NCBI RefSeq assembly: GCF_004364805.1
Contig: NZ_SOAP01000002.1
Location: 1,178,001-1,242,000, forward strand
Length of the DNA stretch: 64,000 bases
From: Pelagimonas phthalicica
Lineage (GTDB): Bacteria; Pseudomonadota; Alphaproteobacteria; Rhodobacterales; Rhodobacteraceae
Reading direction: 5' to 3'
Shown here one piece after another: positions 1 to 64,000 of this stretch. Both the position numbers and the translations under genes were made by a program. Under the pieces are notes generated by a model. The model saw only the letters and a list, made by a program, of their open reading frames with translations. It was not told the DNA's origin and did not search any database. Positions within the stretch are counted from its first letter, which is position 1. Each line of letters begins with the position of its first letter.

Positions 1-159
1 CAACCCCAGCAGCATTTTGACAAAGGTGCTTTTGCCCGCGCCGTTGGCCCCAAGAACAGCCAGGGTCGACCCGGCTTCGATATCCATATCGAGCCCGCGA
101 AACAGCGTCAGATCGCGATACCCCAGGGTGAGATCGCGGATTTGCAGAACCGACGACAT
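1..159 (-). CDS. ABC transporter ATP-binding protein (N-terminal part)
   Basis: The gene is cut by the left window edge, so only about 53 N-terminal residues are visible. They form the start of an ABC nucleotide-binding domain: an LTLGYRDLTLF beta-strand region, then the Walker A motif GANGAGKST. The ATG at 157-159 overlaps the TAA of the upstream small membrane ORF (TAATG), which implies translational coupling. Both lie downstream of a cobalamin riboswitch, so the transporter probably imports cobalt or a corrinoid. That is an inference from context; the visible residues fix only the ATPase family, not the substrate. Confidence 0.85.
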   Translation of the reverse strand, partial: MSSVLQIRDLTLGYRDLTLFRGLDMDIEAGSTLAVLGANGAGKSTFVKMLLGL

Positions 160-296
160 TACAGCACCCACAGGATGGCCAGCCATAAGAGACCGGCAAA
201 AGCCAAGGCCCCGACCGACAACAGCACCACGCTGAATTCCGTCAGGCAGCGCGCCTTAGATGTTTCTGTTTGGTGTCCAGACCTGGCTGATGCCAT
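159..296 (-). CDS. 45-residue single-span membrane peptide
   Basis: This short protein has a polar N-terminal half and one strongly hydrophobic C-terminal span (about residues 22-45, rich in L, V, A and W). The start was chosen at the ATG ending at 296 because GGAGG lies seven bases upstream; a longer reading frame from 362 lacks such a site. Its stop overlaps the start of the ABC ATPase gene, and the cobalamin riboswitch lies about 110 bases upstream. It may be a small subunit of the transporter, comparable in idea to CbtB or CbiN. I see no diagnostic histidines or family motif, so the role is unassigned. Confidence 0.6.
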   Translation of the reverse strand: MASARSGHQTETSKARCLTEFSVVLLSVGALAFAGLLWLAILWVL

Positions 297-407
297 GATG
301 TGACCTCCGCAAGAACGGGGTCGGGGCAAAGACAGAATGAAGACCGGACGTTTCCGTATCAAACATGATCAGCTACCTCCGGGGCACCCCGCCCAGATTC
401 GTTTCAG

Positions 408-580
408 ATGACATGGCAGGTCTCCTGACTCACGGGTTAGCGCCTGTCCCAACCTTCCCGGGTTTCAAACCCAGTGGCTTTTGGGGAGGCTCGCCGCTTA
501 CAGTTGCGGGGGCAGTCACGGAGTTGGCGCCTGATGGCTACACCTCACCGTGTTCCCTTTTAAGGTCGGCCGGATTGTCC
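408..580 (-). promoter_or_regulatory. Cobalamin (B12) riboswitch
   Basis: Read on the minus strand, the segment carries the conserved pieces of an adenosylcobalamin riboswitch in order: an AAAGGGAA-type 5' element, GCCACTG-like sequences, the near-invariant ACTGCCCCCGCAACTGTAAG segment (about 500-520), and the 3' GTCAGGAGACCTGCC segment (about 412-428). It precedes a small membrane ORF and an ABC ATPase on the same strand. High cobalamin would be expected to switch off the transporter genes, as is typical of the class. Confidence 0.93.
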
Positions 581-703
581 CAAGCTGACCACCATGCGCA
601 GAGCAATGTCTGATTCCGCTGATCCGCGCAAGAAATTTCTGCATCTCTTGTTTCCGTAGAAACGTGGATCAGGGAAATGGCCCGGCCCTTTCGATACGGG
701 AAA

Positions 704-736
704 AAGGAAAACGGCCCCCGAATGATCGAGGGCCGT
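704..736 (-). terminator. Rho-independent terminator of phoX
   Basis: A GC-rich inverted repeat (arms ACGGCCC and GGGCCGT, 711-736) is followed on the minus strand by a T-rich tract. It lies about 25 bases beyond the phoX stop codon. Confidence 0.8.
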
Positions 737-761
737 CTTGTCTGTTTTGGTCGCGTTGGGC

Positions 762-2645
762 TTAGCCGATTTTCGCACCGTCTTCGCGCCATACGGCAAC
801 AACAGAGGAGCGAGGCTTGCCTTCACCATCCGGCCATTGACCGCCCGGGTGCTGAACGCCAACAAAGGCCACGGTCTTGTCGAGGTTCCAGCACAGGCCG
901 GTTACTTCGGCACCGTAAGGAACAGTCATAAAGCGCGCGATTTCACCTGTTTCCGGGTCGCCAACCAGCATCTGGTTGTTGCCCATGCCGGCAAAGTCAC
1001 CTTCGTTCTTGTAGTTACCATCGGTCTGGATCCACAGCATGCCTGTGCTGTCAAACACCATTCCGTCGGGCGAGTTGAACATGTTGCCTTCGTTCACGTT
1101 ATCCGAACCGGCATATTCATTGTCATAAACGGTTGGGTTACCGGCCATGACATAGAGATCCCAGGTAAAGGCCTCGGCCGCGTGGTTCTCATCCGCTGGG
1201 GTCCAGCGCACGATCTGACCGTAATGGTTGGTCTCACGCGGGTTCGGGCCATTGACGGCGGTGTCATCGCCACCGGCGTTTGGCTTAACACCGCGGTTTT
1301 TGTTGTTGGTCAGGGCGCAATAGCTTTCGACCTTGACCGGGTTGGTAGCCACCCATTCCGGGCGGTCCATGGTGGTCGCGCCAACAGCCGAAGCCGCCAT
1401 ACGGGTGAAGCAGAGAATATCAGCCGCATCCATGCCGGTGGTTTCAGGTGTCAGGGCCAGCCATTCACCGGACTGATCATCGTTGAACTTGGCCGCATAA
1501 AGCGTGCCTTCGTTCAGCAGGTCACCGCCATAGGTGCCCTCGGTCCAGGTGCCCGCAGAGACGAATTTGTAGAGATATTCGCCACGCTCATCGTCGCCCA
1601 TATAGACAACAACACGACCGTCCCTTGCATGGGCCATAGAGGCGTTTTCATGCTTGAAACGACCCAGAGCAGTGCGCTTTTTCGGGGTCGAGGTTGGGTC
1701 TGTTGGGTCGATCTCGGTGATGAAACCGTGACGGTGCGGTTCGTTTGGCTCTTTGGAGATGTCGTAACGCTCATCGAATTTCTCGTAAGCATAGCGACCT
1801 TCGCCACCGATACCGTAACGCTTGTAACCTTCACCTTCGGGCATTTCGCCCGTCGCGCCGAAATAGCCGTTAAAGTTTTCTTCGCAGGTCAGGTAAGTGT
1901 CCCAGAGGGTGCGGCCGGAACCACAGTTGTTCATGGTACCTTTGACCTTGGTGCCGGATGGGTCGGCATTGGTCTGAACCAGCGCGTGACCGGCCAGCGG
2001 CCCTTCGAGAACCATTTCGGTTTCGTGGGTGATGCGGCGGTTCAGCGGGCTGTCCTTGACGACAGCATAGCCGTTGTCACCACGGGCGATTTCCATAACG
2101 GTCACACCCTGCAAGTTCTTCAGCAACTGAACTTCGTCAGCGGTCTGAGGCACACCCTCGGAGGCGGCAGGCAGGTTGATCTTGGGGTTCACATATTCAG
2201 AGTTCACGGCGATGACTTCTTTGCCGTCAACGTCGAACAATTCCATGCCGTCGGTGTTTTCGCCAAACACCTTATCGGACATGTCCACGCCAACACCGGT
2301 TTCACCATTGTAAGCGTCATCAGCTTCGGACCACAGCGCATCGCCCCAACGGACCAGAACCTGGCTCTGATAGCCTTCGGGCACGTGAACAGCAGCGTCA
2401 GTGGCGGTTGCGATTGGTTTGAACGCGAAATGCGCATGACCATCCGCGCGGGCCGCGGTGGTGGAGGAGAAAAGGCCAGTGCCAAACACAGCGGCACCGG
2501 ACCCGAATGCCAATGCACCACCCAGGAAGCCACGGCGCGAAATTGCGCGCTCGACAACGGCGTCAAAACCGTTGTTTTCAGGACGAGGGTCACGATGTTC
2601 GTCGAAATCATCCCAAGACAGGTCGACCAGATCTTTATCTGACAT
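762..2645 (-). CDS. phoX: PhoX-family alkaline phosphatase, Tat-exported
   Basis: A 627-residue protein of the PhoX/DUF839 family, a calcium- and iron-dependent periplasmic phosphatase that frees phosphate from organic esters. It starts at the ATG ending at 2645 with AAGGAG upstream. Residues 36-43 (SRRGFLGG) are a twin-arginine motif followed by a hydrophobic stretch and an ARA cleavage site, consistent with export of a folded metalloenzyme. The long acidic N-terminus before the Tat motif is usual for marine PhoX. It is monocistronic, with its own terminator. A large reading frame on the opposite strand over the same interval is a shadow. Confidence 0.95.
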   Translation of the reverse strand: MSDKDLVDLSWDDFDEHRDPRPENNGFDAVVERAISRRGFLGGALAFGSGAAVFGTGLFSSTTAARADGHAHFAFKPIATATDAAVHVPEGYQSQVLVRWGDALWSEADDAYNGETGVGVDMSDKVFGENTDGMELFDVDGKEVIAVNSEYVNPKINLPAASEGVPQTADEVQLLKNLQGVTVMEIARGDNGYAVVKDSPLNRRITHETEMVLEGPLAGHALVQTNADPSGTKVKGTMNNCGSGRTLWDTYLTCEENFNGYFGATGEMPEGEGYKRYGIGGEGRYAYEKFDERYDISKEPNEPHRHGFITEIDPTDPTSTPKKRTALGRFKHENASMAHARDGRVVVYMGDDERGEYLYKFVSAGTWTEGTYGGDLLNEGTLYAAKFNDDQSGEWLALTPETTGMDAADILCFTRMAASAVGATTMDRPEWVATNPVKVESYCALTNNKNRGVKPNAGGDDTAVNGPNPRETNHYGQIVRWTPADENHAAEAFTWDLYVMAGNPTVYDNEYAGSDNVNEGNMFNSPDGMVFDSTGMLWIQTDGNYKNEGDFAGMGNNQMLVGDPETGEIARFMTVPYGAEVTGLCWNLDKTVAFVGVQHPGGQWPDGEGKPRSSVVAVWREDGAKIG

Positions 2646-2769
2646 GATACAGCTCCTTGCTGGCTAAATTGCTTGCCCAACACCCGAGGGTGACTCACCC
2701 GGAAAACGGTGTTGTTCGCGCGGATTTACCGCTTGGACTGTTTAAGATTTGTGTCGCTTTTCTGACGGT

Positions 2770-2798
2770 TATGTAACACCGCTGATGTCAGCCATTTT
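2770..2798 (-). promoter_or_regulatory. Possible Pho-box region upstream of phoX
   Basis: About 125 bases upstream of phoX the minus strand reads CTGACAT followed by GTTACAT and CCGTCAG. These resemble degenerate PhoB half-sites, but the spacing does not match the 7+4+7 consensus well. PhoB control of phoX is general knowledge; the site itself is weakly supported. Confidence 0.3.
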
Positions 2799-2871
2799 CG
2801 GCTAATCCGCCGGGGGCTTACCTAAACTCAGGCGATGCGCTATAGCCAAGGAAACGCAGCAGGAGGCGCAG

Positions 2872-3555
2872 ATGCAGCTCTTTGTCGGTCTTGGAAACCC
2901 CGGCGGGAAATACGCCAGAAACCGCCATAATATCGGCTTTATGGCGCTGGATCAGATCGCCTCGGATCATGGCTTTGGCCCCTGGAAATCCAAGTTTCAG
3001 GGCCAGATCGCCGAGGGACGTTTGGGTGGTGACAAGGTGCTGCTGCTCAAGCCCGAGACCTTTATGAACCTGTCCGGACAATCGGTTGGTGAGGCGATGC
3101 GGTTCTACAAGATGGAGCCGGGTGACGTGACCGTCTTTCATGACGAGCTAGACCTGGCCCCGGGTAAATGTCGCGTCAAGATGGGCGGTGGGCATGCGGG
3201 GCATAACGGCTTGCGTTCGATCCACGCGCATATTGGCGAGGCCTATCAGCGTATTCGCCTAGGGATTGGACATCCGGGGCGCAAGGATCTTGTGTCCGCC
3301 TATGTGCTACATGATTTTCCCAAGGCGGATGATGAGTGGCTGAACAACCTGCTGTGGGGGATCAGCGACGGTGCCGCGCATTTGGCGGACGGCGACACTG
3401 GAAAGTTCCAAAACGCCGTCGCACTGAAAACCAACCCGCCGCGTTCGTCGACCTCCAAGCCCAAGGCTGAAAAAACCGAAGAAAAGCCCCCTGCCCCGCA
3501 GGAAGAACCCGATACCAGGTCAGCCCTGCAGAAACTGGCAGACAAGTTCCGTTAG
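2872..3555 (+). CDS. pth: Peptidyl-tRNA hydrolase
   Basis: Releases tRNA from prematurely dropped peptidyl-tRNA in the cytoplasm. The N-terminus carries the family signature: GLGNPG near residue 6, then NRHNIGF with the catalytic histidine at about residue 19, and later FHDELDL and GGGHAGHNGLRS. A GGAGG ribosome site precedes the ATG. At 227 residues it is about 35 longer than the E. coli enzyme. The extra part is a charged, proline-rich tail (about 185-227) that is common in this bacterial group. The phoX gene upstream is divergent. Confidence 0.96.
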   Translation: MQLFVGLGNPGGKYARNRHNIGFMALDQIASDHGFGPWKSKFQGQIAEGRLGGDKVLLLKPETFMNLSGQSVGEAMRFYKMEPGDVTVFHDELDLAPGKCRVKMGGGHAGHNGLRSIHAHIGEAYQRIRLGIGHPGRKDLVSAYVLHDFPKADDEWLNNLLWGISDGAAHLADGDTGKFQNAVALKTNPPRSSTSKPKAEKTEEKPPAPQEEPDTRSALQKLADKFR

Positions 3556-3621
3556 GAAACGCATTCTCAGGCTTGCCCTCCTCTCGTTTGATGCGCAGTC
3601 TTGGTTTCGGGGAGGACCGAG

Positions 3622-4785
3622 ATGAAGAAATTTCTGCGTGTTTTGGGCATTTTGGGGATGGTCGTCATCGCCTTGGCGGTATGGAAACGAGAGGAATTGA
3701 TGCGCCTGAACGCGGTCAATACGCTCTTTTCCGAGGACAAGATCGTTCATAATTTCAGCCATATGGCCGACCTCTTTCTCTATCAAGAGATCGCAGCCAA
3801 ACCTGTTTTAAGCCCGCTCCCTTCCGGGCCGGACATGGCCCTTCCCGCAGATTGGACGGATTGGATCGAGCGGCGCTCTGTCACTGGGGTGGTCATTCTG
3901 AACCAGGGCCAGATCGTTCACGAGAGCTATTACAAAGGCACGGGCAAGGATGATGCGCGCATCAGTTGGTCGGTTGCGAAATCCTATCTGTCGGCATTGT
4001 TTGGCATCATTCTGGATCAGGGAAAGATCGACAGTCTGGACGACCCGGTGGTCAAATACGCACCCGAGCTAAAGGGCGGGGCCTATGACAGCGCCACTAT
4101 CCGAAATGTGCTGCAAATGTCCTCGGGCGTGACCTTTGACGAGGACTATCTGGATTTCTGGAGCGACATCAACAAGATGGGGCGCATTCTTGCCCTGGGC
4201 GGATCGATGGACGGCTTTGCCGCCGGGCTGACCGAGACATTTGCCGATCCCGGGCAGGAATGGAAATATGTGTCGATCGACACCCATGTATTGGGTATGG
4301 TGTTGCGCGGTGCCACAGGTCGATCCGTTCCCGACCTGCTGGGCGAATTTATCATGGCGCCGATGGGCACCTATGGCACGCCGCATTACCTGACTGACGG
4401 CAATGGGGTTGCCTTTGTGCTTGGCGGTCTCAACCTGACGACACGCGACTATGCGCGCATGGGCGAAATGTTTCGCAATGATGGTGCGTTCAACGGCCAA
4501 CAGATCATTCCCGCCGCTTGGGTCGCTGAAAGCACCGCCCCTTCGGCCAAAACCAAACAAGGCAGGCTGCGCTATGGCTATCAATGGTGGAGCCCGTGGC
4601 AAAACGAACCGGGCGAATTCCTTGCCCGCGGGGTTTATGGCCAATATGTGTATGTCAACAAAGCTGCAGGGATTGTGATCGCGGTGAATTCAGCGGATCG
4701 CGCCTTTCGCGAAGAAGGCGCGTCGGATGACAGTATCGACATGTTTCAGCGGCTGGCGCAATTGGTGCGGGAGGGAAAGTCATGA
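3622..4785 (+). CDS. Serine hydrolase, beta-lactamase / NylB-like family
   Basis: A 387-residue protein with an N-terminal hydrophobic anchor or signal (residues 3-20) and a class C beta-lactamase-like fold. The catalytic SxxK motif is SVAK at residues 117-120, and a YVS motif follows near the expected second catalytic position. The start was placed at the ATG after GGGGAGGA; a TTG 21 bases upstream is less likely. Family members hydrolyse esters or amides such as 6-aminohexanoate oligomers; the substrate here is unknown. Its stop overlaps the start of the DUF2237 gene (ATGA). Confidence 0.85.
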   Translation: MKKFLRVLGILGMVVIALAVWKREELMRLNAVNTLFSEDKIVHNFSHMADLFLYQEIAAKPVLSPLPSGPDMALPADWTDWIERRSVTGVVILNQGQIVHESYYKGTGKDDARISWSVAKSYLSALFGIILDQGKIDSLDDPVVKYAPELKGGAYDSATIRNVLQMSSGVTFDEDYLDFWSDINKMGRILALGGSMDGFAAGLTETFADPGQEWKYVSIDTHVLGMVLRGATGRSVPDLLGEFIMAPMGTYGTPHYLTDGNGVAFVLGGLNLTTRDYARMGEMFRNDGAFNGQQIIPAAWVAESTAPSAKTKQGRLRYGYQWWSPWQNEPGEFLARGVYGQYVYVNKAAGIVIAVNSADRAFREEGASDDSIDMFQRLAQLVREGKS

Positions 4786-5162
4786 AAAAGCGGCCTTCGG
4801 TCAATGTTTTGGGCGGCATTCTTGAGGAATGTTCACGCACGCCACTGACTGGTTTTTTCCGTGACGGCCATTGCAACACCTGCGCCGAAGATAGCGGTAG
4901 CCATACAGTCTGCGCCGTCATGACCGCCGAATTTTTGGCCTATTCCAAATATGTCGGAAATGATCTGTCCACCCCACGCCCCGAATTCAACTTTGCCGGG
5001 TTGAAAGAAGGGGATCACTGGTGCCTTTGCGCGGCCCGCTTCCTTCAGGCCCATGACGAAGGCTGTGCACCCAAGGTCGATTTGGCGGCCACACATCAGG
5101 ATGCATTGGACATTGTTCCGATGAAAGTCCTGGAAGCGCATAAATTGGACAGAGACAGCTGA
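4782..5162 (+). CDS. DUF2237 family protein
   Basis: A 126-residue protein matching the DUF2237 pattern: NVLG near the start, a central TGFFRDGxC segment, a conserved VCA..T.EFL.YSK.xGNDLSTP stretch, and GDxWCLCAARW-like residues (here GDHWCLCAARF). It has several conserved cysteines. It overlaps the serine hydrolase gene by four bases, so the two are co-translated. Biochemical function of the family is unknown. Confidence 0.88.
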   Translation: MKKRPSVNVLGGILEECSRTPLTGFFRDGHCNTCAEDSGSHTVCAVMTAEFLAYSKYVGNDLSTPRPEFNFAGLKEGDHWCLCAARFLQAHDEGCAPKVDLAATHQDALDIVPMKVLEAHKLDRDS

Positions 5163-5171
5163 ACCTTTTGG

Positions 5172-5783
5172 TTAAGGGCGCTCTATGTCCGACAGGCGTA
5201 CATCGTCAGACAGCAGATCCTCGATAAACAAAGACAAGAGCTGGGCCCGCCCGGATACTCCTGCTTTGCGATAGATGGCATTGCACTGTGCTTTGACCGT
5301 ACCCTCGGAGGTTCCACGCAGGGCCGCAATGTCAGCCATAGACACCCCCTTGATCGAAAACAGCGCCACGTCGCGTTCTGCCGGGGTTAGCGCCCAATCC
5401 TCAAAGCGCTGTTTCAAGAGGTCCATAAAGGCCCCGGACAATTCTCTTAGGCTGTCCTCGGCCTGTTTGCGCGCCCGCAAAGATCGCAGCAACAGCATTG
5501 CAGACAAAACAACCCCAATCACCAGGGCAACTGCAACGCCAATCTCGATCAACTCATAGGCCGCCCAAGAGATCGGCGCGACCTGAATGCCCAGAAGGCT
5601 GGTGAGAATACCAAACAGGAAGAAAAGCGCACAGAAAAACTGCGTCGCCAGAAGGAAAGCAATGCCAAGGCTTTCCCTTGACCTACGAATGCTCGGCCCT
5701 TTCCTGGATTGATTGATCCCTTGGTTCTGCCCCAGACGCCTTGACCCAAAACGCAAAGGTGCAAAGGAGCGAAATTGCAGCAT
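5172..5783 (-). CDS. Membrane-anchored LuxR-type transcription regulator
   Basis: The C-terminal 65 residues form a GerE/LuxR helix-turn-helix: LTPAERDVALFSIKGVSMADIA, then GTSEGTVKAQCNAIYRKAGV. The N-terminal half has two hydrophobic segments, so the DNA-binding domain is probably tethered to the inner membrane. No receiver or autoinducer domain is visible. I chose the ATG ending at 5783, preceded by a G-rich stretch; a TTG ending at 5849 would add 22 residues. It ends tail-to-tail with the DUF2237 gene. Targets are unknown. Confidence 0.8.
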   Translation of the reverse strand: MLQFRSFAPLRFGSRRLGQNQGINQSRKGPSIRRSRESLGIAFLLATQFFCALFFLFGILTSLLGIQVAPISWAAYELIEIGVAVALVIGVVLSAMLLLRSLRARKQAEDSLRELSGAFMDLLKQRFEDWALTPAERDVALFSIKGVSMADIAALRGTSEGTVKAQCNAIYRKAGVSGRAQLLSLFIEDLLSDDVRLSDIERP

Positions 5784-5870
5784 GTCAGCCGCCCCCCTGA
5801 CGAGCGCATCCGCCAGCAAGTACAGGGCTACAATCAATCTCCTGCGCAATGTTCAGCAACTTGGTGCGTC

Positions 5871-6260
5871 TCACACTTTACTCTTTTTTACGGTGCGGTT
5901 TTGGCGCTTTTCGCGGTCTGGTCGATCAATAGGAGGCCCCATTCCAGGTCTAGGCGGCGGAGGTGGCGGATGCGTCCGCTTCCCGCCAATGAAAGGAGGC
6001 GGGGGAGGTCTGTGTGCTGGCGCAGCTTGCTGATAATCACGCAAGATCACACCATTGGCCGGGTTAAAGACAATTTCGCGCACACCAACAGCCCCGCGCG
6101 CCACGATGCGCACACGACCCAGCCATGTGCGCGTCATCTCAATCTCGGTGAACCCCTGTTCTTTGAGCGACTTGATAATCTGCTCTTCCTGTTGGGCCGC
6201 ATGTGCGTCTGACACAGACAACCCAAGGACGAGGATCGCAATGAGAATGGCAGGTTTCAT
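5871..6260 (-). CDS. Secreted PepSY-like small protein
   Basis: A 129-residue protein with a clear signal peptide (residues 1-22, cleavage after AHA). A compact domain of about 60 residues follows (SLKEQGFTEIEMTRTWLGRV, then a NPANGVILRDY-like strand), the PepSY arrangement of a helix plus beta strands. The C-terminal third is a low-complexity run of prolines, histidines and arginines. A role in protease inhibition or sensing is known for some PepSY proteins but cannot be shown here. The ATG lies eight bases after the stop of a frameshifted upstream gene. Confidence 0.7.
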   Translation of the reverse strand: MKPAILIAILVLGLSVSDAHAAQQEEQIIKSLKEQGFTEIEMTRTWLGRVRIVARGAVGVREIVFNPANGVILRDYQQAAPAHRPPPPPFIGGKRTHPPPPPPRPGMGPPIDRPDREKRQNRTVKKSKV

Positions 6261-6267
6261 ATCGGGC

Positions 6268-6581
6268 TCAATCGGTTAGGCGACAGTCTCGCGCGGCGTT
6301 TTCGATCCATTGCAAACGGTCTTGCGGGGCCAAGTCGTGCTTTTGGTCATGATCTTCAACCGGCGGCGCGGGCTGGTCACGGTTGTAATCACCATAGTCA
6401 CTTCCTGCGTAGGTGTTGAAGTCAAAATCGTCTGATCTTGTTCTATTCTTATCTGCATCAGTGACATGGCTTTCGTTTTTGCAAAGCGCTGCGCCATTGC
6501 CAGCCCGCTCGGGTTAACCAAGTGACAGTTCGATGAGACAGTCATGACCCACGCCAAAGGATAGGGGACAGGCGCGATCAT
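6268..6581 (-). pseudogene. Small unknown gene interrupted by a one-base frameshift
   Basis: No single frame reads through this interval, but two do in sequence. The first starts MTVSSNCHLVNPSGLAMAQR (ATG near 6545) and reaches a run of five A (minus strand) at about 6480. Adding one A continues it as NESHVTDADKNRTRSDDFDF and runs to the TGA at 6268-6270, just before the PepSY-like gene. The second frame has no start codon of its own. The combined product would be about 92 hydrophilic, acidic residues with no family I recognise. It is either a real lesion or a homopolymer sequencing error. Confidence 0.5.
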
Positions 6582-6739
6582 GTGGGGTCATCGCAGGGCC
6601 AAACCCAAGCAGGCCGGCAATGTTGCAGCCCCTGTGATCGACCACGAAAATCCACCTTTGAAAATCCAACAGGGGTTTACAAAGAAGCCCCTATATCACC
6701 GGTTTAGGCCCATAAACTCAGGTTTATGACTGCTTTTAG

Positions 6740-7573
6740 CTACCAAACTCTTGCCAAAGTCATGGCAACTGCAACGGCAACAATAGAAAAGGGCAGGATT
6801 AGCTCGAAGAAGTAAACGATGATAGTCTTGGACAAAATTGCCAAGTTAAAATCACTTTTCTGCCGCTTCAGAACGCGCGTTATCTCCGCTTCCTCGGGCA
6901 TCCTGCCGTGAATCTCATTTAAGGTGTGGAAGTGGCTTTCAATCTTGTTCTGAACAACTGAGAGATCGTCCACAAAGACAGAAAACGTTACAAGCTTCTG
7001 TTGCGCGCGCCGAAAGTCCTCCTGAAGGCTTACCGCCGCACCTGGGTTTTCAATCCGATTTATTCGGTCGCTAACTTTTCTTTCAAGCTCATCAACACTT
7101 GTTTGTAATTCCTGTACACTTTGATCTAAGTTTTTAAACAGCCGTTGGTTTGCCTCGTCCCACGTTTCGCGCAAGGATAGATCAGACAGCGACACCAGTT
7201 CATCAAATGAAACTTGCATTTTCTTAACGGATTCCATTTTCTTATTGATCTCGCTGCGGCTCTGATATTGAAGCTTGCGCCAGCCCTCATTGAACTCTTT
7301 CAAATCCCCGCTAAACCATCCCAGAATTAACCGCACGGCTAAGAACACTAAGACTATCAAGATCAGTATTTGCAGTTCTTCTATTCCCACGCTCAACGAT
7401 CTTGCAGTTGTGTCAGGATCAATATCCCTTTCGGTCAGTTTGATGAAATCAATTGATATGCGAGAATTCTCGCCCCCCCAAAGCCAAAGCGCGAAAGCAA
7501 TGAATGCAAACACATTAATAGATTTTCGTGTTGCTGCATTCGATGAGGTGTCAACCATACCAGCCAGATTCAT
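6740..7573 (-). CDS. Membrane protein with central coiled coil, unknown
   Basis: A 277-residue protein with hydrophobic segments at about residues 20-33, 66-86 and 253-273, and a long helical region between them (about 95-215) rich in K, E, Q, L and S with heptad character. The gene is more AT-rich than its neighbours and stands alone between larger gaps, which suggests horizontal acquisition. I do not recognise the family. The layout of membrane anchors around a cytoplasmic or periplasmic coiled coil fits a structural or effector role, but nothing more specific is supported. Confidence 0.65.
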   Translation of the reverse strand: MNLAGMVDTSSNAATRKSINVFAFIAFALWLWGGENSRISIDFIKLTERDIDPDTTARSLSVGIEELQILILIVLVFLAVRLILGWFSGDLKEFNEGWRKLQYQSRSEINKKMESVKKMQVSFDELVSLSDLSLRETWDEANQRLFKNLDQSVQELQTSVDELERKVSDRINRIENPGAAVSLQEDFRRAQQKLVTFSVFVDDLSVVQNKIESHFHTLNEIHGRMPEEAEITRVLKRQKSDFNLAILSKTIIVYFFELILPFSIVAVAVAMTLARVW

Positions 7574-7750
7574 CTACTTAGTCCTTTAATACATTCACAC
7601 CTAAAAGCTTCGTGTAATGAACGGCTTGTTTTTCACTAGAGTCAACACATCGAACCTAGACGAGAGATTTTCGACGTTTGAGAAGGGCATCAAGACACCA
7701 CCTGCATCTTGTCTACTTTCTCAAACAAACACCACTTTACCGTCCAAAAG

Positions 7751-7775
7751 AAAAGCCGCCCATCACGGGGCGGCT
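7751..7775 (-). terminator. Rho-independent terminator of trpB
   Basis: Arms AGCCGCCC and GGGCGGCT form a stem at 7754-7775. On the minus strand it is followed by TTTTCTTTT, 30 bases past the trpB stop. Confidence 0.8.
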
Positions 7776-7805
7776 ATTCACAGTTTTCTAACAAGTAAGC
7801 TCCGG

Positions 7806-9050
7806 TTAGCCGGCATCGCGACCTTCAGGGCCGCTCATATCCACGCCCAGGTGACGCGCCACGGTAAAGATGTCTTTGTCGCCGCGCCCACACATATTCA
7901 TGATGATTACGTGATCTTTAGGCAGTTCCGGCGCAATCTTGGCCACATGCCCCAGCGCATGGCAGGGTTCCAATGCCGGAATGATGCCCTCGGTTTCACA
8001 GGACAGTTGGAAGGCGGCCAAGGCCTCTTTGTCGGTGATCGCAACATATTCGGCGCGACCAATATCGTTCAGCCAGGCATGTTCCGGACCGATACCGGGA
8101 TAGTCGAGGCCCGCCGAGATCGAGAACCCTTCGAGAATTTGCCCATCTTCATCCTGCAACAGATAGGTTCGGTTGCCATGCAGCACACCCGGGCGACCAC
8201 CGGTTAGCGAGGCGCAATGTTCCATCTTGTCATTCACGCCTTTGCCACCGGCCTCAACGCCAATGATCTTGACCTCTTTGTCATCGAGGAAGGGATAGAA
8301 CAGGCCCATCGCGTTGGACCCGCCACCAATGGCGGCGATGATGGTGTCGGGCAGACGGCCTTCGGCCTCCATCATCTGTTCCTTTGCTTCTTTGCCGATG
8401 ATGGATTGGAAATCGCGCACCATGGCCGGGTATGGGTGCGGGCCCGCAACCGTCCCGATGCAATAGAATGTGTCGCGCACATTGGTCACCCAATCGCGCA
8501 GAGCGTCATTCATTGCGTCCTTGAGTGTGCCACGACCTGAGGTCACGGGCACAACCTCGGCCCCCAGCAACTTCATACGGAATACGTTCGGGGCCTGACG
8601 TTCCACGTCATGCGCACCCATATAGACCACACATTTCAATCCGAACTTGGCGCAGACCGTGGCGGTCGCAACACCATGCTGCCCTGCCCCGGTTTCGGCG
8701 ATGATGCGGGTTTTGCCCATGCGGCGCGCCAGAATGATCTGGCCCAACACATTGTTGATCTTATGGGCACCGGTATGGTTCAGCTCATCCCGCTTGAGAT
8801 AGATCTTGGCCCCGCCCAGACGTTCGGTCAGGCGTTCGGCATAATAAAGCGGGGATGGACGACCAACATAGTGTTTCCAGAGATAATCCATCTCATCCCA
8901 GAAGCTTTGATCGGTCTTGGCCTTTTCATATTCTTCTTCGAGGCTCAGGATCAGCGGCATCAATGTTTCAGAAACAAAGCGCCCGCCATGAATACCAAAG
9001 CGGCCGTTTTCGTCCGGTCCGGTCATGAAGCTGTTGACGAGATCGTCCAT
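7806..9050 (-). CDS. trpB: Tryptophan synthase beta chain
   Basis: Catalyses the PLP-dependent condensation of indole with serine, the last step of tryptophan synthesis. The protein is 414 residues from the ATG ending at 9050, which has GGAGA upstream; a longer in-frame extension is not typical of the family. The PLP lysine sits in [10 protein letters not shown] (K97), and the glycine-rich phosphate-binding GGGSNAMG and the MCGRGDKD motif near the C-terminus are intact. The usual partners trpF and trpA are not adjacent; only a MATE exporter lies upstream. A terminator follows the gene. Confidence 0.97.
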
Positions 9051-9126
9051 TACGTTTCTCCATCTGGGTCTGAAGGATTGCATAGGGCAAGTAGCGGGCA
9101 AAAGGCCAGAGGCAAATCACCCGATT

Positions 9127-10443
9127 TCAAGCCATCGCCGCCCGTTCCAGAGAGGGATAGCGAAAACCGAGCGTCACCGCGCGGGCCACAAAGGAGATCA
9201 TCAAGGCCGCCCAGAGCCCATGATTGCCCCATTGCGGCATCAGAATGAATACCGCGGCAAAGAAGACTGCGGCAGAAATCATCATCATATTGCGCATATC
9301 CCGCGTCCGGGTCGCCCCGATAAAGATACCATCCAACATAAAGCTGGGATAGCTGATGATCGGAACCAGAATGATCCAGGGCAGATAGGTGGTGGCGATC
9401 TGTTGAACACTCGGGTCCTTGGTGATCAAGATTATGATCGCCGCCCCCGCACTCCAAAAGACCAGCACATAAGCAAAGGATGTGGCCAAGCCCCAAGCCG
9501 AGCTCAACCAGACGGATTTGCGCAGGTCGGAAAGGGATTTGGCCCCAAAGGCCTGCCCGACCAAGGCTTCTGCGGCGAATGCAAACCCGTCCAGCGCATA
9601 GGCTATGAAATGGATAAATTGCATCAGCACCTGATTTGCCGCCAGCGTGTCAGTGCCCAGCCCGGCGCTGTAGTAAAAGACGAAGGATAGAAAGATCGCT
9701 TCGAGCATCAGGGAGCGTATCAGGATGTCTGTATTGACCACCGCCATACGACGCAGCGCCGTTGCATCAAAGATACGCGGCCAATCGCGGGCAGACGGGT
9801 GGCGCAGAGCGTTGCGACACAGCCAAAGACCCAGCGCCAGCCCAGACCATTCAGCGATAAAGCTGGCCACGGCGACGCCCTGAACACCCCATCCAAATCC
9901 GGTGACAAACACCAGGTCGAGGATCACATTCACGCTGGTAACGCAGAGTTGCAGCACCAAGACCGAGCGCGACCTTTCCCGCGCGATCAACCAACCAAGA
10001 ATTCCAAACATGGCGATGGCCGCGGGGGCCGACCAGATGCGGATCTGCATATAGCTGCGCGCCAACTCTTCGACTTCGGCATCGACCGGCGAAAAGGAGA
10101 AAGCCAGAGCAAGAAGCGGCTGCAAAAGCGCAATGATTGCCAGCCCCCCTGCCCCTCCGATCATCAAGGACCGGGTCAAAAGCGCGACCACCTCGCCTCG
10201 GTCCTTGGCCCCTTCGGCCTGAGCCGTCAAGCCCGCCGTGCCCATGCGCAAGAAACCAAAGACCCAATAGATAGCTGACAGAACGACAGAGCCGATCCCA
10301 ACCGCTGCAATGGGTTCGGCATGGGGGATTTGCCCGACAACAGCCGTATCGACGACGCCGATCAGAGGAATGGCAATATTGGCCAGCATGATCGGAATGG
10401 CGATTTTCAGAATGCGACGATGAGTAATACTGTCTTCAATCAT
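9127..10443 (-). CDS. MATE-family efflux protein (DinF-like)
   Basis: A 438-residue protein with about twelve hydrophobic segments. Its N-terminus (ILKIAIPIMLANIAIPLIGV, VDTAVVGQI, then FGFLRMGTAGLTAQA) is typical of DinF-type multidrug and toxin extrusion proteins, which export organic cations in exchange for protons or sodium. The ribosome site before the ATG ending at 10443 is weak. It lies upstream of trpB with a 76-base gap, so read-through is possible. Substrate unknown. Confidence 0.88.
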   Translation of the reverse strand: MIEDSITHRRILKIAIPIMLANIAIPLIGVVDTAVVGQIPHAEPIAAVGIGSVVLSAIYWVFGFLRMGTAGLTAQAEGAKDRGEVVALLTRSLMIGGAGGLAIIALLQPLLALAFSFSPVDAEVEELARSYMQIRIWSAPAAIAMFGILGWLIARERSRSVLVLQLCVTSVNVILDLVFVTGFGWGVQGVAVASFIAEWSGLALGLWLCRNALRHPSARDWPRIFDATALRRMAVVNTDILIRSLMLEAIFLSFVFYYSAGLGTDTLAANQVLMQFIHFIAYALDGFAFAAEALVGQAFGAKSLSDLRKSVWLSSAWGLATSFAYVLVFWSAGAAIIILITKDPSVQQIATTYLPWIILVPIISYPSFMLDGIFIGATRTRDMRNMMMISAAVFFAAVFILMPQWGNHGLWAALMISFVARAVTLGFRYPSLERAAMA

Positions 10444-10484
10444 GGAACGTATCGCTTTTTGGAACCGGGCCGGGGCGCTGCCCC

Positions 10485-10532
10485 GTCACAAGCAAGCTTG
10501 TGACTCCCCGGGATATTTTGGGCCCAAAGAAG
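10485..10532. repeat. REP-like extragenic element, copy 1
   Basis: A perfect palindrome (arms GTCACAAGC and GCTTGTGAC, 10485-10504) is followed by CCCCGGGATATTTTGGGCCC and AAAGAAG. Read on the minus strand, the core CTTCTTTGG..CCAAAATATCC matches a second copy at 16327-16345, which also sits beside a GC-rich hairpin. Both are intergenic. Confidence 0.6.
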
Positions 10533-10551
10533 ACCTGGGTAACTTCCAGGA

Positions 10552-11055
10552 TCAGGGGCGCGGCATCAGGAAATGAGCCGTGGCCTGGGCCATGGGACGG
10601 TCGCGATGGTCCTGCCAAGCCTCGACCTGGACTGAGGCATAGCGGCGGCCAGATCGTGTGACGCGCGCCCGGGCATAGGCATCGCGCGGCAGGCCGGATC
10701 TGAGATAGTCCACAGTGAAATCAATGGTTTTGGGCAGACGCGGCAGGTCTCCCTTGGTCAGGGTATCCGGGTCAAGCTTGCCGGATTCGATGTCTTCCCA
10801 AAGGTAGGACCAACTAAGGGTGATAATACCCGTTGTTTCGAGAAACGCCGCCGTCACGCCCCCATGAAGCGCTGGCAAAAGCGGGTTGCCGATCAGTTTT
10901 TCCTCAAAGGGCAGCACCGCTGTCAGCTCATCCCCGTGGCGTTCAAATTGAATGCCAAGGTAGCGAATATAGGGCACACCGCCAACCAATGCGCCGAGGG
11001 CAGCATCGCGACGTTGTTTGACGATCTGGACCGGTTCGGGCTTTTGACGCGCCAT
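10552..11055 (-). CDS. PaaI-type hotdog thioesterase (1)
   Basis: A 167-residue hotdog-fold protein. The family signature is LLPALHGGVTAAFLETTGII at about residues 58-79, with the HGG turn at the substrate tunnel, and the C-terminal half carries the matching VDYLRSGLPRD strand region. Such enzymes hydrolyse acyl-CoA thioesters. Its ATG overlaps the stop of the neighbouring paralogue (TAATG), so the pair is translationally coupled and may form a heteromer. Substrate not determinable from sequence. Confidence 0.85.
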   Translation of the reverse strand: MARQKPEPVQIVKQRRDAALGALVGGVPYIRYLGIQFERHGDELTAVLPFEEKLIGNPLLPALHGGVTAAFLETTGIITLSWSYLWEDIESGKLDPDTLTKGDLPRLPKTIDFTVDYLRSGLPRDAYARARVTRSGRRYASVQVEAWQDHRDRPMAQATAHFLMPRP

Positions 11056-11477
11056 TATTTACCCTCCACCGTAAAGGCCCCGGCGGCGGTCGCGACGGGG
11101 TTGTCAAAATCGGCATCAAAGGCCTTGGCCCTGATAAAGGCGACGTTACGGGTGATGTGGTAGCATTCCGCCTGTGCGGTGATGGCATCGCCGGGTTTGG
11201 CGGCGCGCATATAATCGATGCGCAGATTGATCGTTGCCGTCCCTGCCGGGCTGTCCGGGTGGCTCATGACGGCGGCACCTGAACAGGTGTCCATCAAGGT
11301 CGAGACGGCACCGCCATGGATCACGCCGGTCTTGGGATCGCCTATCAACGCCTCGTCATAGGGCATGGTGATCTCGGCCAGCCCGTCACCAATATTGGTG
11401 ATCTGCATCGACAATGCTTTGGCATGCGGAATCATTTCGATGAATTGCTTGGCAATCAAAGCCTTATCTGCGGTCAT
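11055..11477 (-). CDS. PaaI-type hotdog thioesterase (2)
   Basis: A 140-residue hotdog thioesterase from the ATG ending at 11477, preceded by GAGGAGAGGGAG; an in-frame extension of 16 residues upstream has no such site. Signature: TGVIHGGAVSTLMDTCSGAA, with HGG and the catalytic-region aspartate, then IDYMRAAKPGD. It is first in a two-gene operon with the paralogue downstream. The divergent MerR gene and its inverted-repeat promoter lie 70-150 bases away, so the MerR protein may control this pair. Confidence 0.87.
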   Translation of the reverse strand: MTADKALIAKQFIEMIPHAKALSMQITNIGDGLAEITMPYDEALIGDPKTGVIHGGAVSTLMDTCSGAAVMSHPDSPAGTATINLRIDYMRAAKPGDAITAQAECYHITRNVAFIRAKAFDADFDNPVATAAGAFTVEGK

Positions 11478-11546
11478 AGCGTGCTCCCTCTCCTCAGTTA
11501 TGGGCAGGGAAAGACCGCTTCGCAAGTGATTTGAACGTCGGAAACA

Positions 11547-11569
11547 TGACGCAAAGCAGCGTTGCGTCA
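11547..11569. promoter_or_regulatory. Inverted-repeat operator in the thioesterase/merR divergent promoter
   Basis: Perfect arms TGACGCAA and TTGCGTCA separated by seven bases lie between the thioesterase start (11477) and the merR start (11625). This position and symmetry fit an autoregulatory MerR-type operator. Binding is inferred. Confidence 0.5.
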
Positions 11570-11624
11570 GGAAAGGTTGTCACCGGCCATCTGCGCGCTT
11601 AGTTTGGCGGCAAGGGAGTATGCC

Positions 11625-11996
11625 ATGGAAGATGTTCGTCTGAGCTTCAAGGAAATGTGCGCGCGTTTCGACGTGACGCCCCGCACCTTGCGCTATTATG
11701 AATATATCGAATTACTGTCACCCGAACGGCAAGGCCGGTCTCGCTTTTACGGGGCCAAGGAAGTTGCGCGCATGACCCTGATCCTGCGCGGGCGCAAGTT
11801 TGGCTTTCAGTTGGAAGACATCCGGCAATGGCTACTGATCTACGAAAAAGAAGGCAACGAAGCGCAAATGAAAGCCTGGATTGATATGGCTGATGGGCAG
11901 ATGCGCGAGTTGGAAGAGCAGCGCAAGCAGCTTGACGAGGCCATGGATGAGCTGCGCACATTGCGCAACGAGGTTGCCTCGGATTTGGGCCTGTAG
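11625..11996 (+). CDS. MerR-family transcription regulator (1)
   Basis: A 123-residue regulator. The winged helix at residues 6-75 contains the family pattern SFKEMCARFDVTPRTLRYYE, then RFYGAKEVARMTLILRGRKF, and a coiled-coil dimerisation helix occupies about 80-120. No C-terminal cysteine cluster is present, so it is not a metal sensor; acyl-CoA-type effectors are plausible given the context. The start is the ATG after GGGAG. A close paralogue follows 240 bases downstream. Confidence 0.9.
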   Translation: MEDVRLSFKEMCARFDVTPRTLRYYEYIELLSPERQGRSRFYGAKEVARMTLILRGRKFGFQLEDIRQWLLIYEKEGNEAQMKAWIDMADGQMRELEEQRKQLDEAMDELRTLRNEVASDLGL

Positions 11997-12120
11997 CGTT
12001 TCAAAATCAGTCGAATTCGTCTGAACGGTCGCAGCTTTGCTTGCGGCCGTTAACTTTTGTTCTGGGCTGTAAGTCTTTCGTTAACCAACTAGGCTCAGAA
12101 TATTCTTACAAATGCAGCCC

Positions 12121-12180
12121 ATTGACGTTGCCTTATCTTACGTCAACTCAAAAGTGACGCGGCGTATGAGTTACGTCAAC
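12121..12180. promoter_or_regulatory. Repeated TTACGTCAAC boxes upstream of merR (2)
   Basis: TTACGTCAAC occurs at 12138-12147 and 12171-12180, 33 bases apart (about three helical turns), with an inverted relative ATTGACGTTG at 12121-12130 and an AAGTGACGC in between. The cluster lies in the 255-base gap before the second merR gene. It is a probable operator array for one of the two MerR proteins. Confidence 0.5.
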
Positions 12181-12251
12181 CGTTTTTCCCATTGTAAGAA
12201 GGGAAGAGATTTCGCACCTCACGGCGATCTACTGCCATGAAGGATGAACTT

Positions 12252-12656
12252 ATGAGCGAAGACAGAGTAATGACGATTAGGGAGATGTGCGACGCGTTTG
12301 AGGTAACTCCACGGACTTTGCGGTTCTATGAACAAAAGGAACTTCTGTTCCCGATCCGCGAAGGCCAGAAACGCCTTTTCACCAAACGTGACCGCGCGCG
12401 GTTGAAACTGATCCTGCGGGGCAAGCGCTTTGGCTTTTCCCTCGAAGAGATCCGCCAGCTACTTGATCTGTACGACGTTGGAGACCAGCAGCAATCGCAG
12501 CTGGAACAGACTTATGAGGTCGCCCGCCAAAGGCTGGCCGACATGGTTCGTCAACGTGACGACCTGAATGTCGCCATTGAGGAGCTGAAAGAACAAATGG
12601 TCTGGGGCGAGAAGATGCTCGCCACGATGAAAAACAGGAAAAGCGCGGCCGAGTAA
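12252..12656 (+). CDS. MerR-family transcription regulator (2)
   Basis: A 134-residue paralogue of the preceding MerR: MTIREMCDAFEVTPRTLRFY, then RLFTKRDRARLKLILRGKRF, followed by a glutamine- and glutamate-rich coiled coil. The start at 12252 has AAGGA eight bases upstream; an ATG 15 bases earlier is also possible. It stands 30 bases before the acyl-CoA dehydrogenase gene and is probably cotranscribed with it, so it likely controls the fatty-acid/acyl-CoA degradation genes downstream. Confidence 0.9.
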   Translation: MSEDRVMTIREMCDAFEVTPRTLRFYEQKELLFPIREGQKRLFTKRDRARLKLILRGKRFGFSLEEIRQLLDLYDVGDQQQSQLEQTYEVARQRLADMVRQRDDLNVAIEELKEQMVWGEKMLATMKNRKSAAE

Positions 12657-12686
12657 CGCTGGGCCGCACACATACGGGAGAGAGAG

Positions 12687-14462
12687 ATGCCTTCATACAC
12701 GGCACCTACCAAAGATCAGCAATTCGTTCTGCATGACGTACTGAACGTGTCTGCCAGCGATATTCCAGGCTACGAAGACCTGGATCGCGACACGACCGGC
12801 GCCATTCTGGAAGAATCCGCAAAGATTGCTGAGCAAGTCATGACACCGCTGAACGCAGTGGGTGACAAGCAGGGCTGCACCCTTGAAAACGGCGTTGTCC
12901 GTACGCCCGAAGGGTTCAAGGCCGCCTTTGACGAGGTGCGTGCTGGTGGTTGGACGGCTCTTGACTGTGATCCCGAATATGGTGGTCAGGGCCTGCCCTA
13001 TCTTGTCGCCACTGCGGTGGGTGAACAATTCTCGGCGGCCAATATTGCTTTCAACATGTATGCGGGCCTGACCCACGGGGCCTATTCAGCAATCCACGCC
13101 CACGGATCAGACGAGCAGAAAGCCAAATACCTGCCCAAGATGGTGACCTGTGACTGGACCGGCACCATGAACCTGACCGAACCGCATTGCGGCACCGATC
13201 TGGGCCTGATGCGCACCAAGGCAGAGCCGCAGGACGATGGCACATATAAAATCTCGGGTCAGAAGATCTTTATCTCTGCCGGTGACCATGATCTGTCGGA
13301 AAACGTGATCCATCTGGTTCTGGCCAAGATCCCAGGCGGTCCCGAAGGCATCAAAGGCGTGTCGCTCTTTATTGTGCCCAAATTCATCGTCAAGGATGAT
13401 GGCTCGCTTGGTGAACGCAATGGTGTGTCTGTTGGCAATATCGAAGAAAAAATGGGCATCCATGGCAACTCTACCTGCGTCATGAACTATGACGAGGCCA
13501 CCGGGTTCCTGCTGGGGGATATGCACAAAGGCATGCGCGCCATGTTCACCATGATGAACGAAGCGCGTCTGGGTGTGGGCCTGCAGGGTTTTGCCCAGGC
13601 CGAGGTTGCCTATCAGAACGCCGTGGAATACGCCAAGGACCGCTTGCAAGGGCGCGATGTAACCGGGGTGAAGAATCCGGATGGCCCGGCTGATCCGCTG
13701 ATTGTACACCCAGACATCCGCCGCAACCTGATGGATCAGAAAAGCTTTATCGAAGGGGCGCGTGCCTTTATCTATTGGGGTGCCCAGATGCTGGATCAGG
13801 CACATGGCAATGAAGACAAGGATGCCGATGGCCTCGTGTCGCTGTTGACCCCGGTGATCAAGGGCTACCTGACCGATAAGGGCTTTGACTACTGCGTTGC
13901 CGCGCAGCAGGTCTATGGCGGCCATGGCTATATCGAAGAATGGGGCATGTCCCAGTTCGCCCGCGATGCCCGGATCACCATGATCTATGAGGGGGCCAAT
14001 GGCGTTCAGGCGCTGGATCTGGTGGGCCGCAAGCTGGCCACAGATGGCGGTAAACACGTGATGGCCTTCTTTGAGCTGGTGAAAACCTTCTGCAAGGAAA
14101 ACGGCGAAGACGAAGCCTTGGCCGATTTTGTGGGGCCGCTCAAAGCCGCCTCAAAGGATCTGCAAGCCGCGGGCATGTATTTCATGCAAAACGGTATGAA
14201 GAACCCCAATAACGCTTTGGCAGGGTCTTATGACTTTATGCATATGTTCGGGCTGGTTTGCCTTGGCCTGATGTGGGGCCGCATGGCCAAAGCCGCCCAT
14301 GCCAAGCTGGCCGAAGGCACTGGCGACGCAGCGTTTTACGAGACAAAGCTCGCCACGGCACGTTACTTCATGGCGCGTCAACTGCCCATGACCGGCACCC
14401 ATTTGCGTCGCATCGAAACCGGTGCTGACACTGTGATGGCACTGGACGCAGAGCAGTTCTGA
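12687..14462 (+). CDS. Acyl-CoA dehydrogenase, long form (DmdC/FadE-like)
   Basis: A 591-residue flavoprotein of the acyl-CoA dehydrogenase family with the extra C-terminal domain found in DmdC, the 3-methylmercaptopropionyl-CoA dehydrogenase of DMSP breakdown, and related enzymes. The N-terminal pattern ([20 protein letters not shown]) and core motifs [14 protein letters not shown] and [20 protein letters not shown] are intact, the last preceding the [13 protein letters not shown] segment. Whether the substrate is methylmercaptopropionyl-CoA or an ordinary acyl-CoA cannot be decided, since marine genomes carry several paralogues. GAGAGAG precedes the ATG. It heads the beta-oxidation block. 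Confidence 0.9.
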
Positions 14463-14523
14463 TACCAGTGACGGCGGGGCACCTACCCCGCCGCGCACAA
14501 CGCCGGATTGGGGGAGGAACCGG

Positions 14524-14733
14524 GTGCTGAACGTCAGAAACATCATCGACAAAATCGGCTTGGGCTTGATCGTCATCGGCTTCGCTGGTGCGGGGCTGTC
14601 GATTGCCAAGACCATGTCATCACAAAGCTATGGCAGGTTGTTGGACATCGACGACCTGAGGGGTTTTCTATTTGTTGGCATTGGAGGGATCGCACTGCGC
14701 CTTCTACCAAGCTTTTTCGGAAAAGGCCGCTGA
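14524..14733 (+). CDS. Small two-span membrane protein
   Basis: A 69-residue protein with GTG start preceded by GGGGGAGGA. Hydrophobic segments lie at about residues 10-28 and 47-62. Its stop is two bases before the ATG of the next small gene. No family recognised; it lies inside the acyl-CoA degradation operon. Confidence 0.6.
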   Translation: MLNVRNIIDKIGLGLIVIGFAGAGLSIAKTMSSQSYGRLLDIDDLRGFLFVGIGGIALRLLPSFFGKGR

Positions 14734-14734
14734 T

Positions 14735-14947
14735 ATGCCCAAACGTTTTCGCCTGACCCGCCGTTTCAACGCCGCCATGACCGAAGACGGCTATCGCAAT
14801 CTCAAACGTTTTGCCCATGAGGCAGGTCTCGATGAGGGCGAAGCGCTCTCTTTCCTCTTCGAAAATTTTGACAGCGTCACCGATACCGAGGTGCTCGCAA
14901 TCAAACTGCGCCAGTTCAATTCCGAGCTGGAAGAGCGTAAAAAGTAA
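14735..14947 (+). CDS. Small helical protein, unknown
   Basis: A 70-residue charged protein with a basic N-terminus (MPKRFRLTRRFNAAM) and an acidic C-terminal helix. The pattern GYRNLKRFAHEAGLDEGEAL resembles a ribbon-helix-helix or anti-sigma-like helix pair, but no motif is diagnostic. It begins one base after the upstream stop and ends nine bases before the next acyl-CoA dehydrogenase gene, so it is embedded in the operon. Confidence 0.6.
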   Translation: MPKRFRLTRRFNAAMTEDGYRNLKRFAHEAGLDEGEALSFLFENFDSVTDTEVLAIKLRQFNSELEERKK

Positions 14948-14956
14948 GGAGCCCCC

Positions 14957-16096
14957 ATGCCTCAAGGCTGGATGACAGACGAGCACGAAATGCTGGCAGA
15001 GATGACGGCCAAGTTCATCGACGCCGAATGGGCTCCTCATTTTGACAAATGGCGCAAGCAAGGCCAGATGGACCGGGGAATCTGGCAACAGGCTGGCGAA
15101 CTTGGCCTGCTCTGCCCCTCGATCCCCGAGGAATATGGTGGGGCTGGCGGCGATTTCGGACACGAAGCGGTGATCCTGATGGAAAGCAACCGCGCCAATC
15201 TTGCAAGCTGGGGGCATGGTATCCATTCCGGCATCGTAGCCCATTACGTGCTGGCCTATGGTACCGAAGATCAAAAACAGCGATGGCTGCCAAAACTGGT
15301 CTCGGGTGAAATGGTCGGTGCTCTGGCCATGACCGAACCCTCGACCGGCTCAGACGTGCAAGCGATCAAGACCAAGGCGGTCAAAGATGGCAATGCCTAT
15401 CGCCTGTCGGGGCAAAAGACCTTTATCACCAATGGCCAGCATGCCAACCTAATTATCGTTGCCGCCAAAACCGATCCCGCTCAAGGGTCTAAAGGCGTGT
15501 CGCTGATGGTGGTTGAAACCGACGATGCCGAGGGCTTTCAACGCGGCCGCAATCTGGAAAAGATCGGCTGTCATGCTGCGGATACCTCTGAGCTGTTCTT
15601 TGACAATGTCGAAATCGCGCCAGAGAACCTGTTGGGAGGCGAAGAAAATCAGGGGTTTTATCAGCTGATGCAGCAATTGCCCCAAGAACGCATGGTGATC
15701 GCCTGCATGTCCATGGGGGCCATGGAAGGCGCGGTTGAACGCACAATCGCCTATTGTAAAGAACGGGAAGCCTTTGGCGGCCCGCTGACGCAGTTTCAAA
15801 ACACGCGGTTCAAACTGGCCGAATGTCTAACCAAAACCAAGGTCTGCCGCGCCTTTCTGGATGAATGCCTTGCTGAGCTTATTGCGGGCAAACTGACCGT
15901 CGAAAAGGCAGCCATGGCCAAATATTGGCTCACGGACGCTCAAGGAGAGGTGTTGGATGACTGCCTGCAATTGCATGGTGGCTATGGTTACATGCAAGAA
16001 TACGCTGTGGGGGAAATGTGGGCGGACGCCCGGGTGCAGCGCATCTATGGCGGCACCAATGAGATCATGAAGGAACTGATCGCCCGAGCCCTGTAG
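14957..16096 (+). CDS. Acyl-CoA dehydrogenase, short form
   Basis: A 379-residue flavin enzyme of usual family length. Visible motifs: [18 protein letters not shown] (flavin and substrate loop), [11 protein letters not shown], and the C-terminal [20 protein letters not shown] followed by [18 protein letters not shown]. The catalytic base, a glutamate in the C-terminal helix region of most members, is consistent with the YGGTNEI segment. AGGAG precedes the ATG. It probably performs the first oxidation of a medium or short acyl-CoA in the pathway completed by the thiolase and FadJ genes below. Confidence 0.93.
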
Positions 16097-16147
16097 ATCG
16101 GCACTTTGAGGAGAGGTTGGAGAATGGATATTTTTGCCAAGAAGAAA

Positions 16148-16199
16148 CAGGAAGGTTGCCTATCGGGCCTTGATGTCGTGGCAGCAATCAACCTTCCTG
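16148..16199. other. Long inverted repeat in the intergenic gap
   Basis: Arms CAGGAAGGTTG (16148-16158) and CAACCTTCCTG (16189-16199) enclose a 30-base loop in the 318-base gap between the acyl-CoA dehydrogenase and glutathione transferase genes. There is no T tract, so it is not a standard terminator. A 56-codon reading frame from 16124 crosses it, but its composition is not convincing as coding. Confidence 0.4.
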
Positions 16200-16326
16200 G
16201 CCTGCCCGGCGCTTTCTTCAAACCCCGGAGCTTCTCCTTGGGCGGTCATCGGCTTCCCAACCTGTACCGCAGAACTAGGATGACATTGGAGGGTTAACAC
16301 TCGTTTACCAAGAAAGGCCTTTGTTT

Positions 16327-16375
16327 CTTCTTGGTCCAAATATCCTGCAGGGGTGCGGGGATGCAAAATCCCCGC
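16327..16375. repeat. REP-like extragenic element, copy 2
   Basis: CTTCTTGGTCCAAATATCC (16327-16345) is followed by a hairpin with arms GCGGGGAT and ATCCCCGC (16355-16375). It matches the core of the element at 10485-10532 in the opposite orientation. Confidence 0.6.
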
Positions 16376-16414
16376 TCCTCCCCGAGACAAAAGCGCAACC
16401 GGAGGACACGCGCG

Positions 16415-17053
16415 ATGACAATGAAACTCTATTGCTTTGGCGAAAGCGGCAATGCGTACAAAGCTGCACTGGCGCTAGAACTCTCCGGGCTGGATTGGGA
16501 ACCGGTCAAGGTTGACTTTTTCAACGGTGAAACACGCAGCCAAGCCTATCGTGAGACCGTGAATGAAATGGGTGAAGCCCCGGTTCTTGTCGATGGCGAT
16601 ACCCGCCTGTCCCAATCTGGTGTGATCCAGATGTATGTCTCAGAAAAAAGTGGCCAGTTTAACGGGGAATCCCCGCAAGACGCCCGCGAAGTCATGCGCT
16701 GGGTGCTTTGGGACAATCACAAATTATCGTCCCAGGCCGGCATGACCCGCTTTTTGATGAACTTCCTGCCCAAGGACAAGCGTCCGGCCGAAGTCATCGC
16801 TTTTTCGCAAGGGCGGCTCGCTGCGGCCTACAAAGTGTTGAACACGCATCTGACCGGCCGCGACTGGATCGTCGGCACGGGGATCACCAATGCCGATATC
16901 AGCTGCTGTGGCTACCTGTTTTATCCAGAACCTTTCGGTTTCGACCGCAAGGACTGGCCCGAAATTGACCGTTGGCTTTCGAATATCGAGGGTTTGGACG
17001 GTTGGAAACATCCCTATGATTTGATGCCCGGTTCCCCAGAGGATCGGGTTTGA
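16415..17053 (+). CDS. Glutathione S-transferase family protein
   Basis: A 212-residue protein. The N-terminal thioredoxin-like domain (MKLYCFGESGNAYKAALALE, then EAPVLVDGDTRLSQSGVIQMY) carries the cis-proline and the glutathione-binding Q-S pair, and an all-helical C-terminal domain contains TNADISCCGYLFY. The start follows GGAGG. It lies in the acyl-CoA degradation block and may detoxify reactive or unsaturated CoA-derived products, as proposed for other operon-borne transferases; no substrate is evident. Confidence 0.88.
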   Translation: MTMKLYCFGESGNAYKAALALELSGLDWEPVKVDFFNGETRSQAYRETVNEMGEAPVLVDGDTRLSQSGVIQMYVSEKSGQFNGESPQDAREVMRWVLWDNHKLSSQAGMTRFLMNFLPKDKRPAEVIAFSQGRLAAAYKVLNTHLTGRDWIVGTGITNADISCCGYLFYPEPFGFDRKDWPEIDRWLSNIEGLDGWKHPYDLMPGSPEDRV

Positions 17054-17068
17054 GCAAGGAAGGCAAGA

Positions 17069-18280
17069 ATGACCGAAGCTTATATCTATGACGCGGCCCG
17101 CAGCCCTCGGGGCAAGGGGCGCAAGGATGGCAGCCTGCACGAGGTGACCTCGGTGGCACTGTCCGCGCAGATGCTGAACGCGATCAAGGAACGCAACAAC
17201 CTGCCCACAACCGGGATCGAAGATGTGATCTGGGGCAACGTGACCCAAGTCATGGAAAACGGCGGCTGTCTGGCGCGCGCCTCGGTTCTGTTGTCCGATT
17301 TTGACCAATCCGTGCCAGGTCTGGCGATCAACCGGTTCTGCGCCTCAGGCATGGAAGCTGTGAATCTGGTAGCCAACCAGATCAAAGCAGGCGCAGGTGA
17401 GGCTTACATCGCCGGTGGGGTTGAGATGATGAGCCGCGTTGCCATGGGCTCGGATGGCGCGGCGATGGCCGTGGATCCGCGCCTTGCCATGGGTGAGAAT
17501 TTCATGCCCCAAGGTGTCTCTGCCGACCTGATCGCCACCGAATACGGGTTCAGTCGCGAAGATTGTGATAGCTTTGCCGCACAATCGCAGGATCGTGCTG
17601 CCAAAGCTTGGGAAGAGAACCGCTTTGCCAAATCCATCGTGCCAGTGCGTGATCAGAATGACCTGATCATTCTGGACCGTGACGAGTACATGCGCCCCGG
17701 CACCACAGCCGAGGATCTGAACAAGCTCAAGGCCTCGTTCAAAGATATGGGTGAGGTTATGCCGGGCTTTGACGCGGTTGCCTTGATGAAATACCCGCAT
17801 CTGGAAAAGATCAATCACGTCCACCACGCGGGCAACAGCTCGGGTATCGTGGATGGCGCAACCGCCTTGCTGATCGGCAGCAAGGAATATGGTGAGAAAC
17901 ACGGGCTGACGCCGCGTGCGCGTATCCGAGCCACCGCCAAGATCGGCTCTGAACCTACCATCAACCTAACCGGCCCGGTTCCCGTCACCGAAAAGATCCT
18001 GGCCGATAGCGGCATGTCTATCAGTGACATTGATCTCTTTGAGGTGAACGAAGCCTTTGCTGCGGTTGTTCTACGCTTCTTGCAAGCTTTTGAGGTGGAT
18101 GATGCCAAGGTCAACGTTAATGGCGGTGCCATCGCGCTGGGTCACCCGCTTGGGGCGACTGGTGCGATGATCATCGGCACGCTTCTGGACGAGCTGGAAC
18201 GCTCGGACAAAGAAGTTGGTCTGGCCACGCTCTGCGTCGCCGCCGGGATGGGCGCTGCCACCATAATCGAGCGCGTCTGA
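17069..18280 (+). CDS. Acetyl-CoA C-acyltransferase (thiolase)
   Basis: A 403-residue thiolase that cleaves 3-ketoacyl-CoA to acetyl-CoA and a shortened acyl-CoA. The nucleophilic cysteine is C91 in NRFCASGME. The GHPLGATGA motif gives the active-site histidine, and the second cysteine lies in the C-terminal LCVAAGMGAA. NEAFA is also intact. Length and sequence fit the degradative FadA type. It is 15 bases after the glutathione transferase gene and pairs functionally with the FadJ-like enzyme at 20133. Confidence 0.95.
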   Translation: MTEAYIYDAARSPRGKGRKDGSLHEVTSVALSAQMLNAIKERNNLPTTGIEDVIWGNVTQVMENGGCLARASVLLSDFDQSVPGLAINRFCASGMEAVNLVANQIKAGAGEAYIAGGVEMMSRVAMGSDGAAMAVDPRLAMGENFMPQGVSADLIATEYGFSREDCDSFAAQSQDRAAKAWEENRFAKSIVPVRDQNDLIILDRDEYMRPGTTAEDLNKLKASFKDMGEVMPGFDAVALMKYPHLEKINHVHHAGNSSGIVDGATALLIGSKEYGEKHGLTPRARIRATAKIGSEPTINLTGPVPVTEKILADSGMSISDIDLFEVNEAFAAVVLRFLQAFEVDDAKVNVNGGAIALGHPLGATGAMIIGTLLDELERSDKEVGLATLCVAAGMGAATIIERV

Positions 18281-18288
18281 GGCCACCC

Positions 18289-19173
18289 ATGACCCATGTC
18301 TCCGCCATAGAGCTTTATCAACGTCACCTTGATCCGCTGTCAAAAGCGATCATCGAGGGTGATTTGACGCGCTTTGTGGCGGGGATGAGTGTCCCGCATG
18401 TTTTGCGAACGGTTGATAGCCATATCCGGATTGAGTCCCAGGACGCGCTCAAAACTGGGGCGGCGCAATATCTGCATGCGATCCGAGAGAAAGGCATCAC
18501 CAGGATCGATAGGCTGTGCAAAAGCGCCATTTTCCTGAGTGAAACGGAAATCGAAGGGTTTAATTCGGTCCGCGCCTATCACGGTAATGAGCCGGCCATT
18601 CTGCCCTTTCTGGCCCGCATGAAACTGGAATTTCGCGAAGGGGCTTGGCGTGTCAGTGAGACCGACATGGCCATTTTGCGCGCACAATGGGATGTCTTGC
18701 CGGATTTCGATAAGGGCGGTGCAAATGCCGAAACAGCCTCTCAAGACGAAAACAGCTTTAACCTGTCCTGTTTTCAGTTGTTCCTGAATTGGCTGTCTCA
18801 GGCGGCGCTTTGCAATGACTTTGACGCCTGGTTGCGGGCCTGTGCCTTGCCTTTGACGGTCACATCTGGACAGGGCACCACTGTTTTTGAAACCGAAGAC
18901 GCGCTGCGTCGCGAGTTTGACTATTACATGGTGTCCTTCAAGGCGCACAACGTCACCCAGATCATCCGCGAACCGTTGGATGTCACGCTTGAAGGGGAAA
19001 ATCGCATGGTTGGGCGCTGCAGAACCTTTGTCCTGAGCCAAGCCAACCTTGTGGTTGAACCCTATGAGTCAACGATCACGATTGAGCGTTTGCGCAAGGG
19101 TTTCTGGCAATTGTCGCGGATGGACAATGTGATCGGGCATCGCGATTGGCACAAGAACAGGCCGCTGTCATGA
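18289..19173 (+). CDS. Tandem NTF2/SnoaL-like protein, unknown
   Basis: A 294-residue protein that appears to contain two copies of one domain, about residues 8-130 and 158-294. The second copy aligns with the single-domain protein encoded at 19699-20136: shared pattern LPLTVTSGQG.T, then a central helix, a beta-strand series, and a closing FWQLSRMDNVIGHRDW segment (WRMSSILNALGHHQW in the other). The curved-sheet pattern suggests an NTF2-like fold. There is no catalytic residue set that I can name. It lies eight bases after the thiolase gene. Confidence 0.65.
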   Translation: MTHVSAIELYQRHLDPLSKAIIEGDLTRFVAGMSVPHVLRTVDSHIRIESQDALKTGAAQYLHAIREKGITRIDRLCKSAIFLSETEIEGFNSVRAYHGNEPAILPFLARMKLEFREGAWRVSETDMAILRAQWDVLPDFDKGGANAETASQDENSFNLSCFQLFLNWLSQAALCNDFDAWLRACALPLTVTSGQGTTVFETEDALRREFDYYMVSFKAHNVTQIIREPLDVTLEGENRMVGRCRTFVLSQANLVVEPYESTITIERLRKGFWQLSRMDNVIGHRDWHKNRPLS

Positions 19174-19234
19174 CCATTCGCTCACATTATTCCAAGCCCA
19201 CGCTCAACACGTTTCATCAGGGGGTAACTCAACA

Positions 19235-19696
19235 ATGCCTAAGATAGATCTTTCCCAAGTCCCGGTCAGAACCGGGTCAAGTTATCCCGCAAAATATTCC
19301 GACCGGATGGCGGGCCGCAGCGGCCAGGGGGTTGGCGATGCTGGTGGGTTGACCCAGTTTGGCGCGAACTTGGTCAGGTTGGCCCCCGGAGCGCTGTCCT
19401 CGCTCAGGCATTGGCACGAAAAACAGGATGAGTTCCTGATTGTGACCGAAGGTGCGCTGACCCTGATCGATGACACTGGAGAAACGCCTCTTGTTCCCGG
19501 CGATTGCTGTGCCTTTCCAGCCAATGACGGCAACGGTCATCATATTGTCAATCGTTCGGACCGGGATGGGGTTTTCCTGGTTGTCGGAACGCGCACTGAA
19601 ACCGAAACCGGCTGGTATAGCGACATCGACATGAAGGTCGAAGTCGCCGGTGGGAAGATGCGCTTCACCCGCAAAGATGGCAGCGACGTGGGATAA
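19235..19696 (+). CDS. Cupin-domain protein
   Basis: A 153-residue single-domain cupin. The metal site is visible as RHWHEKQDEFLIVTEG (motif 1, two histidines and a glutamate) and a second motif ending GNGHHIVNRS. GGGGG precedes the ATG. It sits between two NTF2-like genes with two to sixty base gaps, so the three are likely cotranscribed. The WH.KQDEF pattern is frequent in sugar- or acid-binding cupins; no specific function is supported. Confidence 0.85.
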   Translation: MPKIDLSQVPVRTGSSYPAKYSDRMAGRSGQGVGDAGGLTQFGANLVRLAPGALSSLRHWHEKQDEFLIVTEGALTLIDDTGETPLVPGDCCAFPANDGNGHHIVNRSDRDGVFLVVGTRTETETGWYSDIDMKVEVAGGKMRFTRKDGSDVG

Positions 19697-19698
19697 CC

Positions 19699-20136
19699 AT
19701 GATCTTTGACGACGCGCAATTCGAAGCCTTTTTGGAAGATATCACCGTTCCGTTTTTGATCGGTGATGTCTCCCGTTGGCGTGCGCGTATCCGTTTGCCC
19801 TTTTCCTTGATCACCCAAAGCGGGCCGGTCACCCTGACAACCGACGATGAGGTCAAAGAGAATTTTGCCCTTTATCTCAAGGCCAAGGAAGCCATTCATT
19901 ACGATCTGATCGTGCGCAAACCGGTGAATTTCGAAACTTGCCCGGATGGCACCGTGATCGCCACCTATCACAACGAATTTCTCTATCACGGGTTGCGCAT
20001 CCGCGACCCTTATACGGCTTCGGCCCTCTTACACCCGGATGATGGCATTTGGCGCATGTCATCCATCTTGAACGCGCTGGGACACCATCAATGGACCGGC
20101 AAACACCCCTACCTATCGGGAGAAGAAGAAAAGTGA
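19699..20136 (+). CDS. NTF2/SnoaL-like protein, unknown
   Basis: A 145-residue protein similar to the second half of the 294-residue protein at 18289. It starts two bases after the cupin stop, and its own stop overlaps the GTG start of the FadJ-like gene (GTGA). This firm coupling to beta-oxidation genes suggests an accessory role in acyl-CoA or side-product handling. No known family name can be assigned with confidence. Confidence 0.75.
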   Translation: MIFDDAQFEAFLEDITVPFLIGDVSRWRARIRLPFSLITQSGPVTLTTDDEVKENFALYLKAKEAIHYDLIVRKPVNFETCPDGTVIATYHNEFLYHGLRIRDPYTASALLHPDDGIWRMSSILNALGHHQWTGKHPYLSGEEEK

Positions 20137-22328
20137 CCGATTTCACAATGGAAAAAGGCGCGGACGGCGTCGCAGTCATCACTTGGGACGTCAAAGGCAA
20201 GTCCATGAACGTTCTCAGCACCGAAGCCCTGCAGGCGCTGAGTGACCAGGTTGATGATGCTCTGGCCGATGAGGCCGTCAAAGGCATCGTGATCACCTCT
20301 GGCAAAGATAGCTTTGCCGCTGGGATGGATCTGAACATCATCGCCAAGATGAAAGAAATGGCGGGCGACAACCCGGCGCAAGGCGTCTTTGACGGCGTGA
20401 TGGCCATGCATGGCGTGCTGCGCAAGATCGAGCGTGCAGGCATGGACCCCAAGACCAACAAAGGCGGCAAGCCGATTGCGGCTGCCCTGCCCGGCACCGC
20501 GCTTGGCATTGGTTTGGAACTGCCTCTGTCCACGCATCGCATTTTCTGCGCAGATAACCCCAAGGCCAAAATCGGCCTGCCAGAGGTCATGGTCGGCATC
20601 TTCCCCGGAGCCGGCGGCACCACCCGTCTGGCGCGCAAAATGGGCGCGATGGCGGCCTCTCCTTTCCTGCTCGAGGGCAAGCTGTCTGATCCCAAGAAAG
20701 CCAAGGCTGCTGGCCTGATCGACGAGGTGGTCGAAGACCCGCTCGCCGCGGCCAAGGACTGGGTGTTGAACGCCAAGGACGCCGATATTCTGAAGCCTTG
20801 GGATGCCAAGGGCTACAAAATGCCCGGCGGTGCCCCCTACCACCCGGCTGGCTTTATGACCTTTGTTGGGGCTTCGGCCATGGTCAATGGCAAGACCAAG
20901 GGCGTCTACCCAGCCGCCAAGGCGATGCTGTCCGCAGTCTATGAAGGCGCGTTAGTGCCCTTTGACACCGCTCTCAAGATCGAAGCGCGCTGGTTCACCA
21001 ATGTCTTGATGAACCCCAGCTCTGGCAACATGATCCGCTCTTTGTTCATCAACAAGGAAGCGCTGGACAAAGGGGCCGTGCGCCCCGCGGATGTGCCTGA
21101 TCAATCGGTTAAGAAGGTTGGTGTTCTCGGCGCGGGTATGATGGGGGCTGGCATCGCGCTGGTCTCGGCCCATGCCGGGATCGAAGTCGTGCTGATCGAC
21201 CAGAACCAAGAGGCCGCAGATCGCGGCAAGGCCTATACCGCAAGTTATGCCGATAAGGGCATCAAACGCAAAAAGATCACCGAAGAGAAGAAAGAAGCGC
21301 TGCTGTCACGCATCACAGCCACCACTGATCTGGACGCGCTCAAGGGCTGCGATCTGATCATCGAAGCGGTGTTTGAGGATGTGGGCGTCAAGGCCGAGAT
21401 GACCAAAAAAGTTGAGGCGATTGTCGGTGAGGATTGCATTTTTGCGACCAACACGTCGACCCTACCGATCTCGGACTTGGCCAAGGCCTCAGTGCGCCCG
21501 GAGCAGTTCATCGGCATCCATTTCTTCTCACCCGTTGAGAAAATGGCACTGGTTGAGATCATCAAAGGCAAGGAAACCGGTGATCGCGCAGTGGCCAAAT
21601 CGCTCGATTATGTGCGTCAGATCCGCAAAACACCCATCGTTGTGAATGACGCGCGTTTCTTTTACGCGAACCGCTGCATCATTCCCTATATCAACGAAGG
21701 GATCCGCATGGTCACCGAAGGCGTGGAGCCGGCGTTAATCGAAAATGCCGCCAAAATGGTTGGTATGCCGCTGGGTCCGTTGCAGCTGACCGATGAGACT
21801 TCGATCGATCTGGGCGTCAAGATTGCCAAAGCCACCAAGGCGGCGATGGGCGATGCCTATGACGATGCCTGCGACGAGATCCTGTTCTGGATGGCGGATG
21901 AAGGCCGATTGGGTCGCAAGGCCAATGCAGGGTTCTATGCCTATGATGAGAAAGGCAAACGTCAGGGTCTTTGGGCCGAGCTGGCAGACAAATACGCCCC
22001 TGCGGAGACACAGCCGGACCTGATCGAAGTTCAGCACCGCCTGCTCTTCGCTCAGGTTCTCGAAGCGGTTCGCGCGCTGGAAGAGAACGTTCTGATGGAT
22101 ATTCGCGAAGGTGATGTGGGCGCGATCCTGGGTTGGGGCTTTGCGCCTTGGTCCGGTGGCCCGCTGAGCTGGCTGGACATGATCGGCTCTGAATATGCGG
22201 CTGAGCGCTGTGACCAACTCTCTGCAGCCTATGGGGAGCGTTTTGCTTGCCCGGACCTGCTGCGCGACATGGCGCAAACAGGCCAAAGTTTTTACGGACG
22301 CTTTGGCAAAAAAGCGGAAGCCGCCTAA
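20133..22328 (+). CDS. FadJ-type enoyl-CoA hydratase / 3-hydroxyacyl-CoA dehydrogenase
   Basis: A 731-residue bifunctional beta-oxidation enzyme. The N-terminal crotonase domain (1-300) has the oxyanion region SFAAGMDLN and LPEVMVGIFPGAGGT with the catalytic glutamate. The dehydrogenase half begins near residue 328 with the NAD motif VLGAGMMGAGIALVSAHAGI and continues with IEAVFED and the HFFSPVEKMALVEI signature. The GTG start was chosen because it overlaps the upstream stop and follows GGGAGAAG; longer in-frame starts lie inside the previous gene. It works with the thiolase upstream. A terminator follows. Confidence 0.95.
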   Translation: MTDFTMEKGADGVAVITWDVKGKSMNVLSTEALQALSDQVDDALADEAVKGIVITSGKDSFAAGMDLNIIAKMKEMAGDNPAQGVFDGVMAMHGVLRKIERAGMDPKTNKGGKPIAAALPGTALGIGLELPLSTHRIFCADNPKAKIGLPEVMVGIFPGAGGTTRLARKMGAMAASPFLLEGKLSDPKKAKAAGLIDEVVEDPLAAAKDWVLNAKDADILKPWDAKGYKMPGGAPYHPAGFMTFVGASAMVNGKTKGVYPAAKAMLSAVYEGALVPFDTALKIEARWFTNVLMNPSSGNMIRSLFINKEALDKGAVRPADVPDQSVKKVGVLGAGMMGAGIALVSAHAGIEVVLIDQNQEAADRGKAYTASYADKGIKRKKITEEKKEALLSRITATTDLDALKGCDLIIEAVFEDVGVKAEMTKKVEAIVGEDCIFATNTSTLPISDLAKASVRPEQFIGIHFFSPVEKMALVEIIKGKETGDRAVAKSLDYVRQIRKTPIVVNDARFFYANRCIIPYINEGIRMVTEGVEPALIENAAKMVGMPLGPLQLTDETSIDLGVKIAKATKAAMGDAYDDACDEILFWMADEGRLGRKANAGFYAYDEKGKRQGLWAELADKYAPAETQPDLIEVQHRLLFAQVLEAVRALEENVLMDIREGDVGAILGWGFAPWSGGPLSWLDMIGSEYAAERCDQLSAAYGERFACPDLLRDMAQTGQSFYGRFGKKAEAA

Positions 22329-22363
22329 TAAAAATCACCTTTCTAGAGTTAATCCAGGGTGTA

Positions 22364-22397
22364 AGGCCGGTCAAATCTGACCGGCCTTTGTTGTTTT
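22364..22397 (+). terminator. Rho-independent terminator of the beta-oxidation operon
   Basis: Arms AGGCCGGTCA and TGACCGGCCT (22364-22387) are followed by TTGTTGTTTTT. Confidence 0.85.
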
Positions 22398-22551
22398 TAC
22401 TGGTTTTTTCGTCCCTCAGCAGGAGATCGTTCGAATTGAACAGATCCCGAGAAAGCAGAACGCTTTGTTAAGACAGCGCGCGTATTCCTGAGAGGCATCA
22501 GACGTGCCGTGAGATCGGCGCAATTGGTGCCGAAAGGGAAGCAGTATCACG

Positions 22552-22836
22552 ATGCCAGATATCCATTTCCATGCCTTGGGATCCGCCCGTGCCAGGTCAG
22601 GTGAAGACCCGTTAGTGCCGTTTCTATTGAGCGCGCGAAACCATCCGGTGACCGTGTCCGCCCGCGAGGTGCGACGCTTGGATTCACACCGTTTGCAGCT
22701 TTTGCTGGTCGCCGAACAACAATGGATGGCGGACGGCTCGGATTTCACCGTCACTGACATGTCACCCTCATTTCGAGAAGGGCTCGAACGGCTGGGCCTG
22801 GACGCCGAATATTTCGACAAGGAGAAACCGCAATGA
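22552..22836 (+). CDS. STAS-domain protein of the chemotaxis cluster
   Basis: A 94-residue protein with the STAS pattern: a central DSHRLQLLLVAEQQW segment, which is the helix after the usual phosphorylatable serine position, and a C-terminal helix. It heads the operon and overlaps cheY by four bases (ATGA). STAS proteins bind partner switches or histidine kinases; a role in CheA signalling is inferred from position. The ribosome site is weak. Confidence 0.75.
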   Translation: MPDIHFHALGSARARSGEDPLVPFLLSARNHPVTVSAREVRRLDSHRLQLLLVAEQQWMADGSDFTVTDMSPSFREGLERLGLDAEYFDKEKPQ

Positions 22837-23207
22837 CCACAAAAGTGTTGGCGATCGACGATTCGCGCACCATCCGAAACTTGCTGCGGGTCTCACTGGA
22901 AAGCGCCGGGTTTGAATTTCATTCCGCTTGCGACGGTCAAGAAGGCGTCGAAGTCTTTCCTGACGTTGACCCTGACGTGGTCATTACGGATATCAACATG
23001 CCGAAAATGGACGGCTTTGGTGTCATCGACAATCTGCGCAGCGGTCCCAATCGGACCAATGTCCCCATTCTTGTTTTGACAACCGAAAGCTCGGACGACC
23101 TCAAGGCTCGGGCGCGTACGGCCGGGGCAACTGGCTGGATTGTAAAACCCTTTGACGACACCTCGCTGGTATCCGTTCTACGGCGGCTAACAGGACACGT
23201 AAGCTAA
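22833..23207 (+). CDS. cheY: CheY-type response regulator (1)
   Basis: A stand-alone 124-residue receiver. Acidic pocket IDDSRT (D9, D10), phosphoacceptor in ITDINMPKMDGF, the conserved T in LTTE and K in VKPFD are all present. It would carry the signal from CheA to the flagellar switch. Its stop overlaps the cheA start by one base. Confidence 0.93.
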   Translation: MTTKVLAIDDSRTIRNLLRVSLESAGFEFHSACDGQEGVEVFPDVDPDVVITDINMPKMDGFGVIDNLRSGPNRTNVPILVLTTESSDDLKARARTAGATGWIVKPFDDTSLVSVLRRLTGHVS

Positions 23208-25426
23208 TGTCCATGAACTCGATCCGCGATACTTTCTTTGAAGAATGCGAAGAACTGCTCGAGGCATTGGTCGAGGGGCTTTCGCAAATGGAAGAAGCCA
23301 GTGATGACATGGAAGTCATCAATGCGGTCTTCCGTTCGGTACATTCCATCAAGGGCGGCGCAGGAGCCTTCGCCCTGGATCGTCTCGTCAATTTTGCCCA
23401 TACGTTTGAAACGGTTATGGACAAGGTGCGCGACCGCGAACTGGCCGTCGACGAAAAGCTGATGGCGCTGTTTCACCGGTCCGGTGACCAGCTTTCTGAC
23501 CTTGTGGCCTCTGCCCGCGATGGAACGGATCTGGATCCAAGTGCGGAAACCGCGATCGTCAAGGAACTTGAAAGCTATCTGGGGTCAGATGCCGCTGCAG
23601 AAGAGTTCAGCTTTGACGCGGTGACTTTGGACTTTGACGGCCCGGCAGCCATTGAAATTCCGGATATCGATATCTCGGACGTGGGCGAAGCTGCTGACAC
23701 AGAAACAGAATACTGCTTCGAAATTCAGTTTAAGCCTGAGCGCACATTGTACGAGAACGGGCATGAGCCCCTTTTGCTGTTCGACGCGCTTGCAGAACTT
23801 GGCGAGCTTAAGGTCGAAGCTGATCTGAGCAATCTGCCCAGCTTTGACTCCTTCGATCCCAATGATGCAGTAATTGCCTGGTCCATGTCTCTAAAGACCA
23901 CGGAGAGCGAAACCACCATTCAGGAGGTATTCGAATTCGTTGATGGTCTCTGCGACCTGTCAATTTCGCTGAGTTCAGAAACCTCACCCGCACCAAAGGC
24001 CGAGGAAGTCGCAGAAGAACCAGAACCCGAGCCTGCCTCCTCAGAAGAACCACCCAAAGCTGAAGAGGTTCCTTCTCCGCCATCGGCAGATGTCGCCTCA
24101 GTTGCGCCTGCGCCAGCAGCGCCGGTGCCAAGCCCAAAGGAAGAAACCCCTGCCCCGACAGCAGCACCCAATATGGCAGCCGCAGCTCCTAAGGAAGCAC
24201 GCGGGCCTAAACCAACGCTTCGCGTGGATCTGGATCGGGTCGACAGGCTGATTAACACGGTTGGCGAACTTATCATCAACCAAGCGATGATCTCTCAGCG
24301 CATCGAAGAGTTGGACCTGCCGACGGTCGCACATCTGACGAATGAGTTGGAAGCCTACAAATTGCTGGCGCGCGACATTCAAGAAGGTGTCATGGCCATT
24401 CGCGCGCAACCGGTGAAACCACTGTTTCAACGCATGTCGCGCATTGTCAGGGAAGCTTCGGACGCCACCCACAAAAAGGCAAAACTGGTAACCGTCGGTG
24501 ATTCCACCGAAGTGGACAAAACTGTTATTGAACGCTTGGCAGATCCACTGACTCATATGATCCGCAACGCGGTTGACCATGGGTTGGAAACTGCAGAAAT
24601 CCGCGAAGCCGCGGGCAAAGATGCTGTGGGAACCATCCGCCTATCCGCCGCGCATCGCTCGGGGAGCGTTTTCATCGAAATTTCGGATGACGGTGCCGGG
24701 TTGAACCGGGACCGGATCCTGGCCAAAGCCATCGAGAAAAATCTAGTCAGCCCCGAAGTGGAACTGTCGGAACCCGAAATCGATAACTTATTGTTCCTAC
24801 CTGGTTTTTCAACCGCTGGCCAAGTTTCCAACTTGTCCGGACGCGGTGTCGGCATGGACGTTGTGAAAAACGCGGTCCAGGCCTTGGGCGGCCGCGTATC
24901 AATCACGTCAACACCAGGAAAAGGCACAACCTTTACTATTGTCCTTCCTTTGACCCTGGCGGTGATGGATGGGTTCGTGATTTCCGTGGGCAACCAAACC
25001 ATGGTCATCCCAATCTCCTCCATCCTGGAAACCATTCGACCAAACGCCAAAGATATCCACGTGGTTGGAACCGATAGCCAAGTCGTCAGCGTGCGCGGAG
25101 CCTATGTTCCAATCGTCGATGTCGCGGATAGTCTGGGACTGACCGAAGAAGAGCGGAAAGAAAGGAACGGAATTCTGTTGCTGGTGGCAACGGAATCTCA
25201 GGACCTGACCGCATTGCGCGTTTCGGCCATTCACGACCAGAGGCAAGTCGTTATCAAAAGCTTGGAAAGCAACTATACAGCTATTCCAGGCGTCTCAGCG
25301 GCAACCATCCTTGGCGATGGCAAGATTGCTTTGATCCTTGATCCAGAAGAATTGATCAAACTTGCCCATTCCAACCCGCTTGATCCATTTGGGCAAAATA
25401 CAAACATGGAGCTACGTCATGCCTGA
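23207..25426 (+). CDS. cheA: Chemotaxis histidine kinase CheA
   Basis: A 739-residue kinase. The HPt domain (1-105) has its phosphorylated histidine at H46 in VFRSVHSIKGG. Residues about 250-330 are a proline-, alanine- and glutamate-rich linker in place of a compact P2 domain. Dimerisation helices start at about 340 (LRVDLDRVDRLINTVGELII). The ATPase N box is HMIRNAVDHGLE, with G boxes DDGAGLNRD and GRGVGMDVVK. The last 130 residues are a CheW-like coupling domain. It overlaps both cheY and cheW. Confidence 0.96.
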   Translation: MSMNSIRDTFFEECEELLEALVEGLSQMEEASDDMEVINAVFRSVHSIKGGAGAFALDRLVNFAHTFETVMDKVRDRELAVDEKLMALFHRSGDQLSDLVASARDGTDLDPSAETAIVKELESYLGSDAAAEEFSFDAVTLDFDGPAAIEIPDIDISDVGEAADTETEYCFEIQFKPERTLYENGHEPLLLFDALAELGELKVEADLSNLPSFDSFDPNDAVIAWSMSLKTTESETTIQEVFEFVDGLCDLSISLSSETSPAPKAEEVAEEPEPEPASSEEPPKAEEVPSPPSADVASVAPAPAAPVPSPKEETPAPTAAPNMAAAAPKEARGPKPTLRVDLDRVDRLINTVGELIINQAMISQRIEELDLPTVAHLTNELEAYKLLARDIQEGVMAIRAQPVKPLFQRMSRIVREASDATHKKAKLVTVGDSTEVDKTVIERLADPLTHMIRNAVDHGLETAEIREAAGKDAVGTIRLSAAHRSGSVFIEISDDGAGLNRDRILAKAIEKNLVSPEVELSEPEIDNLLFLPGFSTAGQVSNLSGRGVGMDVVKNAVQALGGRVSITSTPGKGTTFTIVLPLTLAVMDGFVISVGNQTMVIPISSILETIRPNAKDIHVVGTDSQVVSVRGAYVPIVDVADSLGLTEEERKERNGILLLVATESQDLTALRVSAIHDQRQVVIKSLESNYTAIPGVSAATILGDGKIALILDPEELIKLAHSNPLDPFGQNTNMELRHA

Positions 25427-25886
25427 AACAGCAGAAGCACTGGCTGATACACAGTTCGAGTTCATTACCTTTTCGGCAGGCGGTCAAAACTACTGTCTCG
25501 AGATCACTCAAATTCGTGAAATCAGGCGCTGGACGCCAGTAACAGCACTCCCTCATACACCAACAGATGTGTTGGGGGTTATGAATCTGCGTGGAGCGGT
25601 CATTCCAATCTTCGACCTGTCAGCACGATTTGGCCTAGGGAAAACCCCGGCAAATGAACGAAATGTTGTTATCGTCGCCGCGGTCGAAGGAACGACAATC
25701 GGTTTATTGGTTGAATCCGTCTCGGAAATTCTCTCCGTCGAAAAGAGCGCCATTCAGGAAACGCCTGATATTAAGTCCGAAGCAACTCGGCACAGCATTC
25801 GCGGAATGATTTCCGTAGATGAAACAATGGTGCGCGTTGTCAACCTGGACGCTGTTCTGGAACACTCCGCCGGGGTCGCCCAATGA
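25419..25886 (+). CDS. cheW: Chemotaxis coupling protein CheW
   Basis: A 155-residue scaffold that links receptors to CheA. Family features include FITFSAGGQNYCLEITQIRE, then LPHTPTDVLGVMNLRGAVIP and VNLD near the end. The chosen ATG overlaps the cheA stop by eight bases; an earlier start would lie inside cheA. It also overlaps cheR (ATGA). Confidence 0.94.
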   Translation: MPETAEALADTQFEFITFSAGGQNYCLEITQIREIRRWTPVTALPHTPTDVLGVMNLRGAVIPIFDLSARFGLGKTPANERNVVIVAAVEGTTIGLLVESVSEILSVEKSAIQETPDIKSEATRHSIRGMISVDETMVRVVNLDAVLEHSAGVAQ

Positions 25887-26761
25887 ATTCAGCACCCGCA
25901 GCAGTCAAAGTTCAAGACATCCCGTTCAGCAATGAGGATTTCAGGTCGCTTGCGACATTGGCGAAATCCCAGTTTGGACTGGATCTTGCTGAAAGCAAGA
26001 AGCCACTCGTCTATTCTCGCTTGTCCAAGCGATTGAAAGCACGCGGTGTTTCCTGCTTTCCTGATTATTTGTCGCTGCTCGGAAAACCAGGTGAAGACGC
26101 TGAAAAGTTTGAACTGATCTCAGCTCTGACCACCAATGTCACAAGTTTCTTTCGGGAAAACCACCACTTTGAAACGTTGCGAGATGAGTATTTGCCGGCC
26201 ATTATAGCCAAGGTCCAAAAGGGAGACCGTGCCAGAATTTGGTCTGCAGGGTGCTCTGCAGGGCCGGAACCTTATTCTCTGGCGATGACAATTCTCGACA
26301 AGCTCCCGAATGCGCATAATCTGGATCTAAAAATTTTGGCCACCGATATTGACCCCAAGATTGTGGAAAAAGCGCGTAAAGGAACGTATAACGTCGAAGA
26401 GCTGAAAGGAATTCCACAAACCTTCCAAAACAAGTGGACCAAGACGGATCCAGCTGGACAGACCTTTGACGTTTCGGACGATCTAAAACGTCTAATTACG
26501 TTTAATGAATTAAATTTAATCTCCGATTGGCCGTTTAGCGGAAAATTTGACGTGATCTTTTGCCGAAACGTGGCGATCTACTTCGACCAACCGACGCAAC
26601 AGAAACTATGGAAGAGGTTTTGCGATCTCTTGGTTCCAGGTGGTTTATTGTTCATTGGTCACTCGGAACGAATAACGGGCCCAGCAATGGACCAGTTGGA
26701 AGGTATTGGTATCACAAGTTACCGCAAGGGCGGCATCCCTGCGGCAGGCACGCAGGAATAG
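25883..26761 (+). CDS. cheR: Chemotaxis methyltransferase CheR
   Basis: A 292-residue SAM-dependent enzyme that methylates receptor glutamates. The N-terminal helical domain is followed by NVTSFFRENHHFETL, then the SAM loop IWSAGCSAGPEPYSLAM, ATDIDP, and FDVIFCRNVAIYF. The usual STGEEPYS is SAGPEPYS here, a mild deviation. No receptor (MCP) gene lies in the window, so its substrates are encoded elsewhere. Confidence 0.94.
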   Translation: MNSAPAAVKVQDIPFSNEDFRSLATLAKSQFGLDLAESKKPLVYSRLSKRLKARGVSCFPDYLSLLGKPGEDAEKFELISALTTNVTSFFRENHHFETLRDEYLPAIIAKVQKGDRARIWSAGCSAGPEPYSLAMTILDKLPNAHNLDLKILATDIDPKIVEKARKGTYNVEELKGIPQTFQNKWTKTDPAGQTFDVSDDLKRLITFNELNLISDWPFSGKFDVIFCRNVAIYFDQPTQQKLWKRFCDLLVPGGLLFIGHSERITGPAMDQLEGIGITSYRKGGIPAAGTQE

Positions 26762-26770
26762 GAGGGCAAA

Positions 26771-27157
26771 ATGGGCTTGAAAGAATCTCTGAGAGTAATG
26801 GTCGTAGATGATATGGCCACCAGCCGAGGCTTGATTACGCAAGCATTGGACGACATCGGTGTCAAAAATTACATCACCGAAAATGATGGAAAAAAAGCAC
26901 TGGACAGATTGTCGTCAAATCCAGTTCATCTGGTTTTGTCTGACTATAATATGCCGGGTTTAGACGGGCTCGGCCTTTTGAAGGCTGTCCGAAGCAGTCC
27001 ACCGACGCAAAAGATCGGTTTTATTCTTGTGACCGGTCGTCCTACGCCCGAAATTGTTAATGAGGCCAAAAGGCTTGGTCTGAATAATATGATCAAGAAA
27101 CCGTTCACTGCGGCGTCAATGAAGCAATGCATTGAAAGCGTGGTGGGACGCCTATGA
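26771..27157 (+). CDS. cheY: CheY-type response regulator (2)
   Basis: A 128-residue receiver with the acidic pair in VVDDMATSR, the phosphoacceptor in LSDYNMPGLDGL, the LVTG switch residue and KKPF lysine. GGAGG precedes the ATG. It overlaps by four bases a small gene with a CheZ-like motif, which suggests that this CheY is dephosphorylated by its neighbour. Confidence 0.92.
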   Translation: MGLKESLRVMVVDDMATSRGLITQALDDIGVKNYITENDGKKALDRLSSNPVHLVLSDYNMPGLDGLGLLKAVRSSPPTQKIGFILVTGRPTPEIVNEAKRLGLNNMIKKPFTAASMKQCIESVVGRL

Positions 27158-27516
27158 CATCTGCGTCGGATGACTCTCTCCCTATTCGGATCGCGACTGT
27201 CAGAGTCGCGACCGAATTGAACGGTCTGCGAGAACGCTTGGAACGCGTTGAACATGGGCTCGAAGCTGTTTTCATGGAGGCCGGAAATGTTCCAAGCACA
27301 CAAACCATTGGAATGCTGCAGGAATTGGATGTCCTGCAACAATCTGTTGGTGCCTTGGCGGATTACTTGGAGCGGCTGACTGAACTGGCCGACAAAGGTG
27401 GAGAAGTTCCGATTGCTGAAGCCGTCAAAGTCGTGCCTCTTAGAGAAATGGCTGCAAGGTTAAAGGGGATGGCTGCAGATGCAGGCCCTTCCGGACATGC
27501 TGAGCTATTTCTCTGA
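27154..27516 (+). CDS. Small helical protein with CheZ-like DxxxQ motif
   Basis: A 120-residue helical protein. The helix around residues 53-72 reads MLQELDVLQQSVGALADYLE and includes D59 and Q63 in a DxxxQ arrangement, which is the catalytic pair of CheZ-type CheY phosphatases. The gene is translationally coupled to cheY (2) and precedes cheB. It is shorter than E. coli CheZ, so the call is an inference from motif plus position. Confidence 0.55.
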   Translation: MTSASDDSLPIRIATVRVATELNGLRERLERVEHGLEAVFMEAGNVPSTQTIGMLQELDVLQQSVGALADYLERLTELADKGGEVPIAEAVKVVPLREMAARLKGMAADAGPSGHAELFL

Positions 27517-27593
27517 CGCGTCTTTACCAACGGTAAATCACCCTAAGGCATCTTAGCTGTGCCCAGCTTTCACCAATCAAAAAAGGACGTTGC

Positions 27594-28703
27594 GTGTCTA
27601 CAAATACGGTTATTGTCGCAACAACAAGCCTGGCGCAGCGAAATCAAATTGCGACTTTGGTGAATGGGCTGAAGGATTTTGTCGTCATTGCGAAAACGGG
27701 TGATCTGATGAACACTTACACGCATGTCGAGGAAAAAGTACCGAACGTCGTCTTGATATCGGAACCTCTGGCTAGCCTGCCAGAATTTGAAGTAATGCGG
27801 GCGCTGTTTGCGACGCTTGACGTGAGATGGCTGGTATTAACCAGCCTTGGCGCATCGCATCGTTCCAAGTCATCTATCAATCCTGGATCCGACTTGTTTT
27901 CGATTCCAGGAAATTCAAGCGCGGCAGTGATTGAAGGACAACTCAGAAGCCTGACACGCCACGGACGCCACAGCTTGTCACCCATCTCACGAGAACGCAG
28001 CCTTAGGAACCGCAAACCCGTAGCAGATCCCACGACATCCAGCGCACCTGGGCCGAAGCTGAAACAAGCCCCTTCAACCGCGCTGCCTGACCGGATAACT
28101 ACCCAAAACACCCCGATAATCTTGATCGGAGCGAGTACCGGCGGTGTCGATGCGTTGCTGACCGTTTTGGGGAGTTTCCCACATGATTGTCCTCCAACTT
28201 TGATTGTCCAACACACCGGAGCTGGTTTCGGAGAAAGCCTTGCCGGGTTACTGGATCGGCAATGCAAACCCCGAATTGCCCTCAGCAATGGCGAAGCCAC
28301 TTTGGAAAGAGGACAGATAACGATTGGCGCGGGAAATAAGGCCCATTTAATCCTGCAAAACGATGCCCCCGCCCGATCGTTTTCAATGATCGGCGATCCG
28401 GTGTCCGGCCATCTTCCTTCGGTCGATATGCTATTCAAATCCGGTCTTCGATGGGCAGAAAGAATTTCTGCCGCATTACTGACGGGTATGGGTAAGGACG
28501 GTGCCGACGGGCTGCTGCAACTGCGCAAGGCAGGTGCCCGGACTTTTGCACAAGATGAAGCAAGTTCAGTTGTCTTTGGCATGCCCAGAGCCGCCATTGA
28601 AAACGGAGCAGCAACGGCAGTGCTGCCCATCGATAAAATCGGACCCGCTTTGCTTAAAGGCCCTCAAAGCAGTGGCTTACAGCCCAGAAAGGTGCTTTCA
28701 TGA
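27594..28703 (+). CDS. cheB: CheB-type methylesterase with degenerate receiver
   Basis: A 369-residue protein with GTG start after AAAAGGA. The C-terminal esterase has its catalytic triad: S181 in GASTGG, H207 in VQH, D302 in MGKDGADG. The N-terminal 120 residues have the receiver fold length but not its chemistry: the acidic pair is replaced in VIVATTS and the phosphoacceptor position reads ISEP (S56). Phosphorylation by CheA is therefore unlikely, and control must differ from classic CheB. It overlaps cheD by four bases. Confidence 0.9.
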   Translation: MSTNTVIVATTSLAQRNQIATLVNGLKDFVVIAKTGDLMNTYTHVEEKVPNVVLISEPLASLPEFEVMRALFATLDVRWLVLTSLGASHRSKSSINPGSDLFSIPGNSSAAVIEGQLRSLTRHGRHSLSPISRERSLRNRKPVADPTTSSAPGPKLKQAPSTALPDRITTQNTPIILIGASTGGVDALLTVLGSFPHDCPPTLIVQHTGAGFGESLAGLLDRQCKPRIALSNGEATLERGQITIGAGNKAHLILQNDAPARSFSMIGDPVSGHLPSVDMLFKSGLRWAERISAALLTGMGKDGADGLLQLRKAGARTFAQDEASSVVFGMPRAAIENGAATAVLPIDKIGPALLKGPQSSGLQPRKVLS

Positions 28704-29233
28704 CTTTTCAACGAGAAAAACTGGTGAACGTCATTCAAGGCGACTACACGATTTCTGAAGACCCAGAAGCCGTCTTAACCACAGTTTTGGGCTCTTGTAT
28801 TGCTGTTTGCTTGTCGGATCCGCAAAGGGGCATTGGGGGTATGAACCATTTCCTTTTGCCAAATCGAGATGGGGCTGAGGGTGAAAATGTGCGCTATGGT
28901 GCCTATGCCATGGAATTGCTGATCAATGGGCTTCTGAAACAAGGGGCGGACAGAAGCCGTTTGCAGGCCAAAGTTTTTGGCGGCGGAAAAATGATTGGTT
29001 CACTTCAAGACATTGGTAACTCCAACACAAAATTTGCGCGGCAGTTCCTTGCAGACGAAGGCATTCCATGCCTGGCCGAAAGCACAGGGGGAACACAAGC
29101 TCGCCGGATAAGGTTTTGGCCAACTACCGGAAAGGTCAAACAGTTATTGGTCAGCAGCGACGCCGCACGGGTCGAACCTCCGAAACCTGTTCCCGCTGCT
29201 CCCCCCGTGGCTGACGATATCACGCTTTTCTGA
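28700..29233 (+). CDS. cheD: Chemoreceptor glutamine deamidase CheD
   Basis: A 177-residue enzyme that deamidates receptor glutamines. The active-site cysteine is C33 in LGSCIAV and the histidine H50 in GGMNHF; GGGKM is conserved too. The last 20 residues are a proline- and alanine-rich tail ending DDITLF, which may bind another chemotaxis protein. It ends the che operon. Confidence 0.93.
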   Translation: MTFQREKLVNVIQGDYTISEDPEAVLTTVLGSCIAVCLSDPQRGIGGMNHFLLPNRDGAEGENVRYGAYAMELLINGLLKQGADRSRLQAKVFGGGKMIGSLQDIGNSNTKFARQFLADEGIPCLAESTGGTQARRIRFWPTTGKVKQLLVSSDAARVEPPKPVPAAPPVADDITLF

Positions 29234-29325
29234 TCACATCCCCTAAGGGTTTGATCAAAGCTGCCCATCTGCCTCATGGGATGGCGGCGCTTTGCATGAT
29301 ATGCCAACCTGAGAAGGAGCATCTC

Positions 29326-31494
29326 ATGAAGTCCCCCACCCTCCCCTATTCCAAAGATCTCGTGCTTGTTGGGGGCGGACATACGCATGCATTGGTGTTG
29401 CGTAAATGGGCTATGCAGCCACTACCAGGCGCGCGATTGACCGTTATCAATCCGGCCCCGACCGCGCCTTATTCTGGCATGTTACCCGGTTTTCTGGCGG
29501 GGCATTACAGCCGCGAAGAGCTGGACATAGATCTCGTTCGGCTTGCTCGACTGGCCGGCGCTCGGCTCATTCTGGGCAAGGCTACTGGCATCGACATCCA
29601 ACGCAAATGCATCAAGGTTTCGGGGCGGCCAGATATCGCCTTTGACACAGCCTCAGTTGACATCGGCATCACCAGTGACCTGCCCGACCTCAAAGGCTTC
29701 ACTGACTTCGCCATTCCTGCAAAACCGCTGGGGCCATTTGCGCAAGCTTGGCAAAATTACCTGTCCAAATCCGGTCCCGCCGCGGTAGCTTTAATTGGCG
29801 GCGGTGTTGCAGGCGTAGAGATCACACTGGCCTTGGCCCATGCTCTCAAATCACACGGGCGGGCCGCCAAAATTCATCTCATTGAAAGAAAATCTGTACT
29901 CGAAGGTCTACGCAGTGCCTCGAAAACGAAACTACTGGCGCGACTGAGTGATTTTTCCGTCCATTTGCATGAGCACAGCCACGTTCAAGAGATCACTGGA
30001 TCTGGGATCACCCTGCAAAACAAAGAGTTTGTTCCGGCAGAATTCATCTGTGGTGCCGCCGGAGCCAGAGCTCAGGATTGGCTGACCCAAACCGGCTTGG
30101 ATTTACATGAGGGTTTCATTGCCATCTCCCCCACCTTGCAAAGCTCCCACCCCGAGATCTTTGCCACCGGCGATTGTGCCCATATGACAGCCACCCCTCG
30201 CCCCAAGGCAGGTGTCTACGCCGTGCGTCAGGCACCGGTGCTTTATGAAAACCTGCGCCGCCAGTTGGCTGGCCGCGGTGATCTGGTCCTCTATTCCCCG
30301 CAAACGGATTACCTCAAACTCATTTCTTTAGGGGGCAAAGCTGCCCTTGGCGAACGGTTCGGCATGGTATTTCAAGGGCCCTCGATCTGGAAACTCAAGA
30401 ACCATATCGATCAATCCTTTATGGCAAAATTCCGCGATCTTCCTGTTGCAAAGCCCGAGAAACTGCCCTCTCCCAGAGCTCTTGGTGCGGCGGAGGTCTT
30501 GGGGGACAAACCCATGTGCGGCGGTTGTGGGTCCAAGATCGGGCAATCCGCCTTGGCCCGTTCGTTACAAACCTTGCCTGCCACAACGCGTCAGGATGTA
30601 ACCCCTTTACCCGGCGATGACGCGGCCCTGATCCAAACCGGCGGGGTCAAGCAAGTTATGACAACAGACCACCTGCGCGCCCTTGTCGAAGACCCGGTGA
30701 CCATGACACGGATCGCCGCCAATCACGCTTTGGGGGATATCTGGGCCATGGGGGCCCTGCCACAGGCTGCCACCGCCACTCTCATCCTTCCTAGGCTGTC
30801 AGAGCTTTTGGCCGAAAGAACACTGCGCGAAATCATGCAAACGGCCCACGCCTGCATGGCCGAGGCCGGGGCGGCGATCGTTGGCGGGCACAGCTCTTTT
30901 GGCGCGGAAACGACAATCGGTTTCGGCATCACCGGCCTGTGCAACACGCCCCCCATAACTCTGTCCGGGGCACAGCCGGGGCATCACTTGATCTTGACCA
31001 AGCCAGTGGGCAGCGGCGTGATTATGGCAGCAGACATGCAAGGCTTGGCGAAAGGTGCATGGGTGAGCAACGCCATGGCTCACATGCAGATCTCGCAGGC
31101 CAAGGCCAGCCAGATCCTGTGCCAAGCCAGTGCCATGACAGATGTTACCGGCTTTGGACTGGTGGGACATTTGATGAATATTTGCCAAAATTCCAATTGC
31201 GGCGCGACGCTTTGGTTGGACAAGGTCCCGCTACTGGACGGTGCGCTGGTTCTGTCCGAGCAAGGCATCAAATCGACGCTTTTCCCACAGAACAGAGAGA
31301 TTTTGCCTAAGGCCCCTCACAGCGCGCGCGCCGATTTGATGTTTGATCCGCAAACAGCGGGCGGTTTGTTGGCGGCTATCCCTGTAAACGCCGAAGAAAC
31401 GTTAGAGCGGTTGCGTGCGGAGGGCTATGAGGCTGCAATTATTGGAGAAATGACCGATCAGATCGGTCACATTTCTATTTCCGAAAGCACCTGA
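29326..31494 (+). CDS. selD: FAD-dependent oxidoreductase fused to selenophosphate synthase
   Basis: A 722-residue fusion. Residues 1-370 are an NDH-2-like pyridine nucleotide-disulfide oxidoreductase (LVLVGGGHTHALVL and a second GGGVAGVEITLAL dinucleotide site, then FATGDCA). Residues 390-722 are SelD, which makes selenophosphate from selenide and ATP. The catalytic C401 and K404 are in MCGGCGSKIG, and DDAA, GGHS and TDVTGFGLVGH follow. AAGGAG precedes the chosen ATG. It converges on selU and overlaps its 3' end by 28 bases. Together they supply 2-selenouridine in tRNA; the oxidoreductase part may reduce the selenium donor. Confidence 0.93.
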   Translation: MKSPTLPYSKDLVLVGGGHTHALVLRKWAMQPLPGARLTVINPAPTAPYSGMLPGFLAGHYSREELDIDLVRLARLAGARLILGKATGIDIQRKCIKVSGRPDIAFDTASVDIGITSDLPDLKGFTDFAIPAKPLGPFAQAWQNYLSKSGPAAVALIGGGVAGVEITLALAHALKSHGRAAKIHLIERKSVLEGLRSASKTKLLARLSDFSVHLHEHSHVQEITGSGITLQNKEFVPAEFICGAAGARAQDWLTQTGLDLHEGFIAISPTLQSSHPEIFATGDCAHMTATPRPKAGVYAVRQAPVLYENLRRQLAGRGDLVLYSPQTDYLKLISLGGKAALGERFGMVFQGPSIWKLKNHIDQSFMAKFRDLPVAKPEKLPSPRALGAAEVLGDKPMCGGCGSKIGQSALARSLQTLPATTRQDVTPLPGDDAALIQTGGVKQVMTTDHLRALVEDPVTMTRIAANHALGDIWAMGALPQAATATLILPRLSELLAERTLREIMQTAHACMAEAGAAIVGGHSSFGAETTIGFGITGLCNTPPITLSGAQPGHHLILTKPVGSGVIMAADMQGLAKGAWVSNAMAHMQISQAKASQILCQASAMTDVTGFGLVGHLMNICQNSNCGATLWLDKVPLLDGALVLSEQGIKSTLFPQNREILPKAPHSARADLMFDPQTAGGLLAAIPVNAEETLERLRAEGYEAAIIGEMTDQIGHISISEST

Positions 31495-32525
31495 GCAACC
31501 CTTTCAGCCGCGATGTCCATCTCAGAATCGTTGAGCTCAGCCAATTCAATCTTGCTTAGAACTTGTGGGGCAAAGGCTTTCATGCATTTGTCATAGGCCG
31601 GATCATAATGGTCTGTCGCCAAAGACTGACACAGCGCCTGTTTCTCACCGGCCTGAATGAGAGCCTCCCAGCGGTCAACAAGGTCATGTCCGCGATGGAA
31701 ACGCAGCGGTTGCAACCGTTCCTTCAAGGCGACGCTGTCAGCCAAAACGTCAGAATAGGCCTGAGACAAATAGCGTGATCGCGCCTGAACTGCGGCCGAA
31801 AGCTCGATCCAGGGCGCCGCTTTCATCGCCCCCCACAACGCAGGCGGCAAATTCAGTACACCGATCTTACTGCTTTCCGCCTCGACCAGAACGGGTTTGT
31901 CTGGCGACAGGTGCGCCAGGGCTTGGACCAACCTGGTCTCAAACATCTTTTGGCTTGGTTGCCCCCCGGCCCTCGCTCCCAATAGTGAGCCGCGATGCTG
32001 TGCGAGATCCTCTAAATCCAGAACTTGCGCGCCCAATTTTCGCGCCCGCAACAAGACCTCGGTTTTGGCGGTCCCGGTGTGCCCCCCCAACTGGACAAGC
32101 TTGAATGGCAACGCCCCCTCATAGAGGTAATGCGTGACCAAACGGCGGTAGGAGCGATAACCACCCTGAACAATCTCCGCCGGCCAGCCAATCTCGCGCA
32201 ACATCCAGGTAAAAGAGCCAGAACGCTGCCCACCCCGCCAACAATATACCAAGGGCCGCCATCCGCCCTCGTTCACCGACAGGGTTTCCTCGATATGAGC
32301 CGCCGCATTGCGAAACACCAAAGCAGCCCCAAGTTTGCGCGCCTTGAAGGGGCTTTGCTGTTTGTAGATGGTTCCGACCTCCGCCCGCTCAGCGTCATCC
32401 AGAACCGGCAAATTGATCGCCCCCGGCACATGATCTTCGGCAAATTCCGCCGGACTGCGCACGTCAATGACCTGATCAAAGGAATGATCAAGGAACGCCT
32501 GCAATGTCTTTAGTTCCAACCCCAT
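31467..32525 (-). CDS. selU: tRNA 2-selenouridine synthase (SelU/MnmH)
   Basis: A 352-residue enzyme that replaces sulfur by selenium at U34 of tRNAs for Lys, Glu and Gln. The N-terminal rhodanese domain holds the catalytic cysteine (C95 in YCWRGGQRS). A P-loop domain follows with GGHTGTAKTE (147-156), an unusual but family-typical Walker A, and the C-terminus is helical. The ATG ending at 32525 was preferred over a TTG 21 bases upstream; neither has a strong ribosome site. Dependence on SelD explains the convergent neighbour. Confidence 0.93.
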   Translation of the reverse strand: MGLELKTLQAFLDHSFDQVIDVRSPAEFAEDHVPGAINLPVLDDAERAEVGTIYKQQSPFKARKLGAALVFRNAAAHIEETLSVNEGGWRPLVYCWRGGQRSGSFTWMLREIGWPAEIVQGGYRSYRRLVTHYLYEGALPFKLVQLGGHTGTAKTEVLLRARKLGAQVLDLEDLAQHRGSLLGARAGGQPSQKMFETRLVQALAHLSPDKPVLVEAESSKIGVLNLPPALWGAMKAAPWIELSAAVQARSRYLSQAYSDVLADSVALKERLQPLRFHRGHDLVDRWEALIQAGEKQALCQSLATDHYDPAYDKCMKAFAPQVLSKIELAELNDSEMDIAAERVAQVLSEIEM

Positions 32526-32672
32526 AAGTCCCGGTTTAGCTGCCAAGCACTACACTGCAAAGGAAAATCAAAAATTGTTTGGCGAAGGCGGAATTTTCTT
32601 CAAAAAGCCTCTGGACACTCCATGACAGCTCGTTTAGACCGCCCCTCACCCGAAGGACAGACCTTCACCCGT

Positions 32673-32747
32673 GCCCGGGTAGCTCAGGGGTAGAGCAGTG
32701 GATTGAAAATCCTCGTGTCGGTGGTTCGATTCCGCCCCCGGGCACCA
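32673..32747 (+). tRNA. tRNA-Phe (GAA)
   Basis: A 75-base cloverleaf with seven-pair acceptor stem (GCCCGGG/CCCGGGC), D stem GCTC/GAGC, anticodon loop TTGAAAA (anticodon GAA), T arm GGTGG-TTCGATT-CCGCC, and an encoded CCA. The anticodon stem has one T-T mismatch. Its 3' end is the left attachment repeat of the accessory island. Confidence 0.97.
32734..32747 (+). repeat. Left attachment repeat (attL), in tRNA-Phe 3' end
   Basis: GCCCCCGGGCACCA, the last 14 bases of tRNA-Phe, recurs exactly at 53934-53947. This is the classic layout of a tRNA-targeted integration. Confidence 0.8.
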
Positions 32748-32890
32748 TTTGTCCAAAATACATACGGACTTCCGCCCCTAAAGGCTTGATTTCATTAGAT
32801 GTAGTGTAATCCCGCGTTCAGCTGGAATCGGCCAGTCTGGACAAGGGATTCCCGTCTCATGTGGGGCACGCATCTGTGGCTCGGCGGCAG

Positions 32891-32922
32891 CTTTGAGACA
32901 GATCAGCGCTACCTTTGAGACA
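32891..32922. repeat. Two direct CTTTGAGACA repeats
   Basis: CTTTGAGACA occurs at 32891-32900 and 32913-32922, 22 bases apart, in the 210-base gap after tRNA-Phe. Short direct repeats of this spacing are seen at the ends of IS21-type elements, but no transposase or second end is present. The rest of the gap holds nothing recognisable. Confidence 0.35.
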
Positions 32923-32957
32923 CGAAATCTGGATTTTTAACGCTTCTGACCGTTTTC

Positions 32958-33170
32958 TCAGCGCCAATCGTCGCCAGCTTTGACCTTTTCAACCTTGCTG
33001 ATCGTCACAACCGTTCGCTCCTCAACCACACGCGCGCCTCCGCAGGTTTGGCATCGCCGCACAGTGGTCACACCATCGTAGACACTGCGGCGATCCTCGA
33101 CACCGGAACCATTGCACCTGGGGCAAACAATGATCTGGTACTTTTGGGAAAACGGGGCGGCGTCACTCAT
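32958..33170 (-). CDS. Small zinc-ribbon phage protein
   Basis: A 70-residue protein with two CxxC pairs (CPRCNGSG and CQTCGG), the DnaJ-type CxxCxGxG zinc knuckle arrangement. The start has GGAGG six bases upstream; an earlier in-frame ATG does not. It is the last gene of the leftward tail operon, next to the tRNA. Small zinc ribbons of this sort are common phage accessory proteins; function unknown. Confidence 0.7.
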   Translation of the reverse strand: MSDAAPFSQKYQIIVCPRCNGSGVEDRRSVYDGVTTVRRCQTCGGARVVEERTVVTISKVEKVKAGDDWR

Positions 33171-33241
33171 TTCAATCCTCCGCGACACTTTCTTGGGCGA
33201 ATTTGCCTGCCCGAGCACCTGCACGGACAGACAAATTGAAT

Positions 33242-33427
33242 TCACTTTCCCTGACGGGTCACAGCCTCAAGCTTGGTACTTGCTGCGCCAGCGGCATAGG
33301 CGGCTTCCAAAGCGGCTTTGATGTTCCACACCGCGTGTTCCTTGAAGTCCAAACGGTCTGACTTTTGTTCTTCCAAAGTTTCAAGGCGCAAGTGTTTCTC
33401 CGCAATTTCAGCTATCAACTGTTCCAT
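33242..33427 (-). CDS. Small helical phage protein
   Basis: A 61-residue, mostly helical protein (MEQLIAEIAEKHLRLETLEE, then an alanine-rich helix). GGAGAAG precedes the ATG ending at 33427. It lies between the zinc-ribbon and methylase genes in the tail operon. No family recognised. Confidence 0.6.
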   Translation of the reverse strand: MEQLIAEIAEKHLRLETLEEQKSDRLDFKEHAVWNIKAALEAAYAAGAASTKLEAVTRQGK

Positions 33428-33496
33428 TTTTTCTTCTCCAATTTTTGTGCACCAGAGATAGGCGGACACCGGCCCCTTTGAAGTCCTCCAGGATTG

Positions 33497-34336
33497 CTAT
33501 TTCATGTGCATTTCGAGAATGAAATTGCTCACCAACAACTCCCCCCGCGCGCCCCGTGCTTCTCCAGCCTTGGCAATAGAATAGGTCGTTGAAACCGGCG
33601 TCAGCTCAAACGCACCAAAGGTCTCGCGGATTTCGGGAACGTCATTAATCGACATGAGGAAACGCCCCTTGATGCCTTTGAGCTGATGGGCCATGCGGAC
33701 GAACTCATTTCGGTCGAACATGTCTTTGCCGTAATCATCTTCACAGCCCCAATAAGGCGGGTCCAGATAGAACAGTGTGTCCGGGCCATCGTAGCGGGCA
33801 AGGAATTCACAATAGTCGAGACATTCGATCACTACACCTGACAGGCGGGCATGCAGGTCCTCAAGCATTGGCTCAAGCGTCACCAAATTAAAGCGCCCGG
33901 GCCGGTCCTTGCTGACCCCAAAGTTTTTCCCAGAAACCTTCCCGCCAAAGGCAGTGCGTTGCATGTAAAGAAACCGGGCCGCGCGCTCGATGTCGGTGAG
34001 CGTGGCCGGATCTGTGTCCGCCAAGCGGTTGAATTCAGCCCGCGTGGTGATCTGAAACCGCAAGAGCTGTAGGAATTGCGGATAAAGGCGCTGCAATATC
34101 CGAAACAGGTTACTGACTTCTTGGCTGTAGTCGTTGATCACTTCGGCGCGCGGGCGCATTTTGCGGCGCAGGAATATCCCACCCATGCCCACAAATGGCT
34201 CGGCATAGGTCTTGTGCTCGATGCCGTCCAGAATTGCCGTGATGCGTTTGGCCAGATTGCGTTTCCCACCAAGGTAAGGCGCGACCGGCAATACCGGGTC
34301 CACCGGCGTCAAGTTTTCGCTTTCAATCATCGTCAT
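33497..34336 (-). CDS. DNA adenine methylase, D12 class (1)
   Basis: A 279-residue N6-adenine methyltransferase. The SAM motif is APYLGGKRNLAKRI with FVGMGGIFLRR, and the catalytic motif is DPPYWG, the DPPY form of D12/Dam enzymes. The start was set at the ATG ending at 34336, within the repeated AAATGACGATG junction; the longer in-frame extension overlaps nothing useful. Phage Dam enzymes usually protect phage DNA from host restriction. A second, divergent member of the same class is encoded 2 kb away. Confidence 0.88.
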   Translation of the reverse strand: MTMIESENLTPVDPVLPVAPYLGGKRNLAKRITAILDGIEHKTYAEPFVGMGGIFLRRKMRPRAEVINDYSQEVSNLFRILQRLYPQFLQLLRFQITTRAEFNRLADTDPATLTDIERAARFLYMQRTAFGGKVSGKNFGVSKDRPGRFNLVTLEPMLEDLHARLSGVVIECLDYCEFLARYDGPDTLFYLDPPYWGCEDDYGKDMFDRNEFVRMAHQLKGIKGRFLMSINDVPEIRETFGAFELTPVSTTYSIAKAGEARGARGELLVSNFILEMHMK

Positions 34337-34470
34337 TTTCGTGTCTTTGGACCGCACCCTGATCAGGGTGGGAGCGGCCATAAGGCTTCTTTGGTCGGCG
34401 GGGTTGAGAGTGAGATTTTGGCCCCGTGTTGCAGGGCGTTGCTGCGCCCTGTGACCTCCCCAATCGGGGA

Positions 34471-35988
34471 TCAAATTTGTGGCAGGCTGACCAATGCGGC
34501 CAGCGGCGTCGCATCAAGACCCAAATGACGCCCTTGCGGCGCACCGATGCCTGCATCTGGGATGTTGACGGAATTGGGATGGATGGTGGTTGTGCCACCA
34601 GATTTTACGAACCCATTTGCCCCCCTCAGGACAGCTCCGCCGATCAAAGTCAGATCGCCACCTGCCTGTTCGACGCCTGCAAATCCGCTATCGGTGATTT
34701 TGAAATCGCGCAGTTCAACCGTGCCACCATAAACCCGAAACCCGCGCTGATTTCCCGAGGACCAAAAACCAAAAACCGTGGCGTTTGCCTGCAACTCCAT
34801 CCCCCCCCGGAAATTCGTTGCCTTCACAGAAACCGTGGTCGGGTCATTGGCTCGGATTTTGGCTTTGTTTGCCTCGCAATTGAGCATTTCGACGGTGGTT
34901 TGTTCCGTGTGATCGCCCAACTGAAACCGCATGCCGGAAACGAAGTTTCGGACCATCGTGCAACCTTGCAGATAGAAGTAACCCGTTCCAATCGAAACGA
35001 AGCCATATTTTCCGTTTTCGCACATGGTGCAAGACGTCAAACGCACATCATTGCCAACACCATGAGGGGCAACTCCGTCTCCGACGTTGAGCGTATAAAG
35101 ACAATGCAACGCGGAATACGCCGCTCCGTTGCCGTTAGTGTTGATCGCATCATCGCCTGCGTCGGAAAACTGAGAACGCAAGCTGTGCCACCGGGCCTGC
35201 ACCATAAGGTCCAAAGCGTCCGCACTGCCTGAGTGACCGATATAGCAATCCTGATCCAGCCCCAGGCAGTAAGACGCCTGCAAAACCGTGTCGCGACCGC
35301 CGCAAATTTCCAAACCGAACAGGCTCACCAGCCCAGTTGCCTCAACCCCTGTATTGGCGCTCGGCAACTCAAATCCAAGGGCTGGGAAAACGTCGTTTGC
35401 GGGCCGCAAATAGAGACCTTGCCCCTCTGGTCCATTCCCAAAAAACCAGCGCCCGGCCTCCGCCCGAACATCGGCCAAATCAACACTGGCCCGCGCAAAG
35501 GGTTTGCGCGGGTCGTTTTCCGCAGACCAAGCCTCGCCGAAGCGCAACAGCCCTCCGTTTGCGTCCAGCTCCCAAACCGCGTTCGGGTCAACGGCAAGGC
35601 TCAGAAAGTAGATACCAGCGCCTGCACTTGAGGCGGAAAAATCACCCGATTGATGGTTGGTCAGCGCCCAAAGCTTGGGGCGAATTCCCGCGTCACCGGG
35701 TTCTTTCCAGGCGCGAATTTCGATGTTGGAAATCGACAGGCCAGCGTGGCAAATAGGGGTCGAAGAACAGCGCAGCCAAAGCACCTTCGGTCCTGACGCC
35801 AGTGCGGCGGCAACCGTTTTATAAGGCGTGCCTGTGGCATCATCGCCCGTGTCCGGGTCAACATAAGCCTCAACACCCGCTCCGGCAGCGGCTAGGGCAT
35901 CCGACAGCCCAACAACCTCGGCGATCTGATGAGTATGAGGCCCGCTTTGTTCGCTTATTGGGGCTGGGACCATTCTATCACGGCTCAT
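34471..35988 (-). CDS. Tail spike / beta-helix adhesin
   Basis: A 505-residue protein, from the ATG ending at 35988 with a GGGGGG stretch upstream. The N-terminal 70 residues look like a capsid- or tail-attachment region. YVDPDTGDDATGTPYKTVAAAL, written in two pieces in the sequence, is the typical entry to a right-handed parallel beta-helix. The remainder is a long succession of short strands rich in G, N and T, including GDDAINTNGNG. Such proteins bind or degrade surface polysaccharides. Host range determinant of the former phage. Confidence 0.75.
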   Translation of the reverse strand: MSRDRMVPAPISEQSGPHTHQIAEVVGLSDALAAAGAGVEAYVDPDTGDDATGTPYKTVAAALASGPKVLWLRCSSTPICHAGLSISNIEIRAWKEPGDAGIRPKLWALTNHQSGDFSASSAGAGIYFLSLAVDPNAVWELDANGGLLRFGEAWSAENDPRKPFARASVDLADVRAEAGRWFFGNGPEGQGLYLRPANDVFPALGFELPSANTGVEATGLVSLFGLEICGGRDTVLQASYCLGLDQDCYIGHSGSADALDLMVQARWHSLRSQFSDAGDDAINTNGNGAAYSALHCLYTLNVGDGVAPHGVGNDVRLTSCTMCENGKYGFVSIGTGYFYLQGCTMVRNFVSGMRFQLGDHTEQTTVEMLNCEANKAKIRANDPTTVSVKATNFRGGMELQANATVFGFWSSGNQRGFRVYGGTVELRDFKITDSGFAGVEQAGGDLTLIGGAVLRGANGFVKSGGTTTIHPNSVNIPDAGIGAPQGRHLGLDATPLAALVSLPQI

Positions 35989-36235
35989 GTTCACCCCCCG
36001 CAGGAGTGACAATAATGGATGGCTGTCCGTTGTGCGACCGGGCGTAGATGCGCTCTGTGCCGCCATAGCCAATCGACGCGGCGTCAAACATGTCGTGATA
36101 AGCTTTGGTATCTGGGGCGGGCGCGGCGTTGCCAAAATGAACCCGTACATTATTGCCGCGTTTCGTTTCCACAAGGGCGGGTCCTTGCCCGACCTCTTGC
36201 CAATTTTCACCTAACGGTATTGCCTGTGTCGGCAT
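35978..36235 (-). CDS. Small phage protein, unknown
   Basis: An 85-residue protein (MPTQAIPLGENWQEVGQGPA) ending in a region that overlaps the spike gene by 11 bases. It starts inside an upstream 26-codon mini-ORF in another frame, suggesting translation by reinitiation. The segment KAYHDMFDAASIGYGGTERI and the glycine-rich end resemble small tail-associated adaptor proteins, without a firm family. Confidence 0.6.
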   Translation of the reverse strand: MPTQAIPLGENWQEVGQGPALVETKRGNNVRVHFGNAAPAPDTKAYHDMFDAASIGYGGTERIYARSHNGQPSIIVTPAGGEHEP

Positions 36236-36287
36236 GCTGAAACCCTTCCCCGTCAATCGTAGCGATGCGTGATTCAAACATCGTCAT
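36207..36287 (-). CDS. 26-codon mini-ORF (MTMF...), coupled
   Basis: Starts at AAATGACGATG, 14 bases before the methylase (2) stop, reads MTMFESRIATIDGEG and onward, and ends within the next gene. The same start sequence opens the mini-ORF at 37011-37073 and the methylase at 34336. It may serve only as a reinitiation leader. Confidence 0.35.
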   Translation of the reverse strand: MTMFESRIATIDGEGFQHADTGNTVR

Positions 36288-37014
36288 TTTTGGCGGGAAC
36301 GGAGGCGGACACGGGTCCGGCCACCTCAGTTAATGCGGACATAACGGCCAGGCGTTCAAGACGGTCCATCTTGGCGAATTTACCGGCCCATCGCTCGCGT
36401 TTTCGCTTGATGCGTTCACGCTGGCGATAGTCATCCCCGAGATAGCGATAATCGTGCAAAGCACTTGGCTCTGGGAAGTTCAGCCAAAGGCTTTCTGCGG
36501 CCATCCCTTGGCGTGTGTTGGCCATGTAATCAATGCGCCGCCACCCGGCCAAAGCCTCGTCATAAAGACCCGAGCGATAGCCGGAAATCATCACCATGCA
36601 GCGCGCGGATGTGAGGATTTCCAAGAGCCGGATATGGTCATCATCTGTCAGCTCAAAATCATATAGATCGCCCCCCTTGCGGGTCTCCATGACATAGGGC
36701 GGATCGGCATAAATCAGGGTATCGGGCTGGTCGATCAATCGCGCCTTGGAAACCAGCGTTTCGAGTGTCGGCAAAAGGTCCAGGGCAGAGCCTTCAAACA
36801 GGTTCAAATCAAGGTGCGCATGGGGCCATTCCGCCAGGCAAAGACTATGCGCCTTGTTGCTGGGGTCTATGCCAATGTTTCGCTCGGCCATTGCCTTGCG
36901 CCGCAACACTGCGCCAGAGCCTAAAAACGCCTCAATATAGGTGCTGTGAGGCGGCATCTGATTGATGATGCGCTGGAAAATGCCCGCCCCGTTTTTGCCC
37001 CCCGAATAGGTCAT
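36274..37014 (-). CDS. DNA adenine methylase, D12 class (2)
   Basis: A 246-residue methyltransferase. The N-terminal YSGGKNGAGIFQRII and FLGSGAVLRRK are the SAM site, and ADPPYVMETR is the catalytic DPPY motif. It is shorter than the first methylase and shares little beyond the motifs, so the two probably differ in target or in protein partner. Its ATG overlaps the stop of a 20-codon mini-ORF. Position within a tail operon marks it as a moron-like accessory gene, likely anti-restriction. Confidence 0.85.
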   Translation of the reverse strand: MTYSGGKNGAGIFQRIINQMPPHSTYIEAFLGSGAVLRRKAMAERNIGIDPSNKAHSLCLAEWPHAHLDLNLFEGSALDLLPTLETLVSKARLIDQPDTLIYADPPYVMETRKGGDLYDFELTDDDHIRLLEILTSARCMVMISGYRSGLYDEALAGWRRIDYMANTRQGMAAESLWLNFPEPSALHDYRYLGDDYRQRERIKRKRERWAGKFAKMDRLERLAVMSALTEVAGPVSASVPAKNDDV

Positions 37015-37073
37015 GACATTTCACCCGAGCTGGCATCGTCAAAAGGGAAGTTGGCGGAATCGGCCATCGTCAT
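37011..37073 (-). CDS. 20-codon mini-ORF (MTMA...), coupled
   Basis: Reads MTMADSANFPFDDASSGEMS. Its start overlaps the stop of the DUF1353 gene and its stop overlaps the start of methylase (2), so ribosomes could pass straight through all three. The start context AAATGACGATG is repeated at two other junctions of this operon. Confidence 0.4.
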   Translation of the reverse strand: MTMADSANFPFDDASSGEMS

Positions 37074-37438
37074 TTCCGGCGTTTCCGGCCGACGGCCCAA
37101 ATGGCGAAAAGACGCAAGCGCATGGCCAAATAAGCCAGGCGTGCGCGCAGCTCCGGGGCTTGCTCACTCAGCGCCGCTTCAAACCACTGACTGTCCGCAA
37201 AGGCCCGGCGATACCCGCACTCAATAAGATAGTCGTGGATGCAGGCCGCTTTCAAAAAATAGGGATCATCCGGCGAAAACAGCCACCCCAATTGGCGCGG
37301 GACAGAGCTTTCAAATTCGCGGCCAGCGGGTACCAGTAGCTCCCACCCGCTATCCTTCTTTCCGATCTGCCAAGGCACGGGCTGCGCGGTCACATAACCA
37401 CGCGCGCCGCCCTTTTTGCACCATGACAGATCAGGCAT
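37070..37438 (-). CDS. DUF1353 family phage protein
   Basis: A 122-residue protein matching DUF1353: a WELLVPAGREFESSVPRQLG strand segment (the family GF.TDxASxPR), then AACIHDYLIECGYRR, which carries the conserved HDYLY-like motif, then a short helix with D and F. DUF1353 proteins occur in many tailed phages near fibre and lysis genes, with unknown function. The ATG ending at 37438 was preferred over a longer frame that overlaps the next gene. Confidence 0.75.
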   Translation of the reverse strand: MPDLSWCKKGGARGYVTAQPVPWQIGKKDSGWELLVPAGREFESSVPRQLGWLFSPDDPYFLKAACIHDYLIECGYRRAFADSQWFEAALSEQAPELRARLAYLAMRLRLFAIWAVGRKRRK

Positions 37439-37448
37439 TCTTGCCCCC

Positions 37449-37850
37449 TTAGAAACTGGCGGCGACTTGCGCCGCTTCGGCAGGGATTTCAGGCCAGGCG
37501 GCATCATCCAGAAAATCAGCCTCCGCATTCTCAATCAACGCCGCATTGGCCGCGCGCATGGCTTGAACCCAGCCAAGTGCGGCTGTGGCTCCGGCCAAGA
37601 TTGCAACTTCCGCATCGGTACGATTGGACGCGGTCTTGGCACCAATTACGCCCACGGCCAGCCCCATATTGGTTTGAGCCTCAGCCGACGCATGCGCGTA
37701 AATCCGGCGGCGACATTCCTCGCTGACCAAACGCTTACGCTCGGCTTTCAGAACCACGGCGATTTCATCTTCTGAAACGCCATTTGTACGCGCCGCCTCA
37801 ACAGTGGCGTTGCGCAAGATCGCGCCATTGGGCGTCTTAAAATCAAACAT
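37449..37850 (-). CDS. Phage tail-associated protein, unknown
   Basis: A 133-residue protein. The central part (RRRIYAHASAEAQTNMGLA) resembles tail-fibre assembly proteins with the ArRxRI.A pattern, and the C-terminal half is an alanine-rich helix. It sits between DUF1353 and a fibre-like gene, the usual place for a fibre chaperone. The assignment is tentative. Confidence 0.6.
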   Translation of the reverse strand: MFDFKTPNGAILRNATVEAARTNGVSEDEIAVVLKAERKRLVSEECRRRIYAHASAEAQTNMGLAVGVIGAKTASNRTDAEVAILAGATAALGWVQAMRAANAALIENAEADFLDDAAWPEIPAEAAQVAASF

Positions 37851-37864
37851 TGGTTTCTCCGGTT

Positions 37865-38569
37865 CTAGAGGGTGGTGTTTGCGGCCAGAAGACGACCAAC
37901 GGTTGCCGGGTCTGTGCCTGCCGCGTAGCCGTCAACCCACAGGCCAGCCATTTCAGCCGGGACGGTTACGGCGTTCAGCCAGAAGGCATAAAGCGCGTTG
38001 CCGCTCAAGAAGGCGTGGTTTGCGCCCGCTGGCACTTCCATTTCGCAATCAAACAGATCAACGAACATATTGGTGCGGCCATAGAACATACCGCGCGGCG
38101 TGACATGGGCTGAGACTTGCGTTGTGGCCAGGCGCAGGTCGCGGCACAGAATTGTGCAATTGCGCCCGGTCGAAGTGATAGTTGGCGCGCGGGTGTCAAT
38201 TGCGTCGATTTCCGGTGCCCAGGACAAGCGGCGCTTCACGCCAATTTCAGAGGATGCCAAGGTCAAGGACGCGGCGGGAATTGCGACATAGCTGTCAACC
38301 ACCAGGTCAGTCATGAGCGACACATAGTAATAGCCGCCGGGGATCATGAACTTTGCCGCCCCATCCAGAGACGGAACCGGGCTTTCTTCGGTCCCAAGAC
38401 CGTCAACATCATCACCAGTGGCCGCGTCCACAAACACCTTCCGGCCCATGGCCCCGCTCAAGCTGGAAAGGATGGCTTGCAAGCGCGCGTCAATCTGGGG
38501 GATTTTGCCTGCAATATCGCCATGCAGCGCGCTCAGCGCCGCCAGCATTTCTGTGATTTGGTTCGACAT
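37865..38569 (-). CDS. Tail fibre-like protein (beta-helix)
   Basis: A 234-residue protein. An N-terminal helical region (SNQITEMLAALSALHGDIAG) may form a trimeric stalk. It is followed by KVFVDAATGDDVDGLGTEES, the same beta-helix entry pattern seen in the 505-residue spike, and a series of short strands. It probably is a second receptor-binding or spike-anchor protein. Three bases separate it from the fibre gene upstream. Confidence 0.65.
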   Translation of the reverse strand: MSNQITEMLAALSALHGDIAGKIPQIDARLQAILSSLSGAMGRKVFVDAATGDDVDGLGTEESPVPSLDGAAKFMIPGGYYYVSLMTDLVVDSYVAIPAASLTLASSEIGVKRRLSWAPEIDAIDTRAPTITSTGRNCTILCRDLRLATTQVSAHVTPRGMFYGRTNMFVDLFDCEMEVPAGANHAFLSGNALYAFWLNAVTVPAEMAGLWVDGYAAGTDPATVGRLLAANTTL

Positions 38570-38571
38570 GT

Positions 38572-39117
38572 TTACGCTCCGGGATAGCGGCCATGTTCCT
38601 TGCGGAACCCTTCGGCCAGATGGAATTGTTGACGGGTGATTTTGGCTTGGTTTGCGATGATCAGCGCGAACTCATGATCAAAGATCACTTTCACATCCGG
38701 GCCGGTCGCAACCACATTGACGGAATTGTCGGGCAAGCCTGACAAGGCCAACGTGAACGCCACCACAACCTCCCCGGCTGCCGTCTTGAACATGAGCGGC
38801 GTGGTCTCATCCGACCAGATGGCCAGATGTGTGCCATCATCCAGAACAAAGCTGACTTCGCGCACCCAAAACTCCGGCGACGCTTGCAGGTGGCCTTGCA
38901 CCGTGATCGTCGCTGGCCCGGTGCGTTCGCCGCCGCCAACGGCAACCCGTAAGCGTTCATTGCGCAGCCCATCCGCCCCCTTTCCAGGCTCATAGCCAGC
39001 GCCGCCCCCGTCGCCAAAGGCCATATGGGTGATGTTGCCTTCCAGCCCCTGAGAACTTGCAGAGAGAATGGCGTTTAGCCCTGCATCCGTGATTACCGGT
39101 TGGATAAAATGTGACAT
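38572..39117 (-). CDS. Phage tail fibre N-terminal-type protein (P2 gpH-like)
   Basis: A 181-residue protein with the conserved start of P2-like fibre proteins: QPVITDAGLNAILSASSQGL, then ITHMAFGDGGGAGYEP and FWVREVSFVLDDGT. It is much shorter than P2 gpH (about 670), so the distal fibre is presumably supplied by the separate spike genes downstream. AGGA precedes the ATG ending at 39117. The frame is open upstream into the gpI C-terminal region. Confidence 0.8.
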   Translation of the reverse strand: MSHFIQPVITDAGLNAILSASSQGLEGNITHMAFGDGGGAGYEPGKGADGLRNERLRVAVGGGERTGPATITVQGHLQASPEFWVREVSFVLDDGTHLAIWSDETTPLMFKTAAGEVVVAFTLALSGLPDNSVNVVATGPDVKVIFDHEFALIIANQAKITRQQFHLAEGFRKEHGRYPGA

Positions 39118-39507
39118 GTGTCCTAACGCTGCCTTTGCCGTAATTCTGTGGATTTCGATCACCTGCACCGCCGAAGTGGCACCCAGCCCGGATTTGAACC
39201 CGGTGGGGCGTTTTGCGCCCCCTTTCGCGCGCGTGACGCCCAGCGTTGTCGCCGCTGTGACCAGGCGCAAAGGTGTTGCAAAGGCGGATGGCCGCTTGGC
39301 CTGACCACGTCCGCGCGCCACTTGCAGCGCTTGCGCCGCCGCTGTGACACCGATGCCGCCGGTTATATTCACGCCAACGCGGACGCTACTTTCCTGCGAC
39401 CAACGCTTGGTCACGTCGATCATGCGCCGCGCCGCACTCAAGGTGCGTGGGCCAAGCACCGCGTTTTCGTCAAACAGTGCCTCGCCCACCGGAAAAGGTG
39501 ATTTCAT
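39118..39507 (-). other. C-terminal part of the gpI gene, displaced by a frameshift
   Basis: Coding-like sequence (VGEALFDENAVLGPRTLSAA, RRMIDVTKRWSQESSVRVGV, then alanine-rich repeats) continues the gpI protein in another frame and stays open into the fibre gene. Removing one T from the TTTT run (minus strand) at about 39496 joins it to the N-terminal part. No stop separates it from the fibre ORF. Confidence 0.55.
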
Positions 39508-39871
39508 GGGTATTCGGCACGCCCATGGGCTGCATGTCATGCCACTGAGTGATGCGCATCTGCATGCCCAATAGGCGCAGCCCCAAACGCACACCGGCTG
39601 TGTATCCCTGCAAGGATTTGAGCCGCCAAATCTCACTCAGAATGCGGCGCTGAACATGTTCCGGGAAATTCGGATCAACGAATTCCTGCGCCGAAAACGC
39701 GCGGACCAGGTACGGCAAGGCACGGGCGTCAACGGTCATGGGGGCAACTAGGCTCAGCTTGGTCAAATCCAGCTCGGCCAACATCTCGCCAAAGGTCTGC
39801 ACCAGGGCGCGCTGGCGCTCATCATTGATACCAGGGGGGACCAGAGAAAGCGGGATCAGCGACTTAGACAT
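39470..39871 (-). CDS. Phage tail protein I (baseplate), N-terminal part
   Basis: The visible frame gives 133 residues that match P2 gpI: LIPLSLVPPGINDERQRALV, LPYLVRAFSAQEFVDPNFPE, and RRILSEIWRLKSLQGYTAGV. The frame closes early in a TTTT run, and the expected C-terminal half continues in another frame downstream. The start (ATG ending at 39871) overlaps the gpJ stop by eight bases. As read, the product would be truncated. Confidence 0.75.
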   Translation of the reverse strand: MSKSLIPLSLVPPGINDERQRALVQTFGEMLAELDLTKLSLVAPMTVDARALPYLVRAFSAQEFVDPNFPEHVQRRILSEIWRLKSLQGYTAGVRLGLRLLGMQMRITQWHDMQPMGVPNTHEITFSGGRGTV

Positions 39872-41003
39872 TGGGAGCCTCAACCACTGACACGTTGAAA
39901 TTCCCGATCACCGCGAAATGCGTCGATGGCAGATCTGTGAATTCGAAGTCAGGGCCATCCACTCCGACCACACCGGCCATGGCGCGCGCTGCTTCATTCA
40001 AAGCAGACGGGGAGACCTGAGACCCCAACACCTGCCCCCATTCGTCAAACTTCGCCCGCAAACGCTGCTCTTTTTCAGCCTCAACAGAGGCGAGATAACC
40101 AGGAGCCACGCGGATCGTCATGTTCACATCAAAGACCTGCGAAACCGCTTCATGAATGGTCACGTAATCCCCCATCGGGATCATGGTTTCCGGGTCCAGA
40201 TAGGCAAGGATCGCATCCGCAATCGCCTGTGGAGCTACCCCTGAATTCATGAGGGGATAAATGTGAATATGACCAGGCTGCGGGCGTGTCACTTCAACGT
40301 CAACAATGTCGGGATGCACGGCCTTGACCAGGACACGATAGGCCTGCCGTGAGCCGCCTCGCGTGACCAGCTCAAAGGCATTCAGAACCCGCGCGCGAAA
40401 CGCCCCGTCCCGTTCTCGCTCCGAGCCGCCAGCCGTGATCTGCGTATTCGACACGCTCTCAACATAGGCAATCGGGTCAAGCAAATCGTCAACTTGGCCG
40501 ATCTGCAAATCATTGAAGGCAACACCCGCACCGACCGCAGTTACGGCGACCGGCGCGGCGACTTCTCCAGCCGGAATGACCAATTCGGCATCCGTGCGAA
40601 ACACCAGCTCAGGGCCTGCCGAAACCCGCGTTCCTTTCGGAACAATCACCGCCTGGTGATGCGCCTCTGCCAGAGAAAACATGACTTCAGAACGCGCGAA
40701 TTGTGCCAGCAGGCGATAGGTGTCGACATTGGCCCAAATGCGGTCCAAGTGCTCACCTTGGGCAAAGATAGCTAGGTTCTGCAAAAGGCCGGTCTGGATC
40801 GCCTCACCAACATTCGCCAGCGAGTAGGTCATCAAATCAATGACAAAGCTTTCCGTTTGCGACGGATACATTTTGCGCCCGGAAATCGCCTCGAATTTGG
40901 CGATCAACTGCGCCTTGATCGCAATGGAATCACGCTGGCCAAAATTGGGAACCGGCAGGGCGCGCAGTTGCTCTAAGGTGAGAGTGGTCGGCATGAAGCT
41001 CAT
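39864..41003 (-). CDS. Phage baseplate protein J
   Basis: A 379-residue baseplate wedge protein. Family features: LEQLRALPVPNFGQRDSIAI near the start, the ESVSNTQITAGGSERERDGA segment (conserved GG..ES.e..R.R), and RQAYRVLVKAVHPDIVDVEV. The order W-J-I-H follows P2 exactly. It overlaps gpW by four bases and gpI by eight. Confidence 0.92.
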   Translation of the reverse strand: MSFMPTTLTLEQLRALPVPNFGQRDSIAIKAQLIAKFEAISGRKMYPSQTESFVIDLMTYSLANVGEAIQTGLLQNLAIFAQGEHLDRIWANVDTYRLLAQFARSEVMFSLAEAHHQAVIVPKGTRVSAGPELVFRTDAELVIPAGEVAAPVAVTAVGAGVAFNDLQIGQVDDLLDPIAYVESVSNTQITAGGSERERDGAFRARVLNAFELVTRGGSRQAYRVLVKAVHPDIVDVEVTRPQPGHIHIYPLMNSGVAPQAIADAILAYLDPETMIPMGDYVTIHEAVSQVFDVNMTIRVAPGYLASVEAEKEQRLRAKFDEWGQVLGSQVSPSALNEAARAMAGVVGVDGPDFEFTDLPSTHFAVIGNFNVSVVEAPNV

Positions 41004-41428
41004 GAGGCCAAACGCTCCTCACCCGCCACCAATGGCATGGTCAAAATTTGCTGATCATCCAGGACACCGGCAGCGGGTTGCCAATGAACCTCCGCCACCA
41101 AACGCGCATATTCGGCCTCATAAACCCGCACGACAGAAACCGTGACGCGCGGCTCCCACATGGCAATTGCATCCCAAATCGCCCGCTGAATTTGCGGGAT
41201 GGCAATATTCGGGTGACGGTCAATATAGGGCTGCAAATCGCACCCTTTGAGCGGCTCGGTTGGCACCGATCCGAGCGGGGTCAAAATAAGGTTTGTGATG
41301 CTTTGGGTCAGATCACCCAACCCAGCGACAATTTCTCCCCAAAACACTGGCCGCTCACCCGTTTGCGGATCAGCGCGCCCAACTTTGAGCGACCAGTGCT
41401 TAAAAGGAATGTCGTATTTGTCCTGCAT
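41000..41428 (-). CDS. Phage baseplate protein W (gp25-like)
   Basis: A 142-residue gp25/gpW-type baseplate protein. The family core DLTQSITNLILTPLGSVPTE and the helix region QIQRAIWDAIAMWEPRVTV are clear. The start is uncertain: the ATG ending at 41428 has no ribosome site. The gene lies just after a terminator that closes the membrane moron, so its expression may have been altered by that insertion. Confidence 0.85.
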   Translation of the reverse strand: MQDKYDIPFKHWSLKVGRADPQTGERPVFWGEIVAGLGDLTQSITNLILTPLGSVPTEPLKGCDLQPYIDRHPNIAIPQIQRAIWDAIAMWEPRVTVSVVRVYEAEYARLVAEVHWQPAAGVLDDQQILTMPLVAGEERLAS

Positions 41429-41457
41429 ACAAAGGTGATAGGCAGGCAGGCCCAACA

Positions 41458-41479
41458 AAAAAGGCGGACACATGTCCGC
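41458..41479 (-). terminator. Terminator of the membrane moron gene
   Basis: On the minus strand, arms GCGGAC and GTCCGC form a hairpin followed by CTTTTTTG. It lies between the moron stop (41621) and the gpW start (41428). Confidence 0.6.
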
Positions 41480-41620
41480 GCTAGATCGCTGAAAAATCAG
41501 CCGACGGCTAAGGGTTGGTTTGTTACAGGCGAAGATCCTAGTTGCAGCGTCACCAAGGGTTTCCACAAAAGAAACTTTGTTTACAGTTATTGGTATTCGA
41601 GACGGCGTGGCCCCATGTTT

Positions 41621-42130
41621 TTACACAAATAGGTCGCCAAATGCCCAAATGATTGTACCAACTGCTGCGACCTCAATTTGAGAAATCCCCAACGAGTGTG
41701 TGACTTCTCTGAGATCGGCAGTTAATTTAGGACCTTCAGTGACTGCGATGTACTCACTCGCTACAATGCTGAGTAAATGTCTCTGCGGCATATTAGGATT
41801 TTGGCGAGCCAAGCGATTAAGTCTGGTGCTCCAGTCTCCGTCTTTGCCTATGGAAGATTGCTTCTGCATGTTTTTGACATAAACCTCGGTGACTTCGAGA
41901 GCTTTCCCATAGTGAAGCCACAACCACAACAGGGCTAACGCAAGCAATGCAATCACCGCACCAGATCGGCTAAAATAGTCGTTTCCAAACACACATTCTG
42001 CCCAGTGGCCTAAAATTAGAACTTCAGCGCACAAGAAGTACAAAAACGGACGTTTTGACAAAGTGAGAATGAACCGACGAAATGGAAATTTCTGGTTCGA
42101 AAAAAGTGGCCGCCTCAATACACACCTCAT
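41621..42130 (-). CDS. Membrane protein, moron inserted in the tail operon
   Basis: A 169-residue protein with hydrophobic spans at about residues 28-45, 58-73 and 150-165, and a cytoplasm-type polar loop of about 75 residues between. The C-terminus (IEVAAVGTIIWAFGDLFV) is a membrane helix ending in a GD pair. The gene is more AT-rich than the tail genes, separates V from W, and has its own promoter and terminator. That is the profile of a lysogenic-conversion or superinfection-exclusion gene; the role is inferred. Confidence 0.7.
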   Translation of the reverse strand: MRCVLRRPLFSNQKFPFRRFILTLSKRPFLYFLCAEVLILGHWAECVFGNDYFSRSGAVIALLALALLWLWLHYGKALEVTEVYVKNMQKQSSIGKDGDWSTRLNRLARQNPNMPQRHLLSIVASEYIAVTEGPKLTADLREVTHSLGISQIEVAAVGTIIWAFGDLFV

Positions 42131-42141
42131 TTTTTTTCAAG

Positions 42142-42170
42142 ATTTTAGTTAATTGAAACAGCGGCGTAAA
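42142..42170 (-). promoter_or_regulatory. Promoter of the membrane moron
   Basis: On the minus strand TTTACG (-35) and TAAAAT (-10) are separated by exactly 17 bases, 12 bases before the moron start. The match to a sigma-70 promoter is good in this AT-rich gap. Confidence 0.5.
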
Positions 42171-42261
42171 CCGGTCAAAGCGAACTTGAACTGATTCTGC
42201 GCGAAAGCCTAGTTCCTAATGATGACCAACTACTATATGCAGAAATTCACACATTGCTCAC

Positions 42262-42798
42262 TCATGTCGGCTCACCAGTCAATGAGCTTCCTGACATGAC
42301 ATCTTCGTGCTTGTGATCATGACCGATATTGACGTCTTTGTTTGTCAGCACATCCGCATCAATTTTGACGGCATCCGCTTTCAGCGTGATTGTCTCAGCG
42401 TCCAAAACCAGCGCCCCGGACGTCTTGACCGAAACCGGCCCATTGGTCTCAACCGTCACTGCGCCGGTGGCCTTATTGACATGGACAGCCCCGCCGTCCC
42501 AAACCAGCCCAATATCGTCATTTGAGCCAAAAGGCGGTTTTCTCTGGTCATTGTATCGAGACCCGATCAAACACCCAGCCTCGCCCCTGGCGTCCAGGGC
42601 GCACCACACCTCATCACCCTTATTGGGCATCATGAATGTCGCGGTTTCTCCGCCCGATCTGGCCAGAACATCAATCCAATGAGAGACCACCTCGTCCTCA
42701 TCTTCGAATTGAACCCGCACCCGCTTTTTAACCGGGTCTCGCTGCACCACAATGCCGCGCTTATTTGTGTTATTGGCCTCATATTCACGCGCGCGCAT
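42262..42798 (-). CDS. Phage baseplate assembly protein V
   Basis: A 178-residue puncturing-device protein of the P2 gpV type. An N-terminal OB-fold domain (KRGIVVQRDPVKKRVRVQFE, then DEVWCALDARGEAGCLIGSR) is followed by a triple-stranded beta-helix of short repeats (TGAVTVETNGPVSVKTSGAL) and a histidine-rich C-terminal tip (NIGHDHKHEDV) that may bind iron. It overlaps gpD by 14 bases. Confidence 0.9.
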   Translation of the reverse strand: MRAREYEANNTNKRGIVVQRDPVKKRVRVQFEDEDEVVSHWIDVLARSGGETATFMMPNKGDEVWCALDARGEAGCLIGSRYNDQRKPPFGSNDDIGLVWDGGAVHVNKATGAVTVETNGPVSVKTSGALVLDAETITLKADAVKIDADVLTNKDVNIGHDHKHEDVMSGSSLTGEPT

Positions 42799-43777
42799 CG
42801 ACCAGCTCCAAAGAAACTTCATGACCGTCACGCGACAGAGTGTGGGTTGAGCTGTCAATCAGCCGCTTGCCGTCATAGCGCCCAAAGCCAGTCAGATTGA
42901 CCGTATTGCCCGCAACCGCCAGAGCGTTTCCGACCAGGTCACAAGAGCCGGAAAACTTGCCACGATTGGCGCGATGCAGCTCCGATTTCACCCGCGCTTC
43001 GGCTTGAGCCAGGCCCTCCAACCGCTCGCCGGAAATCTTGAGCACATCGCCGGTGGTGATATTCGGGTCTACCTCTTCATACCGGGTCAGCTTGCCCTTG
43101 TTTTGGTCAAGGTATTTTGCTTCGCCCTTGGAATAGGTGCCGGTACTTTCAAAGAAGAAATCATAGCTGATTACGTCAGCCTTCGCGATCTCAAGTGAGG
43201 CCTTTCGACCGTCAACAGATTTGAAACTGGTGAACACCACAAAGTCGCCACGCAGGTTGAAATAATGCCCGGTCTCATTAGCTAAGAGCTTTAGAAATTC
43301 CAGATCGCGCTCGCGGCGCTGAGTGATGCGCTCAAAAAACAAGTCGTTGATTTCACCCATGACGCCAAGACCAACCCGGCCCGCCACTTCATGAACCACA
43401 TCAGCCAGATTGATGCGCTCATAGGCTTTCGTCTTTTGCGTTCTTAGCGGCTTTGTCACCGGCGCGGCCAACCCGCTGATTGTCATCAAGTCGCCGTCAC
43501 GCCCACCCGAGGCATTGGGCTGGTCCAACTCAAACAAGCCACAGGGCAGTTTTCGCTGCTCAGCATCAAAGATCGTCAACTGCATTTTGCTGCCAATCTC
43601 TGGATACCAGCTAGACTTCCACCGCCCATCCTTGTCATGCACTGTGACCGTCATTTCTGACTCTTTGCCATGTAGATGATCGGTGTAGCTGACCTCTGTC
43701 ACCATAGAGCTGATATCGGCGGAAATGTCGGTGCCCTCATAGATCAGCTCAAAAAATGGGGCCGGAACGCCACTCAT
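42785..43777 (-). CDS. Phage late control D / tail hub protein
   Basis: A 330-residue protein of the gpD/VgrG-like family that forms the tail hub. Characteristic segments include YEGTDISADISSMVTEVSYT, then DPNITTGDVLKISGERLEGL and a closing HTLSRDGHEVSLELVDA. It overlaps X and V genes by four and 14 bases. Confidence 0.9.
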   Translation of the reverse strand: MSGVPAPFFELIYEGTDISADISSMVTEVSYTDHLHGKESEMTVTVHDKDGRWKSSWYPEIGSKMQLTIFDAEQRKLPCGLFELDQPNASGGRDGDLMTISGLAAPVTKPLRTQKTKAYERINLADVVHEVAGRVGLGVMGEINDLFFERITQRRERDLEFLKLLANETGHYFNLRGDFVVFTSFKSVDGRKASLEIAKADVISYDFFFESTGTYSKGEAKYLDQNKGKLTRYEEVDPNITTGDVLKISGERLEGLAQAEARVKSELHRANRGKFSGSCDLVGNALAVAGNTVNLTGFGRYDGKRLIDSSTHTLSRDGHEVSLELVDARA

Positions 43778-44034
43778 GGCTCACCTCCCCCGCCGCGCTT
43801 CCAAGGTGGCAAATCGCTTTCCAGCGCCACCTGTTCGGCCTCGAGCACCGGCACTTTCAACGTTATGCCCGGCGCTAAGATCAGATCAGGAACCCGGATC
43901 GGCTCCAAATACAGCTCCCGGTTGGCCTCAAGCAAAATCGTCTGTTTGGACGCATCACCATAGTATTTCCAAGCCAACATGTCCCAGCGATCACCGGCAA
44001 CGGTTTTGTGTTCCAAATAGCCGCCATCTGCCAT
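43774..44034 (-). CDS. Phage tail protein X
   Basis: An 86-residue LysM-like tail protein. The pattern HKTVAGDRWDMLAWKYYGDA is the family hallmark, followed by LEANREL and VPDLILAPGITLKVP. The ATG ending at 44034 follows GGGGG and overlaps the stop of the truncated upstream tail gene by sharing the ATATCA junction. It belongs with gpD in the hub. Confidence 0.9.
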   Translation of the reverse strand: MADGGYLEHKTVAGDRWDMLAWKYYGDASKQTILLEANRELYLEPIRVPDLILAPGITLKVPVLEAEQVALESDLPPWKRGGGGEP

Positions 44035-44035
44035 A

Positions 44036-44272
44036 TCAGCCCCCACGGATCAGCGGATTGTTCACCGCGCCAAGGCTCACGCCAGGCGCAATCGCCTGGG
44101 CCAGCCGCTCAAAGTGGCCTATGAGACTGCCAACCGGGGCTTCAATCAGGGAAAGGGTCGCTTCTAGACGGGTAATGCGCCCGCCTGGCGTCGCCTTTTG
44201 CACGGTCACATCCAACCCTTCGACCACATAGCGCACGCCCTGAAAGCTCCCTAGTTGTGAAAGCAGCGGCAC
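44036..44272 (-). pseudogene. Truncated tail gene (C-terminal fragment, gpU-like)
   Basis: About 72 C-terminal residues remain: FQGVRYVVEGLDVTVQKATP followed by GGRITRLEATLSLIEAP. The GxYVVE and final LSL strand resemble the end of P2 gpU, which normally precedes X. The N-terminal half is absent, and the sequence changes at about 44250 into a kinase gene fragment on the other strand. No capsid or other tail genes lie beyond it. Confidence 0.6.
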
Positions 44273-44781
44273 TGGGGCAGGAGCTGATCGATCTGTTCGA
44301 TCGCGGGTTCAGCCTTGATCCCTTGGCCCGACCGGGGCCGGACGAGTGGCGTCGCGCTCTGATCCGGGCTCTACACAACTGCTGGGTGCATGACTGCGGG
44401 CAGGCTTTCGTAGCGGACAAGACCACCGTTAATTGCCCGGGTTGCGGTGCGGCCATCTTCATTCTCCAGACGGTCAGCCAATTGAAGATCCAGTTTCTGC
44501 CCGCCGGACCGCGCTATGGTGTCGAACTCAAGGATCGTGTCCCGATCGTCCTTGGTCGCAACAACATGCCCGGCCTTTCACCGGTCGTATCGGGTCGGCA
44601 TCTCGAGATCCTGCCGTCGCAAGGCAAACCGTTGCTGCGACACGTCGGACGCAACCCGACTCTGATCCTGCAGAAAGGACAATGGTATCAGTTGAAGGAG
44701 GCTTGGGTTGACATGCCGACCATTGCGGAGCCCATTCAACTACGACTGGCCGATCATGAATTAAACATCGGCAGTAACTGA
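44257..44781 (+). pseudogene. Truncated protein kinase C-terminus with zinc ribbon and FHA-like domain
   Basis: 174 residues from a GTG at the deletion junction. Residues 9-40 (LIDLFDRGFSLDPLARPGPD, then EWRRALIRAL) are the end of a Ser/Thr-kinase C-lobe, with the RPxPDEW motif seen in kinases of TerY-type systems. C42/C47 and C60/C63 form a zinc ribbon. Residues 95-140 look like an FHA domain: LGR at 99-101, SGRH at 112-115, GRNP at 131-134. The ATP-binding and catalytic lobes are missing, so the remnant could act only as a phosphothreonine-binding adaptor. Confidence 0.6.
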
Positions 44782-44801
44782 GTGGCGAGAGGAGCGCGGT
44801 A

Positions 44802-45614
44802 TTGGAGCCCGGAGACGAAAAGGAAGCGCATGAGCAGTTACAGATTGCGCGCTCGAACCTCGGGCCTCAGGCCGCGGCAGCCTGGGTTCATGTCGGCGAG
44901 TTTATCGCCGACAACGATCTGGATCTGTGGTCGGGGTTGACGGCCAAGACTTGTTTTCGCACAGCTCTGGATCTGCTCCCGCCGGGCGTGCACGATCCAT
45001 TTCGTGCTGATGCCTTGCTTGGCTATGGTGCCGCCCTGACTGAGGAGGGCAGCGGCTACCGCGACCCGGTGCTGGAAGAAGCCATCACCTGCCTGTCGGA
45101 GGCGATACTGCTGTTTGCGGCAATCCCCGACCGCGAGGCGGAACTGGAAGCTCGCTATTTCCGGGCCTATGCCAACTCCGAATTGGTGGGAATCTCCCGA
45201 TTTGCCGCCGGCGAGAATGCGATTGTTGAACTGGAGGACTTGCGTGGTTTGGTGAATCCGCGCGCTAACCCAGTCTTGTTTGCCAACATTCATTCCCTGC
45301 TTGGCAATGCTTATCTTGATCGAGCCGAGGGCGATCCAAGGGAAAACCACACGCAGGCAAAAACCGCCTTTCGTGCGGCATTGAAGGTGCACCGACGTAT
45401 GGGCAGTAAGGTTGGATGCGCACAGGGAAATCTCGATTTAGCTGTGACGTTCAATCGCTTGCGCACTTTGGGGGATCCGAAAGCCAGCCGCAACGCGATC
45501 TATTGCGCCAGAAAGGCCACGGCTTTCGTCGATACCGATATCCATCTGGAGCTGAAGACCACGATCCTCGTCACCTACGCCAAAGCTCTACAGAACCGGG
45601 GAGGTCGACGATGA
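44802..45614 (+). CDS. TPR-repeat protein of the CHAT module
   Basis: A 270-residue all-helical protein with TPR-like pairs, for example FRADALLGYGAALTEEG, EEAITCLSEAILLFAAI, then NIHSLLGNAYLDRAEG and KTAFRAALKVHRRMG. The start is a TTG after GAGGAG. It ends immediately before the CHAT gene and continues the helical repeat style of that protein's N-terminus, so it may be the sensor half of a split TPR-CHAT protease. Confidence 0.65.
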   Translation: MEPGDEKEAHEQLQIARSNLGPQAAAAWVHVGEFIADNDLDLWSGLTAKTCFRTALDLLPPGVHDPFRADALLGYGAALTEEGSGYRDPVLEEAITCLSEAILLFAAIPDREAELEARYFRAYANSELVGISRFAAGENAIVELEDLRGLVNPRANPVLFANIHSLLGNAYLDRAEGDPRENHTQAKTAFRAALKVHRRMGSKVGCAQGNLDLAVTFNRLRTLGDPKASRNAIYCARKATAFVDTDIHLELKTTILVTYAKALQNRGGRR

Positions 45615-47186
45615 GTGTCAAATTACACCAAGGCCGAAGCTCTGCTGGACAAAAGTATTGCACTGGCAGTTACAGCTGGCAACTTGCCAGTCGAGCAGGC
45701 GTTGCGATTGGCAAGAGCGCAACTGGTATTGGATCTGTGCCAATACGCAGACCACAATCGCTCGGTCGATGTGGAAGCCGATTTGGAGGCTAGTCAAAGC
45801 AACCTTGATCCTTTGGAAACGCTCACCTGGTGGCTGCGGTGGCAGGAGCTTTCCGGCCTGCTCGGGGCGGTAACAGGTGATACTCAGCGTATGATCAGTA
45901 CTGCCGAATCCTCGCTGAAACATGTCACAAATGTTCTGGAACAGGCTGAATCTTTCGCAGAGAAAGCTGAGTATTTGTCCCGTTTGAGCTTCATTGCGGA
46001 CCTGGGGATTCTGGGATACCTGAGCGAGGCTGGCCCGCCTGCGGGACTGCGTTTTGCCCGACGTGTCTTTGCCCGCCTCATTGGCAGTGAAACTGCGGTT
46101 TTCCAAACCCCGGAAGGGGTGGCAGAACTATACCTGCTAAATCCCGTGACCCCGGACTGGTGCGGGGTCTTGGTTTCGGCCGGCGAGTCTTGCACGTTCT
46201 ATGAACTTGAGAGCGTTGGCAAGGATTTTTGGAACGAAGCCATCGACGAATTGCGCCCCGGGTTCTTCTCCGGCATGTCGGCTCTGCGCCAACCCGGCGG
46301 CACGGGCCAATTTGCTGATTTGCTGGAAGAATGGGTTCTTGCAGCTTCAGGTGCGCTTGGGCCTGTGCTCACCGACCTTCATGATGCAGACTACAAAGAA
46401 ATCGTCGTCTTTGCTTTTGGCGGTTGGTGCACCGTTCCAGTGTCTGCCTTGCAACTCCCTGGTCCGCAAGGGTCTGCTTTGATCGAACAGGCGGCGATTG
46501 CGCATGGCCCTGATCAGTTCGTCGCACACGAACCGCGACTGGACAGGGTTTTGCACGTTGTAGATGCGCGACTAACCGAGGCCAAAGCAGAAACCAAAAT
46601 GCTCCAATCTTTCGCCAAGGAAGTCGTGACCTGTACCGTTCGCCGTGATGTTCAGGCTGTGCTCGGAGAAGGTCAGGCCTTTGACTGTATCCATTTTACA
46701 ACCCATGGCGAGCACGATTTTGACCACCTTGAGGGTGTGGGCATTCGGTGCGCGGACGACGAGTTGCTTACGGCTCGCTGGTTTTTTGAAAACGCCAAAC
46801 TGAAAGGTGGCCCACTGGTCTGTCTGGCGGCATGTCAAACCGGATTGTCTGACTTCGCAAACCTCCCGCACGAAACCTTCGGATTGCCTATGGCTTTCCT
46901 CGCGGCTGGAGCGAGCGCCGTTATAGGCACGCAATGGCCTGTAGATGATGTGGCCACGCGCTTGCTTATCACCCGGTTCTATCTAGAACTGAAATCCGGT
47001 TGTTCTACCGCCGAGTCATTGCGACGAGCCCAGCTATGGCTGCGTAACGCCGATGACGCCTCGCTGGAGGATGCGAGCACCGGCGCCATGCGTTTTTCAT
47101 CGTTCGATGGCAATTGGCAGAACCCGGACCTGCCTCCGTTCAGCCACGCCTATTTCTGGGCCGGGTTTGTTTTGCATCGGGCGTGA
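45615..47186 (+). CDS. CHAT-domain caspase-like protease with helical N-terminus
   Basis: A 523-residue protein. Residues 1-150 are TPR-like helices. The C-terminal CHAT peptidase has its catalytic histidine at H364 (IHFTTHGEHD) and cysteine at C407 (CLAACQTGLSD), with GTQWPVDD and the closing SHAYFWAGFVLHR typical of the family. The best ribosome site (GGGGAGG) points to an ATG at 45611 in another frame; an extra A in the AAA run just after it would explain this. As read, translation would use the GTG at 45615. Related proteases act in programmed cell death and CRISPR-linked defence. Confidence 0.8.
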   Translation: MSNYTKAEALLDKSIALAVTAGNLPVEQALRLARAQLVLDLCQYADHNRSVDVEADLEASQSNLDPLETLTWWLRWQELSGLLGAVTGDTQRMISTAESSLKHVTNVLEQAESFAEKAEYLSRLSFIADLGILGYLSEAGPPAGLRFARRVFARLIGSETAVFQTPEGVAELYLLNPVTPDWCGVLVSAGESCTFYELESVGKDFWNEAIDELRPGFFSGMSALRQPGGTGQFADLLEEWVLAASGALGPVLTDLHDADYKEIVVFAFGGWCTVPVSALQLPGPQGSALIEQAAIAHGPDQFVAHEPRLDRVLHVVDARLTEAKAETKMLQSFAKEVVTCTVRRDVQAVLGEGQAFDCIHFTTHGEHDFDHLEGVGIRCADDELLTARWFFENAKLKGGPLVCLAACQTGLSDFANLPHETFGLPMAFLAAGASAVIGTQWPVDDVATRLLITRFYLELKSGCSTAESLRRAQLWLRNADDASLEDASTGAMRFSSFDGNWQNPDLPPFSHAYFWAGFVLHRA

Positions 47187-47235
47187 CCAGAATATAACGA
47201 TAGATACCGATCAGAGGTGAACTGGCCCTCGTTGC

Positions 47236-48176
47236 CTAGTCCAGGATACAACCGACCAGTACACGCAGATCAGCGTCAGAAATGCACTTCGGATTGAAAC
47301 CCTCGGGGAACATTTCTTCGATAGCCAACCCAAGCCCTGAAACTGCACAGAATCCGAAACGGCCTTCGGTCTTTCCCATTTCCAGCGGACGATTCAGATG
47401 CTTGGCAATGCGCCAAGGGCCTTCGCCATCGTCAGCGCGTTTGGGCAAAGGCAGCAACTGCGCCCGAACTGGCCGACCATCATCTGTATTGCCCTCCCCG
47501 GCATCCAAGAACTCGAACACGAACGGCCGTTCCCGTGCTACCTCAGCATCCAGATACAAACGGTATCCCGACCCGGTCGGAAGGATCTCCGCACCACTGT
47601 CAGGCAGGATAGGTTTGACACCGCCATCCTGTTCGGTCCAGCGTCGCCCCTCGCAGCGTTCAATCTCGAACCACGGTTCCTTGTTGTCGGTTTCGGCAAT
47701 CCCCGCAGCGCCAGAATCGGGTCGATGTCACTCCAGTTGAATTCGGTCAACGTCCCAGGCAGCGAACTCAAGATCTGAAACATCGAACCTTTCAGCAGCA
47801 TTTCATCGGAAATCGCGGCCATCGCGTTGTTGCCAAATACCCGTTCGAAGCATTGTCGCAGGAAATCGAGTTCGGCCTGGATCAGCGGCTTGTTGGCGCT
47901 CCGACAGATGTTGTCGATCCGATCATAGGCAGATACGTCGTTGATTACTTCGACAAGTTCCATCTCGCCAGTCGTCTTGTTCCTCTGTGGTTCATCGAAC
48001 GTGCTGGTGACATACATGCGCCGGCAGATCGTGTGCAGCGTCGCGCCCCGACCGAAGATACCAATGACAATCAGGAACCGGAGTTTTTGGCGGAGTTGTT
48101 CGGCGAGGCCAACACTCGGGTCATCCAGGATTTTCTTGGGCGTGATGCGGGGGGCGATTTCGGGGATGTCTAGCAT
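47236..48176 (-). pseudogene. Unknown gene with a one-base frameshift
   Basis: The N-terminal frame starts at the ATG ending at 48176 with AAGGA upstream (MLDIPEIAPRITPKKILDDP) and stays coding-like to ILALRG near 47713. From there the coding-like sequence continues one frame over (IAETDNKEPWFEIERCEGRR, then LYLDAEVARERPFVFEFLDA) to the TAG at 47236. Adding one G to a GGGG run joins the two into a protein of about 313 residues. No family recognised. It converges on the CHAT gene and may belong to the same module. Confidence 0.6.
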
Positions 48177-48203
48177 GGTGGTATCCTTTGCTTTCCTGCC
48201 CAA

Positions 48204-48771
48204 TTAACTACACAAACGACGCATTGCCGTCCCCGGACGGAAACACGTCAAAGTACCAATCACCCGAGAGATGGACGACCTCTGGCCTTGTGTCCAGAAA
48301 CTCCAGCCAAATTGGTTCCGCTTTCGGGACTCGAATCTCGTCTCACGATGTCTCTCAAAACCAGCCGTTCTGGCGCTCCGCAGAGACTGGCGGTTGAGAC
48401 CCAGTTTGCATCGGCGTCAGCTTGCAACGAATGTCTATTTTTGCTCACTTCTCAATAATCGATGAACACCAACTGAGCGAGACAAAGAATCTTAAGCCAC
48501 TGTTATAAGGCCATTTTGTCATGGGCCAGCCCTACTTTTGGGAGAGAGGGTGAGGCCATCAGAAGCCATGGATTGTCTGAACCCGCCTTGACCAAGAAGC
48601 CGCAGTCCGCCCTAAATCTAAGGAAAATGGCGCTTGTAATCAGGTCCATGTGCCCAACTAAGCGACTGCGAGTCGCCGGAAAGAAGGATCCGCCCCGCCG
48701 CAATAGTATGAGTTGTGGACCTTGGGGTTCATTGATGGAACAATCGTTAGTAGCTTTTTAGGGAGGGGAAA
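48204..48771. other. 568-base segment without a convincing gene
   Basis: Short overlapping frames exist on both strands but none has a ribosome site and consistent composition. It separates the CHAT module from the helicase gene and probably holds the promoter of the latter. Confidence 0.5.
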
Positions 48772-51700
48772 TTGAAGATTGCGATATTCTCGACGCTTTG
48801 GGGGTCATCCACCGGTGGGATCGATGTCTGCTCCAAAGAACTGGTGCATTCTTTAGCACAATCCGGAGATCACGAAGTGTGCGCGTTCTACAAAGTTCGC
48901 ACACAGCAGCTTGTGAGTGACGGCGAGAAGTACGGGTTTACGGTTATAACGCCAGACGACAGAGTGGTTGATGACGTTGACGCGAGCCAATTGGGACATT
49001 GGACTAGAATAGAGGCACGCGCCGCCATACCTCAGCTCTTGAGCAAGCGGTTCAAGCCTGACTTGGTGATCGTAAATGATATATTTGGGCGCGAACTTAT
49101 TCCGGTGCTTCGAGAGTACTTCTCTGAAGCAAAGATCGCGACACTCTTTCACAGTGCGTATGGTCGAAGTGAGGCCCGCAAAGGCGTTCTTGATACCGAT
49201 ATTGAGCGTAAAGAAAACTATCAAAGAGAACTTATCGAACAATCTGACTTGATCTTCTCAGTCGGTTCTTTTTCTGTTGAGTACCTCAAATACCTTTCGC
49301 CAAAATCCGCAGAGAAAATCAACTTTCTTTATCCGGGCCTGCCGAACATCAAAAGCCGAGCCACAAAATCGACGCGCTTCAGCGCAGCATCCTTCGGCAG
49401 GCTAGATCGGAAAAGTGATACAATTAAGCAAATCAGCATCTCCGCAGAGGCTTGGGCTTCCGCTCGCTCCAGCGGGCACATCTCAGAACTGGCAACAGAC
49501 GACGTAACTTTCACTGCTATTGGTTCACGTGGAGCAGAGCCAGTTCTAGATGATGTTAAGTCAAAATTGGAAGGCACTTGGAAGGCGAACTTGCGTGAAC
49601 TGCCATTTGAAGAGATTAGCGACTTTGACCAATCCCGACTAAAGGATACCCTAGATCGGTGCGCGTTTGTTCTTTTGAACTCGTGGTATGAAAACTTTGG
49701 CCTTACATTTCTTGAAACCTGCACATTTGGCGTGCCTACCGTGGTATCGCGGAGTTCCGGATTTTTTGTTGATGCAATTGAATTGCTTGGAGAAGAGGCC
49801 AAGGACTACATTTTGAGCGTCGACACTGATGGAGCATCCAGGAGCGAACTAATCGCAGAATTGGAAAAGACTTTAATCGCTGCTTCCGCCAACTACGAGC
49901 GTACGTTTGCAAATGCCCAAAGACTGAGCGACTTGCTCCGAGAAAAGTGGCCGAACTGGTCCGACGCAGTCAAATCCATCGTCGACGCGGTCGAGAGTTC
50001 ACCCACCGTTTCCAGTTCGGGAAGTGTCAGCCATGAAGAGAATGATACGATTGAAATCGCGCACAGTTATCCTTGGCGGGAAACCTTGGAAGACCTCATG
50101 GATTGGACTTGGTCGAAAAATGTTCTTCACTACAGCAACTTGAAAGGGCTTCCTCAGTTCCGGCAGAACTCAGGCTTTTTTCTCACACCGCTGCAAAAAA
50201 AATTCTGGGACGAGCGCCAGAGCTTGCTGCAAAGTGGTTTCAAAGACGTTGTCCTGTCTGGAGGAACTTCGTCCGGAAAGACAACCCTGGCAGAAACGCT
50301 ATTTGGACTGGCTAGACCAAATGAGTTTGCACGCACCCGCGTATTGTACGTGGCGCCAACAAAGGCTCTAGCGCAAGAAAAGGCGAGGAGCTGGCGGAAA
50401 AAGTACCCTTCGGCCTCTCTAGGCAGAGATAGTTTCGATCCAGTGATCGTCTCCACTGGAGATGACAACGCCTCCGACGGAGCGTTAATCCGTGGAGAAT
50501 TTAACATTGCGTGCACTGTTTATGAAAAAGCAAATGTCATACTTAGCGCCAGCCAAGAATTGTTCGAGAAGATTAATTTGGTGATCATCGATGAATTCCA
50601 TATGATAGAGGATTTACATCGTGGGTCGATACTGGAAGCTCTGCTCGCGAAGATAAAACGCGAGAAAGAAAGACGGTTAGAAAGCGTCGACGAAGGCAAC
50701 CACCTGCGCTTAGTGGTTATTACGACGGAAGGAGCTAGTTCGAAGCTCAGAGATTACCTTTCGTACACAGACTATGAAACGCTAGATACAGTCTACCCGC
50801 TCGTGATTTCTGATACTAGTCGCGCGATGCGCGTGGAACATTCAGCATTCTTTCCGGGACGAACCGACGCACAGTCATTACCGTTGTTCGCAGTCAAGTC
50901 TTTTGAAACGGATGAACAATTGTCGTTGACGCAAGAAGCTGCCGACGATTTGTCCGGTCAACACGCGATTTTCCAGAAAGGCGTTGTAAGGATAGGCGAA
51001 GCCGCAAAAATCGATAGACGACAGCAGAGGTGGGATCAATATCATGACTTCATAGATCATTGGTATGCGCAAAACCCAACCGGTCGGCGGCTGCTTATAT
51101 TCATGAACTCAAAGTATGAAGTCGTGGAGGTCGCAAAGTTCTTGAAGAATAAGATCTCGAAGAAGACCTTTCAGACGCTCGACAGCGGAGTTCTGGCGCT
51201 TTCGCCCAACGAAGACGGCCTCGCCGAGGTGGCACTTTCGCTAGATGAAGTTGAGGAGACGGAATTTGTTAAGGACTTGCGAAGGTGTTTGATCGAGGGC
51301 GTCTTTATTCACGACGCAGACGTACCACAATCTGTTAGAGAGTCGTTTGAAACCTACCTTGGAAAAGCGCTAGATGAGACAAGCCGGTCGGAGATCATAG
51401 TTGCGACAGAAACACTAAGCTACGGTGTTAATCTTCGGGTATCCGATGTTGCACTGTTTAATGTTCTGTTTCCTGAGGGAGAGAGAATTCAAACACGCAG
51501 ACCAAAGCCTATTTTGCTCTCGAGATGCGACTTTGTGAATATGTCAGGTAGGGCGGGACGTCTTGGACAGGCAACTCGGGACGGGTCTGCACGGGTCTAT
51601 TGGTATCTTGATCCAGAAGACGAAAAGTCATTTGAGGCTGTTCTCGAGCAGTTTTACGTACGACAGCCATCAATAAGTAGCCAACTTTTTCACCGCGCTG

Positions 51701-53643
51701 ACACGAGGATTGCACTGGACTATCAAAAGATGGCAAAGTCTTTGGTTCCTACGGCAAGTTCAACACAAAGCGAGACTGGAGCGGAGTCTTCTTCCAATGC
51801 AGTGGAACGGTTCAGCTATCCCTTTGTGCGTACGGTACTTGACGGCTTAAGATTTTTAGGAGGTTCAGAAAGCGAAACCGGGTTTCTTGAGAAAGTGGGT
51901 TGTACAGATGATGAACTGAACCAAGAGTTTCTGAGCAAAACCTTTTACTACCGGGAAAAATGTGAGCCGCACGAGGGAGAAAGCAGCGATAGTTCGCAGC
52001 AGGTACTAATACAACGTGCAACGCATCTGGCTACGTCCGCACGTCAAATTCTGCAGAGCGCAAAATCTGACCGATATGGTTTAGTGCGCGAACCAAGAAC
52101 AGGTGGCTACCAGATAACGGCTTTGGGAAGTTCAACGATCGACACCGGAACAGAGATTGCGACGGTTAGTCAGCTAAGACGGGCAGTCATTGAGCTTAGA
52201 GATTTTTGGGCAGGGAGGTTTGAGCGTTCTTTGCCTTTCGAACTGGCGGTTTTTCCCGTGTTCTTTCAACCCGAAGTTCACCGACAGTATCTGTTGCGGC
52301 TACCCGAGTTCAGCCACGCGATGGACTGGAACCCGGTCGAAAACCGAAATGATCTATTGATTAGGACCTCTGAAGCGCTCAGTGCCATGGGAGCGATAAG
52401 CGAAGAAGATGCTAATCGACTAGTACACGTCTCCAATGCTTTCCTAGAATGGACTGTTGCGAACCAACCAATTGTAAGTGAACAAGGTAGGTATGAGGAG
52501 GCTGCGCATGACGCTTGCTTGAGGCTCTATCTTGCCTTTCTGCACTGGATATCTGGGGCCTCCTTGGGCGAAGTGATTGGTGAAGTGCAGCGACTTTACG
52601 GAACAGCCCCCACAAAAACTGAGTCATCTGTGTTCAATTTTGAGGCATTCGCAGACAACCTAACGTGGAAGATTCTGTTTCTGATTTCACTTATCCGCAC
52701 TTCAGGGGAATTAATTCTACCACCTAGCTCAACCTTCGATGCGGTCCGGTTTGTGCATCGGGCAAGATTTGGATGCTCGGAAAAAGCAATCCCGTTGCTC
52801 TTCAAAAACAAGAGGGAGCGTCCTCCCTTAAATAGAGTTGCAGCACACAGCTTACTCTCCGGCCAGAATACCACGGCATCTATAGCGCTAGGCAGCTTAG
52901 ATGAAAGCTCTGGACTGAACCAAAAACAGATATTAGCTACCACCCGACAGGTGCGCGAGTTTATCGACGAGAGTTTTCAAGAAATATCGCGGCAGTTCAA
53001 CTACCTAGCTTCAGGAAGCGGCCTGAATCGAATTAACGAGGAAACGGCAAAGAGTTACTGGGACTACTCGAGAGCTCAGATCACGGCCCTCCTCAGCACG
53101 AGCATAGCAGAAGATAGCGTTAGTCTCGAAGTTTTCCCGACAAAAGAGACACAGGAAACGGAGATACCAACTGGAAGTGACGGGGAACCTCGTGTTGTTT
53201 TCAGAGAGACATTTTCCGGCATTGGAATAGACGTCTTCAACCAAACACTAGATCCTTCGAACAAAGAGCGTGTAATTACTTCAAGAACGGCGTCAGTCGA
53301 CGCCCACTTCGTCTTTGACGAAAATGCTTCATTGGAGGCTGAAGACCCTGGTGGGGCCCATCGACTTTTTGTCGATTTTCCGTGGACGACGGGCTCTGTC
53401 GGCCACGCAGCCGGAGGCTGCCGTCTTTCGCCGGCTGCGTTCGGCATCGTACTGAGTCTCTGCGCACGCAACTTCGTTGTTGATGTCTCAGGATACCTGC
53501 AGGCAATCTTACGAACTGACAAAAAGGTTCCGATCGGAGTTCGAGAACTGTTTGGCATTTCGGAACCTCATCTTCGAAAGAACACTTTCCCGGAGGCCAT
53601 TTTTGAGGCGTGGGCCAAGTACATTGAGGTTGGCGAGTTCTAA
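48772..53643 (+). CDS. Glycosyltransferase (GT4-like)-Ski2-type helicase fusion
   Basis: A 1,623-residue protein starting at a TTG with GGGAGGGG upstream. Residues 1-400 form a GT-B glycosyltransferase: glycine-rich donor loop TLWGSSTGGIDV (8-19) and the GT4 EX7E motif E307-x7-E315 within WYENFGLTFLE. Residues 465-940 form an SF2 helicase: Walker A GGTSSGKTT (497-505), PTKA, DEFH (607-610), TTEG (651-654), motif V ATETLSYGVNLR (878-889) and motif VI NMSGRAGRLGQ (923-933), a Ski2-like set. About 680 residues of unknown helical sequence follow. The gene is clearly AT-richer than the host. Candidate stand-alone defence protein. Confidence 0.85.
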   Translation: MKIAIFSTLWGSSTGGIDVCSKELVHSLAQSGDHEVCAFYKVRTQQLVSDGEKYGFTVITPDDRVVDDVDASQLGHWTRIEARAAIPQLLSKRFKPDLVIVNDIFGRELIPVLREYFSEAKIATLFHSAYGRSEARKGVLDTDIERKENYQRELIEQSDLIFSVGSFSVEYLKYLSPKSAEKINFLYPGLPNIKSRATKSTRFSAASFGRLDRKSDTIKQISISAEAWASARSSGHISELATDDVTFTAIGSRGAEPVLDDVKSKLEGTWKANLRELPFEEISDFDQSRLKDTLDRCAFVLLNSWYENFGLTFLETCTFGVPTVVSRSSGFFVDAIELLGEEAKDYILSVDTDGASRSELIAELEKTLIAASANYERTFANAQRLSDLLREKWPNWSDAVKSIVDAVESSPTVSSSGSVSHEENDTIEIAHSYPWRETLEDLMDWTWSKNVLHYSNLKGLPQFRQNSGFFLTPLQKKFWDERQSLLQSGFKDVVLSGGTSSGKTTLAETLFGLARPNEFARTRVLYVAPTKALAQEKARSWRKKYPSASLGRDSFDPVIVSTGDDNASDGALIRGEFNIACTVYEKANVILSASQELFEKINLVIIDEFHMIEDLHRGSILEALLAKIKREKERRLESVDEGNHLRLVVITTEGASSKLRDYLSYTDYETLDTVYPLVISDTSRAMRVEHSAFFPGRTDAQSLPLFAVKSFETDEQLSLTQEAADDLSGQHAIFQKGVVRIGEAAKIDRRQQRWDQYHDFIDHWYAQNPTGRRLLIFMNSKYEVVEVAKFLKNKISKKTFQTLDSGVLALSPNEDGLAEVALSLDEVEETEFVKDLRRCLIEGVFIHDADVPQSVRESFETYLGKALDETSRSEIIVATETLSYGVNLRVSDVALFNVLFPEGERIQTRRPKPILLSRCDFVNMSGRAGRLGQATRDGSARVYWYLDPEDEKSFEAVLEQFYVRQPSISSQLFHRADTRIALDYQKMAKSLVPTASSTQSETGAESSSNAVERFSYPFVRTVLDGLRFLGGSESETGFLEKVGCTDDELNQEFLSKTFYYREKCEPHEGESSDSSQQVLIQRATHLATSARQILQSAKSDRYGLVREPRTGGYQITALGSSTIDTGTEIATVSQLRRAVIELRDFWAGRFERSLPFELAVFPVFFQPEVHRQYLLRLPEFSHAMDWNPVENRNDLLIRTSEALSAMGAISEEDANRLVHVSNAFLEWTVANQPIVSEQGRYEEAAHDACLRLYLAFLHWISGASLGEVIGEVQRLYGTAPTKTESSVFNFEAFADNLTWKILFLISLIRTSGELILPPSSTFDAVRFVHRARFGCSEKAIPLLFKNKRERPPLNRVAAHSLLSGQNTTASIALGSLDESSGLNQKQILATTRQVREFIDESFQEISRQFNYLASGSGLNRINEETAKSYWDYSRAQITALLSTSIAEDSVSLEVFPTKETQETEIPTGSDGEPRVVFRETFSGIGIDVFNQTLDPSNKERVITSRTASVDAHFVFDENASLEAEDPGGAHRLFVDFPWTTGSVGHAAGGCRLSPAAFGIVLSLCARNFVVDVSGYLQAILRTDKKVPIGVRELFGISEPHLRKNTFPEAIFEAWAKYIEVGEF

Positions 53644-53646
53644 CCA

Positions 53647-53901
53647 ATGTATGGGGCCAACATCCGGTGCCTCGATCAGCGCCGCTGGTCAAAAAATCCA
53701 TCGAGCAAGGCGTTTGGCTTGAACCGCAATGTTGCCATACATCTGGGAGCCGCATTTAAGAAGCGATATCTTGCGATTGCCATCGAAGATCACGAGAGAC
53801 CAATATCTCCGTTGTTTCTGGACAAAAACTGGTCGAAACGCGATGCCTTTGAAGCCGGAATCGCAGTGGTTTTTGTTGAAATACAACGATCTATCGAATA
53901 G
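53647..53901 (+). CDS. Small protein downstream of the helicase fusion
   Basis: An 84-residue frame starting three bases after the helicase stop. The central part (NVAIHLGAAFKKRYLAIAIE, then PISPLFLDKNWSKRD) looks coding, with alternating strands and a charged helix. There is no clear ribosome site and no family match. It ends 33 bases before the right attachment repeat, so it may be a partner of the helicase or a fragment left by recombination. Confidence 0.4.
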   Translation: MYGANIRCLDQRRWSKNPSSKAFGLNRNVAIHLGAAFKKRYLAIAIEDHERPISPLFLDKNWSKRDAFEAGIAVVFVEIQRSIE

Positions 53902-53933
53902 AAAGCAGCCGTGGGAATGTGTTTCGCAAATCA

Positions 53934-53947
53934 GCCCCCGGGCACCA
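53934..53947 (+). repeat. Right attachment repeat (attR)
   Basis: Exact copy of GCCCCCGGGCACCA from the 3' end of tRNA-Phe at 32734-32747. Flanking bases differ immediately on both sides. The remaining gap to 54198 shows no gene. Confidence 0.75.
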
Positions 53948-54198
53948 GAAACTTTTGTAAAGGGACGAAGTTCCGTTTGTTTTCGGCCGCGCGAGCATTT
54001 CGGAATTCGATCTTTGCGAATGGGTCCTATCTGGGTTGCCTACAAACTCCGCTGGTGCTCTGGCTGCGAAAATGAGTCGGCGACCTTCACCTTAAACAAC
54101 GGTGAGACTTCCAATGAAAGCTCTGAGAAGCCTGCTCCCTAATCCAAATTTTAAACTACTCCTGTCAGATCGTACCGACCAGCGATCACACTTTCATG

Positions 54199-54608
54199 TC
54201 ATCTAATGACAAGCACTGAACACGGCGCGCGGCGCGCCAATCGTGACGAAGTTGCTCCTAATGCATAACCGTCGCTTCCAGGACGGCTGGCACCGGATAT
54301 GATCAGGTCCGCGCCGATCTCATCGGCGTAGTTAACGATCACCACACCAGGCTTGCCTGCCAGTGTGACGCGTTCAATTTCGTCGCGGCCAGCCAACGCT
54401 TCATCAAGCGCCTTTTTTATTTCTGCGACCATCTTTTTCTGTCTGGCCGAACAAGGGCATATTCAGCGACATAGGTCGGAATATCTTCGAACACCGAAAC
54501 CGCTATGATGCGGCCTTCTGGCCCGCACAATTGACGAGCGACGTCCAGCTTTCGCGCGAGCGTCTCGGTGTGATCCAGAGCGACCGGAACGAGGAAGGTA
54601 TTGAACAT
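54199..54608 (-). pseudogene. Universal stress protein (UspA family), frameshifted
   Basis: N-terminal frame: MFNTFLVPVALDHTETLARK and onward to ALVRPDR. C-terminal frame: MVAEIKKALDEALAG, then GVVIVNYADEIGADLIISGA and the ATP-site GASRPGSDGYALGATSS. Adding one A to the AAAAA run (minus strand) at about 54428 joins them into a normal 136-residue UspA. It is last in the catabolic operon, 49 bases after the ThDP enzyme gene. Confidence 0.8.
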
Positions 54609-54656
54609 GGAGGTTCCTCAATTGAAGGCCGGAGCACCGGGCCCCGGCCGTTGATC

Positions 54657-56450
54657 TTAGGTTGAGACGTGTGACACGTCCTTGTCCGGCGAGTAGATAT
54701 CGAGGATGTTCCAATGCCCCGTCGTCGGTGTCGGATTGTTGATCATCGGCACGTCCAAAACCGTGGGCTTACCGCTGGCAATCGCCGCCTCTAGCGCCGG
54801 AAGCAATTCCTCCGCAGACGTAATCCGGACCCCGACTGCCCCATAGGCCTGCGCGATCTCGGCATAGCCCGGCCCGTTCGTGGGTGCCGCGGCGGTTCCT
54901 GGGAAAGTCGTGCCATAGGTCAGCCCGTAATGGGCCTTTTGCAGGCCCGCGATGGTACCAAACGCGTTGTTGTTCATCACCAGCCAAATGATACCCAGAT
55001 TCAGTTCGACTGCCGTTGCCAACATGGACGGATTCTGCCCAAACCCGCCATCACCCACAAGGCTGATCACCACGCGATCCGGCGCGGCCAGCTTGGCCCC
55101 AATCGTTGCCGGAGGCCCAAAGCCCATCGTGGCAAAACCACCAGGGGTGAGGATTGAGCCGGGGGTCAGAATGTCGAACTGCTGCCCGACCCCGTTTTTG
55201 TTCCAGCCCACATCCGTGGTGATGATTGCGTCCTCAGGCAGCGCCTTGCGAGCATCCGCCAAAATGCGTTCCGGCATCATCGGGAAGGCTGACGAGGTCT
55301 GCATCTCGGTGTTCGAGGCTTTGAACTTGGTGCGGAAACCGGCAATCTCGGCCTTCTTTTCAACGCGCGGGAAACCGTCGGGATACATCTCTTTCGCCAC
55401 ACGTGTCAGCACGCGCAACGCTGCCTTGGCATCCGCCACCACACCGATTTCGGTCGGGTAGTTGCGGCCAATTTCCTGCGGCTCGATATCGATATGGATG
55501 ACTTTGGTGGTGTCGTCCTTGCCACCAATGTTGAAAGTGTATCCGGGATACCAGCTCGAACAATCAGCCTCTTTAAAGCGCGTCCCCACGGCAAAGACGT
55601 AATCCGCATTCAGACAGGATTGGTTCACCAACTCAGTGCCCCAGAAGCCCGTCATGCCCATGACCAGTGGATGATCGTCACGCAATGCGCCCTTCCCCAT
55701 CAGGGAATGCGCAACCGGCAGGCCCATATGTTCGACAAATTCGCGCAATTCTTCGCTGGCCTGAGCCAACAGAATACCACCGCCCACATAGGCCACCGGG
55801 TTGTCTGCTTGGGCCAGTTTCTCAATAATCTCGCGTGCCGTTTCGTCGTCGATCGACGGCTTCTTCAGCGCGCGGGTGTTGTCGAGAATACGATCAAACG
55901 ATTCCGACGGGATCACTTCCGAGAAGATGTCCATAGGCACATTGACCAGAACCGGACCGGGCTGACCGCTTTCTGCCAAATGGAACGCCTTTTCCAGAAT
56001 CTCGGCCATCAGGTCCGCCCGGTCCACACGCCAGGCGCGCTTCACGAAAGGGCGATAGATTTCCCATTGCGCCGCGTCCGCATGCAGGTTCACCTCTTGG
56101 TGCGGGTGCTTGCCGTAGTAGTGGGTCGGAATGTCGCCCGCGATCACCACCATCGGGATACAGTCGAGTGCCGCATTCGCGACCCCAGTGGCACAGTTCG
56201 TCAAACCGGGAGAGAGGTGTGACAAAACCACAGAGGCCTTACCCGTCACGCGTGCATAAGCATCCGCCGCGTGGCTGGCGATCTGTTCATGACGCACGGT
56301 GATAAAGTCGATGGGGCTTTCGGCCAGCGCCGCCAGAACCGCAATGTTGGTGTGACCACACAGGCCAAACACATGCTCGACCTCGCGCCGTTCCAGAAAG
56401 TCGACGATATGTTCGGCAACCGTTTTGCCGTCTACTTTCGATCCATCCAT
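54657..56450 (-). CDS. Thiamine-diphosphate-dependent enzyme (acetolactate synthase-like)
   Basis: A 597-residue ThDP enzyme of the acetohydroxyacid synthase/oxalyl-CoA decarboxylase superfamily. The pyrimidine-domain glutamate is E55 in VRHEQIASHAADAYARVTGK. The pyrophosphate motif is GDGGFGQNPSM, closing with NNNAFG. The start overlaps the aldehyde dehydrogenase stop (TGATG). It resembles neither Xsc nor housekeeping IlvB closely enough to name. With the adjacent acylating dehydrogenase it could decarboxylate a 2-oxo acid to an aldehyde that is then made into a CoA ester. Confidence 0.88.
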   Translation of the reverse strand: MDGSKVDGKTVAEHIVDFLERREVEHVFGLCGHTNIAVLAALAESPIDFITVRHEQIASHAADAYARVTGKASVVLSHLSPGLTNCATGVANAALDCIPMVVIAGDIPTHYYGKHPHQEVNLHADAAQWEIYRPFVKRAWRVDRADLMAEILEKAFHLAESGQPGPVLVNVPMDIFSEVIPSESFDRILDNTRALKKPSIDDETAREIIEKLAQADNPVAYVGGGILLAQASEELREFVEHMGLPVAHSLMGKGALRDDHPLVMGMTGFWGTELVNQSCLNADYVFAVGTRFKEADCSSWYPGYTFNIGGKDDTTKVIHIDIEPQEIGRNYPTEIGVVADAKAALRVLTRVAKEMYPDGFPRVEKKAEIAGFRTKFKASNTEMQTSSAFPMMPERILADARKALPEDAIITTDVGWNKNGVGQQFDILTPGSILTPGGFATMGFGPPATIGAKLAAPDRVVISLVGDGGFGQNPSMLATAVELNLGIIWLVMNNNAFGTIAGLQKAHYGLTYGTTFPGTAAAPTNGPGYAEIAQAYGAVGVRITSAEELLPALEAAIASGKPTVLDVPMINNPTPTTGHWNILDIYSPDKDVSHVST

Positions 56451-57859
56451 CACGCGACCTCCTGACCAAAGAATTCGCCAAACAGCTCTTCTTCCGAAGG
56501 GCGGTCTTCGGCGATGGGGCGCGAGACCCATGTGTAGTTCATCATGTGTTTCATGGTGACGTTCTCGTTGGTGATATTGCCGCCCCAGATGCCGCAACCC
56601 AGCGAGCTGGTCATCGGCATGCCGTTGGTCCAAGCGCCGGCATTGGCCTTGGATTGCGGCTGGCGCACCATCATGCGGCTGACCGGGGCCAGACGGGCCA
56701 GACGGTCAATATTCTCGTCATTATGCGAGTAGATCCCGCAGGAATGCCCCCTGCCGCCGGTGGCATAGATTTGGCTGACAGTGTCGAGCGCATCATCAAA
56801 GGTCTCAAAGTGATAGAGCGCCATCAGCGTGGTCAGCTTCTCCTTCGAGAACTTGTGTTCTGGCCCAATTTGGCCCTGATTTTCCACCATCAGGAACTTG
56901 CGATCCTCAGGGATCGAAAATCCAGCGACCTCGGCAGTTTGCTGTGGACGGCAGGCGATGGTCGGGAAAGTACGATTGCCTTTCTCGTCCCACATCGCGG
57001 CCTCAAGCATCGTTTTTTCCTCGGTCGAGCACAGATAGCCCCCTTCGGCTTCAAGCGCCTTGACCATGTCGTCATAGATCGACTTCTGGATGATAATGTT
57101 GCCATCAGCCGAACAGCCCGAGCCGAAATCCGAGGTTTTCGAGATGCGGGTGTTCATCGCAGCGATGTCTAGATCAGCAGTCTCGTCGATGACAATCGAG
57201 CTATTGCCAGCCCCCACGCCATAGGCCGGACGGCCCGAGCTATAGGCCGCTTTGACCATCGGCTTGCCACCGGTGGCCAGCGTCAGGTCGCAGATCTCCA
57301 TTAGGTGCTGGGTCAATGGGATGGACGGTTTGCGGATCGCTTGGAACAGTTCCTCGGGCGCGCCAACGGCACGACAGGCCGCGCGCATCACTTCGGTCAT
57401 TTCCCATGTGGTCTGGGCTGTGCGTGGGTGCGGTGAGAAGATCACCGCATTACGCGCATTGGCTGACGATACGCCGGTGACCGGTGGCGTCATTGCTGGG
57501 TTGGTCATCGGAATAAGCGAGGCGATCACACCGGCGGGTTTGGCGTATTTCACCAGCCCCTTCTCTTCATCCACTTCGACAATACCGGTCGACGGGGTGC
57601 GCAGCACATCGCGCAGCACCATCTGGATTTTGAAACGTTTGGCGGGACGTCCGGCGCGGTCGCCAATACCGCTTTCATCAACGCCCTGCTCAGCAAGGCG
57701 GGTGAAGGTTTTTTCATTGCCCGCATACCAGGCAATGGCTTGGCTCAGGCGGTCCAGTTGCTCTTGCGACCAGTCTTCGATTTCAGCCATGGCGGCACGC
57801 GCACGCGCTAGCATGTCGGCCGCCAGTTGGCGATCCGCGTCAGTGAGCTCTTTGCTCAT
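56450..57859 (-). CDS. Acylating aldehyde dehydrogenase (SauS-like)
   Basis: A 469-residue enzyme similar in layout to CoA-acylating aldehyde dehydrogenases such as sulfoacetaldehyde dehydrogenase SauS. The nicotinamide-site SPHPRTAQTT region and the catalytic cysteine in DFGSGCSADGNIIIQ are visible. The ATG ending at 57859 has GAGGA upstream; a longer frame is not supported. It overlaps the isomerase gene by 20 bases at its start and the ThDP gene at its end. The aldehyde substrate is unknown. Confidence 0.87.
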   Translation of the reverse strand: MSKELTDADRQLAADMLARARAAMAEIEDWSQEQLDRLSQAIAWYAGNEKTFTRLAEQGVDESGIGDRAGRPAKRFKIQMVLRDVLRTPSTGIVEVDEEKGLVKYAKPAGVIASLIPMTNPAMTPPVTGVSSANARNAVIFSPHPRTAQTTWEMTEVMRAACRAVGAPEELFQAIRKPSIPLTQHLMEICDLTLATGGKPMVKAAYSSGRPAYGVGAGNSSIVIDETADLDIAAMNTRISKTSDFGSGCSADGNIIIQKSIYDDMVKALEAEGGYLCSTEEKTMLEAAMWDEKGNRTFPTIACRPQQTAEVAGFSIPEDRKFLMVENQGQIGPEHKFSKEKLTTLMALYHFETFDDALDTVSQIYATGGRGHSCGIYSHNDENIDRLARLAPVSRMMVRQPQSKANAGAWTNGMPMTSSLGCGIWGGNITNENVTMKHMMNYTWVSRPIAEDRPSEEELFGEFFGQEVA

Positions 57860-58754
57860 GATGATCCTCTTTATGTTGGAGAGTAACTGCATCCGGCATC
57901 CGGCGCTGAGAGCGCGCCTCGCCGAAAGTTCGTTTCGCGTGTTGCAGGCAACGGCGCGCGTGTTCTTCATATCCAAGTTCGACGACACGGCTTTGGTTGG
58001 GCAGTTCGATCGAATAATCCACCGGGGGCATTCGTTCGATGATGCCCGCAAAATCAATCCAGCCCTCGCCTGGATAAAGCCGCGCGTCGCGGGCCAGTTG
58101 GATCATCCCTTCGCGCGTGTCGGCGATGCCGGGCAAGCAATCCGAGATGTGCAGGAAGTGGAACAGCTCGGACGGGACGTGCAAAAGCTCGCCCAGATCA
58201 ACACGGCTCAGGTGCAGATAGAGCGTGTCCACCAGAATGCCACCATTGGGGCGGTCCGCAGCGCGCACGATATCCAACGCTTCGTCCAAGGTGCGCAGCC
58301 GCGAAAAAGACGGAAATTCAAGATCAACGGTGATGCCGTAAGGCGCGGCCAAATCGCAGGTTTCGGCGTAGACATCGACCAGAAAGTTACGATCGTCACG
58401 GGTCGGCGTCCATGCCGACATGATCATCCGCTTGGCACTCAGCTCTCCGCCCAACTCCAAGGCGCGTTCGAAACTGCGCGGGTCCACATCTTCGGTGATA
58501 CGGGCCAGTTCGACATCCAGTACTTTCAACCCGGTTGAGGCCAGCGCCGTTTTCGTGGCCTGCACTTGCGCCTTGTCCACGGGGGTTTCCGTAAACTCCC
58601 CCGGGACTTTCATCGGGATGAAACGCGGGCTGACAGCGTCATAGCCCGCGCGGGCGGCGATATAGACCAGCTCGGGCGGCGATGCCCCAATTAAGGTCAA
58701 ATGGGCCAACGAATACAGCGGTGTCTCATCAGCCAGTTGGGCAGTGTCGGGCAT
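57840..58754 (-). CDS. Sugar phosphate isomerase/epimerase-like TIM-barrel protein
   Basis: A 304-residue xylose-isomerase-like (AP endonuclease family 2) TIM barrel. Visible strands and metal ligands include AKRMIMSAWTPTRDD, GITVDLEFPSFSR (metal glutamate), ILVDTLYLHLSRV, and FLHISDCLPG with GEGWIDF. Members isomerise or epimerise keto sugars and cyclitol-derived acids. A palindrome- and repeat-rich promoter lies directly upstream. Confidence 0.85.
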   Translation of the reverse strand: MPDTAQLADETPLYSLAHLTLIGASPPELVYIAARAGYDAVSPRFIPMKVPGEFTETPVDKAQVQATKTALASTGLKVLDVELARITEDVDPRSFERALELGGELSAKRMIMSAWTPTRDDRNFLVDVYAETCDLAAPYGITVDLEFPSFSRLRTLDEALDIVRAADRPNGGILVDTLYLHLSRVDLGELLHVPSELFHFLHISDCLPGIADTREGMIQLARDARLYPGEGWIDFAGIIERMPPVDYSIELPNQSRVVELGYEEHARRCLQHAKRTFGEARSQRRMPDAVTLQHKEDHHEQRAH

Positions 58755-58804
58755 GTAAGGGGCTCCGGACGAAATCAGCGAGTCGCAGGTTTACCCTACG
58801 TGAT

Positions 58805-58833
58805 TCAAAATATCTGATATTTATCAAAATATC
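58805..58833. promoter_or_regulatory. Direct-repeat and inverted-repeat operator
   Basis: TCAAAATATC occurs at 58805-58814 and 58824-58833, 19 bases apart. Overlapping inverted arms GATAT and ATATC span 58816-58833. This AT-rich block lies 50 bases upstream of the isomerase gene in an otherwise GC-rich region, as expected for an operator of a sugar-type repressor. Confidence 0.5.
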
Positions 58834-58871
58834 AATTAATGATTTCAATCCGATCTGACTGTCGATATGGG

Positions 58872-60062
58872 TTAAATCGCGACCCATGCCCCGCCTTTTT
58901 CATTTGACCGCACTGATGCTGCGATGAAATGCACCCCGGCAGCACCTTCGCCCACTTTGGGAAAGCTCACCCAACCATCGGGAAGGACCACCCCATCACG
59001 TCGTGCCGCCACAGCCATGGCGAACTCGGTGTAGAGATTGGACCAGGCTTCGATAATCCCTTCGGGGAATCCGCGCGCGGTGCGGATCAGACGTTCGGTG
59101 GCCGCACTGACCCCATGGCCCTGCCCCCGGCTGATCACCCGATCTGCCTCGCCAAAGCGATAGAATTGAAGTTGCTCGGAGTTCTCAAGATCCCATTCGA
59201 GACCGCCCTCGGACCCATAGATCCGAAGCCGCAACCCACCACGATTACCCGGCGCAAGGCGGGTGGCCATCAGCGTCCCGGGCACGTCTCCCTGAAAACG
59301 CGTGAACATAAACGCTGTATCCTCGAGAGATTTAGGTGCTCCACAGACGTGGAATTCGGCACGCAGATCGCTCATCTCCAGCCCTGAGACAAAACTTGCC
59401 AGATGCGCGGCATGGGTGCCGATGTCACCCACACAGCTCGTCGGCCCCGAGATCTTCGGATCAAGCCGCCATTTCACATGCGGCGCGTCGGCCACGTCGT
59501 CGGGTGTCATCCAGTCCTGCAGGAACTCCACATGGATCTGGTTGATCTTGCCAATGCGCCCTTCGGCCACGATCTCGCGCGCCTGACGTATCATCGGAAA
59601 GCAGGACATGGCATAGCCCACGCCGAACACCTGCCCGGATTGTTCCGTCAGGTCGATCAACGCTGTGGCCTCGTCCACCTCGTTGGTCAGTGGCTTGTCG
59701 CAGATGACATCGATGCCGGCGTTCAAAAACGCTTTGGCGGCGGGGAAATGCAGGTGGTTGGGCGTGGTGATCATCACCGCGTCCACCCCATCCGCGCGCG
59801 CGGCCTCGGCCTGTGCCATGTCTTGGAACGAGGCATAGCAGCGATCAGTATCCAAAAACCACTCCGCCCCGCGCGCCTTTGCCCGCGTAGGATCAGAGGA
59901 CAGAGCACCCGCAACAACCTCCCACCGGTCGGTCATGCGTGCGGCGGTCGCCTGAGTGTCTGAAATACGCCCCCCGCCAACGACACCAAGGCGCAAGCGG
60001 CGTGAAAGAGGCGGAAACGGCCCATTGAAATCCAAGTTTTCTGGCAGAAGTCTCTCGGTCAT
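58872..60062 (-). CDS. Gfo/Idh/MocA-family oxidoreductase
   Basis: A 396-residue NAD(P)-dependent dehydrogenase. The Rossmann motif LRLGVVGGGRISDTQATAAR and the sugar-binding lysine in DVICDKPLTNEVDE (the EKP-type motif, here DKP) are intact; CVGDIGTHAAHLASFVSGLE lies in the C-terminal domain. GGGAGG precedes the ATG ending at 60062. It likely oxidises or reduces a cyclitol or keto sugar in the catabolic operon. Confidence 0.92.
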   Translation of the reverse strand: MTERLLPENLDFNGPFPPLSRRLRLGVVGGGRISDTQATAARMTDRWEVVAGALSSDPTRAKARGAEWFLDTDRCYASFQDMAQAEAARADGVDAVMITTPNHLHFPAAKAFLNAGIDVICDKPLTNEVDEATALIDLTEQSGQVFGVGYAMSCFPMIRQAREIVAEGRIGKINQIHVEFLQDWMTPDDVADAPHVKWRLDPKISGPTSCVGDIGTHAAHLASFVSGLEMSDLRAEFHVCGAPKSLEDTAFMFTRFQGDVPGTLMATRLAPGNRGGLRLRIYGSEGGLEWDLENSEQLQFYRFGEADRVISRGQGHGVSAATERLIRTARGFPEGIIEAWSNLYTEFAMAVAARRDGVVLPDGWVSFPKVGEGAAGVHFIAASVRSNEKGGAWVAI

Positions 60063-60063
60063 C

Positions 60064-60729
60064 TTATCCTCCCAAATTCGGGATCTCTGCCCCCTCGGGC
60101 AGAATTTCCAGCGCCAAAAAAATGCTGGGCGTGGTCGTTTCATATTGGTGCCAAGGATAGTTGCCCTGGGCGTCATACATCGGGCGATGGGTCATGCCTG
60201 GAGCCATCGGCTCTTCTAGGTAAAGCGTGGCCGGATCGCGTTCTCGGCATTGCTGCATCTTGCCGAACCCGACGATCTGGGTGTGCACCTCGCGGAAGCC
60301 CGGAACCGGACAGAAAGGGTGATCCTTATGCAGGCCGACATTTAGCGGCACTGAGGCCGAGTGATACATGGTCAGGCCGATATTGCCGACAAAGACCTTG
60401 GGCGACATGTAGTGCTCGACACCGCGCAGCCGCTCTTCTCCACGCAATTCATAGGCCGAGGGCCAAGCCATGCGCACCTCCGCGCAAAGGGATGCGTCAT
60501 CCGCATGATCATCGAAGCGGTCCACCACCACGGCGCGATCAACGTCACGCAAGGTGACATTGGCGAAGATCGCCGATTGCAGAGGCGCGAGGGTTTGGTC
60601 CTCGATACGAATGGGGCGCTCTGCAACGTTCAGAACAATCGCACGGTCTGTGACGTCATATTTGTTCTCATCCACGACGTGCCGCATGCCGAAAAATGGC
60701 TCAGCGATGGTGACGGTTTCAATGGGCAT
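60064..60729 (-). CDS. Unknown protein of the catabolic operon (cupin-like)
   Basis: A 221-residue, beta-rich protein. The middle reads HYMSPKVFVGNIGLTMYHSA and the end PGMTHRPMYDAQGNYPWHQY, with several histidines and acidic residues spaced like a cupin-type metal site, but no standard cupin motif. The start overlaps the stop of the broken oxidoreductase by 11 bases, and one base separates its stop from the next start. No function assigned. Confidence 0.65.
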   Translation of the reverse strand: MPIETVTIAEPFFGMRHVVDENKYDVTDRAIVLNVAERPIRIEDQTLAPLQSAIFANVTLRDVDRAVVVDRFDDHADDASLCAEVRMAWPSAYELRGEERLRGVEHYMSPKVFVGNIGLTMYHSASVPLNVGLHKDHPFCPVPGFREVHTQIVGFGKMQQCRERDPATLYLEEPMAPGMTHRPMYDAQGNYPWHQYETTTPSIFLALEILPEGAEIPNLGG

Positions 60730-61817
60730 TGGCAGGCTCTTTTGTCTGGGTTGCTTCACTGGCCGGGAAGTTTTCGGGCAGCGGTTCGGGCACAGGGCAC
60801 GTGCTGGCAATACTCTGGTAAAGCCCTTCGTGGGGGGCTCGAGCGATGGCATCCATCACCTCAAACACATGGAAAGACAGTTCACCGCTTGCCCGCACCT
60901 GGCGGTCTTCGCGCACAGCCAACGCCAGATCAAGCAAGCCCAAACCCCGGCTGTTTTCGTTGAAGCCATGGTGGTTCTTGACCACTTGCCAATCGTCACG
61001 CCCGGTGGGTCGAGGCTGGTGTGACCAGCGCGAGGTCTCGCGCGTGCGCAGCCAGACCGGGCCGTGAAAATCATTCGCGCCATGAACCGGATCGGGATCC
61101 GGGATCGAGATCACACCATCTTCGCCATAAATCTCAAACCGTGGGGTTTCGCTGTCCCAGATGTCAAAACTCATGGTCATGGACCCAACAGCCCCGGTTT
61201 CAAACTCGATCAGGCTGAGCGAATGGGTATCAACCTGCACATCCATCCACTCACCATTGCGGGGCCCGTTTTCGATCTGGCGACGATCAAAGGCCCGGTT
61301 TGCCATGCCCGCCACCCGCGCGATGGGGCCAAGGCAGAATACCATGGCGGTTAAGTAGTAAGGGCCCAAGTCCAAAAGCGGCCCGCCTCCGGCCTGATAG
61401 TAGAAATCCGGGTTCGGGTGATGGCGTTCCGTACCGTGTGTGCCCACATGAGCAAAGACTCCGGTCGGACGACCAATCGCGCCCTCGTCGATCAAACGGC
61501 GCACGGTTTGCCAACGCCCGCCCAGAAACGTGTCGGGGGCATTGCCCAGCCTCAGCCCGCGTGATGTCGGCATGAGCCGCCGGAATGGTCAGGTTGAGGA
61601 TGCAGTCGATCTGAGGATCAGCGATCACTTCGTCCACCGAACAGGCGCGCGCAATCCCGTGCTGCGCGGCCTTGGCCCGGCTTTCCTCTAGATCAAGGCT
61701 GGCACAGGCCACGACCTCGAGGTCCGAGAATTTCGCAAGTGTTGTTAGATAGATGTCACTAATACGGCCACATCCAACAAGGCCGACCCGGAAGGTTTTC
61801 GGTGAATCACCGGTCAT
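60719..61817 (-). pseudogene. Second Gfo/Idh/MocA oxidoreductase, broken by internal deletion
   Basis: The N-terminal frame begins MTGDSPKTFRVGLVGCGRIS (ATG ending at 61817) and reaches PAAHADITRA near 61575. The rest of the protein resumes directly in another frame as GLRLGNAPDTFLGGRWQTVR and runs to the TGA at 60719. Compared with its intact relative, about 30 residues are missing at the junction, including the catalytic EKP segment. The change is not a one-base slip, so the gene is probably non-functional, though the paralogue at 58872 might cover for it. Confidence 0.75.
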
Positions 61818-62631
61818 CTTCTTTCGCTTCATAAAGTGGTAAATAGCTGGGTGGCATCGGCCCTTTGTTCCGACCACCCTGGTTCATTTGTTCCCAGGCA
61901 TGCGACAGCACGCCGACGGATCTGGACAGGCAAAACAGCCCGCGTGAGAGGGGCGCTGGAAAGCCAAGTTCGCAGAAGATCACCGCGGTTGCGCCATCGA
62001 TATTCATCGCGATGGCGCGCCCTCCGCGCTGGCGGCCTAGCTCGGCCTGGACCTCTTCACCGATATCGGCAAAGCGCCCCGACACGGTCCCCTTGGCGGC
62101 GGCCTCGCGCACCAACTGCATTAACCGTGGCGCACGTGGATCGACGGGTTTGTGGAACCTGTGTCCAAAGCCCGAGACGATCTTGCCATACTGTGCGCGC
62201 CACTCATCCAGCCCGCTTGTGACAGCTTCGTTCAGCCCAACGTCATGGGTCAGCCGGTCCGAGATACCATAGTAAAGCTCGGCGCATTGTTCCCCCGCGC
62301 CACCATGCACATCGCCCAGCATGTTCACGGCGGTCGCCATCGCATTGTTCAGCCCAACCCCGCAGGTCGCCGCCATACGTGCAGCAGCTATCGAGGGCGC
62401 TTGCGGCCCGTGATCCACCCCGGCGACCAAAGCAGCCTCGAACAAGGTAGCTTCGTCAGCGCTTGGCATATCGCCCCGCACCATCAGCCAGATCATCTGC
62501 GGAAAGGAAACATTGCCAATCAGGTCCTGAATGGGGTGACCTCGGAACGCGATCCTGCCCGGTTCCATGTCGATAATCGACGTACGCCACCAATGCCGAA
62601 TGGCGTCTGCATCTGACATTTGGATTGTCAT
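61807..62631 (-). CDS. Citrate synthase-like protein (citryl-CoA lyase type)
   Basis: A 274-residue member of the citrate synthase superfamily, about 100 residues shorter than true citrate synthase and similar in length to stand-alone citryl-CoA lyases. Diagnostic segments: FRGHPIQDLIGNVSFPQMIW, and the active-site region GFGHRFHKPVDPRAPRLMQL. It probably makes or splits a carbon-carbon bond of a CoA ester in the pathway. It overlaps both neighbours by four to 11 bases. Confidence 0.85.
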   Translation of the reverse strand: MTIQMSDADAIRHWWRTSIIDMEPGRIAFRGHPIQDLIGNVSFPQMIWLMVRGDMPSADEATLFEAALVAGVDHGPQAPSIAAARMAATCGVGLNNAMATAVNMLGDVHGGAGEQCAELYYGISDRLTHDVGLNEAVTSGLDEWRAQYGKIVSGFGHRFHKPVDPRAPRLMQLVREAAAKGTVSGRFADIGEEVQAELGRQRGGRAIAMNIDGATAVIFCELGFPAPLSRGLFCLSRSVGVLSHAWEQMNQGGRNKGPMPPSYLPLYEAKEDDR

Positions 62632-63488
62632 GCCATGACCTCCCGCTCATGAGACACAAGTTGCTTGAATTTCTCGGACAAACGTTGCGGCGAGGCCGTC
62701 TTGCCGGTCATGAGGTGAAAAGCGGCGGCAGCCTGAAAAATCGCCATGCCGGACCCGCCCATCCCACGCAGGCGACACGACGCGGCCCGCTGAAGCAGCT
62801 CGGTTTCGCGCGGGAAATAGATGATGTCGGCGACCCAACAGGCAGGAGAGAGACGCGCCGGGTCAAACGCCATGCCCGGATGACCATCCATCCCGACAGG
62901 GGTCGCATTAACCACGCCGCTCAGGCTGGATGGATCAGCGCCCTCAAAACTGTCCGCGACCTGAATGTGTGCCCGAGGGCGCGCGGCTTTCAATCGTGCG
63001 ACCAGAGCCTCTGCGCGGTCATTGGATATGTCCGTCACATGCAGCGCACCACATCCTTGATCGATCAAGGCAAGGCCAACAGCCCCTCCCGCTCCCCCTG
63101 CCCCAACCAGCAGCACCTTTGAGATTGACGCCATCGGCATCTCGCTGCGCAATGCCGAGCGGAATCCGACATAGTCGGTGTTGTGGCCAACCCAGCGCTC
63201 GTTCTGAAAGAGGACCGTGTTCACCGCCCCAAGTGCCTGTGCGGTCTCAGAAAGGTCATGCATCAGCCCGGCGGCTTCCCCCTTGAACGGGTGCGTCACG
63301 TTCACGCCAACCATGTTTTCGGCCTCAGCCTGTTGAAGGAGGCTCTTAAGGCTCATCCCTTTGAAAGGATGCGTCGCGGTATCAAATCTTTGATAATCAT
63401 AGGCAAAACCCTGGATTTCTGCCTCGGCCATATGCATGTCCGGGGTCAGAGACCCCGCAATGTTCTGTCCAATCAGCGCGGCTTTCAT
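62628..63488 (-). CDS. Quinate/shikimate dehydrogenase, NAD type
   Basis: A 286-residue AroE-family enzyme. Substrate motif GSLTPDMHMAE with S13 and T15 in place of the usual SxS, catalytic K69 in NVTHPFKGEA, and D105 in GHNTDYVGF. The dinucleotide site VGAGGAGGAVGLALIDQG ends in an aspartate (VTDIS), which favours NAD over NADP. These traits resemble catabolic quinate/shikimate dehydrogenases rather than biosynthetic AroE. It overlaps the dehydratase-like gene by four bases. Confidence 0.88.
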   Translation of the reverse strand: MKAALIGQNIAGSLTPDMHMAEAEIQGFAYDYQRFDTATHPFKGMSLKSLLQQAEAENMVGVNVTHPFKGEAAGLMHDLSETAQALGAVNTVLFQNERWVGHNTDYVGFRSALRSEMPMASISKVLLVGAGGAGGAVGLALIDQGCGALHVTDISNDRAEALVARLKAARPRAHIQVADSFEGADPSSLSGVVNATPVGMDGHPGMAFDPARLSPACWVADIIYFPRETELLQRAASCRLRGMGGSGMAIFQAAAAFHLMTGKTASPQRLSEKFKQLVSHEREVMA

Positions 63489-64000
63489 GTGCGCGGTATC
63501 CCTGCTGGTCGTTGGTGTTTCATTTGCGCAGCCAGACGGGCGGACGCATTGCGCGCGCCGTAACCTGTGTAGCTGCGACTGCGCTGGACGATCTCAAAGA
63601 AGAAACCCTGGAAGATCGGCTGGCTATAAATCTGGTAATAGGCGGTGTTGCCTTGCTGATCGAAAAGGATGTTGCCTGCGCGCAATCTGGCAACAAGGTC
63701 GTCATCCAACCCAAATTGCGCCTGAAGATCATCGTAGTAGTTGGGCGAGATTTCCAAACGCGCAAAGCCCTGCGCGGCGAGTTGCGCGGAAGTTTCAAAG
63801 ATGTCGTCGCTCAGAAAAGCGATATGCTGGACCCCTGCCCCAAATCTATCCGCAAGAAACGAGGCCGCGAATGTGCGATGACCTTCGGCACCGTTCAGAT
63901 TCAGGCGCACTTCGCCTTCCGGGCTTTCGATGGCTTGGCTATGCACCACTCCCGCCGGGTCAGCCACATCAACGATCACCGATTTCGCCATCTCGAAAGT
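63485..64000 (-). CDS. 3-dehydroshikimate dehydratase-like protein (C-terminal part)
   Basis: The gene runs off the right edge; about 171 C-terminal residues are visible. They match the HPPD-like C-terminal domain found in bifunctional TIM-barrel/HPPD proteins such as QuiC: a metal histidine in FGAGVQHIAFLSDDIFETSA, then PNYYDDLQAQFGL, and the metal glutamate in IFQGFFFEIVQRS. QuiC converts 3-dehydroshikimate to protocatechuate, which fits the quinate/shikimate dehydrogenase beside it. Overlap with the next gene is four bases. Confidence 0.8.
   Translation of the reverse strand, partial: TFEMAKSVIVDVADPAGVVHSQAIESPEGEVRLNLNGAEGHRTFAASFLADRFGAGVQHIAFLSDDIFETSAQLAAQGFARLEISPNYYDDLQAQFGLDDDLVARLRAGNILFDQQGNTAYYQIYSQPIFQGFFFEIVQRSRSYTGYGARNASARLAAQMKHQRPAGIPRT

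What the first reader, a model, noticed from the sequence alone, without database searches (positions are those of the whole stretch)
48772..53643. Glycosyltransferase fused to a Ski2-like helicase in one 1,623-residue protein
Seen directly: a GT-B domain with a GT4 EX7E motif (E307, E315), then a full SF2 helicase set (Walker A, DEFH, SGRAGR) and about 680 unassigned residues, in one frame with no internal stop. Helicases of this class appear in bacterial defence (for example Hachiman's HamB), but I know of no named system with a glycosyltransferase N-terminus. It could glycosylate a nucleic acid, a nucleotide or a host factor when the helicase senses foreign DNA or RNA. It sits on an integrated element next to other candidate defence genes.
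Basis: partly seen in the sequence, partly recalled or inferred. Interest (0 to 1): 0.88.

Follow-up and report, generated by a model that had tools for sequence, protein, structure and literature searches.

The report
Glycosyltransferase-helicase defence candidate protein
A single large bacterial protein joins a sugar-transferring enzyme to a DNA-helicase sensor of the kind used in phage defence, and relatives carry a protease, a kinase or a nuclease-like part instead of the sugar enzyme, so it looks like a one-gene immune system that would act by attaching sugars.

Summary
A Thalassomonas ortholog with the same order (49% identity) rules out an assembly artefact. There it sits in a 6.1-kb insert that holds no other clear gene; in three of three congeners the flanking genes are adjacent. 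Of the "680 unassigned residues", about 961-1375 is shared with a kinase-helicase (strong) and, less surely, with caspase-helicases; the last 250 or so are known only in the two GT4 proteins. In a 31-row helicase tree the gene falls in a group (96/91) that carries its effector-like domain in the same chain: caspase (8), GT4 (2), APH/TCAD9-like kinase (1), C-terminal PD-(D/E)xK-like motif (3, by eye). HamB and M23B, whose partner is a separate gene, form the other group. So this is a Hachiman-like sensor helicase with a fused GT4 effector, not Hachiman: no HamA match, no room for the HamA-binding domain. GT4 as a conflict effector was predicted in print (PMC8195603); I found no helicase fusion described. 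Defence, catalysis and target are untested; the helicase structure model failed.

The parts
48760..48768 (+). AGGGAGGGG, likely ribosome-binding site before the TTG start at 48772
   Evidence: read
48772..53643 (+). whole gene, 1,623 aa, TTG start, single frame
   Evidence: full-length ortholog in L013
48772..50001 (+). GT4-conflict glycosyltransferase domain, residues 1-410 (EX7E: E307 at 49690-49692, E315 at 49714-49716)
   Evidence: PF20706 E=4.9e-38; G15, G16, H127, R210, E307, E315 invariant in the 6 GT4-conflict domains aligned; 46.8% identity to L013
50002..50166 (+). linker, residues 411-465, poorly conserved (23.6%); too short for a HamA-binding NAH domain
   Evidence: NAH described in PMC12278908 (passages)
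50167..50841 (+). RecA1, residues about 466-690 (Walker A 497-504, DEFH 607-610)
   Evidence: DEAD PF00270 1.1e-16; 64.0% identity to L013; domain limits are mine
51082..51651 (+). RecA2, residues about 771-960 (GRAGR 926-930)
   Evidence: Helicase_C under cut-off; PADLOC HamB and M23B matches reach this part; 61.9% identity to L013; domain limits are mine
51652..52896 (+). C-terminal helicase region, residues about 961-1375, perhaps winged helix, ratchet and helix-hairpin-helix of Ski2/Hel308 type
   Evidence: GT4 pair against kinase-helicase L037: probability 97.7; against caspase-helicases: moderate; domain names from knowledge of Hel308, not from a model
52897..53640 (+). extra C-terminal domain, residues about 1376-1623, unknown; homology shown only between the two GT4 proteins (37.9%)
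   Evidence: no Pfam match over cut-off; no detectable match to the end of L037
32673..32747 (+). tRNA-Phe, probable attachment site (left end of the element)
   Evidence: left-side similarity to G002 and G004 runs up to the tRNA and stops there
53934..53947 (+). 14-bp exact copy of the tRNA-Phe 3' end, candidate right attachment site, 290 bp after the gene
45615..47186 (+). CHAT-domain (caspase-like) protease gene on the same stretch, about 1.6 kb upstream; no evidence that it works with this gene
   Evidence: PF12770 1.9e-36

Best explanation
A one-gene, horizontally moving immune protein. The Ski2/Hel308-type helicase with its C-terminal region surveys nucleic acid, most likely DNA, as HamB does in Hachiman. 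On meeting damaged or foreign DNA, ATP-driven rearrangement (or oligomerisation) frees or activates the fused N-terminal GT4 domain. GT4 then transfers a sugar from a nucleotide-sugar to a common intracellular acceptor (a protein, or a small molecule whose loss stops growth), so that the infected cell arrests before the phage multiplies. Shown: domain order, catalytic motifs present in both enzymes, conservation in a second distant genome, a lone-gene insert there, and other effector-like domains (kinase, caspase, nuclease-like) on relatives of the same helicase. Inferred: sensing of DNA, activation, glycosyl transfer, toxicity and target.
For: GT4-conflict match nearly full length with EX7E present. 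Ortholog with the same order at 49%, in an insert between genes that are adjacent (127, 158 and 476 bp apart) in 3 of 3 congeners (adjacency read from the BLAST coordinates); no other ORF of 60 aa or more lies in the insert clear of this gene and of the left flank. Insert 40.8% G+C against 50-52% in its flanks; window gene about 49% against 54-60% for the genes around it. Tree of 31 helicases: fused-effector group 96/91, GT4 plus kinase 100/99, HamB/M23B on another branch 97/93. Effector-like domains: caspase in 7 of 10 plasmid helicases opened and in L183, all 8 with DCCFSG and with SGHG or AGHG; APH-like kinase with HGDLHAGN and IDFSD in L037. HamB is a DNA-damage-sensing helicase that controls a nuclease effector (PMC12278908: passages; start of abstract in a listing). 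GT4 domains stand in effector position in other conflict systems (PMC8195603, section 15 read). 5 of 8 caspase-helicase plasmid loci lie within 6-8 kb of genes annotated for defence or conflict functions (TIR and caspase twice, ABC-three-component, Piwi, XamI with methylase); in the other 3 I saw no gene annotated as defence.
Against: No activity shown by any means. The GT4 fusion is rare: two members found, so neighbours cannot be tabulated. The helicase and its C-terminal region gave no usable model (pLDDT 29.5). The C-terminal link to caspase-helicases is weak without helicase motif VI, so the kinship rests on the helicase core. The placement outside HamB/M23B is marginal by the AU test (p=0.046). 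Among the 8 neighbouring ORFs scanned against PADLOC, one matched (BovA model, the CHAT gene). Whether DNA or RNA is sensed is not decided by sequence.
Confidence: 0.55

Rival explanations
1. GT4 modifies the foreign nucleic acid itself: the helicase feeds in phage DNA or RNA and GT4 adds sugar to bases, blocking replication or marking it.
For: The helicase would bring substrate to the GT in cis; phage T4 base glucosyltransferases also have a GT-B fold (recalled, no call).
Against: Characterised GT4 enzymes act on glycoproteins, lipids, sugars and metabolites (PMC8195603); base glucosylation in T4 needs hydroxymethylated bases (recalled), and no other clear gene travels with the Thalassomonas copy. 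Kinase and caspase on relatives of the core do not suggest nucleic acid substrates.
Confidence: 0.12
2. GT4 makes or destroys a small nucleotide or sugar signal (as MshA-like GT4 enzymes make small glycosides), or drains nucleotide-sugars.
For: MshA and BshA, GT4 enzymes with small acceptors, are among the first fold matches (low TM-scores).
Against: A dedicated signal needs a receptor, and no other clear gene lies in the Thalassomonas insert; a drain of nucleotide-sugars remains possible.
Confidence: 0.18
3. It is a Hachiman variant that needs a HamA-like nuclease in trans; GT4 only tunes it.
For: The best PADLOC matches are M23B and HamB1 models; HamA fusions to proteases occur, with a dead HamA in virtually all (PMC12799240, section 5 read); the AU test rejects a place with HamB/M23B only marginally (p=0.046).
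Against: No HamA model matches the 8 neighbouring ORFs tested; the linker is too short for NAH; best tree puts the helicase outside the HamB/M23B group. The rest of the host genome was not searched for HamA.
Confidence: 0.06
4. Housekeeping or element-maintenance role (DNA repair, transfer or envelope glycosylation), not defence.
For: Hel308 is a repair helicase (recalled); the nearest NCBIfam models are Hel308-like, though far under their cut-offs.
Against: Patchy presence, lone-gene insert, foreign G+C, conflict-type GT4 and differing effector-like domains on relatives.
Confidence: 0.09

Closest known systems
Hachiman (HamAB) and PADLOC candidate PDC-M23
   Same: Ski2-like SF2 sensor helicase paired with an effector; best PADLOC matches of this helicase
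   Different: The HamA or M23A partner is a separate upstream gene and HamB has an NAH domain that binds HamA (PMC12278908); here a GT4 is fused, no HamA match nearby, no room for NAH, and the best tree separates them
Caspase-helicase fusions on plasmids (Rhodopseudomonas, Bosea, Rhizobium, Agrobacterium, Hymenobacter, Fibrella, Manganitrophus, Bradyrhizobium)
   Same: N-terminal effector-like enzyme fused to a helicase of the same group; C-terminal region moderately similar
   Different: Caspase in place of GT4; about 1,000 aa; no counterpart of residues 1376-1623 aligned. No PADLOC model specific to this fusion appeared among the rows shown, and the paper searches listed none that I recognised
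GT4-conflict (PF20706) effectors fused to STAND NTPases, AP-GTPases and others
   Same: Same GT4 family in a large conflict-type protein; GT4 is N-terminal in L063 and L048 as well
   Different: Sensor there is a STAND or GTPase module, or TPRs; here an SF2 helicase, which the passages seen in PMC8195603 do not connect with GT4 (its Figure 6B is not held)
Hel308/HELQ
   Same: Among the nearest solved and named helicases
   Different: No GT4; repair function (recalled)

Membership tests
Hachiman (HamAB) | HamA (DUF1837) nuclease gene beside the helicase | tested here: not met
   8 neighbouring ORFs of the window, no HamA model at E 0.01; no other clear gene in the Thalassomonas insert
Hachiman (HamAB) | N-terminal NAH domain that binds HamA | tested here: not met
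   only about 55 residues between GT4 and RecA1; NAH from PMC12278908 (passages)
Hachiman (HamAB) | Ski2-like SF2 helicase with intact motifs | tested here: met
Hachiman (HamAB) | helicase groups with HamB | tested here: inconclusive
   best tree puts it in the fused-effector group, 96/91; joining it with HamB/M23B is rejected only marginally, p-AU 0.046
Hachiman (HamAB) | activation by DNA damage | not testable with these tools
   needs biochemistry
GT4-conflict glycosyltransferases (PF20706) | full-length profile match over cut-off | tested here: met
   131.6 bits, profile 3-384 of 385; the cut-off itself is unspecific
GT4-conflict glycosyltransferases (PF20706) | GT4 catalytic signature (EX7E, G-rich loop, His, Arg) | tested here: met
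   invariant over the 6 members aligned; roles of the residues recalled
GT4-conflict glycosyltransferases (PF20706) | GT-B fold | tested here: inconclusive
   GT-B enzymes are the top fold matches but TM is low and the C-terminal lobe is unreliable
GT4-conflict glycosyltransferases (PF20706) | glycosyl transfer activity | not testable with these tools
   no assay
Fused-effector helicase group (caspase-helicase type) | helicase core groups with caspase-helicases apart from HamB/M23B | tested here: met
   96/91 in 31 rows, 98/92 in 28 rows
Fused-effector helicase group (caspase-helicase type) | shared C-terminal region after the helicase core | tested here: inconclusive
   strong with the kinase-helicase (probability 97.7); with caspase-helicases probability 97 including motif VI, 58-59 without it, 2 for the GT4 pair alone

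The most novel reading that the evidence does not exclude
A new kind of single-protein immunity in which a nucleic-acid-sensing helicase directly fires a glycosyltransferase, within a previously unnamed family of one-gene systems whose helicase is constant and whose effector (caspase, GT4, kinase, nuclease) is swapped. Glycosylation would then be an effector chemistry of bacterial immunity.
Probability: 0.45. Interest if true: 0.87.

Novelty: new variant of a known kind. Interest (0 to 1): 0.7.

Why it matters
GT4 domains have been predicted as immune effectors in bacteria and some animals, by modification of invader molecules or of contact surfaces, without a target named (PMC8195603, section 15 read). 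A one-gene system with a sensor of understandable logic (Hachiman-like helicase) would give a compact way to find what such a glycosyltransferase modifies. The occurrence of caspase, kinase, nuclease-like and GT4 domains on one helicase stock also predicts a shared trigger, so the caspase version, with a readable protease output, could be used to find the trigger for all.

Tried and rejected
Pseudo-nuclease idea: the last 243 residues resemble by eye the end of the C-terminal PD-(D/E)xK-like region of L173 (Smith-Waterman 56, reached by 0 of 500 shuffles), but of the six pairings tested only window-L173 and L013-L173 (41; 17 of 500) stand out; with the homolog L182 the scores are 28-31 (174 to 393 of 500), L037-L173 gives 32 (152 of 500), and hhalign gives E 0.012-0.59; not supported. 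Homology of the extreme C-terminus with the kinase version L037: not detected (probability 0.3); the C-terminal query 956-1623 found G149 only through its partial locus L028 (E=1e-7, up to about residue 1362), not through the full-length row. Viral carriage: 48 and 76 pattern stretches in viral contigs, none confirmed; phage records match only RecA1 (6 of 50,697 records, all Betalipothrixvirus). DNA-level relatives on plasmids: none. Helicase structure model: useless. PDB profile search with the C-terminal region: nothing convincing (best E 0.21). Empty site in the host's own relatives: not shown; similarity on the left ends at tRNA-Phe in G002 and G004, and the right flank lies elsewhere in G003.

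Rows dropped before counts: of the 13 records and 21, ten helicase loci and three GT4 loci were opened; the rest were not examined; L183 and L182 came from 35 records. E. coli L092 (annotated DUF1837 nearby, 506-aa helicase) was not scanned at its N-terminus and was left out of the trees; of the 9 loci only L173 entered the second tree; five 'out' rows were named outgroup by weak similarity alone. The tree labels 'HamA-like' for L045 and L087 were my guess from an upstream gene; PADLOC matched neither, and the upstream gene of L090 was not scanned. G1211 has the same contig and nearly the same match as G149 and is counted once. The stretches called PD-(D/E)xK-like in L173, L182 and L069 are read by eye. 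Gene names ilvC and proA in L013 are my recognition, from no family call.

Full report
1. The observation. window:48772-53643 (+) encodes 1,623 residues in one frame without a stop. The start is TTG with AGGGAGGGG at 48760-48768. Pfam gives GT4-conflict PF20706 over residues 6-402 (131.6 bits) and DEAD over 475-633 (61.4 bits); Helicase_C is under its cut-off. PF20706 has a lax cut-off: it rings in 14 of 14 control genomes, and 6 other matches in the Thalassomonas genome score 21-35 bits, against 167.5 bits for the ortholog. The nearly full-length score, not the family name, is the evidence. Six GT4-conflict domains aligned share the glycine loop (G15, G16), H127, R210, E307 and E315.

2. An ortholog confirms the fusion. 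A scan of 84,980 genomes by exact peptide patterns, which finds close relatives only, returned one relative among 19 pattern stretches: Thalassomonas sp. RHCl1 (Gammaproteobacteria), 1,639 residues, same order, 49% identity. Identity by part: GT4 46.8%, linker 23.6%, RecA1 64.0%, RecA2 61.9%, 961-1375 52.3%, the end 37.9%. In 3 of 3 congeners the two flanking genes (ilvC and proA by my recognition) lie 127, 158 and 476 bp apart; in RHCl1 they lie 6,126 bp apart. The insert holds this gene, an antisense frame that overlaps its start, and short frames, none of 60 aa or more clear of the gene and of the flanks; its G+C is 40.8% against 50-52%. So the protein probably travels as a one-gene module, and any partner would be a common host component. 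That the congeners lack the gene elsewhere was not tested.

3. Spread. With the whole protein or the two-row alignment, the full-length fusion was found only in the window's genome among 101 relatives and 398 genomes of the phylum, and only in RHCl1 among 369 genomes of its class. With a helicase profile, which does not look for GT4, near full-length matches came only from the window's genome among 385 of the class and from RHCl1 and G149 (there G1211) among 398. These sets overlap. No plasmid record of 72,556 covers 80% of the protein; no viral contig was confirmed.

4. Effector-like domains differ. G149 has a 1,748-residue protein with the helicase and the following region (24% identity over both; GT4 pair 975-1375 against it: hhalign probability 97.7, E=1.6e-12), but its N-terminus is of APH kinase type (32.6 bits, cut-off 23.2) and resembles TCAD9 (37.7 bits, just under cut-off 40), with HGDLHAGN and IDFSD. 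That TCAD domains belong to the ternary conflict systems of PMC7159879 is recalled; of that paper I saw passages only. Of ten plasmid helicases opened, seven have an N-terminal caspase domain; Ensifer L087 and Streptomyces L090 have no Pfam match there, and E. coli L092, annotated with DUF1837 nearby, was not scanned. An eighth caspase case is Bradyrhizobium L183. All eight show DCCFSG and SGHG or AGHG. Three more helicases (L173, L182, L069) have a PD-(D/E)xK-like motif at the C-terminus, by eye.

5. Tree. With 31 helicase cores the fused-effector members (caspase 8, GT4 2, kinase 1, C-terminal nuclease-like 3) form one side of a branch, 96/91; GT4 plus kinase 100/99; the 11 HamB/M23B-type rows form another, 97/93. 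The first tree, 28 rows, gave 98/92 for the former. The outgroup was chosen by weak similarity. Upstream partners of nine genome helicases: M23A in 5 (one weak), HamA1 in 3, none matched in 1; the tenth gene tested, beside L087, matched nothing. Joining GT4 and kinase with HamB/M23B costs 8.8 log units, p-AU 0.046, a marginal rejection. L045 and L090 have long branches.

6. The C-terminal part. Against seven caspase-helicases the region gives probability 97, E=1e-10, but that alignment begins in helicase motif VI. Started after it, the three-row profile gives probability 58-59, E=9e-5, the GT4 pair alone 2, E=0.02, and a reversed control 0.2, E=0.32. So the link to the caspase-helicases in this part is moderate and runs through the kinase version. 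Hel308-type models are the nearest named helicases; winged helix, ratchet and helix-hairpin-helix are my assignment from knowledge, not from a model. The model of 431-1623 failed (pLDDT 29.5). The last 250 residues or so are unassigned and not detectably shared with L037; a dead-nuclease origin was tested and not supported.

7. Setting. The gene is about 49% G+C among genes of 54-60%; the gaps beside it are 51-53%. tRNA-Phe ends at 32747; its last 14 bases recur exactly at 53934-53947, 290 bp after the gene. The interval carries phage tail and baseplate genes and D12 methyltransferase matches and a CHAT protease. Similarity to G002 and G004 on the left runs up to the tRNA and stops there. No integrase was identified, but not every ORF was scanned. 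Of eight caspase-helicase plasmid loci, five lie near genes annotated for defence or conflict functions; three do not clearly. No statistic of enrichment was made.

8. Mechanism. In Hachiman, HamB senses DNA damage and liberates the HamA nuclease (PMC12278908: passages; starts of the abstracts of paper and preprint in a listing); in fusion Hachiman a protease is fused to a HamA that is dead in virtually all cases, and activates a nuclease (PMC12799240: section 5 read and passages). GT4 domains occupy effector positions in STAND and AP-GTPase systems (PMC8195603: section 15 read). By the same logic the helicase here is sensor and switch and GT4 the output. What sugar, to what acceptor, is unknown; a host protein or a vital metabolite is my preference because the gene seems to move alone and its sister outputs, kinase and caspase, commonly act on proteins (recalled).

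9. Known or new. It fails two defining features of Hachiman (HamA nearby, NAH) and is not filed there; it may work like it. In PADLOC the best matches of this protein, and of the caspase-helicases (7), the first C-terminal nuclease-like one and the kinase one also tested, are HamB or M23B models, with a general caspase model for the caspase part (most lists cut at 25 rows). Paper searches for these combinations listed no paper that I recognised as describing them; several lists were cut, and figures and supplements were not seen, so Figure 6B of PMC8195603 may show a helicase fusion. I rate it a new variant of a known kind.

Noticed in passing
L017, L084, L085, L086, L088, L089, L091, L183: N-terminal caspase plus Hel308-like helicase proteins on plasmids, near genes annotated for defence or conflict functions in 5 of 8 loci; no named system found.
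   Followed up: partly
L037:6509-11755 (-): APH/TCAD9-like kinase fused to the same helicase and following region as the window protein.
   Followed up: partly
L173:5932-8835, L182:6001-8889, L069:4518-7223: Helicases of the same group with a C-terminal PD-(D/E)xK-like motif (by eye) and no N-terminal effector seen.
   Followed up: partly
L015:8980-12921: GT4-conflict domain fused to a B12-binding and radical SAM module on a Rhizobium conjugative plasmid.
   Followed up: no
L063:2-3130 (-): GT4-conflict followed by nSTAND-like, TCAD7-like and TPR-like matches, these three under their cut-offs; the frame runs off the contig.
   Followed up: no
L016:8992-10896: GT4-conflict protein of 634 aa next to genes annotated as type VI secretion on a Robbsia plasmid.
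   Followed up: no
L014:8992-11394: Hymenobacter GT4-conflict gene split into two open frames and not annotated in the PLSDB table.
   Followed up: no
window 44802-47186: Unknown 270-aa gene followed directly by a CHAT-domain protease on the same stretch: a possible separate defence pair.
   Followed up: partly
window 33500-43777: Phage-like tail and baseplate genes and two D12-class DNA methyltransferase matches: remnant of a prophage or phage-like element.
   Followed up: partly
L175:5357-7978 (-): Another helicase that matches the A8 profile (E=1.6e-28) in the window's own genome (contig C7), 873 aa.
   Followed up: no
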